Assembly: GCA_903813345.2 (NCBI GenBank)
Contig: CAIIXF020000004.1
Coordinates: forward strand, 19,143,513 to 19,207,512
Direction: 5' to 3'
Source: Owenia fusiformis
Taxonomy: Eukaryota > Annelida > Polychaeta > Sabellida > Oweniidae
Length of the DNA stretch: 64,000 bases
Below the pieces are notes generated by a model. The model ran no database searches. It was not told where the DNA came from and was given only the letters and a program-made list of their open reading frames with translations. This document shows, piece by piece, positions 1 to 64,000 of the stretch. The translations under genes were made by a program, and so were the position numbers. Numbering within the stretch: position 1 is the stretch's first letter; each line of letters opens with the position of its first letter.

Positions 1-1700
1 TCTTCTTTGTATTGGCAATAGTTTTAAAAGTGTCTTTATTATATTGTTCACACATAGAATATTGATGCCAAAACAATGGTTTATGTTGTCATAATGGATA
101 AACAAATGACCATAGTAACATGATTTATGCTTGAGTTGAAAATTTTATTATTACGCTTCTCTGATAAACTTTATTACGCTTCTCTGATATTACGCTTCTC
201 TGATACCAATCAATTAATATAAGACCAAGAAAGTAAGTCAAAATAGGATTCATCGCCTAGAAAGTACATGGTAACCATGGGAACGAGTGTTTATGGTATG
301 CTAACCAACATGAAGAATTTAATTTATCAGTATATCTAGATGGTTGACATACTCTTCTTTGTATTGGCAATACATATACCTACTTTTAACCATTATTAAG
401 ACGTGAGGCCATTAAAACAATCTTATCATATTGTTAATATATGGAATATTGATGCCAAAGCAAGGGTTATGACGTCATAATGTATATGTAAATATAAAGC
501 TAATTAACATAATTTATGCAGGATGTGAAAGAACTTATTATTACGCTTCTTCTGATACCAATAATGCTAAGATTGCTTTAAAACAAAGAAAGTTACAGTC
601 CAAAACGTTTTTATTGCCTAAATTACTGAAAAGTTCACGGTAACCATGGCAACGAGTTTTTATGTTATTCTAACCAACACGCAGCCTTCAATATCAGTAT
701 ATCCGAAAAGCTGACATACTCTTGCTTGTATTGGCACTGTATTTACCTACTTTCATCCATTTTTAAGAAGTTTAACTAATAAAACACTGTTATTTTATTG
801 TGAATATATGGAAAATCGAGGCCAAAAGAAGGGCTATGACATCATAATGGAAACGCAAATGAGCCAATTAACATAATTTATGCTTGCGGTGAAAGAACTT
901 ATTATTACGCTTCTTCTGATACCAATAATGCTAATATTGCTTAAAAACAAAGAAAGTTACAGTCCAAAAAGTATTTATTGCCTACATTGCTGAAAAGTTC
1001 ACAGTAACCATGGAAACGAGATTTTATGATATTCTATCCCACATGCAACCTTCAATATCAGTATATCCAAAAACCCGACATACTCTTGCTTGTATTGGCA
1101 CTGTATTTACCTACTTTCATCCATTTTTAAGAAGTTTAACTAATAAAACACTGTTATTTTATTGTAAATATATGGAAAATCGAGGCCTAAAGAAGGGCTA
1201 TGACGTCATAATGGAAACGCAAATGAGCCAATTAACATAATTTATGTTTGCGGTGAAAGAACTTATTATTACGCTTCTTCTGATACCAATAATGCTAAGA
1301 TTGCTTACAAACAAAAAAAGTTACAGTCCAAAACGTTTTTAATGCCTAAATTACTGAAAAGTTCACGGTAACCATGGCAACGAGTTTTTATGTTATTCTA
1401 ACCAACATGCAGCCTTCAATATCAGTATATCTGAAAAGCCGACATACTCTTGCTTGTATTGGCACTACATTTACCTACTTTTATCCATTTTCTAGAAGGT
1501 AACTAATAAAACACTGTTACTTTGTTGTAACTATATGGAAAATTGAGGCCAAAAGAAGGGTTATGACGTCAATGGATATGCAAATGAGCGAATTAACATA
1601 ATTTATGCTTGAGGTGAAAGAACTCATTATTACGCTTCAGCAGATACCAATAATGTGAAGATTTGTTAAAAATCGAGAAAGTTACAGTCTGAAATGTCTT
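1..1700. repeat. Tandem array, period about 363 bp
   Basis: About four and a half copies. A block containing ttattattacgcttc recurs at about 145, 536, 899, 1263 and 1626. The spacing is 363-364 bp except for the first, more diverged interval (391 bp). Each copy also carries gttcacggtaaccatgg and a tatgacgtcataatgga stretch with a CRE-like TGACGTCA core. The array runs off the left edge. Confidence 0.85.
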
Positions 1701-2099
1701 TACCACCAAGTAAGAAATTTAAAAAGTGGGCGTGGCTTTTGCGTCCCGTTTCCATAGTGATCGGCCATTTTTCAATTTTTATTATTGTCATTTTTGAAAT
1801 CTACATATTCATATTATGATAGTCAGGTATGATTCATGCGGTTGCAAGCTATCTTAATTAAGGTCAACAAATAAGGCCTTTTTGCTGGATCTCCCACTCG
1901 CCTATAAAGCAAAAGTACAAAAACATATACGAGATATATAAAAACCCAAAATAAAGGTAGTATACATTATGATGAAAGGACAAGGTTACATTTAAAGTGT
2001 GGTGCACATAAATGAATGATAAATGAATAACACAAGAAAAATGATGGCCATTTTCAAAATGGTTGCTCACTTGCCAAATTATCATAAGACAGTGTACCA

Positions 2100-2330
2100 T
2101 GCTTATGAATATTCACATATCCAATATGAACAAAATCGCTCTATTACTTTTTGAGTTTTAGTAAAAAAAAAGTAAAATAACGCACATAAAATGGCGGCCA
2201 TTTTCAAGCCTTAGTCTAGCCAAGTTTCAAAACACAGTGTGCCATGCTAATAAGTAGTCACATATCAAATATGAACAATATCGCTCCACTACTTTTCAAG
2301 TTATAGCAAAAATTGTAAAATAGCGTGTAA
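2100..2330. repeat. Two copies of the ~145-bp aaatcgctccactact repeat unit
   Basis: Units contain accatgcttatgaatattc, tatgaacaaaatcgctc and aaaatggcggccattttc. They are related to the tandem units at 31,450-32,180 and to a single unit at about 3,575-3,660. Confidence 0.7.
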
Positions 2331-2410
2331 AAGCCGACATTTTTCAAGATGGCTGCCATGTGTTTCTTAAATATTTAAATGTTAGCTTTATTAATGTTCT
2401 ATATACTTTT

Positions 2411-2479
2411 TTCGAGGTCTCCTCTGCCAAAGGCAGCGCAAAGTAGGAGCGTAGTGACTACTTTGCGGGAGACCTCGAA
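2411..2479. other. Perfect three-way-junction inverted repeat
   Basis: 2411-2422 pairs perfectly with 2468-2479 (12 bp). Inside, 2424-2428 pairs with 2432-2436 (5 bp, 3-nt loop) and 2437-2446 pairs with 2458-2467 (10 bp, 11-nt loop). The three stems abut with a single unpaired base at 2423. It could be a transposon end or a structured RNA. I do not recognise it as a tRNA. Confidence 0.7.
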
Positions 2480-2739
2480 CCATTGATCACGTTTGCTCCT
2501 GTAATTATTCATTTCTTCACCTCTTTAAAATGTGATTTCAATCAGTTGATCAAATTTTCGGACTTTGACCTCAAATTCAAATATTAATAAAAAAAAAAAA
2601 ACTAGAAAAACAGCAACTCCACGGAGTAGCAAATCCCACCGAACAAAACATATTATGCTTATTATAGCTAGTGTAAATGTTAAAATGTTTGTGCACTTTG
2701 TGATAGAAGCATGAAATTTGGCACAAAGTTAGTTTATAC

Positions 2740-3300
2740 CATTGTGAACTAGGCATCATCATATAAAATTTGAACCAAATCCGTTCACTGGTATATGAGT
2801 TATCAAAGATTACGTTTTTTACGAAAATTGGCTGCCATCTTGAAAATTATTTCTTGAACAGAGCTACTGTGTCCCAAGGCATAATCGTATAAAATTTCAA
2901 CCAAATCTGTTTACTGGTATTTGAGTTATCAAAGATTACGTTTTTTACGAAAAATTGCCGCCATTTTGAAATTAAGCGGCCATCTTGAAAAAATTTCGTC
3001 GAACATAGCTACTGTGTCCCTAAGCATCATCATATAAAATTTGAACCAAATACGTTCACTGGTATTTGGGTTATCAAAGATTACATATTTTTACGAAAAA
3101 TGGCCGCCATTTTGAAATTGAGCGGCCATCGTGAAAATTTCTTTTTGTGCGAAACTACTTTGTCCCTAGGCATCAGCATATAAAATTTGAACCAAATCCG
3201 TCAACTTGTATTTGAGTTATGAACGATTACATTTTTTACGAAAAAATGGTGGCCATTTTGAATGGAGCGGCCATATTGAAAATTCCTTCTCGAGCAGAGG
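2740..3300. repeat. Tandem ~140-bp units with tgagttatcaaagattacg
   Basis: Four copies of a unit containing aaccaaatccgttcactgg, tgagttatcaaagattac and aatggccgccattttgaa begin near 2772, 2899, 3041 and 3192. Similar sequence recurs at about 56,690 and 60,680. Confidence 0.75.
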
Positions 3301-3664
3301 TCCTACACTCATAAGGCATAAGCCTTATCACCTGTGATGTCACACACGTGTTGCCACATCAACAACTAAACAAACATTTAGACTTCACTGATTGGTTTAA
3401 AGATTCTTTTTTGGCATCATTTGTGACGTCATAAACATGTTACCCACCAACAACTAAACAAATAACAAATAAGTGTATAGGTTCGTTCAGTGCCATGCTC
3501 TTGAATCAGTTATAAACAGGGATAATCAACAGATATATTTTTCAAAATAGCCACCATCTACTAAATGTGCCATGAGACAGACGTGCCATGCTTATAGTAT
3601 TCACACACTAAATATGAACAAAATCGCTCCACTACTTTTCGAGTTATAGTAAAATACGTTTAAA

Positions 3665-4030
3665 TATTCATCTGTTTTAGTGGTTCAATTTTCATATCAC
3701 CCTTATGTATCTAATAATAATAAAATATGTCCAGTAAAAGAAAATTTTTATCTGTCCAATACAAGAAAAGATATTGAACTTTTTGTGATTTTATAAAATG
3801 GGGTCTATGAAGAATCTCTCCGAACTATAGAAGTCACAATTTTAAAAGAAATTAAATTTTCAATGTTGATAAACAATTTTCAAAACCATATTTCTAGATG
3901 TACTTTTACTTGTAGATTTCAAATATGACATCACTTTGACTGAATTTTGAAAATTTAATGCAAAAATCAAGATTATATCTACTCGCTTCTAGCATATTGT
4001 ATTTTGAAGAATAGTTTTTAATAAAAATGT
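3665..4030. repeat. Dispersed ~350-bp repeat, second copy at 54036-54370
   Basis: It shares long stretches such as caattttcatatcaccctta and aaatatgtccagtaaaagaa with the copy at 54036-54370, in the same orientation. Class unknown. Confidence 0.7.
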
Positions 4031-4197
4031 GCATTCAGCAGTTATACTTTTTAGCACCTATGTTGACAGACCAATGGGCAGACAGACCTACACACTGTTT
4101 ATAATACACACTACCCTAGCCCATAGTTTAGCCTGTATACTTTGCAAATGGAGGATGTTTGTTCACCTCCATATATCTGAAGGTATAATATGAGGTT

Positions 4198-4315
4198 ATA
4201 TAATGGTTGATTCTGTATATCGTGTTTATACTCAAGTGAGTATATGATATATTCATGAGTGACCGAAGGGAATGAGTGAATATATCATATACTCACGAGA
4301 ATCAACCATTATATG
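4198..4315. repeat. Long palindrome (about 118 bp)
   Basis: The left arm atataatggttgattct pairs with the right arm agaatcaaccattatat. The inner arms (gtgagtatatgatatattca) pair around a short loop near 4262. It looks like a miniature fold-back element. Confidence 0.75.
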
Positions 4316-4369
4316 ATCTTATTATCCCACCCTAATCTTTAATCAATAAAAGGTTAATCTAAATTCAGC

Positions 4370-4465
4370 AGTTGTATATTGAGTCGAAAAGTTGTATACG
4401 CGGCCCAGGAGTTGTATACGCTATCCAGGAGTTGTATATCGTTCTCAAGAGTTGTATACGATGAG
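4370..4465. repeat. Short minisatellite of gttgtata(c/t) units
   Basis: Units of about 20-22 bp (aggagttgtatacg variants) are repeated about four times. Confidence 0.6.
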
Positions 4466-4749
4466 TGTTGGTTTTATATTGCAGTTATACAATGCTATTA
4501 TACAATCATATAAAGCACTTAGGGTAGTATAATAAATTTTACATATATTCCAAGTGTTCTACTATGTATTGTAGAGATTCATCGAGCAGTTTGCATTGTA
4601 TACTACCAGAAGAGCCCTATAGGCAAAGATAGAGAATACCTGCTCCATTTGCAACTTCCCTGAAGCCTGTATCCATTTTAAAGAAATACAGGCTACATTA
4701 GGGTAGGGTAGTGTGAAATAAGAGAGTTCCTATAGAAAGCTATATTTAC

Positions 4750-4929
4750 CTGGAACAAGGTCAGTGTTATAGCTGACATCAGCATAGTGTGTCTTCACCT
4801 CCTTTGGTACAAAGCTGACCTTGTACTGGCTCTGTGCATTACTTATCTTCTCTACCTCATGGGGCACTAGCTGGTCACCTGACCTGACTTTGATCTCCAG
4901 ATTGCCCTCTCCAGCCTCAGAGGCATCAA
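4750..4929 (-). CDS. FLN: Filamin exon E36 (type 1 variant, 180 bp), last in window
   Basis: Phase 1 to 1. It reads VDASEAGEGNLEIKVRSGDQ and ends HYADVSYNTDLVPG. It is four codons longer than the standard type 1 exon. No further exon is recognisable between here and the left edge, so the gene continues beyond the window. Confidence 0.9.
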
Positions 4930-7900
4930 CTGGAACATAAAAGCACCATTGAGTAATAGCCTATAAAGTGACCACTTGTTCAAATTGCAATATAAAGTGG
5001 GTATATATGGATGGAATCAGCACAGGAATAAAGAAAACAGAAAAGATATCACTCTTACTGTGAGAAAATAACAGAAAAATAATGACATATAAGTTAAATA
5101 TTAGAGTTTTTAATATTCAAGGCTGAGATTTCATGCATATCAACATTTTCCAACTGATATATAAGCAAGTTGGTATGTTGAACACACACCTGTTTTATGA
5201 TGATTTTTCCCATATTTCAGATCATCATTGAACCAAGAATCTACCACATCTGTTTTTGATCCTTTCTTTTTACTATCTGCTATCAATATTTGGTCATGAT
5301 TTGAATTTGAAATGCTGCGGTTGCTTGATGAAAAGTTGCTGTATAGTGGCTCCTGATTTGTTACATTCTGATTTCCATCGTTTTCAAATACTGCTTCCGT
5401 GAATCTTCTCCTAGTGATTGGCGTGACATGATGGCGATGTGTTTCACCATCTTGGGAAACGGATAACTTTTTACGAGTATGAGGTGAAGAAATATGATGA
5501 TTGGTTGAATGCACAGATGTTGATTTCATTGGAGCTAAACTAGATGTCGTATTGACACTTTCTGGTGGCATGTGTATACTTTTATGTCTTATATTGACAC
5601 TTTCTGGTGGCATGTGTATACTTTTATGTCTTATATTGACACTTTCTGGTGGCATGTGTATACTTTTATGTCTTATATTGACACTTTCGGGTAGAATATT
5701 TACACTTTCAGAACTTATTGTGTCCGAGGAATCACCACGGATCAAGCCTGATTGATAGACTTTTCGTTTTTGATATGGAGTTAGTCGCACATTACTAGAT
5801 GATTCCAGCAACTTTTGATTGGAAGCACTTTTAGGCATTGGGCAAGGTGGTGCTAGGGTATGAACTGTCTTGGTAGGACTTTGTGACCTGTTGTGTCCAG
5901 TTTTATATGTCCTTTTATAATGAAAATTAGGACTTTTGGGGATATCAACCCAAACAGGCACATCAGTCCTCTGTGATCCCGAATTTCCAGATTTCTGGAA
6001 TTCAGAGATGAAAGTCCTTTGTAAACGAGGAGATAACGTCCCTTTTGGCTGTTGGGAATAAAACTGTGATTTGGAAAAATGATCTGATGTATCCATAGCA
6101 ATGGGTGATTTGGGTATTTTGCTCCAAATATCCTTTCTCAAAATATAGTTCCTTGAAGGAGTTAGCTGTTGTAAAGATGATTTATTTCCTTTATCAGAAT
6201 CTATTCTCACTCGCTTATCATGTTTTGGTGATGTGCCCCTTTTCAAAATAGGTAAAGATTTTTGTCTCTTAAAATAAGCCTCTTTTTCCAATTTTGTTGC
6301 TCCAAACTCATCATCTGTACTAAAATAAAATGTCTCTGATTTTATTTCCTGACTTTTATTTTTAATTTGATTCCCAGAACTTTTCACATCATGACTGCTA
6401 TTTTCAAATTTTCCATTTTCAGTCTTAACTATTTTATAGCCGAGTTGTCTAACTGCATCAATAGATGGCTCAGGTTTCAGTATGTTTGATTTTAATTCTC
6501 TGTCAGTTGAATCAATATGTTCTACAATATTGTAATTCTTAATAGACAATCCAATTTGTTCTGATACTGAATCAGTGTTTTCAGTATGATGTGTTATATT
6601 TCCAGAATTTTGGTCTATGTTAATAGTCTGTTTTCTCTCAATTTGTGGTGATGAAGGCATCCTTGCTTTATAATTATTAAAATCTGTGACTGCTCAGCAA
6701 TGTCCCTTAACATATAGAAGAAGGATATTACCCAGGGATCTTTACTACATCATGTGACATGTCTTGAGCAATCAGAACTGTTTATGGTTTATGGTTAGAT
6801 GTTGTATTAAGTTTACATATTGTTGAATCTCTTTCTGCCATTTCATGTCTAAATATGTTGTATTTCAAGTAAAAGTCAATGTACAATATAGTTTTCTACA
6901 GCATGATAAAGGTTTAGGCAAATGTATCAGTTTACATAATTGGCAGAGGAAAATATATAAGCAAACTCCCAGAGTTCATTAAAATAAAGTGTCAATATTA
7001 ATCCATACAGTCCTTGCATCCTTTCTAATTATTCACTTTGAATCTGCTTGCAAATCTTTTGGAGGTTTGTGGGACTGGAAATTATGCTCTCATGAAACAT
7101 TCCAAGATAATTTAAAACAGCTAAAAGTCCAGCATTACTTGATGAATCAAAAAGTGAAAGAAACAGAATGTTCCTGTTTGATGAAATATTAACCCATAGA
7201 GTCCAATTGATATTCAGGATGAAATTATGAATATGTCATTATTGTACATTCCTGAGTATTTTTATGACAATATAGTGACAATGAGGTGACAGGTCAGTAG
7301 CATTATAATAGCTGCCAAAACTATGCATGGTCATGTATCTGAACACAAAACACATAATGAAGAGTGTGGAATCAGCAAGGAATAAGAAACAATAGCTCAG
7401 TTTGCAGTAAAGATTTTGGGGTCACTAGGTAGACAAAAATTTTCTGCATCAATTCAAATATGTCAGGTGTCTTACTAATTTGTAAACAAATGATTTGAGC
7501 ATTAATAGCTCCCAAGAATAACAATTTAAAAGCTGCTTTGATTATTCTATAACATCATTAGTACATACTGTATTTGCTATAGTTCATCATGAGAGCAAAA
7601 TGTATACAGTTCCACACAGCATCCTTAGAGGTATATGGGAGCTTTATCTACTGTAGAATCTTTATAAACAGGGCGTCACAAAAAGTGTATACTATATGAT
7701 ATGGGAATAACTCATTTTCCTTCATCAAAAAAGCTGGACTGTTCACATGATAAAGATTTCATTTTCAAAAAAGCAGTTTAAAATTCATAGAAACTAATTG
7801 TAAATTACTCACTGAAAATGTGATATTTTTTTTAGATAATACACCTCTACTAAAGGACGATTCTCGGTTTGGAGAACAGTCTCCTGGGCTAATATTTTTT

Positions 7901-10900
7901 TTCATGAAAAATATAGAAATATTACCCAAATTAAACTATGAATATTCAAAAGAGGACATTTAAATCTACAAGATGTAAAAATAACAAATTGGTCTGAAGC
8001 AGGGATAACGCTCAATTAGACCGATTCAATAAAATACAAGTCTCGATTTGGGGAAAGAAGTTCATCAGTGTACTGCGCTAATATTTTTTTGCGAAAAATC
8101 TAGAAATATTACCCAAATTAAATTATGACAATTCAAAAGAAGCCATTCAAATCTATATTATGTAAAAAAATCAAATTTGTCCGAAGCAGGGATAATGCTC
8201 ATTTAAATTGATGCACTTCGTTCTCCAAACCGAGAATCGTCCTTTCAAATAAAATTCGAAAATAATTGAAGACTCAAAAATAACCATTTGAAATCAAAAT
8301 TAGTTTTGAGTATTACTATTTGATACCAATGGGTAAGACCACAATAGAAGCCAAAGTGGAATAAACTTTACACGAGGCCTTTAACCTTTAAGAAACCTTT
8401 AAATCAGACTGGTGAAATAGGCATGACCAGGTATTTTAGAAGACACTACCTGGTAGATAGATGTACATACCAATGAATGTGCTCTGTTCCATTAGCAGGC
8501 TGGGTGTGGTGAAATCAAACACCCGTACTTTGCGTGCATCATAGGCTCTCACTGAGAAGGGACTTGCCTGTATCGCCATGCGAGCATATTGGGCATCTAT
8601 TCTATGGACTCCTGAAGTACACAGAATTTGGAATTTGATATACCTTGCCTAGCTGTGTGTGAATAATATTTAAATGCATATCTGTTCTTGTAGACAAATA
8701 TTACCATTATATAATGTCAATTGCGTTCACTCAAAACATTATACACAAAAGAGAAATATTTGATGATATAATAAAACAAGTTGAGTCACTTACCTACTTC
8801 ATTACATTGGTATTCAACTTCAAATGTATTGTCTCCATTGTTGATGATCTGGTTTGGGACTTCTTTACCAGATGGCGCTGTAAACAATGCTTGGAGCTTA
8901 AAATATGTTACACTTTCAATCTGTAATATATTTTGTAGTATGACGTTTGTTTAAGGCGAAATTCTAATTCTAAAATAGTAGAAAGTGATATAATATTGCT
9001 CTTATAATAATGCAGATTATGATGTGTCCTGAAAAAAGTTTAACAAGGAGACTGGTAGATAATAGTAAAAACTCCGCAGAATACATGTGTATTAAAAACA
9101 TTTATAAAATGACTCAAGTTATATAATACTATTTTAGTACTATAGTAGAAAAACAAGGCATTAACATGACAAAATGTCACCACCAAGTTGCTCACAATAT
9201 TGTTAGTTCAATCTTAAGTAAGATTTGAATTTCTAAGTACTTGTAGATGATTTTGAAAAAATAAATTGGTGAATTTGAAGCAAGTTGAAAAAATACCCTT
9301 TTAGACCCTGAGAAGGTCGCTGAAGGTGAAATCTCAGATTTGAACTTCTGAGAACTTGTAGATGATCTTGAGAAAAAATTGGTCAATTTGAAGCAAGATG
9401 AAAAAATACCATTTTGACCTTGAGAAGGTCATTGAAGGTCAAATCTTTTTTGACCTTGAGAATGTCATTGAAGGTCAAATCTATAGCTGGTTTTGAACTT
9501 TTGAGAACTTGTAGTAGATGATTTTGAAAAAAAATTGGTAAATTTGAAGCAAGTTGAAGAAAGACCTTTTTGAACTTTTTTGAACTTGAAACGGTCATTG
9601 AATGTCAAATCTCAAATCTTAAGTCAGATTTGAACATCTGATAACTTGTAGATGATTGTGAAAAAATTGGTCAATTTGAAAAAATACCTTTTTTGACTTT
9701 GAAAAGGTCATTGAAGGTCAAATCTTAAATATAAAGTCAGATTTGAACTTCTGAAAACTTGTAGAAAATTTTGAGTTTAAACAGTATTTGTTAAGTTATT
9801 GAAAGTTGTAAGAATTTGTTACAGATGCCCAATGCCCACCACCATAAAAACGGAGACCATAACAATATGTCACCACTTTTTGGTGGTGACATAACAAAGC
9901 AAAGATAAATATTAGTATTTAAGAAGTTAGTAAGCGACTATTTTTATTATAACTAACAAGCAACAAAAAGCAAGCAGCATGCACCAATCAATCTAAATGG
10001 ACCAAGTCTTTCTAAAACATGCACACATGTTCACTGAATGATATTGCATGTGTATGATTGTTTCTGGATCTAACTATATTGTATCACCATTCTTTCCTAA
10101 TTGAGGTTGAAATCCCAGTCCAATTAGGAGAACACAACTTTTTTAGAGGAAAATTAATAGTTGAAATAAAACAATGTGCGTAGCCACACATAGTCATAAC
10201 TAGACATAAATGAGTGAACAATATACACTCGTACATAAATGAGACAACACTCATACATAAATGAGGCAACAATACACTCATACATAAATGAGACAACAAT
10301 ACACTCATACATAAATGAGACAACAATAAACTCATACATAAATGAGACAACACTCATACATAAATGAGACAACACTCATACGTAAATGAGGCAACAATAC
10401 ACTCATACATAAATGAGACAACAATAAACTCATACATAAATGAGACAACACTCATACATAAATGAGACAACATTCATACGTAAATGAGCCAACAATTTCA
10501 AAATTTTAATTTTTCCCAAATTTTTCATTTTTTCGAAATTTCTCATTTTTTCAAAAAGATAATTTATGCTCTTGACCATGGTATAAGGTCGTTATTCACC
10601 AGTCAGAATGATATGGGTAATAATGGTATATTGTCATTTTGACAGCGTTGTCAGTTAGGGGGAAGTCTTGGATGAAATTCTACGTTTCGCAGAGTGGTAC
10701 ATAATTCTTTTTTTCAGGGGTTAGCCCCCCACCCCCCCAAAAACACCCCACCCGAGAAATAATTTTTTCATTTTCAATAACTTTAGATATCTTGATGTTT
10801 GTAAGTATCATACAGAGACATTATATATATGAAATATTTGCAAAATAAATGATGTGACTCCAATAGAATTTGAATAATATGTACCACAGGGGGCAAATTC

Positions 10901-13900
10901 ATGACCCATTTTCTTACTATTTAGAGCTCACTTTACCTCATACAACCTCAACCTCATACAGCTGGTTCAATTTCTGTATTATTGCAATAAGGTAAAATAA
11001 TAAATAAATTGAATCATACTATCATACTCATAAACATACATATCTTGATAGCAGCAAAAAGCAGAATATAAAACATAATTTCATTTAGCATTAATTTTGA
11101 ACAATCTAGTATAAATACATAATAAAAATCATTATGCCAGATATTGCAACCCAGGTTAATTTAGCCTTTTCATGGATTTGAAAACCTGCAAATTATAATA
11201 GCACACATACTGTAACAATATGTGCAACCTGGAAAGTACACAAAACAAAATAATAATATATTTTGATGAAGCTTTGCAAATTTCTAGTGCGAGTTGAACT
11301 ACCTGGGTTACATTATAATGGTTATATATAACAATATATAATACATTAAAATGAAAAATAATGGAATAAGTTAGGAATATAAAACATGTTGCTGATCAGT
11401 TATTAAGTCTAAATTGAAAATACTGTAAATGGCAGACACAAAGAGAAATAATGTGGACAAGGCAGTAAGCAGAATAAGCATTATTGTACAGTTCAATTAT
11501 TGGAAGTTTCCAATCAGTGATCCATTTGAAACATTATATTCCATGTGGACATCACTATTCAAATGCCCATTCCACACTAATTCACTCAACATCTCAATGA
11601 AGTTTTTAATTTTCTTGCATTTCTATAAAATTGAGAGTGTGAACATATCTTTACCTTTTCCTTGCTCATCCCATCATTTTCAAGCAGCAAAAGTTATGCA
11701 TACATTTTCTTTGAATAAATCAATATTTGAACAAAATCAATCAAATATAAATCAAAAACTAATATATCTAGTCTCTTGAATTATGCCACAAATAACATTT
11801 CAAGCACAATACAATGTATTTTTTCACATAAATATTAAGCAGAAGATTTCCCATAATGCATTTTTATATTTCAGCAGGTGATTATGAGATGAAACCTGTA
11901 AAACAATGTCTTTGAAGCTCATAGATGGCTATCTAGTGACACATATATGTGTCCCATAATGAACTTATGGCTATATTTACCCGAGATGCGTATATCAAGC
12001 TGCGCTGGGCCAAAACTAGTAGCATCAACCAAGAAGTTGACATCTTTGCCCACTGGGAAGAGTTCTAGTCCCTCTCCTGTGGCGAACACCAATGAGCCAT
12101 CTAATACACGTGTTGGTATGGGGCATGCTGAAGTATAGTATTAAAGGGTAATATGTAGCTTCCCATATGAAAATGGGTGGTTAACATGATGGAAGATTTA
12201 TGCTAGTTCCTACATTTGCAAACTGTAATATGCATGAAGGAATACTTTTTGAGAACTTCTTTTGACATTCATTACTTTTCATCATATTTGGCAGTCTTTT
12301 TTAAAAAAAAAAGTTGTTTCAAAAATAGGTTAAATGGTAAGACACACGATCGACCAACCAATAGACTGACAGATGGACCAACAGCTTCTCTTTATCCCTA
12401 CAAACTTTGTTAGGTTGTGGTTCAAACGAGTGACAGTTTTCATTTTACAAGAATTACTGATGGGAGATACGACACACAGATGGACATTTTTTAGAAAATA
12501 GATTGTAAGAAGAACTTAACATATATATTTTGATAACAATATTTCTAACATTTTACACTCTTATTCCTTTAACCAGCAGATGGGAAGCTGTGATGCATCA
12601 TTTCTTACCTGGGACCTTCAAGTAGTTGAAAGTGACATCAATAGAGTGATCGCCTGGCTCATTGGGGTTGTAGCTGAATAAATGTTTGTTGTTTCCAATA
12701 CTGTCCCGAGAGGAACGAACAAGATTACCCATAGGGCTTGTCACTTCTGCATCAATGTCTCCATATCCTGCTTCTGATGCATCAACTGTAATATTGAATA
12801 AGGAAGGCTGAGAATTAATTAGGGGGGTTAACATGTATGCGTTGTACCTTTAAATTTTACCATTTGTAAAAAGGTTAAACAATTGTTGGAAACTGATTCT
12901 GTTTTCATAATATTTTGATAACATGAGTATAGTAGGTGGCTAAATACTGTGTGGTTTCCTTTAACTCTTGTGGCGTACCCATCTTTTTATGAAAGGTAAA
13001 TAACATCTATTTCGATGTTTAAGGATGCTTGTATTCTACAAATGTTCCCCTGGCCCTATGATTGTACTAAAATGACAAAAATCAGGCAAATTCTAACTTT
13101 AGAGAATTAGAGAAAAATACCATTATTCATTTATCTCCCTTTCTTACCTGTAAAGTGCATATCTTTTTTTAAGAAGCCAGTGAAATCAACATTTATGACC
13201 TTGACCTTGGTGACATCAAACACCTGGCAGGTAAAAGGAGAACCAATCACATTTGCACCTCCATATGTCACTGCAACAACATGGCCACCAACAACCTTTG
13301 GTGTGAATTCTCCAATATAGATGTCACCCCGTATTCCAACAACTGTATCCAGATTGTCACCTGTTGGATCTGAAAACACAGGAAAGATGCTCTTATTATA
13401 ACTTACAAAATAAACAAGTGAATCAATTTAAAGAAATCAGAGAAGACAAATCCTTCAATGTAGCAATTATTGCAGGTTGATATCTCACATTGATGTGAAA
13501 ACGTTGATGCATTGTATATTACAATGTGTTGTATTGAAACCTGTGAATTTGTGTTGTGCAACTTAAAGACTCAGATAGAAATAAGGGCAAAAAGATACAT
13601 AGTTTTCCTCTGATGTCCCGATTTGTACATTTGTAAAAAAATAATGTTTGGCCCCTATGAGTTGTGTTCCAGATTGTACTGTAGCCTGACTTATCATTAT
13701 ACTAAGGTTTAAATAAATATATCTGTCAAATTAAGAAAATAAGTATAAAAGAACAATATGTGTGATTTTGTTTTTTTCTAATTTGTACAATGACATTCCT
13801 TCTAAATGACATTATTTAAGTCATGTAAGGGTGTCAACTACAATATGCACAAAAACTATTTCAATAATAAATACAGAAAATCTCCATAATTTCATGATAC

Positions 13901-16900
13901 ATATTGTTAAATTATTATAAGTCAGTGAAGGTTTTTATATAAATTATAAACTACTCTTCAATTATTTGAGACTACAAAAATAAGTAATAATAATGGGAAA
14001 ATGTGTGTAAGACCTAAGCAGCTCACTAAGAAGGACTCTTTGCATATGGGACTTGCTATTGAGACCACTTGTAAACATTAAAAAATGTTAAGATCCAGAC
14101 AATAGACTATTAGTGGATTATAACAAGAGTAAATTAAATGTTTGAAATTCAATCAATTTTAATATATAAATCCCTCTAATCATAGCAACACCAGTTGTAG
14201 ATAAGCCTTTCCCAATAGGTTAGTATGGTGCCACTAAGGGAAAAGGGACCATCCCAAAAATGAATGGAACACTTATTTTTTGAAATGTTAAACATTTCCC
14301 ATGAAACATTAAACTTATTAATGAAAATTTTTACCGAGTTACTTTTACTAATTAAATATCTAGTTGCAATATTGAATGGTAAGATTGCAAGCAATTGTGG
14401 AATCAAATATTTTAGAATTAAACAGTTAGTACAAAGAGCACTTGAACACTCACTGTTAAAATATGAAATTAATTATAGAAAATATGTTTCTTATTTGTTC
14501 AAAATGGAATTTTATATCAAAAAAATTCCTGAAATAAAAATTGTCTGAATATGAAATTATTCTATAAACTATGTAATGTCTGTACAATAACTAAAATAAA
14601 GATTATTTCAAAAGAAGAAAGCGACTGGGAATAAAAAAGCAACGGGAATAAAAAAGCAATGGGAATTTGATATGACCCCTAAACATGAGGGGGAGGTTAA
14701 CAATAGGCTAACATAATACTTGGAAATAGCCGTCAAATGTTTCTTTGAATACAGTAGCTAGGGGCATAACATTATCATTGTTGAATGTGGAACATTGTAT
14801 TTGATTTTAAAATCTTCTCACAAACAGAGGCAAAAAACCAAAGCTAGAATGGCGGATGCTCCACTTGATATGTTACATCGTGATCCAAGGGGTGTCAATG
14901 CCCACCTGCAGGTAAATTTATGTTTTTTATTGAAAATCGAAAAATTCTATGAAGAAGCAGATATATGACAGCTTGTGGAATGAAAAACTAAATGCTTAGC
15001 ATATAAACACTTCCACTCATTTTAACATTTTAAAAATCTATTCATACATTTATAAAGATTTATTTGGCAAAAAAACTAAATGAATTAGAAAATATTCATA
15101 TAATGTTGAGTAATGCTTTTCAAGTTTTATAAGGAATCAAAATGAAAATACAACACAGACATGCATGTATTATAAATCAGTGTGCTCATTTAAGGGTTTT
15201 AGAAAAAACTTGCTTCTTCAATTCAAGTTTAAGTTAATGTCTAATATTGATGTTCTGCATGGATCAGACACAGGTGTACAAGACATAAAACTTTTCAGGG
15301 TGTTGCCTTTGATGAATGCATTGCCGAACCAGATTCTGCCCATTCCATGGACTGCATCTGGTCCAACTCCTACAAATGCTTTGAATGCGGCAAAGGTCTC
15401 TGCTACAAACTTCTGACCTGTATGTGTGGTATTTGCATTGCCTTGTACTGGGGATGCACATTCGGAATTATCGCATTTGAGCATGTTTGGTGCATCACTC
15501 CTAACCTCAAGGTCCTTGACATCAACTGCAACATCTGCCAGAGGCTCTACGGTCTGTGTGTACACTGCATGTGCGATCCTTGCTGTGATGCCTTTGCTAT
15601 TCTCTTTAAATTCTTTGGGAAAGGAGGTGGGGAATAAGACTTTGTTCATGAACTGTGGATGTGGCCATCAATATCTGATGACATCATAATATGAGAAATT
15701 GAATTATAAGCTGATGAAACACCATGAGGGACACTTTATAAAACCTTTATAGACCTTAAATCCTGCATATCTGCTATCTCCAGTATTAAACATCAGAATG
15801 CATCAACAAAAAATATGTTAAAACTTTTAAATAATTATTTGGAAAATTGTTCATTTCTGATCTATAAAGGTCTTTGTGTGTATGTGTGAATTATGCTCTA
15901 TCTTCCTAACTATTATACTGATACATTTCACAATATATGAGGGGTGTACAATAAGTAAAGTGACTGCCTTTAAGGTCTGCTGCCATCCCATTATTTATGA
16001 TGCATATCCATAGTAAACCAATTATGCTTGCCAAACAATTGTAAAAGCTTTGAAATAAATCTGATTATATGCTTTATATGGTCATGTTTTTTGTATAGTT
16101 TGGGCAAAGGAGTGGAAATAGCAAGGAATGGGAAAAGGAAAAGAGGTTCATATACCTATACACTGTACTTTACAGGATGGTTAAAAAAACATTTGTTAAT
16201 TGTACACAGATCTTTTATTTCTCCTAAATTTTAATGAGTTTGGTAATTTGTTTATCTGCAATGCATTAAACTAGAAAATATTTGATAGGATTCCCCTTTC
16301 TTAAATATCTATGAGTCAATTTTGCCCGATTCAAAAAAATCATTCAAAGATTCAAGGAACATGTTATAAGGATTGTTATTAAGGATTGTAATACACATTT
16401 TATAAAATAACATTGTATTGGCAAGTGGTATTTACATATATGGTTTAGTAGAAACTATTCTGTTAATGCAAAATGATTAAATATATTTGAGAGAAGGGAA
16501 GAAGATACATGCCACAGGTGACCGAATATAATTGTACATTCATAAAAATAGAAATTGTTTCTCACCAGTAACTGTAACAATGACTTCTGCAGCTGGGGTA
16601 CCTCTGGGGTCAATTTCAAATCTACACAGCATGTTAACAGGGGCAATGCGAACTTCCTCAGTATTTACCAGCACATTACTTGTGTCAATTACTCTGCATT
16701 GGAATGGGGATCCTGCAGCAAAAATAATAGTTCCTCACATTAATCACAGTAATATATAATCTGGGTCTTATATTTTGAAGGTATTACCATTACTTGGTTA
16801 CCATTGGCCACAGGTGAGCTAATATCCAGTAAAATACTCTGTCTCCTGAAGGAAAGGTCTCCCTATAGTGATCCCAAATGTTTCTTACCAAGTACAACCT

Positions 16901-19900
16901 CTCCGTTGAATATGATGTCAATGATGTGTATATCTGTGGTCTCAGGAATGAATGTCACCAGAAAGACACCACGACTTTGAAGTTTAACGACATTTGGGAC
17001 ATCACCATTTTGTACCATGATCTCAAGTTGTCCTTCCCCAGCCTCAGATACATCAACTAGAAAATAAATGAAGATCATTTGATACAAGTATACACGAGTC
17101 ATTATGAAAACCGTTGATATGTAATTCCACAATAACCTGGAAAAATCTGAAAAATCTAAGTAATGACAGTTTCAATGATGCTGTGTAATTTACATAAAAT
17201 TGTACCTGTAAATGCTACAGGCATAGCAAGGATACCATCTGGTATAGGGCTAACTCTGATAGCACTTGTGTCGTAAACTTTACATGTGAATGGGTTCCCT
17301 GGTACAAGAAGATCTGCGTATGTCACCTCATAACTGTAAGTTCCTATAAACAAAGCAAGATTACCGTAGATTCCTTGACAATAACTGTAGGTTACTTTAA
17401 GATAACTGTATGTTCCTTTATGCCTCAGTCACATTTGATCTATGGCAACCATAAGGCGACTGTAGCTTCCAAATTGAGAGAAATATGCAGCATATAATAT
17501 AAAGATGAGCGGTGTGATGTAGATCTTTTATATTGATTTTGTGAGGTAATTGTATGGCCACTGTAGAGCAAATGTAACTGAGGCTTTAAGATTACTGTAG
17601 GTTCCTTTCAGTATGGTCCATATCCAAATATTTTCTCTTTTAAAACTGGTTCATGACTATACTGGTTTGACTTATTGTCAAACCTTTTGAAAAATTGATT
17701 GTCCTTGTCTCTGTGGTGTAAACGCTGGACTTCTAATGCTAAGGTCCTGGGTTCAATCCCAGCATGTGACAAAAGGAGCTACATGTAGCTTATGTTAACT
17801 AGTAATGTTAACTAATTAGAAGTGCCTATGGTCCAGAGGCCTCATTATCATCTGGTCGCAAATAGTTGCGTTGCGATTGCGATCGCAATTCGTAACGCAT
17901 GCGATGCGTGATATTATCAATTGAGCGCAATCGCAGACGCAAAGCAATCGCAAAACAATTAAAACATAAGTTGCGATCGCAAGTCTAGAGTGTATTTTGG
18001 TGCGAAATTTAAAAGGACACTGGCGCTAGTTTTTGACATTGATTGATTGAAATTGATAGAAATCCAATAATTGATATGATTTGATTGGTTGCGCATGCAT
18101 TACTCTTGTGCAAGACATAAGTGCGCCAAAATGCAAATCGATTTACATTGAACAGACGGTAGTCGAAGAAACATGTCGAGGGCAAGGAATTGGACAAATG
18201 ATGAACAAGAATTATTAGTATCTCTCATTGAGAAGGATGCAAATATTCTTTTGGCACCACTTAGCTGTCAAATAACAATACAGTCACAGGATAGTTGCTG
18301 GGCAAGGGTAGCTGAAAAAATAAGTTCACTTGGTGTGGAAATGAGGACTAGAAAAAACGTTATGTAAGTCACACATCACTGAAAATAAATAACTGTTAAA
18401 ACGGGAAGTTGTCATGTTACTGAAATAAAATGAACTTTTGGTCGTTGTTGTATGTGTTCTACAATGCTTCTATCTAAAATCCGTCAATATAATTTTTCAA
18501 CAGACAATGAAACGATAACAGCTAATGAGTTTTCTATTTGGTGGTGTATTTTACATTTTATACACATGCAAGAAAATTGCAAGTTGTGGGTTCCATATCG
18601 ATATATGTTTAAATATGTCTCCAGTGTTTTGCATTTATTTTCCTATGGAACAAAATATGAAACACGTCTTTTGCATTGTGATCAAAGCAAATCATGTTTG
18701 AATCAGGGTCTGGAGGAAAATGTGAAATCTTGGTGTTCTTGTACTTTTGCAGACGATGTAGGTGAGGTACATATACACTAGGAATACTCAGAACATTAGT
18801 GTAGTAGTGGCAAGATTAATTCACCAAACAAGCTTTATTAGCTAGATAAATATTTAATTGGCGAAAATTCTATGCTCCAAAGAGCACGAAATATTGCAGG
18901 CACCAATCTAAGACGTATACAGTATGTGATACGTTCGCAATATTTAGAAACAAACGTGATTTTTAAGGATTTACAGGCTCAATTAAATGTATATTTTAAT
19001 CATATTAAATAAATAAAATTGAACAATTTCTTCGATACTATTGATTAATACTTAACAGGTAGTGAAATGACCGATATAAAACACCACAAAATATCCGTTA
19101 ACATAGATAAAATAACACTCAAAGATGAACTAGATTTGCGATTTGATTTGCGACAGGGTAAACGTCGTCGCAACTTTTTGATTAGTTGCGATCAGAAAAT
19201 CGATAACTTTGCGTCAGACTTGCGATGCAATGGAATGATAATAACATTTTTGGGAAATAGTTGCGTTGCAATGTCTTGCGATGCGATTCGCATGCGATTT
19301 TGCGTTGCGACCAGATGATAATGAGGCCTCTGGCCAGGATAAAGATACCATGTCCCGTTAGATTAATACAGGGATTTGTTTGTACCTTCAGATATCAAGT
19401 TAACCTATCACACATATATGCCTTGTGGTGTCTGTGTGAAATAATTGTAACTCAAATAAATAAATAAATGTATAGAATCCTCGTGGAGGCTGCCAACTTT
19501 CTAAGAACAATCTATTATTACTTGATATTGCAGATTGCTCCAATGATCTACCCCATTGAGAATATGCTATTTGATTGAATATGATTGGTGATAACTTACC
19601 AACTTCATTAGGAATATACTCTACTTTGTAAGTTCCATCTTTGATGTCTACTATCTCATTCTGGACAGGAAGTCTGGTGGGAGCTGAAATATAAACCCAC
19701 AATGCACTATAACTGATCTTATATCTTATTATCTTATAAAGGGGCCATCATAAGAGATCAACAAGCTAATATTATGAGAAAGAAGATTATCTATGCAACT
19801 AATTCAAATACATTGAGACTCACATGATATTTTCACTGCAACGATACCAGCGCCAGCATTATTTGTAGTCACCTCAAACCATGTCAGTTTGTTGATTGGC

Positions 19901-22900
19901 ACTAGGTCTAAACCTGCCCCCTTGACAGTAACTGCACTTGCATCTGTAACTTCAACAATCCGTGTGCTCCCTAGAAATTTAAGAATCAAATCTTTATTTA
20001 CTGCGGACTACAACTGTCTGATTTGGGAAATTGAATTATTTCATTCCACAGAGTCTGTAATTGGGATTTGAGATTATTTTGAGAAAACAGCCTACCTGGA
20101 ACAAGTTCCTCATTGTACTTAATGTCCACTGTATGTGGCCTGGCAACTGTTGGAATGAATGAGATAAGGAAGATTCCCTTGCTTTTGAGGCGTATGTTAT
20201 GCTCCACAGTTCCTTGGTTGATGAGTGTTTCTAATTGACCCTCTCCCGCATTTGTCACATCAACTGAAAAATAAGTGTGAATGTTTAAAGCTAAAGTGGA
20301 ACATGTTTGGTACCTTAAAATAGTGTTCCACGTGTGAGGTGTTCTATTTACAAGATTCATGTCACATTATGTTGATGTCTAGCAGGACATTCAGTTATGA
20401 AGTGGTCCCTACACTGTTATAAATAGGTGCATGTGATCACAGAAACACTATTTTCATGGGAATACAATACATCTATGACTTTTAAAATGTCCAAAAATAT
20501 TTAAAGTTACCAGTAAACTCTACAGGTTTGCCAATGATTCCACGCGGCATCCTGCTAACCATGATGGCATTTATGTCATAGGCACTGCTACGGAATGGGC
20601 TACCAGCTATTACTTGATCTGCATGAGTGATGTTGATAACATATGCTCCTGAAATACAATGAAAGACAATAATACTTTTAGACTCTCTATTACTTACTGC
20701 CACTTAACATGTAAGGTGAATTATAGATTCAGCTGATTAAAGGCAGAATTAGATCAGATCTATAAGGAGTAACAAAACTGCAAGCAACACAAGCAATTTA
20801 CCTTCCAATCATTTCCTATCAATCTCAAAGACAATATCTCCCATAACATCTTATAAATTGGTAAAGTTATTAAGGTTTCAAAGTGCCAAAATGAGGGAAA
20901 TGTTTAAATTCTCCAATATAATAAAAATGGTAACCATATAAATAGAAAATAGATAAACAATACATTGTTCTTCAAAGGCAAATGTACAAAATAATAAAGG
21001 ACCCACGGTCCTGTGCTCACACAGTGTTTTGTGCAGCCAATGATGATTGACTTTATACATGAGAAAGTTCCCTGAAAATGACAAAGTCCTACTTTTTGTC
21101 AAATTTTATAGAGTAGACACCAAAAACTGTAATTTCAAGAGCTTTGAAATCTTCAGAGAACATAAGTTGCATATGCAGCAACTACTACAAGTTATTTGAA
21201 AGTTCTACTTCAACAAAGTGTCTAGTATTTACAGAAAATGTGACTTTTAAACCTCTAGAGCTTCTCACCATGTAACATGTATGAATATTTGAAGTAAATC
21301 CATCAAGTGGTTTTCCTGGAATCGTGATGACAAGAAAGTGAGACGACACCCACCTGCCGACTGTCAAGCTGACGACAATATCATAACTTTTTAGGTATAA
21401 TAAAAATATATGTATCTTACCTACAATTGAAGGGATATACTCTACTCTGTATGTTCCATTGTGGTTGTCCATGACTTGTATAGGGATAGCTTTACGTGCA
21501 GGTGCTAGAAACAGTAGAATGGCAGTAATGTACAAATATTAATGAGAGTAGAAAGTCAATTTCAATAGGTATTCACCACTCCTAGGGATTTCCTATACTA
21601 CACTGAATTTAATAGATTTCTTTAAAAGGTCCTGGGAGTTGATCACCACTTGTCTAAATTGATAACCAGTGAATATTGGTCTATTTTTCATTTAATGTGA
21701 CTGGTTTGACTAATTATACATTATAATAATTGTTAATTGCAAGCTTCTCTGATATAATGAATTTGAACATTCAGTGATACATCTGCATTTTGAGAGCGAT
21801 CTACATACATGTATTTATGACTCAGAAAGATTCTCCAATATTCAAATGATCTTTATATTATATAAAAATCATATAATCGTCCAAAAACTGACTAAAATTT
21901 AATGTATACTGTTGGGATTTAAATTTAAAAGACTTACACATAACTTTAATTTGTAGTTCAGCTTTTCCAGCCTTCCTTGCATCAATATCAAATGTTGCAA
22001 CTTTCTTAATAGGTATGATCTCCAGGCCACTTCCTGTTGCAACAACTTTGGTGGCATCTGTGACATTTACATTCCATGGGCTCGCTAAGAAATAAGGGAA
22101 GATGATGATCAAAACATGAACCAACCAGGTCAAATCATTACAGTCAATACATGAGTCATACAATTTCATTTATTTTCAAAGTACTTTGGTTACCTGGGAG
22201 TAATATGCCATTGAACTTCATATCAACAAAGTGTGTTTTAGCCTCCTGTGGTACAAACTGTACTTGGAATACCCCTGTGCTCCTCTTAGAGACCTCTATT
22301 GGTACACTTCCCTGGTTCACCATTATCTCTAGCTGGCCCTCACCTGCTGCTGTCACATCAACTGAAATCATGGGATATATAGACATAATTATGGAAATGC
22401 ATTGATTTAAGATAGAAAAAATTAAAAAAGATGATATCTTGACTGAAATTTTGAGATATTGAAACTCAAATATTCTCCTTTCATAACTTTTTCACAATTA
22501 TTATTCAATTAAACATTTTAATCCTCTTACTTACCCATGAATGCAATAGGTTTTCCAACAATACCATTTGGGATGTCTCGAACTATTATGGCATAAATGT
22601 CATAGGCCTTGCTAGTGAAGGGGGATTGTGGGATAGGCAGGTCAGCATACGTCACCTCAATGACATGGGGGCCTGGAAACAATTATGAACATGTAAACTT
22701 TGTTTTGAAAAATGCAATACACCTAGCCCAATGTAAAGATGGAGTTTCTTACTAACTCATATTCTTCAAATATTTTGTATCAATAAGACACTATATATTA
22801 TATGCTTACCAACAATCTTGGGTGTGTAGTCCACTCGGTATGTTCCATCAGAGTTAGAAATTACAGAAGCTGGAACTGGTTTTAATCCTGGCCCCATAAC

Positions 22901-25900
22901 CTTGACCTTGACCTCTTCATTGCCACTATTGTGGGTATCAATCTCGAAGGAGGCCATAGCATTGACAGGGACCAAATTAAGACCAGATCCACGTGCTGTA
23001 ACTCTACTGGCATCAACCACCTTAATTGACCATGGGCTACCTGAAAGTAAAATGTCAAATACAATGCAAAATGATATTATTCAAGCAGGGGTACCATTTG
23101 GTGGACTTAGATGGTGAACCAATTTGTATTCTCTAAAGCGAGACAAAAGTAAGAGCTGGAACCAATCGTGCGAATTATCAACATGGGCCACATAAAATTA
23201 TAAGATCAAAATTATGAGCATCCTTCTGATAAAAAGCAGTCCTTATTTGTCTAGAGTAATACAAAAAACAAAAAAGTATTATCATTATAAGTTTGAAATG
23301 CTTATTAAAAGTACTTATGTCTTGTAGACTTTCTTTTATAGAAAAAAGGAAATAAAAAAGTCTGAGGTACAGACAGAAGTTCTATGATTTTATGGTAAAG
23401 AATGAACATTCAACATCTCGTTATAATGATATACCACACTGAGATAACTAAGTTGAAGAACTTGAAGTGAGAGACCCTTTTAGAAAAGCACTTTTTGATG
23501 TATAGAACCATCTGATGATGTCAGTTTGAAGAACTGAAAATTCAATTTGACTAAGATTTGACCTTGGCCTAAATAATAAAAAAAAAATATCCCACTAATG
23601 TCACTTAAATATTCTAGATTGTATAGACAGATCATACATAGCATAACAAGGATGGCAGAGAGATGGTGAGAAATATGGAATGAACCTATACCTGGAACTT
23701 GGTCCCTATTAAATGTAATGTCAACATTGTGTCTGTGTGTGTCTAAGGGTACAAATGACACCTGGTATAGTCCCCTACTCTGCTGCTTCATATTGACTGG
23801 GACTTGCCCATTGTCAACCAAAACCTCCATGTCTCCTTCTCCTGCTGCTCTGATGTCAACTGAAATTATGGGATATATTCAAAATACTGAATAGAAGTCC
23901 ACTTGTGTTCTGAGAGACATCTTTTGTCATTGGTTTTCATATACTTTTACATAGTGATAAACATAAATGTATACATGCAATAGCCAGACAACATCAATTT
24001 AAGAAATACTTTTTCAAAAAATATTTCTAAATCATTCTACACATTAAAGTGCAAAATTGAATGCTATTTTATAAACTGTATTTTTATTCATAATGCATAC
24101 CTGTGAACATATCAGGTTTACCCACAATTCCATCTGGTATGCTGCTGACCTTGACAGCACTTGCATCATAAGCTTTGCTACTAAATGGACTCCCGGGAAT
24201 TGCTAGCTCTGCGTACTGAACCTCAATGTTATGCAATCCAACCTATTGATAAAAATGATCATTATGATAATAATTTAGGAAATAATGTTATTTTAAATTT
24301 AGGGCACAATTTACTCTTATCAAGGAAACATTCAACAGGTAAGACTCTACATTGCACAGAAATCATCAAAAATTAGACAATACAGACTCAAAATTTAGAA
24401 AGAAAGAGTGACCATGAGCTGATGGCATTTTACCTCCTTAGGGACATACTCCACATTGTAGGTACCATCCATGTTGTTGATAACACTGTTTGGAACTACC
24501 TTGTAGCTGGGTGCTGAAACATTTTAGTATATCATATACATATATTATATCATGTACTTCAATAAATAAAACAATCACGAGACATTTGAATAATTTATGA
24601 CATAATCATGTAAGTGTTCATATTATGACATTTGTTGTAAATATGAATGTGCATAAAATTGTATTAAATTATCAATTTTTGTTAGAATCAATCAGAACTC
24701 AAGAAAGTTCATTCAAGAAGAGAAAGTTTAAAACCAAATTGAGAACAACTGGCATTAATTTTCCATTTTCATATTATATTTGGTTAACTGTAGTGTAGAA
24801 ACAAAAGTTTGGTTGCAGTAGTATAGCTTGGTTAATAAGTTGGGTGTACACATATACATACAATCACAGTAATAGTGATATCTCTGAAAACATTTCTCAC
24901 ATACATGCACAAATCACATACATATTCATCTCCCTCAAATCAGGCTTTTATTACATTGCTTTAATTAGCACCAATGGAGACAAAATAACTTCAATGCACA
25001 TGGCTTCATTATTGATCAAAGCAAATTCACAATTCAATTCTAAAGAGGAAATAGATATGTAAAACTGCCAACTGTACTATTCATGAACTCATAAATCCAT
25101 CAATTCATACATGTCATCTTAGAATTCAGCCAAGATAATAATAAATTCAAATCATCAGATCATGATTTTTGGCCATATTGCCCATCAGTGAACTGACTCA
25201 TATTACTTGACCACTTGAAACAGAGTAAAAGTTCTTACATGTTATCTTGACTGTTGCTTCATGCTGCCCTATTCCATGGGAGTTGATCTCAAACCAGGTT
25301 GGTCTGTCTATAGGTATCAAGCCCAAGCCATGCCCACTTGCTTTTACTCTACTGGCATCAACAACAGCAACAGTGAATGAACTCCCTGGTACAGGTTCCT
25401 CATTGAATGTAATGCCAACACTGTGGTCCCTAGCTTCTGATGGTACAAACGTCATCTCAAATATGCCACGACTCATCATTCGAACACTGTTAGGAACAGC
25501 TCCATTGTTTACCATTATCTCCAACTTTCCCTCACCCGCTGTTGTCACATTTACTAGAAATGGAATAAAATGTTCGCATTTGTCTTTTTCACATAGGTAC
25601 ACTGTACTTCACTCACACTAACAGTTTTAAAATGGAACTTTGGAATCTTTCCAATATCTGCAGTTTGCATTGGTACATGTAGCTCCAGTTGGAATGGTTT
25701 TACTAAATCGTCTGACAGGGTTGATTAAAAAAGAGACTTACCAACAAACTTAACAGCTTTTCCCACAATTCCTGTTGTTGGACTGTCTACTGTTATGGCA
25801 CGGCGGTCATAAGCACGGCTGGTAAAAGGACTGCCACTGATCTGTAGGTCAGCATAAGTCACCTCTATGTTATGTGGACCTAAAAATAAAATGACAAGGT

Positions 25901-28900
25901 TGTCACAACACTTTCAAATCAAAATTCCCCTAGATACCTTTTTCTGATTCAAGCAATTTTCCCATTTCATGTGTCATTTCAGGTTGTGGTCCAACTTTCA
26001 ACTTTTATTTCACTCATTTACATGTAAAAGTGAGTTCTCTTGGAATAATAAAATTCTAAAGGAACCATGGACAACTCTTTAAATGCCAACATTTGTTTCC
26101 CTGGTGGATATATAATAGATATAGATTAGAAGATTCCAATCCATTACCATGCCATGCAAATCCATGCCCAGTCTATCCAGGTCAGGAAAATGATTTTTGC
26201 ATTTCCTTGACTGCCCATGACTCCGCCATGACTGAGGCAATCCTGCATGATGTTATTTCATGATATTGATATCTTCCCTGGTTATTCATGGTTGTATTCA
26301 AAGATTACAAGTATTACGTTCAAGGTTTGTCCAACTTTCTCTTTTCTGATACACTGTACTTGTACATCCCCATGACAAGTGTTTGGTACCACCTGATGCC
26401 AATACACCCTTCCCTCTTCTTCCTAAATCTCTGAACCATCAGACTCAAAGTTTGACATTGTACTGTAGTTAAGCCAAAATGGTTTTTCTACAGGGTATCA
26501 TAATACTGTGTGTACTGATCACTTACTTAATTTGACTAATTATCTACTGCATATAAATATTTAACAGACAAATGATTGGCTTTGGACTGCAGGATTATTT
26601 AATATGTTACTTAAAGGAATATTCCTTGCCAGACCCTTTCTCTCTTGATATGGTAGCTATAATTATATATATAGTTTCCATATTAAGCAAAACATGGGAA
26701 AATGTTTTAATATGGTCAATATTGATCATTTAAAAATCTAGTGCTTATTTCCAGTGAGCTGCCATCTTTTAAGATTTCTTGCAGGAAGTGATGTCATCAA
26801 CTCTCAACTTCTATAACCTTGCCCATAACAGTATAGGAAAGTAGCACAAAATCACTTCTAGACAAGTGATCATTACTTTCTGTGCAAAAATATTTTCAGG
26901 GCTTGTCAACTTGGAATAAAAGAAGAGATTTTCAGAAGGATTAAATAAGATACAAAGTTGAAAAAGAATATTTAGCTGGTTTTGTACTTCTCAATAGCTC
27001 CTCACCTAATGCTATATGCAAAGTTGAGAGTCGATGACATCACTTCCTGTGTGAAATTTTAAAAGATGGCAGCTTACTGGAATTGAGCATCACATTTCTA
27101 AGTGATCAAATTTGACCATATCAAAACATTTTTGCGTGTTTTGCTAAACATGGCAAGCATATATATGGTTATAGCTACCATATGAGGAGAGAGATGGTTT
27201 GGCAAGGAATATTCCTTTAATTAACTTCCTCTTGGGATAGGGCACTACTGTACATGTACATGTAGATCATGAGTGTCAAGAACCTGCATCCTGTGTTATG
27301 TTACAATGGGCTAATGATATTTCCTCATTCTCACATCATCTCTGAAATCTTACATCTTGTAAGATTGAAAGACTCTTTGATGTTCTACATAATACTCACC
27401 AACTTCAGTAGGTTTATATTCCACTTTGTATTGGTTTGCTCCATGTGGGTTCATCTGGTTGGGAACCTGGGGATGAACAAATGAGGGTCACATTTAAAGA
27501 GAACAACCACAAAAATACAGGAATTAACAAGACATTAATATGCAAAATGTCACCACCTGCCATCTGTTACAGACATTGAATGCCGACTGTCAAACACTGA
27601 CTGCCAAACACCAACACAGTCCACAAAAAAGTTGGAGACTATAACAATTATGGTGCTGACATAATAAGGCTTACAAGTGTATCGTCAATGACTGTAAATT
27701 ATATTTCTTCTGACAAAAGCAAGCCATTTTGAATCTTGAAAATTCCTTATGACAAATGGTATTTGTTATCGAAGTAGTTTTTGTAGTGGTTTATAACATG
27801 AACTTGAACAGTTTGCATGAAAAAATATTTGGAATTTTCTTCTATTGCTTTAGCAGAAATCAATATTGTACCAGAAGTACCATCTTGCTGTGGACCAATG
27901 ATACTGAAATTTCCTTATGGAGCAGGGGTCCTATGCCCATAATGTATCAGCCATTAAGTTTGAATCGAATCTATAAACTGGTGTTTGCCAGACAGACAGA
28001 TGGACTGCTTCTCTATATTGTTATTTGAACTTCATTTGGTGGAGGTACTAAATATGAGCAGTAAGCAGGTATACCTCTCTACCACTTGGGGCTGTGATCG
28101 TAGCCAACATTTCAGCACGAGGCAGCCCTGATGTGTATACATTGAACTCAGTCATACTGTTAATGGGGACCCCTTGTAAACCACGCCCTTCGGCATAGAT
28201 CTGTGAGGCATCTATTATTTGAACTTTACATGGACTCCCTAAAAATAAGTATTGAAAAACTCATGAAGGTATTTTACATGTAAATGTTATGTATTCACAT
28301 TTTTCTATCAATAAATATATCACAAAGATAATATCAATTTTTCTGTCAATATAACAAATCCTATGGGTCAAATGAAATAAAATCTCTTATCTATTTATTA
28401 GTTAACTATGGTAAATCAATATATAATTCATCTTTAAAGAAGAATAAAATCCATTAAGTACCTGGTACATTCTCTCCATTGAATTTCACCAGTACTGAGT
28501 GTTGCTCAGCAGTGGTTGGAAGGAATCCTACCCTGTATACACCCTTAGATTGTCTTTCTACTGTATTTTTAACAGTGCCGTTGTTAACAGCTATCTCAAC
28601 CTGGCCCTCTCCTGCTTGCTGGACATCAACTAAAATAACCATATATATATTTGTTGTTATGGGCACAAGAGACTTAGGAATGTACAGTATATGTTAATGG
28701 GTCACTCATCTATGACCGGGGAAAGCTATGTTCTCTAGAATCCCATGAATGCCTAGAAAATATGCAAATAACTTTTTTTATTCAGAAATTATTTTGATTG
28801 TTGAAATATAAGTTTCCCACAATATAGACCTACCTGTGAAGTAGACTAGCTTTCCAACAATGCCTATGGGTATGTCACTGATGACAACAGCTCCAGCATC

Positions 28901-31900
28901 ATATGCCTTTGACGTGAATGGGCTGTTGTTGATTGACATGCCTGCATAGACAACTTCAATATTGTATGTTCCCACCTCTGGAGGTTTGTACTCAACTTGG
29001 TATGCTCCTTTTGTACGTCGGATCTGGCTGTTTATAGTGCGGTGACTTGGAGCTGAAAGAGATGGACCATATTAGAATATTCACAATTTTAAAGGTTTGA
29101 TTTTGTTTTGACAATATGCAAAATATTGTGTGGAATTAAGAAGATATGAGACAATGTATTTTTATCACTCATGACTAGACTCTGAAATCAGTTGAGAAAG
29201 ACTTACATGTCACAGTGACCTCAACATCTGACATGGTTGCCCCTGTGACATTGAATGATGTGACTCTGTTGACAGGAACCAGCTCAAGACCCTCTCCTGA
29301 TGCATTAACATTACTTGCATCACTGATGTTAACAGAATATGGAGCATCTGCAAATAAAATGCTCTTGAGTATTAAGTTTGTTTGATACATTCATGCACTT
29401 TTCTATAGCAATTATATTTTGTTTTTACATAGATATTATATTACAAGCAAAATACTTTATTACAGTTCATATATGTGCATTTCTTACTATAGTTTATTTC
29501 TGTTCTTAGGATACACTTACTTGGTAGAGAATAGTCATTAAATTTGATATCTACAGAGTAGACTTTAGCCTCAGTTGGCACAAATGTGACTTGGTAGGCT
29601 CCATTCCCCAGTGGTTCAACATTGTTGGGCACTGTTCCATTGTTTATCATGATCTCTAGCTGGCCCTCTCCAGCTGCTTTCACATCAACTACACATGCAA
29701 ATATAATATGACATCATTTGACATTTTGAATGCGTTTGAAATGTTGAACTCTAAGATTAAGTAATACAAATTATAGTTTTAGAAATCATGAATGTTCAAA
29801 TTCAATGCATGCATAGTTGCGAAATGATTGCTTATTCGAGTACACTGTACTGGTGCAGATATGCGCTGTATGTGGAAAAACACCAGTTAGACCTACCTGT
29901 AAATATGATTGGTCGACCAACAAGTCCTGGGTTGATCTTGCTGACCTTTATGGCACTAGGGTCATAGGTGCGTACCCTGAATGGGCATCCAGAGACAGGT
30001 TTTCCTAGATACTCTACTTCAACTGTGTGAGCACCTGGAGACACACCACAAGAATGTTCGCATCATTACACTTATACTTAAGTGATGTTCCAAAAATGTA
30101 TATGGTCATTTACCGATAGTTGATATATTTCATTTTTTATGTTCTATTGTTGATTTATCGACGTAAACTTTTTTCAATAATAATACAAGAAGTAATCATT
30201 CTCAGTAGGTCTATTTTCTGAATGCTGTTTATCTATTCTTGCCCAACAGAATAAATCTTTTACAATAAACTACAAGCAAGAACCCTGGATATGTTCATGT
30301 AAAGAATGTCAAAACATCTAATCATCTATTTTAAGTAGAACTGCATCACATACTCACCAACATCAATAGGAGTGTATTCCACTCTATATGTTCCAGGACC
30401 TTCCTCTGTTAGTGTGGTCTTTAGTGTTTTCTTGGTGGGTGCTAAAATTAATAGTACATGTATGTTTAAATTTTGCATCATAAGGGATTAATTCCATCAG
30501 ATGTCATTTCAAAATACTGAACATGTATTGTGAATCACTTAAATTGTGAATCACTAAAATATAATAGAGTAATAACAATTGTTAATGTTCATATCTCATT
30601 TATTGCACATAGTTATGTATCTCCAAATCATTCTTTTCTCTCCCCAATTACATGCTACATTATTATTTTCCTTTTTACTACCATAACTCAACTCTCACAA
30701 CCCATACATGCATCTTCACCAACTGTTCAACTTTTTGAAAAAATAGTAAATTGTAAACTGATGACCCACTTGACATCAAATAACCTAATTTATGAAATGC
30801 AATCTGGATTTCTTAAAGAACACAACACTCAACTCCAACTAACTGCTATAACAAACTACATTCTTCAAAATTTTGAAAATGGTCTCGATGTTCGAGCAAT
30901 ATTCTTGGACATTCAATCAGCCTTCGACAAAGTCCCTCATGTACTCCTTCTTCAGAAAATCAAATCCTACGGTATCCCAAAATCACTAATTGACCTTTTT
31001 CAATCTTACCTCACAAACAGAACAATTAAAATTAAGATCAATGATGAATTTTCTAGGTCAAGTAAAGTCGGTCAAATCAACTCTGGAGTCCCCCAAGGCT
31101 CAATATGGGGACCGATTTTCTTTTTGTTATATCTAAATGACGTAACAGACCACTTAAACTCTAAATGTTTTATCTATGCGGATGACACGTCACTTTTTTG
31201 TCCGGTTGACCCAATAAATCACCAAACAGATAGCCAAGTTCTTCAAGAAGACTTAATTCATATCCAAATGTGGTCCCAGAAATGGGGACTAACTTTCGCA
31301 CCACAAAAAAGTCACGAGTTGATCTTTAATACAAATAGACCAATTGAGAGAACATATCCTAAGTTTGTTTTCAACGACACTCCAATAGATCAAACCAGAA
31401 CAACGGCAACGCCAAAGCGTAGCGAATCCCATCGAACATTTTTCAAAACGGGCACCTTCTACCAAAAGTGTCATTAGACAGTGTGCCATGCTTATAATAT
31501 TCACATACCAAATATGAACAAAATCGCTCCACTACTTTTTGAGTTATAGTAAAAAACGTTAAAATGGCTGCCATTTTGAAAAATGGCCGCCTTCTACCAA
31601 AAGTGTCATTAAACAGTGTGCCATGCTGATACGTATTCACGTACCAAATATGAACAAAATCGCTCCACTACTTTTCGAATTATAGTAAAATAAGTTAAAA
31701 TGGCAGCCATTTTTCAAAATGTCCGCCATTTTTCAAAATGGCCGCCTTCTACCAAAAGTGTCATTAGACAGTGTGCCATGCTTACAGTATTCACATACCG
31801 AATATGAACAAAATCGCTCCACTCCTTTTCGAGTTATAGTAAAATACGTTAAAATAGCGGCCATTTTGAAAAATGATCGCCCTCTACCAAAAGTGTCATT

Positions 31901-34900
31901 AGACAGTGTGCCATGCTTATACGTATTCACATACCAAATATGAACAAAATCGCTCCACTACTTTTCGAGTTTTAGTAAAATAAGTTAAAATGGCGGCATT
32001 TTTTTAAACTGTCCGCCATTTTTCAAAATGGCCGCCTTCTACCAAAAGTGTCATTAGACAGTGTGCCATGCCTATAGTATTCACATACCAAATATGAACA
32101 AAATCGCTCCACTACTTTTCGAGTTACAGCAAAAATCGTAAAATAACGAGTAAAGGCCGCCATTTTTCAAGATGGCTGCCATGTGCTTTTTTAATATCTA
32201 CATTTCTAGCTTTATTAATGTCCTATATAATTTTTTTACATTTAAAACATATTGCTATTACAGTTTTACATATTGCACCTAAATTACTGTAAAATCGGCA
32301 CTAAAATGGCCGCCATTTTTAAATGAGTGGCCATTTTGAAAATCGGCTTTCGAGCAGAACTTCTACCCCCATAGGGTATATGTGTACAAAATATGAATAA
32401 AATCGGGCCAACGGTATTTGAGTTATTGCCCGGACGGACGGACGGACGGACGGACGTACGGACGGACGGACGGACGTACGTACGGACGGACGGACGTACG
32501 TACGGACGGACGGACGTACGTACGGACGTAGGTACGGACGGACGGACGGAGGCGTTCCCTATATCCCTCCGAACTTCGTTCGATGGGATAATTAAACATC
32601 ATAAGCACCTCGGTCTAATTCTTGATGAAAAGTTAACCTTCAAAACCCATATTGAATATCTAGAAGGTAAAGTTCAAATATTATTAAATCCACTTATGGC
32701 ACTTAAGCATAGATTAAATTCCAAACACCTGGAAAATGGAAAAAATTTACTCTTCCTTTATCCTGTCACATCTGCACCATTGTGATATCATTTATGACGC
32801 TGCTCCAGCTACCAGCCTAGCCCAGTTAGACAAGCTACATTATAGGGCAGCTGTTATTTGTTCTGGTGTTATGCAAGGAGCAAGCACAGAAAAAACCCTT
32901 GAAATATTAAATTGGGATAATCTTCAAAATAGACGGGATGAACATAAATTGCGCGTTATGTTCAAGATTCATAACAATTCGGCACCATCTTACGTTAAAC
33001 GGATTTTCGAACGATATATATCACCTCAGACGCGAGTTCTTAGAACAACCAACGACTACAAATTACCAGCCTCAATTAGTAAAAAAATGGAAACGGGAAC
33101 AGTTTGCTCAATGCTAACCTTGTGGAACCGTCTTCCTAGAGACCACAAGGAAACGAACAGCTTCTCACTTTTTAAAAAACAACTAAACGATCACCTCACC
33201 AAAAACACCGAACCTACAATTTCAACCTCCTACATACAGAATCTTGATAGAAAAGAAGAAATTGTACTAAATAAGATAAGAGTAAATCGATATTTCAAAT
33301 CCGATCTTTTTGACCATAATTTCTCTTTCATTAACGATCCATATTGTGACTGTGGAGCTCGAGAGACAGCACAGCAAAAACTCTTGTCCTGCCCTCTGAG
33401 AGAAACAAATGCGCTAGCGGTGGTTAAACATGAACTAAACTTAGATGTTACTAAATACAAAACATTAAAAAATAAGACAAATTTCCTACTTTTTGGCAAC
33501 AAAGATCTGACAAATGAAAACAATTCCAAAATCTTTAAGGCAGTTTTGAATTTCATTAAATAATCGATAACAGCAATTCAAATTCAAGGCACCAACGGGG
33601 GTACAGACAGGTAGAAAAACAGATAGTATCTAAATTATATATTTTTCTTACTCTAATAATGACTTTGACTAAATGTTATATTATATTGTATTTTAAATTC
33701 ACTTAAAGCGGCAGTAGAAATGCCCTTTCAGGGCGATTACGCCGTGAATAACAATGAAAATGTATCTATGATTTTAAGAAATAAAGAGTATTTATTATAA
33801 AAAAAACCAAAAAAACCAACTGTTCAAAAATATCATATAATGAAAGATTAATCCTGTTTCACATTAACGTTTATGAAAAACCACTGACATTCAGAATTTT
33901 GATTTTCATTGATACATTTAACTAAATATTATGGAATCTCAGCAAATACTTACATAATATGCGTGCATGTATGTTAGTCTTCTGTCCCCCAATGACGCTA
34001 ACCATGAACCATGCCTCTCTGTTTACTGGTATCAAGTCTGTCCCGCGGTCTACCACATCAACTTGTAGAGGGGGAGGGGCATCTGCTATCATAAAATTCC
34101 AAGGACTTCCTAAAACCAAATCAAGAAATTATCAATCAATTAGAGATCTCTAATACAGAACTTCTTTGAACCGCAGTCTAATTCCCTTACCATCATTGAA
34201 ACACAGCATATTGTAATCCTGACATCTAATTTTAAACATATAAGTATAATAATCCTATTTTGGAAATCAATATTCAATCAATATTTCGTATTTGTTTACA
34301 ATATACATGTTTATATATCATACCTGGTACAGCTTCCTTGTTGAAGGTCATTAACATGCTATGTTTCCCTGGGACATGAGGGATGAATGTAGCTGCAAAT
34401 GTACGCCTTCCTGTACGCTGTACGTTACAGGGGACCTGTCCATCATTGACCACTATCTCTAGATTCCCACTCCCTGCCTTTGAGACATCAACTACAAGAA
34501 ATTGAAAGTTGTGAACACTAATTATAAGAAAGTGAAACAAAATGAATTTTCACTTGGTACCACTTGGTCAGGGCTTAAGCCAAGGGCTGGTCTGCTGGTC
34601 ATTTGCCAAGTCACTTTTAATATGGACCAGTTGACTTTTTCACTAAGTCTAGGAAAATAACATGGCAACTGGTCTTAAATGGCATTTTGACCTGCTGCTC
34701 TCAGAACCTTAGCTCAATCCCTGCCTTTGGTTGTTATTCAGACATCTTTGCATAAAATAATAGCCTTGCAGAACTATATATACTATAAATATCTGTATCT
34801 GCACCTGTAATTCCTGTAATTTCTATATACAGCTGAAAATGAGCCAAATATACAATAGTTCTTGACCAAAATAACTCTGTCCAAAGTTCAGTACTTACTA

Positions 34901-37900
34901 TCAAACTGTACAGGTTTCCCAACAGTTCCATTGCTTGGGATATTCTTAACGTCAACTTTGGTTGCATCCCAGACATCAACTTCATATGGGTTGCCATCAA
35001 CAGTTTGCCCTTCACGAACCATCTTTATGTGGTATTCTCCTTGAAATACAAATATCTAAAATTGCAAAATCTACTTCACTTAACATTTACGTTTCCAAAA
35101 ACTTGACAGAGAAATGATCAAAGCAACAACATTTTTACAATGTTGCTAGCAAAAAAAACTGAAAAAGCAATTTGATTAAAGTCACTTTACTAGCCAGTGT
35201 TCTAGAGTATTTACTACAAAAAAATCCACACAATGTATGCCGAATGACACATTGCTGATAGGCGTATATGAGAACACCTTAGTTCTTTCAAATACAACAA
35301 ACACAACATTGACATTAAAAACTTCTTTAAATGTGTATTCAAACAGAACATTTCAAAAGATTTTTAAAATCTAAATAGGTTGTTTTGACCTGTAATGAGA
35401 AATAATAAAAGTAAAGTATTATTAATTCTTTTAAAATATATGCACAGGAAAATGAAACAGCATCATTATTGAAAATTGAATGTATCATTTATAATTTATT
35501 GTTCTTACTTATAAAATATTGGTTAAACCATAATTTCCAACCACCAAACTATAACACCCATAGGTCTAATATTAAACACCTAACATATATAAACCCTGAA
35601 ACCAGCATTTGTAAATGGTATAAAGCCATGCACAAGAAAAAGCAAGCTACTTCTGTAACTTATATTCCATGTAACTGTAACCTAAATAGGTAAATATTTA
35701 TCAACTGGATAGATACTGTCTGAGATTTTTCATCATTCCTTTATATTTCATTTTGTACAAAGTGATTTCATACAGTTTGGTCACATTTCCATGCAATAAT
35801 AAAATTAGTACCGTGGGTACTGGGCTCACATGGTGACAGAAAAAAACCGGATATAATTTTTTGCTGATTTTTTGTAACAAAATTATTTCAAGCCACTTGC
35901 CACTATTTTGGACTGACTGAGAGACAGATGGACAAATCGATGTTAAGTAAAATGGCTGAGAAAAAAAACGGATATAATTTTTTGCCAATTATTTGGAACA
36001 AAATTATTTCATACAACTACTCTTTACAGTGACATGGCTTTTTGCAATGCAAGACACCTGAAATTATTTGTAAAGCTAGGAAATAGGCCAAAATTGAATT
36101 TCGCGAGACAAAAATGGCGACCATTTTGAAATCAGGCAAGCTTTTGAACCAGGAGTCATGGGGGAGTTTTTTTGTATTGATGTTGAACAAAAATAATGTG
36201 AAACTGGAATCCTATCGACAGAGGTTTTAAGCAAATGGTTCAAAAGAGGATTTCGCGAGACAGATGGACAAATCAATGTTGACTAAAATGGCTGAAAATA
36301 AAAAAACAGATATAATATTTTGCAGATTTTTTGTAACAAAATTATTTCATACAACTACTCTTTACAGTGACACGGCTTTTTACAATGCAGGACAGCTGGA
36401 ATTATTTGTAAAGCTAGGAAATGGGCAAAATGTGAATTTCGCGGAACAAGAATGGCGACCATTTTGAAAATAGGCGAGCTTTTGAACCAAGAGTCATAGG
36501 AGAGTTTTTTGTATTGATGTTGAACAAAATTAACTTAAAACGGAAATCCTATCGACAGAGGGTTTAAGGTAAATGGTCCAAAAGTGGATTTTGCGAGACA
36601 GATGAACAAATCAATGTTAACTAAAATAGCTGAAAATAAAAAAAATGGATATAATTTTTCGCTGATTTTTTGTAACAAAATTATTTCATACATCTACTCT
36701 TTACATTGACATGGATTTTTACAATGTAGGACACTTGAAATTATTTGTAAAGCTAGGAAATGGGTCATAAGTGAATTTCGCGAGACAAAAATGGCGGCCA
36801 TTTTGAAAATAGGCGAGCTTTTGAACCAGGAGTCATAGGGGAGTTTTCTGTATTGATGTTGAACAGAAATAACTTAAAACAGGAATCCTATCGACAGAGG
36901 TTTTAAAACGTGCCACTGTTATTGACGGAAAGTGGATTTCGCGAGTCAGATAGACAAATCAATGTTAACTAAAATGGCTAAAAATAAAAAATGGATATAA
37001 TTTTTCGCTGATTTTTTGTAACAATATTATAACATATATCTACCCTTTACATTGACATGGATTTTTACAGTGAAGGACACCTGAAATTATTTGTAAAGCT
37101 AGGAAATGGGTCAAAAGTGAATTTCGCGAGACAAAAGTGACGGCCATTTTGAAAATAGGCGAGCTTTTGAACCAGGAGTCATAGGGGAGTTTTCTGTATT
37201 GATGTTGAACAGAAATAACTTAAAATGGGAATCCTATCGACAGAGGTTTTAAAACAAATGGGTCAAAAGTGAATTTCGCGAGACAAAAGTGGCGGCCATT
37301 TTGAAAATAGGCGAGCTTTTGAACCAGGAGTCATAGGGGAGTTTTCTGTATTGATGTTGAACAGAAATAACTTAAAACAGGAATCCTATCGACAGAGGTT
37401 TTAAAACGTGCCACTATTGTTGACGGACGGACAGACGGACGGACAGACGGACGGACGGACAGACAGACGGACAAGTGAGTGATTGCAAAAGCTCACCATG
37501 TGAGCTAAAAAACTACTGTATTTAGTCTGAGATTTTTCATCATTGCTTTATATTTCATTTTATCTTGTATCAATCTGCTAAAGAAACAAAGTTATCAGTT
37601 TATAGCAAAAGGCAATGAATATCCAAGCAATGTATTATTTAACTGTTCACATTTTCATGAACTCCAAAAACCATTAACTTCTATGATTACCAAGCAACAG
37701 CATCTTATCATAGGTTTAGGTAACTATGGTAATTAACTGGGCACCGGGGTCTTATTTACATGCATGTCTTTAAATTCTTACCCCCAGACTCAGTGGTGTA
37801 TTTTATTTCAGGATAGTATTTTCCTAAAACAATATAATCAAAACATATAAAATGGCAAAAAGTAAAGATCTAAGAAAAATACAGTGCATTGTAATGATAA

Positions 37901-40900
37901 TCTGTCAGATTCTATGCCTATATTCCATGTATTTCCACTCTTATAGCTCATTTGTACAATATATTCAACTTACTGCATTGTTTACCTATAATCAACATGT
38001 TCACTTGATTCCTCACAGATTCTATATCCATTCTATTTCACTTTAAAATTCATGTCTAGCATAGTATTTCACTTGTGGGTCATGTTTCTATGCAATAAAC
38101 AAGGCATTAACATGACAAAATGTCACCACCTAGTTGCTCACAATATTATTGTAGATGATTTTGAAAAAATGGTCGATTTGTAGCAAGTTGAAAAAAGACC
38201 TTTTTGACCTTTAGAATATCATTGAAGGTCAAATCTATAGTCAGATTTGACCTTTTGAGAACCTCTAGATGATTTTGAAAAAATTGATCAATTAGAAGCA
38301 AGTTTTTTTACCCTGGGAGGGACAGATCTCAATTGTAAAGTCAGATTTGAACTTCTGATAACTTGTAGATGATTTTGAAAAAATGTCAATTTGAAATAAG
38401 TTGAAAAAGACCTTTTTGACCTTTTGTGACCTTGAGAAGGTCACTGAAGCTCAAATCTAATGTCAGATTTGAACTCCTGATAACTTATAGATGATTTTGA
38501 AAAAAAATTGGTCAATTTGAAGCAAGTTGAAAAAATACCTTTTTGACCTTGAGAAGGTCAAATTTCAAATATAAAGTCAGATTTAAACTTCTAATACTTT
38601 GTAGATGATTTTGAAAAAAAAATTGTCAATTTGATTGAAAAAAAATTTGGTAAATTTGAAGCAAGTTAAAAAGGACCTTTTTTGACCTTTTTATGACCTT
38701 GATAAGGTCAATGAGGGTCAGATTCAATATCTTCAGTCAGATTTGAACTTCTGATAACTTGTAGATGATTTCGAAAAAAAATTTGGTCAATTTGAAGGAA
38801 GTTGAAAAAAGACCTTTCTGACCTTTTTTTGAAGCAAGACATTTTTGACCTTGAGAAGGTCAACAAAAGTCAAATCTTAAATAAAGTCAGATTTGAATTC
38901 TGTAAAAAACTAAAGTCAGTCTAAACAGTATTTGTTCAGTTATTTGGGGTTTTGTTACATTACAATTTGTTAACGACATCAACCAGCAACCGCCACCCGC
39001 CGATCACCGACCGCCATTAAAAAAGAAATGGAGACCATAACAATATGCCATCACTTTTTGTTTTGGTGTGACATAAAAATTGATTTAGTGAATTAAACAG
39101 GGCAATTAATAATTTCATCATACTTAAATAAAATAATGGTGTATGTGAAATTCTTAAAACAATATGAGTTAATCTAACAAGGCATTAGCATGCAAAATCT
39201 GCAACCTGCCATTTGTTACATTTGCTGAACTCTGAATGCCAACCACAAAAAGGTTGGAGACTATATCACTCGTGTTTGTGACATAAATTCAGATTTATTT
39301 CAAAATTAAATGAGGATTCATTTCAATTTTGATACCTTAATATTTCTGGGGGCTATTTCTATTGCATTTTCTGTTGACCTCTCCATAATTAGCCCTTTGA
39401 AGAACTTTTTCAGAAACACAAAATATCACACTGTGCATGTTTTTAAATACATCATTCGACTTTGCTTCTTTGTAGTTTGTAACTAGAATGTGCAGGAAAG
39501 ATTTTAAATTGCAACATAGTTGTTGAATTATCAACACCCTTGGTATACGCAGCTAACGAAAATTGACCGGTACGGGTCAAAAGCTGGACCGGTACGGGTT
39601 AACGGTTTTATTTGAATTTAAAATAGCCATAACTTGCTCAATATTGACTTCCTCGTGTCTAATTTGAAATATATGATGCCTCCCGATTGCTTTTAAGTAC
39701 CCCAATTTTTTACAGATTTTTAAACGGACCAAAACTCTCTAAATGCGCATTTATGCTCTTTTCTCTCGAGAACGACTGTCTCATTTTCACGATAACTTTT
39801 ATTTAGTACTTCTAACATATAAGATCTATTTTCCCCATCAAGGTATGATGTAAATGACATGCTATTTACATCTTGTGAGTTTCAATGATGCGCGTTTGAT
39901 TTTATAAAAAATGCCAAACTTTGTGACAAAGAATTTCATCCTGCTTGCAGCGAGAAGACGGACCAGTTTGGGGCAATCTCCTTGCAGCGAGAAGACGGAC
40001 CGGTTCGGGGCAATAGCTGATTAAAAATGGAAAATAAAGGTTAACTTCTATATTATCCTTTTTGAAATTGTGTTTGTTGAATATAGTTTATGCTGTATTT
40101 AATAGTAATGTAACAAAAAAATGTTAAACATGAGCTATTTTAGCAATGTAACTGTTCATAATGGAATATCAATCAGAAAGTACAGATTTCTCGCCTTAGA
40201 GCCAAATCATTAATATCACAGTAGAAAAAAACAAATCCCAAACCTTTTTATGGCTAACCTGAACAAGATCTCCAAATCTCAGTTTATATGATCCCCCGTA
40301 GAGTGAGCAAGGGGATACGCTTGTGAAATGTCATGGAAACGAGTGTAAAACGGCCCATTGATTGTTTCACAATCGTATTCTCCAATAATGGGGCACCAGT
40401 GACATTCGTATTCTCAAAAATTCAAAGATGTATCATATTTGGACAGAGCAGGCTAAATTATTTAAAATATTCATGACTAATTCGTAGATCTAGCTATATA
40501 TTATACATAAGACGTGTCATCCTCTTCGGAGTTGCGTTGTGTTACACAAAAACTGATCAAAGATGCTGGAAACTAGGATTTTATGGCTTCAATCTAATAT
40601 TAATACGTTTTCTCTTGATTAAGGCCCCTTGTGATATGCCTGGCATTATAAGTATACCAAGTATCATTCATTGACCAAGTAGGATAAAAAGAAAACGTTC
40701 GAAAGTGTTCATAAAAAGCAAGTACTCACCTCGTCTGTTTATAGGAACAGAAATACGGTCACACTCGTAAGCTTAGAACCGGTCATACTCAATATACGCG
40801 GATACTCTAGTATCCCGTGAATAAAAGTTATCGTGAAAATGAGACAGTCGTTCTCGAGAGAAAAGAGCATAAATGCGCATTTAGAGAGTTTTGGTCCGTT

Positions 40901-43900
40901 TAAAAATCGGTAAAAAATTGGGGTACTTAAAAGCATCAGGAGGCATCATATATTTCAAATTAGACACGAGGAAGTCAATATTGAGCAAGTTATGGCTGTT
41001 TTAAATTCAAATAAAACCGTTAACCCGTACCGGTCCAGCTTTTGACCCGTACCAGTCAATTTTCGTTAGCTGCGTATACCAAGGGTGATCAAGGGATTAA
41101 TACATAGGACACAAAGTACAAACAAATAACAAATATAAATATGTCAGAAAATAAATAATTTGTTGAAATGCATCTTAAAGAAAATGACTTGAATATTTAT
41201 TGCAACATAGGTCAAACACAAATACAATGTGGAATATATTGTAGCATAGGTGCACCTATCCACACACACTATGCCAAAATGTGTGTATCTACAATGAAAG
41301 AAGCTGTGTGCTTTAATTGATAAGTTTGTTAACCAAACACCATTCCTTTGATCAAAAGAGCTAGTATATGGTCCATTTCAATGTTTTATTTTTGTCAATA
41401 AAACCTAAAAATGAGAAAATCAGAGGCCTGAAGAATGCCGTAATATATGGAAAAATATATTCATATTATACACAAATGACATTTGTATATCTTGGATTGC
41501 TTCTGGTTTGGCTAATCAAATGTCTTATATGTGTCTTTTATATTTTGATGCTTTTCTGCCAAGTCACTAAAATAAAATAAAATTGATAAATCTGAAATTT
41601 TTGAATATATTTCCCATAAAATATGAATATATGTTTCTATATATTAGTACACTGTGGTAATTTAATTCCTTATTTTAGGTTTTATTGATTCAGAAAACAA
41701 AACATTGAAATGGACTCTATACCAACTGCTTCAGTTGGGTCAGCTCAAACTAAGCCTAGAAGTGAGGGACTGAATATACCATAATAAGAGAGAAGAATGT
41801 CCCTAGAATACGAATAAGGAACTAAAAACAGTAAGACATTCTACAAAGCTCCAAGTACTTTATAAATAGGGGACAGTTATGGTATTTTTCATGGTCAAAG
41901 GAAATCATTAATAACAGTTTTCATAAAAGGGATTTTGAAATAAAAAATAATTATTTTAAGATGACCTTTGACCTCATATGGCATTTTGGGAAATCAATAT
42001 ACATGAAATTTTCAATTTTGAACTTTTGCTCTGGGAGTACAAGAAAAGTGAACAATATAAATAAATGGTAGATATTTCTCATGTTTAAGTACATGAAATG
42101 AAATATGAAAACTGAAATATGAATAAGTTAAAGTCCCCGTCTAAAGTTTGAAAATATTTTTTTATCATTCATTTACTATTTGTCAGGACTTAAAAAGTGA
42201 TTTTAGAGATTTTTGAACAAAAAAAAATTTTTGAAAAAAAAGTTGTGAGCATTTCATTTCTCAAATATTCAAATTTCCCGCCATTTTTCAAAAAAAGTTG
42301 AAACTTCTTAATCATCAAATATTTCTTAATGCATTTCAAAAAAGATTATCTTTTTAAAACCAATGCAAAGATTGAACAAAAGACACACTATTTCAATAAT
42401 AAAATGTCATATTTAATGGGCTACTTCAATGTTTTAGCTTATCAAAAATATTTTGAAACATTAGTGATGTCACTAAGGTAACAAAAACTTTTTGAAAAAA
42501 ATTGAATTTTTTTTTTCGATGTCAATCTTTTCTAAATATGCTAGACTTTCATAAAAAAAAATGTTGATTGTCTAACTAGGTTAAAAGGAAGAATAAATTA
42601 TGGTTTAGATATCATTGTACCATTGGTTTCTATGAGAACTAAAATTTTGAAATGCATTTTTCTCAGAACCATTTTCATGCACTGATAAGTTCATTTCTCG
42701 CTTGTTTATCAACCGATTTTCTTAATTTTTTCGGCAAAAAACATGGGAGGATGAATGCTATGCATTTGTATGAATTGTGGCTAATTAGAAGATATGAGTG
42801 ACCTCTAAAAGTTGGTTTTAAATAAATTCACAAATTTTGGAACAAAAAGTCTATCAAAATCCACTTTTTGAAATTTAAAAAAAAAGTTCCACATATCACA
42901 CTTTGATAACATTGGGTAAGACTACAATATAAGCCAAAGTAGTTTAAACTTTACATGGGGCCTTTAAGGCTTTCAGTGGCAACTGCTCAGCCCCTTTAAG
43001 ATTCAAAGAAACTACCTTTTAGCACATTTCGATCTCCAGTTGAAAGTATTAGCTTTTTAATCAGAACAATATCAAATGTTTTGAATTATATCACTGAGAG
43101 ATGATATTGCAGATTAAAATGTTTCATGAAAGGAATACAATATAGAGACAATGTAATTTATATTATATAAATGTTGTACTTACACATAGTTAATTGTCAT
43201 TACATACTATTCAAAACAAGACAAAATGTACAGGTTCAACCAAATACCGACACAAAATATACTCTGATTCTTATAAATAAAGAATGGCCTTGAATTCACA
43301 ATAAACGTTGTGAATAAAAGATAAGGTTTGATGACATCAAGAAGTATGTATACTGTTATCTTCTGACCAAAAATATATCTATGTTTTTAATTGTAAATAC
43401 ATTGCACTGTGCCATCTCAATAGATACATCATGAAGAAGTACAATGCTAGACTTTAGAGACATACAAACATTTTGAGGACATTTTGAGCTGAAAGCGAAA
43501 CACATCATTTCAATATATATCACCTTATATGAACTTGAACTTTAAAAAACCTCATCATCTGTTTAAATGCAAACCAAAACACAACCACGCCCCATTCTGA
43601 ACTCTGGATGATTTTTGTGAAAATCCTAAACCATGTTAATTCAAATATAAATGTATATATGTATTTTTCCAATTCATTCTAACTTAAAAGTCACTCACCT
43701 TAGGATTTACAGATCCTAAATTGCATTAATCCACTTTTTAAGATGAAATTTCAATTTTGGGAGTTGCAGGGTAGAAAAGATGTAATCCAGAGTGAGGCTC
43801 TGTCATAGTGTAAATAAACTTGTAGACTTTTTCAATAGGTTACCCCTGCTTCAAATTATATCTGTTTTCAATATTCCACACTAATTCTCTCTAAAATTTG

Positions 43901-46900
43901 ATAACATGTAATTCAATTCACTTTAACATTTACAACAGTAATACTGCTGACTTTATTCTTTACAAATGCAAGTTCATTAAATGAATGTAAAATTTGAAAA
44001 CATTGTCAGGATTCAGTTTAGTTACTGGTTAGGTACACATGCTGTATAGAGCATTGTTTACCATCCACCCAAAATGTACCTGCATTCACTAACATTAAAT
44101 AGACTTTCTGAGGTAAGTAACATGGTCACATATCTATATTGGAACAATTCACCCTAACCAGTTTTCACACATGCAGCCCAAGAGTTGAAATAACCTTAAA
44201 AATGAATGGAATTACAAAGTAATAACATCCATTTTGTGTAATACAGCTAATCATTGTTACTTTGGAAAATATAGAAATGTTTTATCCATTTACTCCAAAT
44301 CATTTCAGCTAAAATATACATGACATATTAAACATCAATTTCAAACAAATTCTCTGCTTGGCAATGAAAAGTTGAAATAAAGATTACTTTCCAAATTCCC
44401 ATTTATTTGAAAGATTCAACTTTTAAATAATTCTCTAAAGAAACTAAGACAAAAATAATGAATAAAATACACATTGATAAATATGGCCATGTAATTTACC
44501 CAGCATGCCCAAAACCTAATCAGACCTTGGCACAAATTTGTTGCATTTGTAAAAATTTAACATTCTTGGAATTTTAATGGCAAGATTTAAGGTGCATAGA
44601 TGCATGCATGCACATCAGCGCAAGATGACAATAAAGTCATAAAAGTGATAAAATAACACCATGGGTACTGGGCTAAAATGGTGTAGTGATTTCAGTCTAA
44701 TTGACAGCCATACCATATGGACTTCAAAATACCTGCAACATTAATAATGAAATTCAAAACAATAAATTCCTGAACTTGGCTCAAAATTTCTTTTGGAACA
44801 AAATGGTGGAATTTTTCTCATACTTAGTTTTGTCCAGACTTTAAGCCTCATTGGTATTATATTTGCAAACATATTTGGATATTCACATCATAGTTTTTGC
44901 TTTAATTCAATTTATTTTTTGATGCTGTATGTTAACACCATGGTTGGGCGTGTCAGTATATGAATGATATCAAGCTATATTCTCATTTCATTTGAATGAG
45001 AATTTAAAAAGCAAAAAGAAAATAACCTACTAAGAACTAATACAAGAGTCTATACATTTAAATAGTTCTTTAAGAAATCACTTTATTGAATTCCAACAAA
45101 AATCAATAATGTAGAAAACAGTTCGAAAACCTTTTTACTTTGATATATACAAGTCATGCATGTAGAGTAAACTGAACTGAACCTTATTTCTACAACGAAG
45201 TGCACATATATGATCAAATATCAATATCATACTGTTTACTTAGAAAGCATTTGAAGAACAAGCAACAAAGAAATTCTGCAGTTTGCACTAATGATAGCAA
45301 AAGCAGGTCCACACCATTCCTGTCATTTGCTCATGGATGTGGCAATTTCAAATAGGATCAATATCTTGTCTTTCATATGAGGAATCTCGTCAATGTAAAC
45401 AAGTCAAAGAATGAACATGCTCAATGAGGTTTTCTAAAGGTCACTTGAAGTCTTATGAACATTCAATAGCATTTTAACAAAAAACAAACAAAGCATTGTC
45501 AACATTGTATTGAAAGAAAACTGGTTTGGTTATTCTTAAGTCATACTCGTATATAGTATATACATTGTAAATAATGATCACATTTCAAAATGCTTTCGCA
45601 GGGCTTGTCTTTGAATTTTTAATATTGTACATTGAAACCTTTTTATTTTGTAATTGCAAAATCTGTGACATTTTCATTCACAATCCTTTTAAATACTGTT
45701 TGATTCAATGTTTCATACAAGGCATTAACATGACAAAATGTCACCACCTAAAACAATTTGGTCAATTTAAAGCAAGTTGGAAAATACCTTTTGACCTTAA
45801 GAAGGTTTTTGAAGATTTGAGCTTCTGGGATCTTGTAGATGATTTTGAAAAAAGAAATTGTTCAATCTGAAGCAAGTTGAAAAAATACCTCTTTGACTTT
45901 TTTTGACATTGAGAAGGTCACTGAAGGTCAAATGTCAAATGTAAAGTCAGATTTGAACTTCTGAGAACATGTAGATGATTTTGAAAAAAAAATTAAGTAA
46001 ATTTGAAGCAAGATGAAAAAAGACCTTTTTGACCTTGAAAAGGTCATTGAAGGTCAAATGTCAAATCTTAAGTCAGATTTGAACTTCTGAACACATGTAG
46101 ATGATTTTGAAAAAAAATTAGTCAATTTGAAGCAAGTTGAAAAAAGACCTTTTTGACCTTGAGAAGGTCATTGAAGGTCAAAGGTCAAAACTAAAGTCAG
46201 ATTTGAACTTCTGAGAACTTGTAAAGTCAAATTTGAACTTCTGAAAAGATGTAGATGATTTTGAAAAAAAAATTTGGTCAATTTGAAGCAAGTTGAAAAC
46301 AGACCTTTTTTGACCTTGAGAAGGTCATTAAAGGTCAAATGTCAAATCTAAAGTCAGATCTGAAGGTCAAATGTCAAATCTTAAGTCAGATTTGAATTTC
46401 TGAGAACATGTAGATGATTTTGAAAGAAAAATTTAGTCAATTTGAAGCAAGATGAAAAAATACCTTTTTGACCTTTTTTGACATTGAGAAGGTCATTGAA
46501 GGTCAAATGTCAAATCTAAAGTCAGATTTGAATTTCTGAGAACATGTAGATGATTTTGAAAAAAAAATTTAGTCAATTTGAAGCAAGTTGAAAAAAGACC
46601 TTTTTGACCTTTTTTGACTTTGAGAAGGTCATTGAAGGTCAAATGTCAAATCTTAAGTCAAATCTAAAGTCAGATTTGAATTTCTGAGAACACGTAGATG
46701 ATTTTGAAATTTTTTTTAGTCAATTTGAAGCAAGTTGAAAACAGACCTTTTTTGACCTTGAGAAGGTCATTGAAGGTCAAATGTCAAATCTTAAGTCAAA
46801 TCTTAAGTCCGATTTGAATTTCTGAGAACACGTAGATGATTTTGAAAAAAAAATTTAGTCAATTTGAAGCAAGTTGAAAACAGACCTTTTTGACCTTTTT

Positions 46901-49900
46901 TGACCTTGAGAAGGTCATTGAAGGTCAAATGTCAAATTTAAGGTCAGATTTGAAGGTCAAATGTCAAATCTAAAGTCAGATTTGAATTTCTGAGAACATG
47001 TAGATGATTTTGAAAAAAAATTTAGTCAATGTGAAGCAAGTTGAAAAAAGACCTTTTTGACCTTGAGAAGGTCATTGAAGGTCAAATGTCAAATCTAAAG
47101 TCAGATTTGAACTTCTGAGAACAAGTAGATGATTTAGAAAAAAATTGAAGTCAGTCTAAACAGTATTTGTTAAGTTATAGGAAGTTGTAAGAAATTGTTA
47201 CAGACGCCAACCGCCGGACGCCGGACGCCAACCTCCAACCGCCGGACGCCGTCGCAAAAAAACGGAGACCATAACAATATGTCACCACTTTTGGTGGTGA
47301 CATAATAAAATAAATGTAAATGAAGATGCAAATTTACCAATTATTTAATTCAAAGTTTATTTCATTAAAAACAGCTGACTGAGAAATTATCCCTTTTTAC
47401 ACTCCCACCATTTCTTTTTAAGATGATATTGAGAAAATCATATAAAATTATTGATGTATTATGGTACTGATCTTTCTGAAAATGATAAGTGTATTATATG
47501 TAGTATGCCATGTATTCAGGTTATGCGGTCGATCTAGTTAAAAAGTAAAAAACAATGCAGTTATCTCCTGGTGTAATTCAATGACATTAGTTGATATATT
47601 CAAAGCACGGTATTATCAATTCAGTAAATTTTGCCCATTCATTCAATTGTTCTTCTGTATCGCTTATAGTGAGTATGCTATATACTGCAGGTGAATCAGT
47701 CATATACTGCTAGTGAATATGCCATATTCAATGTGGAATATGACATATATTTGCACTGTGTTTACCATATTACAAAGAGGTACACAAAATTCCCATGTTA
47801 AGCCTGAAAGGGGCTCTTGGAGCTGAACATTAATGATTTGGATCAACATTTACATATTGTTTGACATGGGATTATCTAGGTCACATTGAAAAATCCTCAA
47901 GCCTGACATAAAGCTAATGGGTTCAGTAACAATGATTCTATGCTTTCTGTCTAAAAACTTTGTGAAATATCTAACTGCCTATTATCTTTGTGTGATATGA
48001 AATAATGATTCAACTCTTCTGCTTATTTGCTAATTCAACTCTCTTCTGCTATTTCTTTATTTAAGATCTGACCACTGTGACATTTATCTTATAGGAAAAC
48101 CCATGGAATAATGCAATCTTGGATACCTCAAAACATAAAATAATTTCAAAGAAAGAGTCAGCCCAATGTATCAATTGCAATGCTTAATTAGTTAGTGTAA
48201 TATTCTTAATAAGAATAAGAACACATTTTAGAACTATTGAATTAGTCATTCCAAACAGTATAAGGCACACCCTTTACTTTAAGAATACTGCCCTCTTTTT
48301 ATCGCGTATAATACTAAAAACATCTAAATGCAAGACTGAATAAAGTAAAAGAAAAAGTTCTATGAATTTTGTCAATATTACATTGTATATAAGTTGCATG
48401 TATTCTTACTTAATTAACTATGATATTATTATAGTGTTTTACAGGTGGTTAATGTTTTCCCATTTAAGAATTATCTTTCATTAATTTGTGTTTAATATAG
48501 AATGGCTACACTGCCATGAAGCTATATAGACTGCCTATGTAGCTAGGTGTGAACTGGGTGTTGAACCAGTCAACAAGACATTTCCTCACATGTTATAGAA
48601 TTCCTCTGACAACATTATATAAACATTTATATTGTAAACTTTGGAAACACATAATCTTTTTTTTATTACAGTAAAACCTGTATAAGTGGAACACATTTGT
48701 TACCTCTAAAGAGTGGGAGGTGTTCCACTTGTAGAGGTTCATTTATCAATAAGTCAGTAGGTCGGGGGACTTTGAAGTGTTCTACTGATAGAAGTGTTCC
48801 AGAAGTGTTCCACTTACAGATGCGTTCCACTTTACAGGTTTTACTGTATAAAGAAATTATATGTCACTGTCTGTGTCTAAACCGGCAGAGAGAAATTATA
48901 CATACCAACTTCTGTGGGGATGTACTCAATGGTATACTTGTCATCTCCTTCAGAGTGAAGAGTGTAGGGCACTGAGTGACCTGTAGGAGCTGAAACACAA
49001 GTATAACACCCCATTGACACAAATTACAATTTTACATTCACTGATGCGTTCAGCTCATATGGATGATAATCAATGACCTTTGTTTCTGATGATGCATCAA
49101 TTAATTATCGATTAAGACAGACAAGTTCACAGCCAAAATGGGTCTATTTCTTGGGATATTGCTTTTTTTCAAAAATGTTACAGCTCAGAACAGAGTTTCC
49201 TAACAGGTGTCGATGAATTTACATGATATGACTTGCAAGTACAATTGCCAAGGATAATCATTTGAATTTTGAACATTTAAAAATAGGAAACTATATTTCA
49301 ACTTGAATATTTTGACAACACATTCAAAAGAAGCAAATAACAAGACATAGAGATGGAGAGACAGTGTGATCTGTTCTTGCAACATCTGACTCTTATTGAA
49401 ATCAAAATGAAAATATCAAACAACAATATCAAAAGAAATATAAAGAAGTATAAATATGACAATTTATTGTTTTTCTTAATCGAGAACTAGTTTGCCCAAC
49501 CCCTCGTGTGAACTGTATGCATAAAATCTAATTGACATATGAATATTTGAATGATTGAAGGGAAAACAATTCATTGTTTTGAATGGTCTTGTCATGATTC
49601 TGCAAATCAGACAATGGGTTTAACATTTCTTTGAATTAAGTGCTCTAATAAGCCATTTGCAGAAAAGTATTGTGCTAAGAGCTTGAAGCATTTTAATGAT
49701 TCCATAAGCACTACTCTGTCTTGCACTACAAGTTAGAGTGCATGTACTATGAACTAATATTTCAACTACAAAAAAAACATAAATAAAACAATGATAATGT
49801 CGTTAAATAATCTTGTGTAAAACACATATAAATATGAACAGTCTGACACAGATTTAAACATTCTGAAATGGTATAAATGAAGTGAAAATGAATAAAAATG

Positions 49901-52900
49901 ATTCTAGAAATACAAAGCACACTTCTCTTGCACATTCACACTCACTCAGCTGTAAAGCATTACGGCAAAAGGTATAGAATTATGAGACAATGCAGAAAAT
50001 GGAGGAATTAAGAAAAGGCAGGTTTGGATGACTTTAATTTCCAAGAAAGAGCATCAGAGAAATATATGTAAAAGTCATGTAGTTAATTTTAGACTTCAAT
50101 TAAGAAGATTTATGACTACATGAATGACAAATTGCAAGATTATTTGCAGAAAACATGGAAAGCAACTAAATCAAAAAATGAATGAGTAAAAATAAGTATA
50201 ATGAGTGTGTACCAAAAAGAAACTTAGATGGTCATCAATCTACTTCTACTTAGTTAAGAAAAATCCTAAACATGAGGATTTAATATAGCACATCTACAAT
50301 ACTAGATAATATTTACCTTTCTAAAGCTTAATTCATCCTTCAATCCCCAATGGTAGAAACAGCCTCAACAACCAAACTATCCCAGGGCAAGTAATTCTAA
50401 TTTCACCAAACAATTCCAAATTTTTTTTTAGATATTTCTGTCATAATTCTAGGACAAAATAAATAATTTGGAATTGCTTTGTAAGAAAATAAATTTATGA
50501 TTAATAAACTGAAAAAATTAAAAGTTAGTTCTCTGAAAATTGTTAAATTCCTAAAATAAATTGTTAGTCCTGAAAAGAAAAATTATTTAATTGACCATAG
50601 AGGCCATAAAATAGGTCAATAACACCTAACAACCAAATAACCAGTTACCTTAGCAAATGATTGTAGCGTGCATGTTGCCACAACAACAAGCAAAGTTTTA
50701 AAGAATGAGCAGTAAGTTTAGCCAATCAAACACTGGATAGACAATCATACATTCTAATATCTCTCTCCCATGCCAATCAAACACTTGATAGACAACCATA
50801 CATTCTAATATCTCTCTCCCATGTCACTTAAAAACATATATATATACCATCAATTACATAACACACTTTCACATTACACACATTCTGAATATGCATTCAA
50901 CTGCATGTCATTTATAATATAACATACATATGTGAGATTCTAGGTTAATATCATCATCACCACATTTTATATAGGAAAGGATGATTGGGTTAATGCAATA
51001 ATGCTGTTTCTTATTTGTTCATATAACAATAATGTTTTAGTTATTACTTGTGTAAAATAAGAACTTTAGATAGCTTAATACTGTAAGGCCTGAAACACCC
51101 ATTCCAGTGCTTTTGTCTATTTCAAACCTATTTTTTATATCTGGAATGTTGCATGCATATAATTATGTGTTAACCAGGTTAACTTTTTAGCTTTTTATTA
51201 CCAAACCCACATGTTAAGATCACAGTATTAGTCAACACTTTTTGAGGTCCATTAAAAATTTGCAAAGACAATAATTGAGTCGTTGTAATTATAAATTACT
51301 TGTGTTAAATTTTCTAGATTATAAGATGTTATGCCATGCTGCAGTAATGTATTATGCTATTTCTAAGTGGCATTGGTCATACTATGTTCATTCATTTCAT
51401 AAACATGACCATGTTACATTGCATAGGAAGAAATGCTGCTTAGAGCTGATCAACATATGATTCATGCAAGACAGCATTTATAAAATGGAGTTTCGTTTGA
51501 GAAATATACCTGACATATCAAAAATATTGCAAAAAGTTTGTTGATTTTTAATTAATGTTCTTTGAAAGATTCATTATGCATTTATTAGAAAGAAATCTGC
51601 ATTTGACATTGAACTTCATGAAAAATCATAAAATTTTGATCTCTCTGTAAACCTGATCTTGTGACCTACTCACATGCGATAAGAACCTTGATGTCACCAG
51701 GCCCTGCCCCATGGGTGTCAATCTTAAAAAAGGCTGGCCTTCCACACGCAACTGACTGAAGCCCTGCCCCTGACACTTGAACATTCTTTGTATCAATGAT
51801 TTCAACTTTGTGTGGGGAACCTGCAAGTACACAGTCACATGTATAAAAACATTTTAGTTAACACATGAACATTTTTTCAACTCTCCAATCATTTGTCTCG
51901 TATGTTACATATTTGATATCATATAATTTTAACATGATATCAATAGAGGAGTTGCTATATAGATGCTAGATAAATAAATGCCATAACAGTAGAAGTGTTG
52001 GTCAGGGCAGAATACTATCTTTAATAATAAGGAGATGCATGACAAAAAGTCACATATTTCCTGATTTTATTCATGTCATACTTGATTGGCATGCAACTAG
52101 AAGGTTGAAGTTGCTGACATGCCTATTGTGATAAAACATTAAAAGTGAATTCCTAATTATGTGTAAGCCTTAATTAAATTTATAAAATCCTAAATATATA
52201 CATGTAAATATTAAACGACCTATGTAATGTGTAAGCCTTGCTTGAAATCAAAGAAACTATAACAAAGACACTTAATGACTCAGATGCGAGTAGGTAGTTT
52301 CTTATCCCGTACCAGGACTATAGTCCTGTATGGAGCGCACTCTTTTGCCTGTACGATTACAACTTGGGAGAATTATCTACGCCCCTTACACTTAAGATAC
52401 CTACCTCAATGCATTATAGAACTCAAAATGTAACTTCTAATATATTGGAACCGCCGATTGTCTGGGTATATCGGCAGAATGGGAACATTTTTCTTTTTCA
52501 TCGAGAGAGATTCCATCACTTTTCAACATGGCGGTTGGATTTAAAAGGGGAATCCCCCGTATGACTGTCCCGGATGTGGACCGGAAGTACCAATATGGAG
52601 GAATTTGACGGTTGAAATACGAGGGGCGATCAATAAGTAATGGACGCTTTTTTACACAGATACTTGTTATAGACCAATCCCTTTGATTTTCCTACCAGTG
52701 ATACATCATTCAATTATCTATCAATTCTGAAGATTTGAAGACAAGATATACAATACATGTTGATATATCCTTATTTCCGTGAAGGAGGTACAGGTACCCC
52801 GGGACCGACATTTACGTCACATATTCAGATTTTAGCCAGTTTGGTAAATTTCAGTTAGATTTGAACATTTTATATGCAACAAGTGTTGTGTTGTTTAAAA

Positions 52901-55900
52901 TTTTTTGCTGACTGGTAACACATAAACAGAAAATATTGTAATGTCAGAGTGTTGTATGGAAGGGGTTTGCAGGTCAATTCGAGAAAGCATTCAGTGGAAG
53001 AAAGGGGTGGTGAGAGAAGGGAACACCCTACTCCTTATGGACAATGCACCTGCCCACAGATCTCAAAATGTTCAGAAAACAATATCCCTGGACCTCAAAA
53101 TTGAGCCCTTGGCCAATGCACCATATTGTCCTGATCTGCTCACATGTGACTTGTTTATTTCTATACTACTTATTTCTATAGAGAAAGGACGCAGGTTTAT
53201 TGTCATTGATGAAATAAAACAACCCGTGCAACTGCATCTTGCTACTTTGTCAGAGTATGGATTCAGCCTTGTCTCACAATCTTGAGTGAAGAGGATGAGG
53301 AATTGTGTACATGTAGCACTTGATGGAAACTATTAAGAGGGCCCCGTGGAATGAATTTGGCATGAATACCACATAGTGATGATAAAATATTCAAAATTAT
53401 TATATTATTACTATGGCATAACAAAATGGGGTAATTCATGACCATAATGGTTTGTTTTGTTCAGCCTGCATTCAACTGCATTGCATGTTAAACAATCTAA
53501 AATAGCTTCAGAATATGTGACGTAAATGTCGGTCCCGGGGTACCTGTACCTGCTTCACGGAAATAAAGATATATCAACATGTAATATATATATTGTCTTC
53601 AAATCTTCAGAGTTGATAGATAAATGAATGATGTATCACTGGTAAGAAAATCGAAGGGATTGGTCTATAAAAAGCATCTGTGTAAAAAAGCGTCCATTAC
53701 TTATTGATCACCCCTCGTAAGTTAAATGTTACACGCAAATATTGCGATCAAAAACGAAAATGTCTTCGTTCTGCCGATAAACCCAGACAATTGTGGATTC
53801 AACTACACGAAAAGAATGCTAAAATACCAAGGAATCTATTGAAGTAGGTATCTGAAGTGTAAGAAGCGTAAAAAATTCTCCCATGTTGTAATCGCACAGG
53901 CAAAAGAGTGAGATGTTCACAGGACCATAGTCGGGGAACAGGATAAGGTAGTTTCCAGTTTCACCACCAGATGGCTCATTCGGGTCAGATAGCATGGCGG
54001 GTATGGTAGAAGGTTCCCTTTAACTTGAATATTCATCAGTTTTAAGGATTCAATTTTCATATCACCCTTATATGTTTAATAGTTAGGCAAATTAAAATAT
54101 GTCCAGTAAAAGAAACAATATCTGCCCAATACAAGAAAAGATATTTCACTTTTTGTGATTTTATAACATGGGGTCTATGGGGAATCTCCCAAACTAGAAG
54201 TCACATTTTCAAAAAATTAAATTTTCAAAGTTGAAAAACAATTTTCGAAACGATATTTCTAAATGTACATTTACATGTAGATTTCCAATATGACATTACA
54301 TTGACTGAATTTTGTATATTTAATGACGTAAATCAAGATTATTTCTACTCGCATCTAGTCTATTGATTCTGTGTTCTATGTGTAAGCCTCACTTGAACAC
54401 AATGAAACTGAAACAAAGACCTTCTATGATTCGAAAAGCTAAGTGTAAGCCTTGTTTGAACTCAAAGAAACTAAAACAAAGACATGTAATTGGTTCTGTG
54501 TTCTATGTGTAAGCCTTACTTGAACTCCAACAAACTGAAACAAAGACATGTAATTGGTTGTGTTCTATGTGTAAGCCTTACTTGAACTCCAACAAACTAA
54601 AACAAAGACATGTAATTGGTTGTGTTCTATGTGTAAGCCTTACTTGAACTCCAACAAACTAAAACAAAGACATGTAATTGGTTGTGTTCTATGTGTAAGC
54701 CTTACTTGAACTCCAACAAACTAAAACAAAGACATGTAATTGGTTGTGTTCTATGTGTAAGCCTTACTTGAACTCAAACAAACTGAAACAAAGACATGTA
54801 ATTGGTTGTGTTCTATGTGTAAGCCTCACTTGAACACAACTGAATTGAAACGAAAACATGTAATTGGTTCTGTGTTCTATATTTAAGTGTAACTTAAACG
54901 AAACAAAAACATGTAAATGTCTCAATAAGCTAAGTGTAAGCCTTGCTTGAACTCAAACAAACTGAAACAAAGACATGTACATTGGTTCTGTGTTCTATGT
55001 GTAAGCCTTACTTGAATACAAAGAAGATGATGAAATTGCTGTTACTTTGGCTCCATATTTCTTTTCATGTTTACCTTCTAGTCTTCTTCCCAGATCTCTT
55101 TCTCTTGGCACACAGTCACCACTAATGTCACTGACAGATGAACTATTTACAGTTATTGCTGAAGCTTTAGGGACTGAGATGTCCTCATCAAAAGTATCCA
55201 TGATATTGTTTGAGTTGTTTATATTTTTATTAACACTTCCATTGTCTGGCACAGTATTTTCTGTGGTCAACATCTCAAGCATTAGACGCTGCATCTCAGA
55301 TTTAATATTTACTTCATCATTTGGGTTTGAATTCCCGAAGCTATTTTTTGAGCTCATATCCACAACTGTGTCCATTTTGTCCTTCACAGATGGTCCCTGT
55401 AAACTATTACTTATTTCTCTCTCTGATGCCTCTTTGGGGCCTTTTGGAGGTTGGTCTGGAATTGACTGTTGCCCCTGATAATTTGAAGTAGATGCTATCA
55501 CACTGTTTGATGATGCGGAATGAATAGCTCCACTTTTTAAGATCTTGGATGTGTTGCCTCTTAAATCTATGGAAGTAATATGATATGCACCTTTGCTGGA
55601 ATCACCATGTTTTACATTCTCAACTTTATTCAAGTTGATTTCCCCATGCTGTAAATCAGGTGTTGTGGTCTGTTTCTCATGAAATGACATGTTGTGTACC
55701 TTATCATCAATATTAATATGCTTTGGAATCATTTCTGATACAGATCCTTTGACATCATCTATGACACTGATGTATGGTGAAGTGCTTTGAGCAATGCTTT
55801 CATAATCATCAACTGGTGTACTGTTAGAAGGTGGCTTCATTGCATCAATACTCTGCGAGGATCCCGGTTTAGATACTAGTTTTGGCAATACATCATCATT

Positions 55901-56293
55901 ATGTACTTCAATAACAGCATGTTGCTGTTGATCTGTTTCTCCACTGATTGTGTCATCAAATGTTCCTCTTGACCTGGGGCTCACACGACTTGATCCAGTG
56001 CTAACAATGTCATCTGCTACATTTCTCTTATCACCCTCGACAAAATTGGCAACTTTTCCATCTTCCAAATCAAGTTCAAATTTACTGACTGTTTCAATAA
56101 CTTTTGTTTCATGTCCACCTCTAGTCCAATTATGTTTACCACTAGTTGGAGCCTTGGAGTTGAAATATTCTACTGCATAGTCCTTATTTGGATCAAAAGG
56201 TGCTCCTTCATTCATATCATTGTCATCAGGAATTTTTCCACGGTTCTGCCGTCCAGCCCCAAGGCCAAAAATGGCTTTCAGTTTTCGGGGCAT
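4750..56293 (-). CDS. FLN: Filamin-family gene (3' end beyond left edge), overall model
   Basis: Filamins are elongated actin cross-linkers and scaffolds built from tandem Ig-like repeats. 36 exons on this strand read in one continuous frame, from 51820 down to 4750, and give 5,397 coding bases. They encode 19 full filamin repeats and most of a 20th. Recurrent motifs are AGEGQLEIMV, DGTYxVEYxP, SPFxSKAYD and GIVGKPVxFTG. Every exon is bounded by AG/GT, and all junction phases agree. Two large exons with their own start codons (55075-56293 and 5190-6660) can be spliced onto the chain. The N-terminal CH-domain actin-binding region of typical filamins is not found here, so it is either further right or absent from these isoforms. 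The C-terminal repeats and stop lie left of position 4750. The family call is firm; whether it is a cheerio-type or other filamin paralogue is not settled. Confidence 0.92.
5190..6660 (-). CDS. FLN: Large alternative filamin exon (490 residues, basic, disordered)
   Basis: The ORF runs from ATG 6660 (A at -3) to a donor AAAACAG|gtgtgtg at 5190. It leaves phase 1, exactly matching E36 (4750-4929), giving HHKT joined to VDASEAG. The protein is rich in Lys, Ser and Thr with many SP/TP sites (TSPKHDK, PKSPIAMD, PKSPNFHYK, QSPTK, SSPHTRKK). A 14-residue unit, PPESVNIRHKSIHM, is repeated about three times. Most likely it is the first exon of a short filamin isoform. However, ag dinucleotides just upstream (after position 6684, minus strand) are also in phase 1, so a giant internal cassette is possible. 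Because the junction falls after strand B of the Ig fold, either use is structurally odd. The ORF stops at 5140 if unspliced. Confidence 0.68.
6661..7851. other. Possible promoter/intron region upstream of exon 5190-6660
   Basis: No coding sequence recognised. If the large exon is a true first exon, its promoter should lie here (minus-strand upstream). I see no convincing TATA box or initiator. Confidence 0.3.
7852..8245. mobile_element. Spy-like MITE, copy 1
   Basis: Terminal inverted repeats GGACGATTCTCGGTTTGGAG and its complement are flanked by AAA on the left and TTT on the right with no obvious target duplication. Length about 390 bp. Related copies lie at 61,905-62,686 and 63,003-63,397. 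It encodes nothing. Confidence 0.8.
8310..8400. repeat. Short dispersed repeat shared with 42,895-42,985
   Basis: Shared text includes gataccaatgggtaagacca and aaactttacacgaggccttt, diverged in the second copy. Class unknown. Confidence 0.5.
8471..8611 (-). CDS. FLN: Filamin exon E35 (type 4, 141 bp)
   Basis: Phase 1 to 1. It reads VHRIDAQYARMAIQASPFSV, then RAYDARKVRVFDFTTPSLLM and EQSTFI. It can splice directly to E36, or the large exon 5190-6660 could lie between them. Confidence 0.89.
8794..8877 (-). CDS. FLN: Filamin exon E34 (type 3, 84 bp)
   Basis: Phase 1 to 1. It reads APSGKEVPNQIINNGDNTFE and ends VEYQCNEVG. Confidence 0.88.
   Translation of the reverse strand, partial: RHLVKKSQTRSSTMETIHLKLNTNVMK
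9154..9895. repeat. GTCACCACC-ended repeat with GGTCA-rich core, copy 1
   Basis: It starts acaaggcattaacatgac, then aaaatgtcaccacc, and ends with the hairpin atgtcaccac / ggtggtgacat. The core has repeated gaccttgagaaggtcattga blocks. It is the same family as 38,096-39,075 and 45,716-47,305. Confidence 0.8.
10205..10497. repeat. Minisatellite with CTCATACATAAATGAG palindromic unit
   Basis: About a dozen copies of actcatacataaatgagac, alternating about 16 and 24 bp. Each unit can form a small hairpin. The long open frames through it are a repeat artefact. Confidence 0.85.
10498..11980. other. Intron sequence, nothing recognised
   Basis: AT-rich intron DNA between filamin exons E33 and E34, with a C-rich low-complexity stretch near 10,727-10,751. 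No exon-like segment or element termini seen. Confidence 0.4.
11981..12127 (-). CDS. FLN: Filamin exon E33 (type 2, 147 bp)
   Basis: Phase 1 to 1. It reads CPIPTRVLDGSLVFATGEGL, then ELFPVGKDVNFLVDATSFGP. It is diverged from DASxVxASG but keeps the ATGEGL turn. Confidence 0.88.
12609..12785 (-). CDS. FLN: Filamin exon E32 (type 1 variant, 177 bp)
   Basis: Phase 1 to 1. It reads VDASEAGYGDIDAEVTSPMG, then NLVRSSRDSIGNNKHLFSYN and ends VTFNYLKVPG. It is three codons longer than the usual type 1 exon. Confidence 0.9.
13148..13369 (-). CDS. FLN: Filamin exon E31 (fused type 3+4, 222 bp)
   Basis: Phase 1 to 1. It reads DPTGDNLDTVVGIRGDIYIG, then EFTPKVVGGHVVAVTYGGAN and SPFTCQVFDVTKVKV. The 3/4 intron is absent. 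The second part is diverged (FLKKDMHFTG in place of GIVGKPVxFTG). Confidence 0.9.
13370..14848. other. CAV: Filamin intron upstream of caveolin
   Basis: It should contain the caveolin promoter and 5' leader, immediately upstream of 14849. No clear core-promoter motif seen and no repeat family recognised. Confidence 0.35.
14849..14911 (+). CDS. CAV: Caveolin exon 1 (21 codons)
   Basis: It starts at ATG 14849 (aATGG context) and ends CACCTGCAG|gtaaat in phase 0. The peptide is MADAPLDMLHRDPRGVNAHL plus Q. It is too short for ordinary ORF detection and was placed by its fit to the caveolin N-terminal core and by a matching donor. Confidence 0.82.
14849..15637 (+). CDS. CAV: Caveolin, two exons, nested in a filamin intron
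   Basis: Caveolins are hairpin membrane proteins that oligomerise at the plasma membrane and shape caveolae. The coding sequence joins 14849-14911 to 15299-15637 (phase 0) and gives 133 residues plus stop. Residues 8-14 (MLHRDPR) match the NRDP region that precedes the caveolin core. Residues 25-32 (FDECIAEP) correspond to the family signature FEDVIAEP. Residues 39-60 are the scaffolding-like segment, and residues about 62-86 form the membrane hairpin (IALYWGC, IIAFEHVW). CDPCCDAF at 113-120 matches the conserved CDPLFEA region. There are 17 cysteines, far more than in vertebrate caveolins, and the C-terminus is short. The gene runs antisense to its filamin host intron (13370-16565). A candidate AATAAA lies at 16054-16059. 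Confidence 0.9.
15299..15637 (+). CDS. CAV: Caveolin exon 2 (112 codons plus stop)
   Basis: The acceptor acttttcag lies just before 15299. The exon carries GVAFDECIAEPDSAHSMDCI, then the cysteine-rich scaffolding and hairpin region, and ends KFFGKGGGE with stop TAA. The upstream in-frame Met at 15347 is internal. Confidence 0.9.
   Translation, partial: GVAFDECIAEPDSAHSMDCIWSNSYKCFECGKGLCYKLLTCMCGICIALYWGCTFGIIAFEHVWCITPNLKVLDINCNICQRLYGLCVHCMCDPCCDAFAILFKFFGKGGGE
15935..15975 (+). mobile_element. Solo mariner-like terminus near caveolin 3' end
   Basis: The sequence gaggggtgtacaataagtaa resembles the TIR of the mariner-like element at 52,620 (gaggggcgatcaataagtaa). No partner terminus is visible nearby, so it is probably a relic. 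Confidence 0.5.
16566..16712 (-). CDS. FLN: Filamin exon E30 (type 2, 147 bp)
   Basis: Phase 1 to 1. It reads SPFQCRVIDTSNVLVNTEEV, then RIAPVNMLCRFEIDPRGTPA. The next intron (13370-16565) houses the caveolin gene on the opposite strand. Confidence 0.9.
16889..17056 (-). CDS. FLN: Filamin exon E29 (type 1, 168 bp)
   Basis: Phase 1 to 1. It reads VDVSEAGEGQLEIMVQNGDV and ends HIIDIIFNGEVVLG. Confidence 0.91.
17206..17343 (-). CDS. FLN: Filamin exon E28 (type 4, 138 bp)
   Basis: Phase 1 to 1. It reads TYSYEVTYADLLVPGNPFTC, then KVYDTSAIRVSPIPDGILAM and PVAFTG. Confidence 0.9.
17833..19333. mobile_element. 1.5-kb TIR element with SANT/Myb-like ORF
   Basis: The left end CCAGAGGCCTCATTATCATC (continuing TGGTCGCAA) is perfectly inverted at the right end. 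Subterminal regions on both sides are packed with TTGCG/GCGAT motifs. Inside are a short SANT/Myb-like ORF and unrecognised ORF remnants. The combination suggests a non-autonomous Harbinger-type element. No transposase catalytic motif is seen and the target duplication is unclear. Confidence 0.7.
18173..18367 (+). CDS. Small SANT/Myb-like DNA-binding ORF in TIR element
   Basis: 64 residues starting MSRARNWTNDEQELLVSLIE, with CWARVAEKISSLGVEMRTRK near the end. The spacing of WT..E..LL..I and CWARVAEKI resembles Myb/SANT-like domains that accompany Harbinger transposases. It may be a first exon or a decayed remnant. Confidence 0.5.
   Translation: MSRARNWTNDEQELLVSLIEKDANILLAPLSCQITIQSQDSCWARVAEKISSLGVEMRTRKNVM
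19600..19683 (-). CDS. FLN: Filamin exon E27 (type 3, 84 bp)
   Basis: Phase 1 to 1. It reads SPTRLPVQNEIVDIKDGTYK and ends VEYIPNEVG. The next intron (17344-19599) carries a 1.5-kb TIR element. Confidence 0.9.
19824..19970 (-). CDS. FLN: Filamin exon E26 (type 2, 147 bp)
   Basis: Phase 1 to 1. It reads STRIVEVTDASAVTVKGAGL, then DLVPINKLTWFEVTTNNAGA. Confidence 0.9.
20096..20263 (-). CDS. FLN: Filamin exon E25 (type 1, 168 bp)
   Basis: Phase 1 to 1. It reads VDVTNAGEGQLETLINQGTV and ends HTVDIKYNEELVPG. Confidence 0.91.
20511..20648 (-). CDS. FLN: Filamin exon E24 (type 4, 138 bp)
   Basis: Phase 1 to 1. It reads AYVINITHADQVIAGSPFRS, then SAYDINAIMVSRMPRGIIGK and PVEFTG. Confidence 0.91.
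21421..21504 (-). CDS. FLN: Filamin exon E23 (type 3, 84 bp)
   Basis: Phase 1 to 1. It reads SPARKAIPIQVMDNHNGTYR and ends VEYIPSIVG. Confidence 0.9.
21938..22084 (-). CDS. FLN: Filamin exon E22 (type 2, 147 bp)
   Basis: Phase 1 to 1. It reads SPWNVNVTDATKVVATGSGL, then EIIPIKKVATFDIDARKAGK. Confidence 0.9.
22194..22361 (-). CDS. FLN: Filamin exon E21 (type 1, 168 bp)
   Basis: Phase 1 to 1. It reads VDVTAAGEGQLEIMVNQGSV and ends HFVDMKFNGILLPG. Confidence 0.91.
22535..22672 (-). CDS. FLN: Filamin exon E20 (type 4, 138 bp)
   Basis: Phase 1 to 1. It reads PHVIEVTYADLPIPQSPFTS, then KAYDIYAIIVRDIPNGIVGK and PIAFMG. Confidence 0.91.
22810..23040 (-). CDS. FLN: Filamin exon E19 (fused type 2+3, 231 bp)
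   Basis: Phase 1 to 1. It reads SPWSIKVVDASRVTARGSGL, continues through KVMGPGLKPVPASVISNSDG and ends YRVDYTPKIVG. The 2/3 intron is absent. Confidence 0.92.
23692..23859 (-). CDS. FLN: Filamin exon E18 (type 1, 168 bp)
   Basis: Phase 1 to 1. It reads VDIRAAGEGDMEVLVDNGQV and ends HNVDITFNRDQVPG. Standard. Confidence 0.9.
24101..24242 (-). CDS. FLN: Filamin exon E17 (type 4 extended, 142 bp)
   Basis: Phase 0 to 1. It reads VGLHNIEVQYAELAIPGSPF, then SSKAYDASAVKVSSIPDGIV and ends PDMFTG. With E16 it totals 222 bp, as in a standard type 3 plus type 4 pair. Confidence 0.9.
24434..24513 (-). CDS. FLN: Filamin exon E16 (type 3 shortened, 80 bp, phase 0 out)
   Basis: Phase 1 to 0. It reads SPSYKVVPNSVINNMDGTYN and ends VEYVPKE. 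It is 4 bp shorter than a standard type 3 exon; the next exon is 4 bp longer. Confidence 0.88.
25239..25553 (-). CDS. FLN: Filamin exon E15 (fused type 1+2, 315 bp)
   Basis: Phase 1 to 1. It reads VNVTTAGEGKLEIMVNNGAV, continues through FNEEPVPGSSFTVAVVDASR without an intron, and ends QHEATVKIT. The length equals 168+147, so the usual 1/2 intron is absent here. Confidence 0.92.
25742..25879 (-). CDS. FLN: Filamin exon E14 (type 4, 138 bp)
   Basis: Phase 1 to 1. It reads PHNIEVTYADLQISGSPFTS, then RAYDRRAITVDSPTTGIVGK and AVKFVG. The preceding intron (25880-27399) contains the TTAA-flanked fold-back element. Confidence 0.9.
26611..27220. mobile_element. TTAA-flanked fold-back, piggyBac-like MITE
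   Basis: TTAA at 26611-26614 and 27217-27220 brackets AGGAATATTCCTTGCC and its inverted copy. Inverted similarity extends about 200 bp inwards from each end (gatgtcatcaactctcaact versus its complement). No coding capacity. The TTAA duplication points to piggyBac-type mobilisation. Confidence 0.8.
27400..27466 (-). CDS. FLN: Filamin exon E13 (shortened type 3, 67 bp)
   Basis: Phase 0 to 1. It reads VPNQMNPHGANQYKVEYKPT, then EVG. Together with E12 it totals 231 bp, the same as a standard type 2 plus type 3 pair. Confidence 0.87.
27527..27664. repeat. Short member of the GTCACCACC-ended family
   Basis: It starts acaagacattaatatgcaaa, then atgtcaccacc, and ends gagactataacaattatgg, then gtgctgacataa. 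It has the termini of the family without the GGTCA core (about 138 bp). Confidence 0.65.
28075..28238 (-). CDS. FLN: Filamin exon E12 (type 2 extended, 164 bp, phase 0 out)
   Basis: It enters in phase 1 and leaves in phase 0 (AGAGAG|gtatac). It reads SPCKVQIIDASQIYAEGRGL and ends TITAPSGRE. It is 17 bp longer than a standard type 2 exon, and the following exon is 17 bp shorter, so the intron has moved 3' with no change in the protein. Confidence 0.88.
28462..28629 (-). CDS. FLN: Filamin exon E11 (type 1, 168 bp)
   Basis: Phase 1 to 1. It reads VDVQQAGEGQVEIAVNNGTV and ends HSVLVKFNGENVPG. Standard length and splice sites. Confidence 0.9.
28834..29052 (-). CDS. FLN: Filamin exon E10 (fused type 3+4, 219 bp)
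   Basis: Phase 1 to 1. Peptide segments SPSHRTINSQIRRTKGAYQV, EYKPPEVGTYNIEVVYAG and SPFTSKAYDAGAVV are read without an intron where the 3/4 boundary usually lies. It ends GIVGKLVYFTG. This is an exon fusion relative to most modules. Confidence 0.9.
29207..29347 (-). CDS. FLN: Filamin exon E9 (type 2, 141 bp)
   Basis: Phase 1 to 1. It reads APYSVNISDASNVNASGEGL, then ELVPVNRVTSFNV. It is two codons shorter than the typical type 2 exon. Confidence 0.9.
29521..29688 (-). CDS. FLN: Filamin exon E8 (type 1, 168 bp)
   Basis: Phase 1 to 1. It reads VDVKAAGEGQLEIMINNGTV and ends YSVDIKFNDYSLP. The last codon is split as A|AT, giving Asn at the junction instead of the usual Gly. Confidence 0.9.
29897..30034 (-). 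CDS. FLN: Filamin exon E7 (type 4, 138 bp)
   Basis: Phase 1 to 1. It reads AHTVEVEYLGKPVSGCPFRV, then RTYDPSAIKVSKINPGLVGR and PIIFTG. It has a canonical end of one repeat and start of the next. Confidence 0.9.
30358..30441 (-). CDS. FLN: Filamin exon E6 (type 3, 84 bp)
   Basis: Phase 1 to 1. It reads SPTKKTLKTTLTEEGPGTYR and ends VEYTPIDVG. Acceptor ttttag, donor GTTG|gtgagt. Confidence 0.88.
30698..31398 (+). pseudogene. Reverse transcriptase fragment, 5' part
   Basis: It carries RT palm motifs including the catalytic YADD. The N-terminal endonuclease is missing and the frame is cut by the inserted repeat. Non-functional as it stands. Confidence 0.85.
31399..32597. repeat. TIR repeat with tandem core inserted in the retrotransposon
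   Basis: The ends carry tcccatcgaac (31,430) and gttcgatggga (about 32,580), inverted. The core is about five tandem units of about 145 bp with tgaacaaaatcgctccacta and aaaatggcggccattttg, followed by a GACG/TACG microsatellite. It interrupts the RT reading frame. Confidence 0.8.
32430..32552. repeat. (GACG)n/(TACG)n microsatellite
   Basis: About 120 bp of ggacggacggacgtacg units near the right end of the inserted repeat. The Asp/Gly/Arg/Thr-rich reading frame across it is not a gene. Confidence 0.95.
32598..33563 (+). pseudogene. Reverse transcriptase fragment, 3' part, frameshifted
   Basis: It begins with HHKHLGLILDEKLTFKTHIE. A frameshift lies near 32,735 in an A-rich run (ggaaaatggaaaaaatt). 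The second frame then continues from LSHLHHCDIIYDAAP to the CDCGARETAQQKLLSCP motif and a stop. Confidence 0.8.
33954..34109 (-). CDS. FLN: Filamin exon E5 (type 2 variant, 156 bp)
   Basis: Phase 1 to 1. It reads SPWNFMIADAPPPLQVDVVD, then RGTDLIPVNREAWFMV. It is 9 bp longer than the usual type 2 exon and has lost the DASxVxASGxGL signature, so this Ig repeat begins atypically. The next intron (30442-33953) contains a non-LTR retrotransposon. Confidence 0.85.
34324..34491 (-). CDS. FLN: Filamin exon E4 (type 1, 168 bp)
   Basis: Phase 1 to 1. The peptide starts VDVSKAGSGNLEIVVNDGQV and ends HSMLMTFNKEAVPG. This is the standard 168-bp type 1 exon carrying the central strands of an even-type Ig repeat. 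Confidence 0.9.
34899..35039 (-). CDS. FLN: Filamin exon E3 (type 4, 141 bp)
   Basis: Phase 1 to 1. The peptide contains EYHIKMVREGQTVDGNPYEV, then DVWDATKVDVKNIPSNGTVG and KPVQFD. It finishes one repeat and supplies the A/B strands of the next. It is one codon longer than the usual type 4 exon and diverged (NPYEVDVWD in place of SPFxSKAYD). Confidence 0.87.
35824..37505. repeat. GCTCACATGG TIR repeat with ~340-bp tandem core
   Basis: The left end GCTCACATGGTGA is inverted at 37,493-37,505. The core has about five units containing aatttcgcgagacaaaaatg, ggccattttgaaaataggcg and cctatcgacagaggttttaa. A GACG/GACA microsatellite (about 37,420-37,475) lies next to the right end. Non-coding. Confidence 0.85.
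37782..37823 (-). CDS. FLN: Possible 42-bp filamin microexon
   Basis: This 42-nt open segment lies in the 13.9-kb intron between E2 and E3. It has a pyrimidine-rich acceptor (attgttttag) and a strong donor (GGGG|gtaagaa). It enters and leaves in phase 1, so inclusion would keep the frame and add 14 residues reading KYYPEIKYTTESG after the junction glycine. The peptide resembles the E/F-strand region of a filamin repeat. E2 joined directly to E3 already makes a normal repeat, so this would be an optional or alternative exon. It could also be a chance match. Confidence 0.45.
38096..39075. repeat. GTCACCACC-ended repeat, copy 2
   Basis: It starts caaggcattaacatgacaaa, then atgtcaccacc. The core has repeated gaccttgagaaggtca and tagatgattttgaaaaa, and it ends ggagaccataacaatatg with a degenerate terminal hairpin. 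Confidence 0.8.
39176..39287. repeat. Short member of the GTCACCACC-ended family
   Basis: It starts aacaaggcattagcatgcaa and ends ggttggagactatatc, then gtgacataaa. It lacks the tandem core and lies 100 bp from copy 2. Confidence 0.6.
39536..41086. mobile_element. 1.55-kb element with ~270-bp terminal inverted repeats
   Basis: The left arm starts ACCCTTGGTATACGCAGCTA and includes ggaccggtacgggt twice. The right arm (about 40,815-41,086) is its near-perfect complement. The centre has cagcgagaagacggacc twice. No transposase is seen. Possibly a fold-back or large MITE. Confidence 0.8.
41087..45715. other. 4.6-kb filamin intron stretch with no gene recognised
   Basis: AT-rich DNA with poly-A-rich regions (about 42,130-42,900). 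The only recognised element is a short repeat (42,895-42,985) shared with 8,310-8,400. No filamin-like exon was found on inspection. Confidence 0.4.
45716..47305. repeat. GTCACCACC-ended repeat, copy 3, longest GGTCA array
   Basis: The termini are as in copies 1 and 2. The core has about nine units containing gaccttgagaaggtcattga followed by aggtcaaat, alternating with gtagatgattttgaaaaaa. The right end has a ccaaccgccggacgcc stretch and the hairpin gtcaccac / ggtggtgac. Confidence 0.88.
48669..48846. mobile_element. 178-bp pogo/Tigger-like MITE
   Basis: Ends CAGTAAAACCTGTATAAGTG (left) and CACTTTACAGGTTTTACTG in inverse relation, flanked by TA on both sides. The motif CAGTAAAACC is typical of pogo/Tigger termini. 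It lies only 59 bp from filamin exon E2. Confidence 0.78.
48906..48989 (-). CDS. FLN: Filamin exon E2 (type 3, 84 bp)
   Basis: Phase 1 to 1. The peptide starts SPTGHSVPYTLHSEGDDKYT and ends IEYIPTEVG, the C-to-E strand part of a filamin repeat. The acceptor follows gtgtttcag and the donor is GTTG|gtatgta. It is followed by the largest intron in the window (about 13.9 kb). Confidence 0.85.
48990..51673. other. Filamin intron, nothing recognised
   Basis: AT-rich DNA between exons E1 and E2. A short direct repeat of ccaatcaaacactngataga occurs near 50,720-50,820. No exon-like or transposon-like structure seen. Confidence 0.4.
51674..51820 (-). CDS. FLN: Filamin exon E1 (type 2, 147 bp)
   Basis: Phase 1 to phase 1. 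The peptide reads SPHKVEIIDTKNVQVSGAGL and continues through ACGRPAFFKIDTHGAGPGD. It closes one Ig repeat (G strand SPHKVEI) and opens the next. It is the most 5' Ig exon seen in the window. No type 1 exon that would normally precede it was found between here and the right edge. Confidence 0.85.
52620..53717 (+). mobile_element. Mariner-like element with ~205-bp TIRs
   Basis: It begins CGAGGGGCGATCAATAAGTA and ends with the near complement, with TA on both sides (52618-52619, 53718-53719). The inverted arms are about 205 bp and contain ggtaccccgggaccgac. The centre retains only part of a transposase, so the copy is defective. Confidence 0.85.
52941..53285 (+). pseudogene. Mariner transposase C-terminal remnant
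   Basis: 114 residues with LLMDNAPAHRS (second catalytic Asp of the DD34D family) and APYCPDL, where mariners have PYSPDL. The N-terminal DNA-binding half and the first catalytic Asp are missing. Not functional. Confidence 0.8.
54036..54370. repeat. Dispersed ~350-bp repeat, second copy of 3665-4030
   Basis: Shares caattttcatatcaccctta, aaatatgtccagtaaaagaa and gggtctatgg stretches with the copy near 3.7 kb, in the same orientation. Confidence 0.7.
54370..55016. repeat. Satellite of ~62-64 bp units
   Basis: About ten units of tctatgtgtaagccttactt followed by aaactaaaacaaagacatg. The array stops about 58 bp from the donor of the putative first exon 55075-56293. Confidence 0.9.
55075..56293 (-). 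CDS. FLN: Putative alternative first exon of filamin, 406 residues, disordered
   Basis: This long ORF starts at ATG 56293 (A at -3, in-frame TAG just upstream). It reads through 406 codons to a good donor (CTAGAAG|gtaaac) at 55075. The donor leaves phase 1, exactly what the type 2 exon at 51674-51820 needs. The protein begins with a basic segment, MPRKLKAIFGLGAGRQNRGK, and is otherwise Ser/Asn/Asp-rich with no recognised domain. It carries no CH domain, so the predicted isoform would be a CH-less filamin with this unique head. The ORF runs on past the donor to a stop at 54995, so an unspliced short protein is formally possible. Exon status and splice partner are inferred. Confidence 0.65.
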
Positions 56294-58020
56294 GCTTAGT
56301 ATGCTTACTTTCTATACTTTATTCTGTTAATATCTCAGTGATTTGTTTACTTCAGCTGACAAAGGATCAGGTTTTGTATGGAGAATGATTTTAGACAGTC
56401 ATATATTTGAACATGAATATTTTCTCATCAAAATAATAAGTAAAAAGATATATGAGGTTCCCATGTAATATAACATATTTTTCAGAATGTTGGAATTATT
56501 TTCTGAAAAGAGGAACTTGTTTAACCAGTCATACTGAAATATTTTTTTGAATAGAGGTCCCATTTCCACGAAGAGACATAAGCCAATTTTTGAACCAAAT
56601 CAGATATATGTAACTGCAAATAAAGTTATCTAGTATTATTGCAACAATTTACTTGACCATAGGTTTTATCATTCTAAGGCATCAGCATAAAAAATTGAAC
56701 TAAATCCGTCAACTGGTATTTGAGTTATAAAATATTGAAAACCCCTTCTTTTACAGATGTCTTATAAGACATTAGCCTATTAAAGAGGGCTCAGTGAGGA
56801 GCTATGCCACTTAGTTATAGATTATAATGAAAGTATATCTAATTCAGGCTTGTAAAGATCAAAAGGATCAAATGAAATGTTCATACCATCTCACAACCAC
56901 AGTAACAACAGTGGTATGGTATGACTCTGTGTTAGACAGCAGGGGTTTAATCTCTTAATCCTTTCACTCCAAGTCACACCAGGTTTGTGGTGTGACTTGG
57001 TGTTAATTAGTAAAGAAATTATTTTTTATACCAAGCAACACCAAAAATGTCCAATTCACACCATATCCTGATTAGTAGTGAATGGGAAAATAACATGGGA
57101 AATTTCATTTCCTTTCCAATTTTCTAACATCAACATGCCCAGTGATTGGAAAAATGGGACGGAGGAGGGGGGGAAGCAGGCAATTTCTGCTAGAAAATTC
57201 AATAAATCTGAATAATTTATTTTTTGAAGAGAAAGTTTACAATTGAATTGCCTAATGGATAGGTGCACAGTATGGTAAAATATGTTTGGTCTTCTATAAT
57301 TTTTTGAACCGATACGCTTCTAAGATATGAGATCTATTAAAAAAAGGCGCAAGGCCACCAACGTGCACAAGTCAGTGTTTTTGCTATAAATCAAGTAACA
57401 AAGGTCTGCATGACATGTAATAAATACATGTAAGTCTAGTAAGGTTATCATTACAAAACGAATGACATTGCTGGCTTTATAAAATAAGTCTCCATACGTC
57501 ATATAAAAATAATTAAAATGGGACAGAGGGGAGGGGACAGCAGGGGCAGATATGGAAATCAACAAGGTCAGGTCTGATAAAAAAACTCCGCGCTTGCAAG
57601 GAAAATATTTTGGGCCCAAAAACCAAAAAGTGTTTTTTCAAAATTTGGCCAAAAATTGAAAAATAAGGCCCCACCCAAAGGGGGGGGGGGGGTCCCTGGG
57701 AGTAATAGGTCTATAACACATGATAAGAGATGTTTCTTGACTTAATGTCCTATAACTCCAAATTTCCCCATTTTTCAGCCTTCAGAGATCCAGTTACATC
57801 CAGTAACATCCAGTTTCTTCCTGGGTTACTGAGTTTGTTTTTCAAGTACAAGAATTTGTGTAATTTTGTTCCACCTAACCTCCCCCTCCTATTACCTCCC
57901 CCCTCCGTCCTCTTCCATAATGAATTACATTATTTGTGAAAACTGGTTGCCATTTTGAATTCAGGAGTCATCTTGAAAAGACTTTCTTGAGCAGTGGTTT
58001 TATTGTGCTAAAACATCATG
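56294..58020. other. Upstream of putative first exon
   Basis: It should contain the promoter of exon 55075-56293 if that is a true first exon. It includes fragments of the repeat found at 58,021-58,170, a 13-base G run at 57,680-57,692 and short C/T-rich tracts. No TATA box seen with confidence. Confidence 0.35.
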
Positions 58021-60665
58021 ATATAAAGGTCCATGTGCAGTATGGCAAGTGATTTTAGACAGTCATATCTTTCACCATGAGCACTTTCTGGCCATAAACA
58101 CAGTGGTTTTTATTAAAACAATATGTTTTCTTTCAAGTGAAGTCCCCATGATAGTAAAATATCAATCCAACTCTCTGAAAAAGTATGGATTAGGCCCCCA
58201 CCTTGGCACTTCTTAAAAAATGTTAGGCTTATTTTCTAAAAAGAGGATCTTGTTTTTCTTTTAAACATATCAAAAGTCTCTTCTATATTATATTAACAAT
58301 TTATGAAAAGGGGATGGGTATTGAAATGCGTTAAAAACCACATATCCCATGTTATTTTCCCATTGGGAAAACTCGTGCTATCCATTGTTTTCAGCATAAT
58401 TTTGTTCATCGCAAATTGATATCTTCAAAACTAGACTTTCAATCCCTTTCTATTTTTGAAGATGTTTTAGACCCCTTGTTGAACAAAAATCAGACAAGAA
58501 CACAAATGTGTACAAAATGTCCCCACCGATGGGTGATCCCATCGAATGGTTATCCTGAAAATAAGTAGACGAGACTTTACTGACGCAATTTGTGGACGGA
58601 AAGTCCAAAATGGCTGCCTTAAAATTTACCCAGAATCCCCAAAAATTAGTTAATTCTAGATTTTCATACTAAGAACCACCCCTGAAAATTTGAAATTCAT
58701 CCATCAAACAGTTAACCAGAAAACATGTAATTGTCTGTAAAGTCTTGTCTACGCGTTTTCAGGTGAACCGTTTGGTAGATCAATTTCAAATTTTCAAGGA
58801 TGATATTTTACTGTTAAAATCTTGGACTGATTAATTTATTGGCATTCAAAACTTTACAGACAAGATTTTAGAATGGAAAATCCAAAATGGCTGCCTTGAT
58901 ATTTACCCAGAATGCCAATAAATTAATCAGTCCAAGATTTTAACAGTAAAATATCATCCTTGAAAATTTGAAATTGATCTACCAAACGGTTCACCTGAAA
59001 ACGCGTAGACAAGACTTTACAGACAAGATTTTAAGACAGAAAATCCAAAATGGCTGCCTTAACCCTTTCCCGACATGAATATAAGAGGAAAATGTTGTCC
59101 CCAGTGACGGATAAGTAAGAGTGTTTTTTAGGGGAAAACTGCAAAATACCTATGCCCTGGGACCTATACCTTGGATTTCATCACTGATATACAATTTTTA
59201 GTAAGGATTATCACATAAGAACAACTTGTCAAAATTTGGTGTAAAAATACTGAATAGAACTGGAGACATTGTCATTTCATTGATGTATATAAATAAAAAT
59301 AATGGTGCCAAAAGGAGCCTATCGTCCTGAAAGACTTTACAGACAAGATTTTAAGATGGAAAATCCAAAATGGCTGCCTTGACATTTACCCTGAACGCCA
59401 AAAAACTAATCAGATCTAGATTTTCATACTAAGAATCATCCCTGAAAATTTGAAATTGATCTACCAAACGGTTCACCTGGAAATGCGTAGACAAGACTTT
59501 ACAGACAAGATTTTGGAGACGGAAAACCCAAAATGGCTGCCTTGACATTTACCCAGAATGCCCAAAAACTTATCAGATCTAGATTTTCATACTTAGAATC
59601 ATCCCTGAAAACTTGAAATTGATCTACCAAACGGTTCACCTGGAAATGCGTAGACAAGACTTTACAGACAAGATTTTTAAGACGGAAAATCCAAAATGGC
59701 TGCCTTGACATTTACCCAGAATACCCAAAAACTAATCAGATCTAGATTTGCATACTAAGAATCATCCCTGAAAATTTGAAATTGATCTACCAAACGATTC
59801 ACCTGAAAACGTGTAGACAAGACTTTACAGACAAGATTTTAGGACGGAAAAATCCAAAATGGCTGACAATAAAAAAGTGATTATGAGTTTCTGCTGATTT
59901 CCTTTTACAAAATTGTCACATATAACCACTGTTAGCAATAACATAGGCTTTTACAACAAAGTACACCTGAAATTATTTATAAAGCTACTAAATAGTTAAA
60001 GTATGAAAACTCAAAAACACCATTCAATATGATACAAAGTATTATCGCGCGCTAACTTTTCTTAAGACATTCAAAATGGCTGACATAACTGAGCTAACAG
60101 GTCCAAAACCTAATCAGATGTAGAATTAAGTGAGCTGAACAAGATCTTAAAGTTTTAAAAGCAACTGTGAAGCCGTTTTTCTTAAAATTTGCAGACAAGG
60201 ATTTTAGCATTTGACTTCAAAATGGCCGACAGGAAGTAGGTTTCGAGTTAAATTTTTTTTCATCCACATCTGTAAGCACTTATAAGTTATCTCTGAAAAT
60301 TTGAAGATGATAGCTGTAGCGGTTTTGGAGAAAACTCCCGGACGTACGGACGGACGGACAGACAGACAAACAGACAGACGGACAGATGGACGCGCCTAGG
60401 CCGACAATATGGCCCAACACTATGTGGTGGGGACATAAAAAAGGAGATCCTCTGTTGAGTAAGTAGGTTCAATATTTTGAAAAAAAATGTTGACATGGGG
60501 TCCCTGCTCATAATTTTTCGAATTGTTCAATTATTATTTTATCATCATGGGTACTTCACTTGAAAGAAAACATATTGTTTTAATAAAAAACACTGTATTT
60601 ATGCCCAAAAAGTACTCATGGTGAAAGACACGACCGTCTAAAATCACTTGCCATAACTGCACATG
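58021..60665. repeat. Inverted arms flanking a TIR repeat
   Basis: 58,021-58,170 and 60,515-60,665 are inverted copies (agtgattttagacagtcata, aacaatatgttttctttcaa). They bracket the element 58,517-60,436. Diverged pieces recur near 56,380 and 60,900, suggesting nested insertions. Confidence 0.7.
58517..60436. repeat. ATGTCCCCACC TIR repeat with ~165-bp tandem core
   Basis: 11-bp termini ATGTCCCCACC / GGTGGGGACAT. The core has about six units containing caaaatggctgccttgacat, accaaacggttcacctg and gacaagactttacagacaag. A GACG/GACA microsatellite (60,346-60,390) lies beside the right end. Non-coding. Confidence 0.88.
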
Positions 60666-61468
60666 GTCTTTTGAGCCAAGTCCATCTAATGATATTTGAG
60701 TTATCAAAGATTACATTTTTCAAGAAATATAGCACTATTTGAATTGAAAGAAAATGTTAAAAATTTGGCATCAGTCTATAAAACCAAATCCATAAAACTG
60801 AACAAACAGATGACAGCCTCTCCCGTCCCTCCTAAACGACCATGTTTGTGAAAATGATGAATTATGGTGGGAATATAGCCATGGTTAAAGCTTTGACTGT
60901 CTGAAATCATTTGCCATACCATACATGGTATTTTTGGAGATATTTACTGAAAATAATTTGACAAAGGCTGTGGATGAGGTATAGAAAGAATTAAATGTCT
61001 TATATGTTAAATACCAAAAGTCATGAGCTAAATTGTTATATGACCTTTGGGAATTCAGCTTGTAATCTATGTTCTTTATTGATTAAAATCACATTTAGTC
61101 GTATCTTACATGAACAATAAACCATAGTGACATTATAATGTTAACGTTAATGTTAAAAGCACATCTGTAATCAGTTTGTTATGCTAATATTAAATGTCAA
61201 TCATCTTCAAAGAAGCTATTACATAATTATTGATATTCAAGAGCTGCCAAACATTACTCAAAACAAATTTAGAATATGAAGGTAGTTACACCCAGAGGCC
61301 TAAAGATTGATTTTTGATAAAGTGTATAAAATCTTATATTAAAATGTTCATTACGTGATTTTGATTATAATCAAGGAAGAAAAGTTGGTATCACAAACTT
61401 CAAAACTTCATTAAGTTCTGTAATTGTGAATGGTGAAAGACTTTTTCTGACTTAAGAGACGATTGCAT
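60437..61468. other. Flanking DNA, no gene recognised
   Basis: It contains the right inverted arm noted above and otherwise AT-rich sequence. No CH-domain or filamin exon was found. Confidence 0.35.
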
Positions 61469-61904
61469 CAGGGCCGTAGAGAGAGGGGGTTCGGAGGGTT
61501 CATGCGAACCCCCTAAATCTTGACTAAAAAAATCAAACCCACCTTTTCCGGCAATTATGCGAACCCCCATATTTTGAGTTAATTTTTGCAGTATTTCAGT
61601 AATTTGTCGTTTTTTGATTACCTTAAATATTCGAGGTATAAGCAAAGATGGAATTAAGTGAGGTGTATAAGTTTATCTTGAGTAAAGTGACTGAGAATAC
61701 AGAAAAACAATATATTTTTAGATGGGCGATAATAGTTTTGCACTTCGTATTTTAGGCCTGAAATACTGTTCTAATACCATCAAAAGGAATTCAATTGTAC
61801 AAATAAAGCATCTTAACCGAGTATAAACTGTCTGATTGGGAATTCTGAACATGTGTTTATTTTTGGTCAGGAGTCACTTTCAAAATTGTTTTCACATATT
61901 TGCT

Positions 61905-62686
61905 AAAGGACGATTCTCGGTTTGGAGAACGAAGTTCTTCAATCTAAATTAGCATTATCCCTGTTTCGGACAAAGGACGATTCTCGGTTTGGAGAACAGT
62001 CTCCTGGGCTAATAATTTTTTCATGAAAAATATAGAAATATTACCCAAATTAAACTATGAATATTCAAAAGAGGACATTTATATCTATAAGATGTAAAAA
62101 TAACAAATTGGTCTGAAGCAGGGATAACGCTCAATTAGACCGATTTAATAAAATACAAGTCTCAATTTGGGGAAAGAAGTTCATCAGTGTACTGCGCTAA
62201 TATTTTTTTGCGAGAAATCTAGAAATATTACCCAAATTAAATTATAACTATTCAAAAGAAGACATTCAAATCTATATTATGTAAAAATATCAAATATGTC
62301 CGAAGCAGGGATAATGCTCATTTAGATTGATGAACTTCGTTCTCCAAACCGAGAATCGTCCTTTGATTTTTTTTACATAATATAGATTTGAATGTCTTCT
62401 TTTGAATAGTCATAATTTATTTTGGGTAATATTTTTAGATTTTTCGCAAAAAATATTAGCGCAGTACACTGATGAACTTCTTTCCCCAAAATCAAGACTT
62501 GTATTTTATTGAATCAGTCTAATTGAGCATTATCCCTGCTTCAGACCAATTTGTTATTTTTACATCTTGTAGATGTAAATGTCCTCTTTTGAATATTCAT
62601 AGTTTAATTTGGGCAATATTTCTATATTTTTCATGAAAAAAATTATTAGCCCAGGAGACTGTTCTCCAAACCGAGAATCGTCCTTT
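61905..62686. mobile_element. Spy-like MITE (reverse), split by another copy
   Basis: 61,905-61,971 plus 62,365-62,686 together make one reverse-oriented copy. The gap is exactly the forward copy 61,972-62,364. Joining the flanks restores ggacAAA/TTTgatttt without a duplicated target. Confidence 0.85.
61972..62364. mobile_element. Spy-like MITE, inserted copy
   Basis: Full-length, with GGACGATTCTCGG termini at 61,975 and 62,361 flanked by AAA and TTT. It lies inside the older reverse copy. Confidence 0.85.
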
Positions 62687-63002
62687 CCTATTTATTTGAA
62701 GAGCACATAGTGCGAGTAATGGCAAATACTAGATAATTGAATTACACAATCAAGACTTGAATTAAATTGGGGGAGTCTATGTCTGATAATGTCCTTGAGC
62801 TATTTCTTATGGATTTATATTTCTGACCTATCAAGAAAGTGGTAAAAACATAAAATTTAAAGGGAGTTTAACAGGCCTTTGTTGAAAAAGTTCTAGATTT
62901 TTGCCCTTAAATGTTCCAAATGAACGATATTTGTCAAAAGTGGGGATATTTCACTTGGCCTATAATTTTGTTCTTGCAAATGTTTGGAAAAGGTAAAACT
63001 TC

Positions 63003-63397
63003 AAAGGACGATTCTCGGTTTGGAGAACAGTCTCCTGGGCTAATATTTTTTTTCATGAAAAATATAGAAATATTACCCAAATTAAACTATGAATATTCAA
63101 AAGAGCACATTTAAATCTACAAGATGTAAAAATATCAAATTGGTCTGGAGCAAGGATAACGCTCAATTAGACCGATTTTAATAAAATACAAGTCTCGATT
63201 TGGGGAAAGAAGTTCATCAGTGTACTGCGCTAATATTTTTTTGAGAAAAATCTAGAAATATTACCCAAATTAAATTATGACTATTCAAAAGAGGACATTC
63301 AAATCTATATTATGTAAAAAAATCAAGTTTGTCCGAAGCAGGGATAATGCTCATTTAGATTGATGAACTTCGTTCTCCAAACCGAGAATCGTCCTTT
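63003..63397. mobile_element. Spy-like MITE, full-length copy
   Basis: AAA-GGACGATTCTCGG at the left and the complement-TTT at the right. The interior is highly similar to the copy at 7,852-8,245. Confidence 0.85.
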
Positions 63398-64000
63398 CAG
63401 TAAACTGCCAAAAACTAATAAAATGGACCAAAATTAAGCAAATCTGGCATTTAATCAAATTAGTCAGAGATTAAACAAAGGAAAGGTTTTCACCAAAGTC
63501 ACCGCCGTTAGGTGGCTCCAAAAAAGATTTTTGCTGAAAATATTCGAACCCCCTCCTGTCGAATCCTGGCTATGCCACTGTGCATGGTTTAAAAACTCTG
63601 ACTAAATATGCATGATTGAAGTCAAAGTCATTTAAAGTTGGCTGGTGAACCTTTAAAAGCATAGTGCTCCTAGCACCTTATTTATATTTTTAAGCTTCAG
63701 AACAATCCATTTACTGTTAACTCTGATAAAAAATAGACAGAGATATTACATGATTCTCATTCTCCCAGACACAAATTCATGAAAATGCAAAAAGGATGTT
63801 CATAAAATTAAAATTAGAGAATGAAATTCAAGGATGTAAGAATGTTTCTTTCTAATCTTCCTCTAGTATACTTTAGGGGTCTAGCTAATTCAACCATTTT
63901 TACCTTTTCTGTATTTGACAGTGCATGATGTTATCTAAGCATACCAGAGGTCATTAAACTAGAAAGATGTTTCGAGAATTTTAAAAGTTTGTATGAATTT

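Follow-up and report, generated by a model that had tools for sequence, protein, structure and literature searches.

The window analysed here, a 64,000-nt stretch of the Owenia fusiformis genome, carries a caveolin gene on the plus strand. The coding sequence of this gene (14849-15637) is wholly enclosed by a single intron of filamin, which is encoded on the minus strand. The coding sequences of the two genes, their strands and the host intron are shown by the analysis, and no coding exon of caveolin overlaps a coding exon of filamin. The original prediction had proposed a two-exon caveolin on the plus strand in this position, and the arrangement is borne out by the annotation presented here. 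The features of the locus, with the evidence used for each, are as follows.

4750-51820, minus strand: filamin-like exon span in the window, the host gene, with neither end established (profile, gene model, Pfam, PDB)
13148-13369, minus strand: 222-nt filamin exon that follows the host intron, equal in length to the 84-nt plus the 138-nt repeat-unit class
13370-16565, minus strand: filamin host intron, 3,196 nt, containing the entire caveolin coding sequence (splice sites and restored repeat)
14849-14911, plus strand: caveolin coding exon 1 (MADAPLDMLHRDPRGVNAHLQ), 63 nt, including the pin-motif region (translation, Pfam Caveolin match)
14912-15298, plus strand: caveolin intron, 387 nt, GT-AG, phase 0, with ungapped homology to human caveolin-1 (Cav1) across it
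15221-15667, minus strand: open frame of 149 codons that faces caveolin exon 2, read as a shadow frame, without Pfam match
15299-15637, plus strand: caveolin coding exon 2 and stop codon, 112 aa (translation, Pfam and 7sc0 matches)
16054-16059, plus strand: AATAAA, a weak candidate for the caveolin poly(A) signal, within the host intron
16566-16712, minus strand: filamin exon that precedes the host intron, of the 147-nt repeat-unit class (gene model, splice sites, Pfam)

Filamin host gene

The host gene belongs to the Filamin/ABP280 family (PF00630), and its tandem repeats match human filamins A, B and C. A profile that was started with a single filamin-like frame placed 17 open frames above the inclusion threshold, from 8439 to 35055 and all on the minus strand; at 51669-51857 it reached an E-value of 0.06 only. 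A purpose-written gene finder was run on the minus strand and gave a filamin model of 57 segments. The outermost filamin-like segments, 4750-4929 and 51674-51820, were assigned by eye only. The repeat exons of the model recur in lengths of 84, 138, 168 and 147 nt with a splice phase of mostly 1, and amid them this member of the family has a large low-complexity open frame (5143-6693). The exons that flank the host intron are segments 45 and 48; the exon numbers E30 and E31 that had been given to them earlier were not reproduced by this model, which is itself incomplete at both ends.

For exon counts and codon statistics 31 of the 57 segments were kept. Segments 1-11, 14, 15, 17, 18, 27, 28, 31, 46, 47 and 52-57 were dropped, and of these 27, 28, 31, 52 and 55 look filamin-like and were omitted for doubtful borders or on account of the surrounding model. 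Segment 52, dropped from the counts, was used in the spliced stretches tested with Pfam. A spliced filamin stretch of 573 aa around the host intron matched PF00630 with 289.3 bits in 6 repeats, and a version of 511 residues matched 51 distinct PDB sequences at E <= 0.001, all except two carrying the name filamin or filamin chimera.

On the minus strand the host intron runs from the donor TTACTG/gtgaga to the acceptor ttttcag/ATCCAA. When the exons at 16566-16712 and 13148-13369 are joined directly, they encode a single Filamin repeat (PF00630, 45.2 bits, cut-off 26.9), which covers residues 8-95 of the joined exons with the junction after residue 48. Since the flanking exons restore one repeat in this way, the host intron is set at 13370-16565, and the splice sites given for it in the original prediction proved correct to the base. 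The intron is placed at a repeat-unit boundary that is also in use in other parts of the gene. Nor is it alone in being long: of the 30 gaps that separate the 31 kept exons, 7 exceed 2 kb, although three of these seven span dropped segments, among them the host intron, which contains the two shadow exons. The G+C content of the window is 0.28-0.38 per 2 kb, a range that, together with its repeats, would suit a marine invertebrate such as a bivalve.

Caveolin gene

The caveolin coding sequence consists of two plus-strand exons joined in phase 0, which together encode 133 aa in an intact frame with a stop codon. The exon 1 donor (CTGCAG/gtaaat) is strong, ranking 2nd among 93 GT sites by a generic splice score, whereas the exon 2 acceptor (cttttcag/GGTGTT) is weak by the same score, ranking 31st among the 147 AG sites of the region 13390-16565. 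The exon junction was accepted despite the weak acceptor because homology runs across it.

The gene had been described as complete, and its frame is intact, with a stop codon and GT-AG sites. Completeness is only presumptive at the 5' end, where the frame of exon 1 is open 5' of the ATG as far as 14762, and where an acceptor-like site just before the ATG (exon start 14828) ranks 9th of the 147 AG sites. An extra 5' exon is possible, either coding for more of the N-terminus or purely untranslated, and perhaps located outside the host intron.

Caveolin exon 2 has a G+C content of 0.466, against 0.291 in the remaining host intron. The third-position GC of caveolin is 0.526, which is above that of every 133-codon stretch of filamin (0.301-0.459; 1,564 filamin codons) and so fits a separate coding gene. 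AATAAA or ATTAAA occurs 4 times in 15638-16565, against 3.5 on average over 500 shuffles, and TATAAA hexamers near the caveolin coding sequence are barely in excess (5 vs 3.7 in shuffles); with both counts near the shuffle level, neither a promoter nor a terminator is demonstrated by them. Vertebrate CAV genes presumably have a phase-0 intron within about one codon of the position of the Owenia caveolin intron, and if this is right, the latter would be ancestral.

Caveolin protein

The predicted protein matches the Pfam family Caveolin (PF01146) with 120.1 bits (cut-off 25, E 8.1e-35) over residues 6-124, so that the match runs through residue 21, where the exons join. Among solved structures, human caveolin-1 (7sc0, E 7.9e-27) comes nearest in sequence, with 44 of 120 residues identical, without gaps and over both exons. 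Two structure sequences were matched in all, the second being the caveolin structure 9dn0 at E 0.0011.

The regions of the protein (pin, hook, scaffolding and spoke) are named here as defined in PMC12330381, where the pin motif of Type II caveolins is given as Cav1 49-60 and the caveolin signature motif is placed at Cav1 68-75. Owenia caveolin is like Cav1 (7sc0) and the Type II caveolins in that an ungapped alignment takes in the pin motif, the hook and the scaffolding region and extends into the spoke region. In the pin motif, LDMLHRDPRGVN aligns gap-free with Cav1 IDLVNRDPKHLN, a sequence match only. The signature reads FDECIAEP, against FEDVIAEP in 7sc0, so that 5 of 8 residues are identical, and two of the three changes are D/E exchanges.

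Cav1 is palmitoylated at cysteines 133, 143 and 156. Only the last of these three has a counterpart in register in Owenia caveolin, which has 17 cysteines in its 133 residues, the 16 others standing at other places. The cysteine in register belongs to the C-D-P motif (Cav1 Cys156) and is shared with Cav1, as are Phe92 and Pro132, whereas Val94 and Pro110 of Cav1 are each replaced by Cys and Trp98 by Leu. The N-terminal variable region of Cav1 is nearly absent: by extension of the alignment, the predicted start corresponds to about Cav1 residue 44, and the first ~43 residues of Cav1 are without counterpart. For exon 2 alone, a single-sequence structure prediction reached a mean pLDDT of just 45.7, which is too poor to inform on the disc.

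Open frame opposite caveolin exon 2

The gene finder took part of the minus-strand open frame opposite caveolin exon 2 as an exon with splice sites. The model exons opposite caveolin, at 15330-15612 and 14877-14905, were rejected, the filamin repeat being whole without both. We interpret them as shadows of the caveolin coding sequence, because the repeat is whole without them and because the open frame is without a Pfam match. The frame is nevertheless open across all 112 codons of caveolin exon 2, and random synonymous versions of this exon were equally open in 0.5% of 2,000 draws based on window triplet frequencies and in 0.8% of 3,000 draws based on filamin codon usage, although this openness was tested only after the frame had been noticed. 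These figures would favour a real filamin cassette exon, with DNA that codes on both strands. However, when the synonymous codons of exon 2 itself were permuted, the opposite frame was open in 2,000 of 2,000 draws; it is open because TTA, CTA and TCA are absent among the 13 Leu and Ser codons of the exon. A fully open opposite frame was also found in 19 of the 31 filamin exons, though these are shorter, and a cassette exon here would disrupt a filamin repeat that is intact without it. Together with the Pfam search, which returned no match, this makes a cassette exon barely conceivable.

Insights into the origin and persistence of the nesting

We regard it as probable (about 0.75) that the locus holds an ordinary functional two-exon caveolin gene, nested antisense in a filamin intron, and that its position is most likely a historical accident. 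The gene would have arrived as genomic DNA and not as a processed retrocopy, because its intron has been retained. It would use its own promoter and its own poly(A) site inside the host intron, and the caveolin-bearing intron would be spliced out of the filamin pre-mRNA as usual. The product is most likely a short, cysteine-rich, membrane-embedded caveolin, presumably functional and capable of assembling discs. The nesting itself would be neutral and would persist because it does little harm. Given a long filamin target and many partner families, one such coincidence of caveolin and filamin per genome seems unremarkable.

Host intron and guest were also compared with other sequences. Within the window, blastn (low-complexity filter, E 0.01) returned no further copy of the host intron, and no Rfam match was found within that intron. 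Repeats in 13200-16700 are short or weak; a 17-nt unit occurs there in 2.8 copies at 14618-14666. With no second copy, no Rfam match and only minor repeats, a mobile-element origin was rejected as a candidate, and nothing indicates the mechanism of arrival. Relatives of caveolin exon 2 were sought in viral contigs, which gave no pattern match, and in prokaryotic contigs, which gave 31 pattern matches, none of them confirmed by tblastn; both collections are uninformative on conservation.

Other readings of the locus concern its state and its history. Replacement of Val94, Trp98 and Pro110 of Cav1, together with the weak exon 2 acceptor (rank 31 of 147), would agree with a silent or dying copy that merely looks intact, but 133 codons have stayed open over two exons, the family score is strong and the base composition of caveolin differs from that of the surrounding intron, so that we consider a dying copy highly improbable. 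The nesting might instead be the relic of an ancestral linkage of caveolin and filamin, in which the one gene became enclosed in the other by local rearrangement or intron growth. In human, CAV1 and CAV2 are located with FLNC on 7q, and CAV3 with FLNB on 3p. According to PMC12330381, the Parahoxozoan species examined, with two exceptions, carry their caveolins on chromosomes of ancestral linkage group Eb, which also points towards such a relic, and still we hold it to be unlikely.

A further reading would have the nesting be functional, through shared enhancers or antisense interference that match the doses of two partners at the membrane and the actin cytoskeleton. The original prediction had likewise raised coupling or interference through opposite-strand transcription, and had fairly labelled functional coupling an inference. 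Filamin had been named as an established physical partner of mammalian caveolin-1, and the literature agrees: direct binding of CAV1 to filamin A is reported in mammals (PMC10047380, PMC7054752, PMC3573937), and one of these three sources places filamin binding in the N-terminal part of CAV1, the extent of which it leaves unstated. Even with ~43 N-terminal residues missing, Owenia caveolin might conceivably bind Owenia filamin. It is also reported from minigenes that nested genes can perturb the splicing and polyadenylation of their host (PMC3192792). On the other hand, the coordinates of the coding exons of caveolin and filamin are without overlap, and a study of nested genes and their hosts, with 109 pairs in human and 752 in Drosophila, reports no significant correlation of expression (PMC3786989). 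The Pacific oyster, if a fair analogue, would likewise argue against matched doses, as one of its caveolins is described as female-specific from gonad stage 1 and its filamins A and C are described in a different cluster from caveolin, assigned to somatic cells (PMC3348941). On balance a functional nesting appears decidedly unlikely. The stronger version, in which caveolin within filamin is ancient and conserved, and two force-sensing partners share intronic regulatory DNA and are matched in expression in muscle or mechanically loaded tissue, we consider very unlikely.

Comparison with other nested genes

Flies reportedly provide an early opposite-strand nested pair, the pupal cuticle gene in Gart (Henikoff, 1986). 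Surveys, including PMC3786989, describe nested genes in animals as common and frequently antisense, and report no significant co-expression of guest and host. The same source gives ~6% of Drosophila genes as nested; 659 internal nested genes are reported among Drosophila orthologues in one study, and for a single ctenophore genome the number of nested genes is given as 2,357. Caveolin within filamin is thus a fresh instance of a familiar arrangement, with a mild interest that comes from the partnership of the two families.

Nesting is at present regarded as neutral, according to PMC3786989, but neutrality is no rule, since some nested pairs have been kept very long. The nesting of 2mit in timeless2 is reported from 21 Drosophila species and the honey bee, and as absent from four moths and butterflies (PMC3786989). 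As this pair is long-lived and its products are seemingly unrelated in function, conservation alone would be no proof of a link between the products of a host and its guest.

A search of the open-licence literature found no publication on caveolin-filamin nesting or synteny, which is weak evidence of absence; on the gene structure of caveolins it turned up only an unrelated paper. With a host and a guest from families known to bind, the locus offers a clean case for testing selection on nesting. If caveolin within filamin is present across a phylum, it becomes a natural test of selected nesting; should it turn out to be confined to a single species, it is no more than an anecdote.

In its layout the Owenia locus closely resembles 2mit in timeless2, as described in PMC3786989. 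There, too, an entire coding gene lies in a single host intron on the opposite strand, and 2mit has two exons and one intron, as does Owenia caveolin. The two cases differ in that 2mit and timeless2 are apparently unrelated in function, whereas caveolin and filamin belong to families whose members bind each other in mammals.

Open frames and caveolin composition

Open frames and fragments in the filamin region
5143-6693 (-): low-complexity open frame of 517 codons, flanked by filamin-like exons
15221-15667 (-): open frame of 149 codons, antisense to caveolin exon 2
30521-31474 (+): reverse-transcriptase-like frame (RVT_1, 91.9 bits)
32718-33560 (+): second long frame (sole match NYN_YacP, 17.2 bits, below the cut-off)
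52926-53282 (+): DDE transposase-like fragment (DDE_3 at 22.9 bits, short of the 28.6 cut-off)
54998-56311 (-): polar open frame of 438 codons with an early Met

The reverse-transcriptase-like frame and the second long frame are both situated between filamin exons, and together they look like a non-LTR element lying antisense to filamin. The low-complexity frame, which contains tandem repeats of a 42-nt unit (within 5508-5717) and had no match in Pfam, is possibly a large disordered insert of filamin. The 438-codon frame, likewise without a Pfam match, lies upstream of the most 5' filamin-like exon observed and could serve as first exon for a form of filamin that lacks CH domains.

The caveolin encoded at 14849-15637 (+) is cysteine-rich (17 of 133 residues), with a third-position GC of 0.526 compared with 0.382 in filamin. 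The codons TTA, CTA and TCA are absent from its exon 2.
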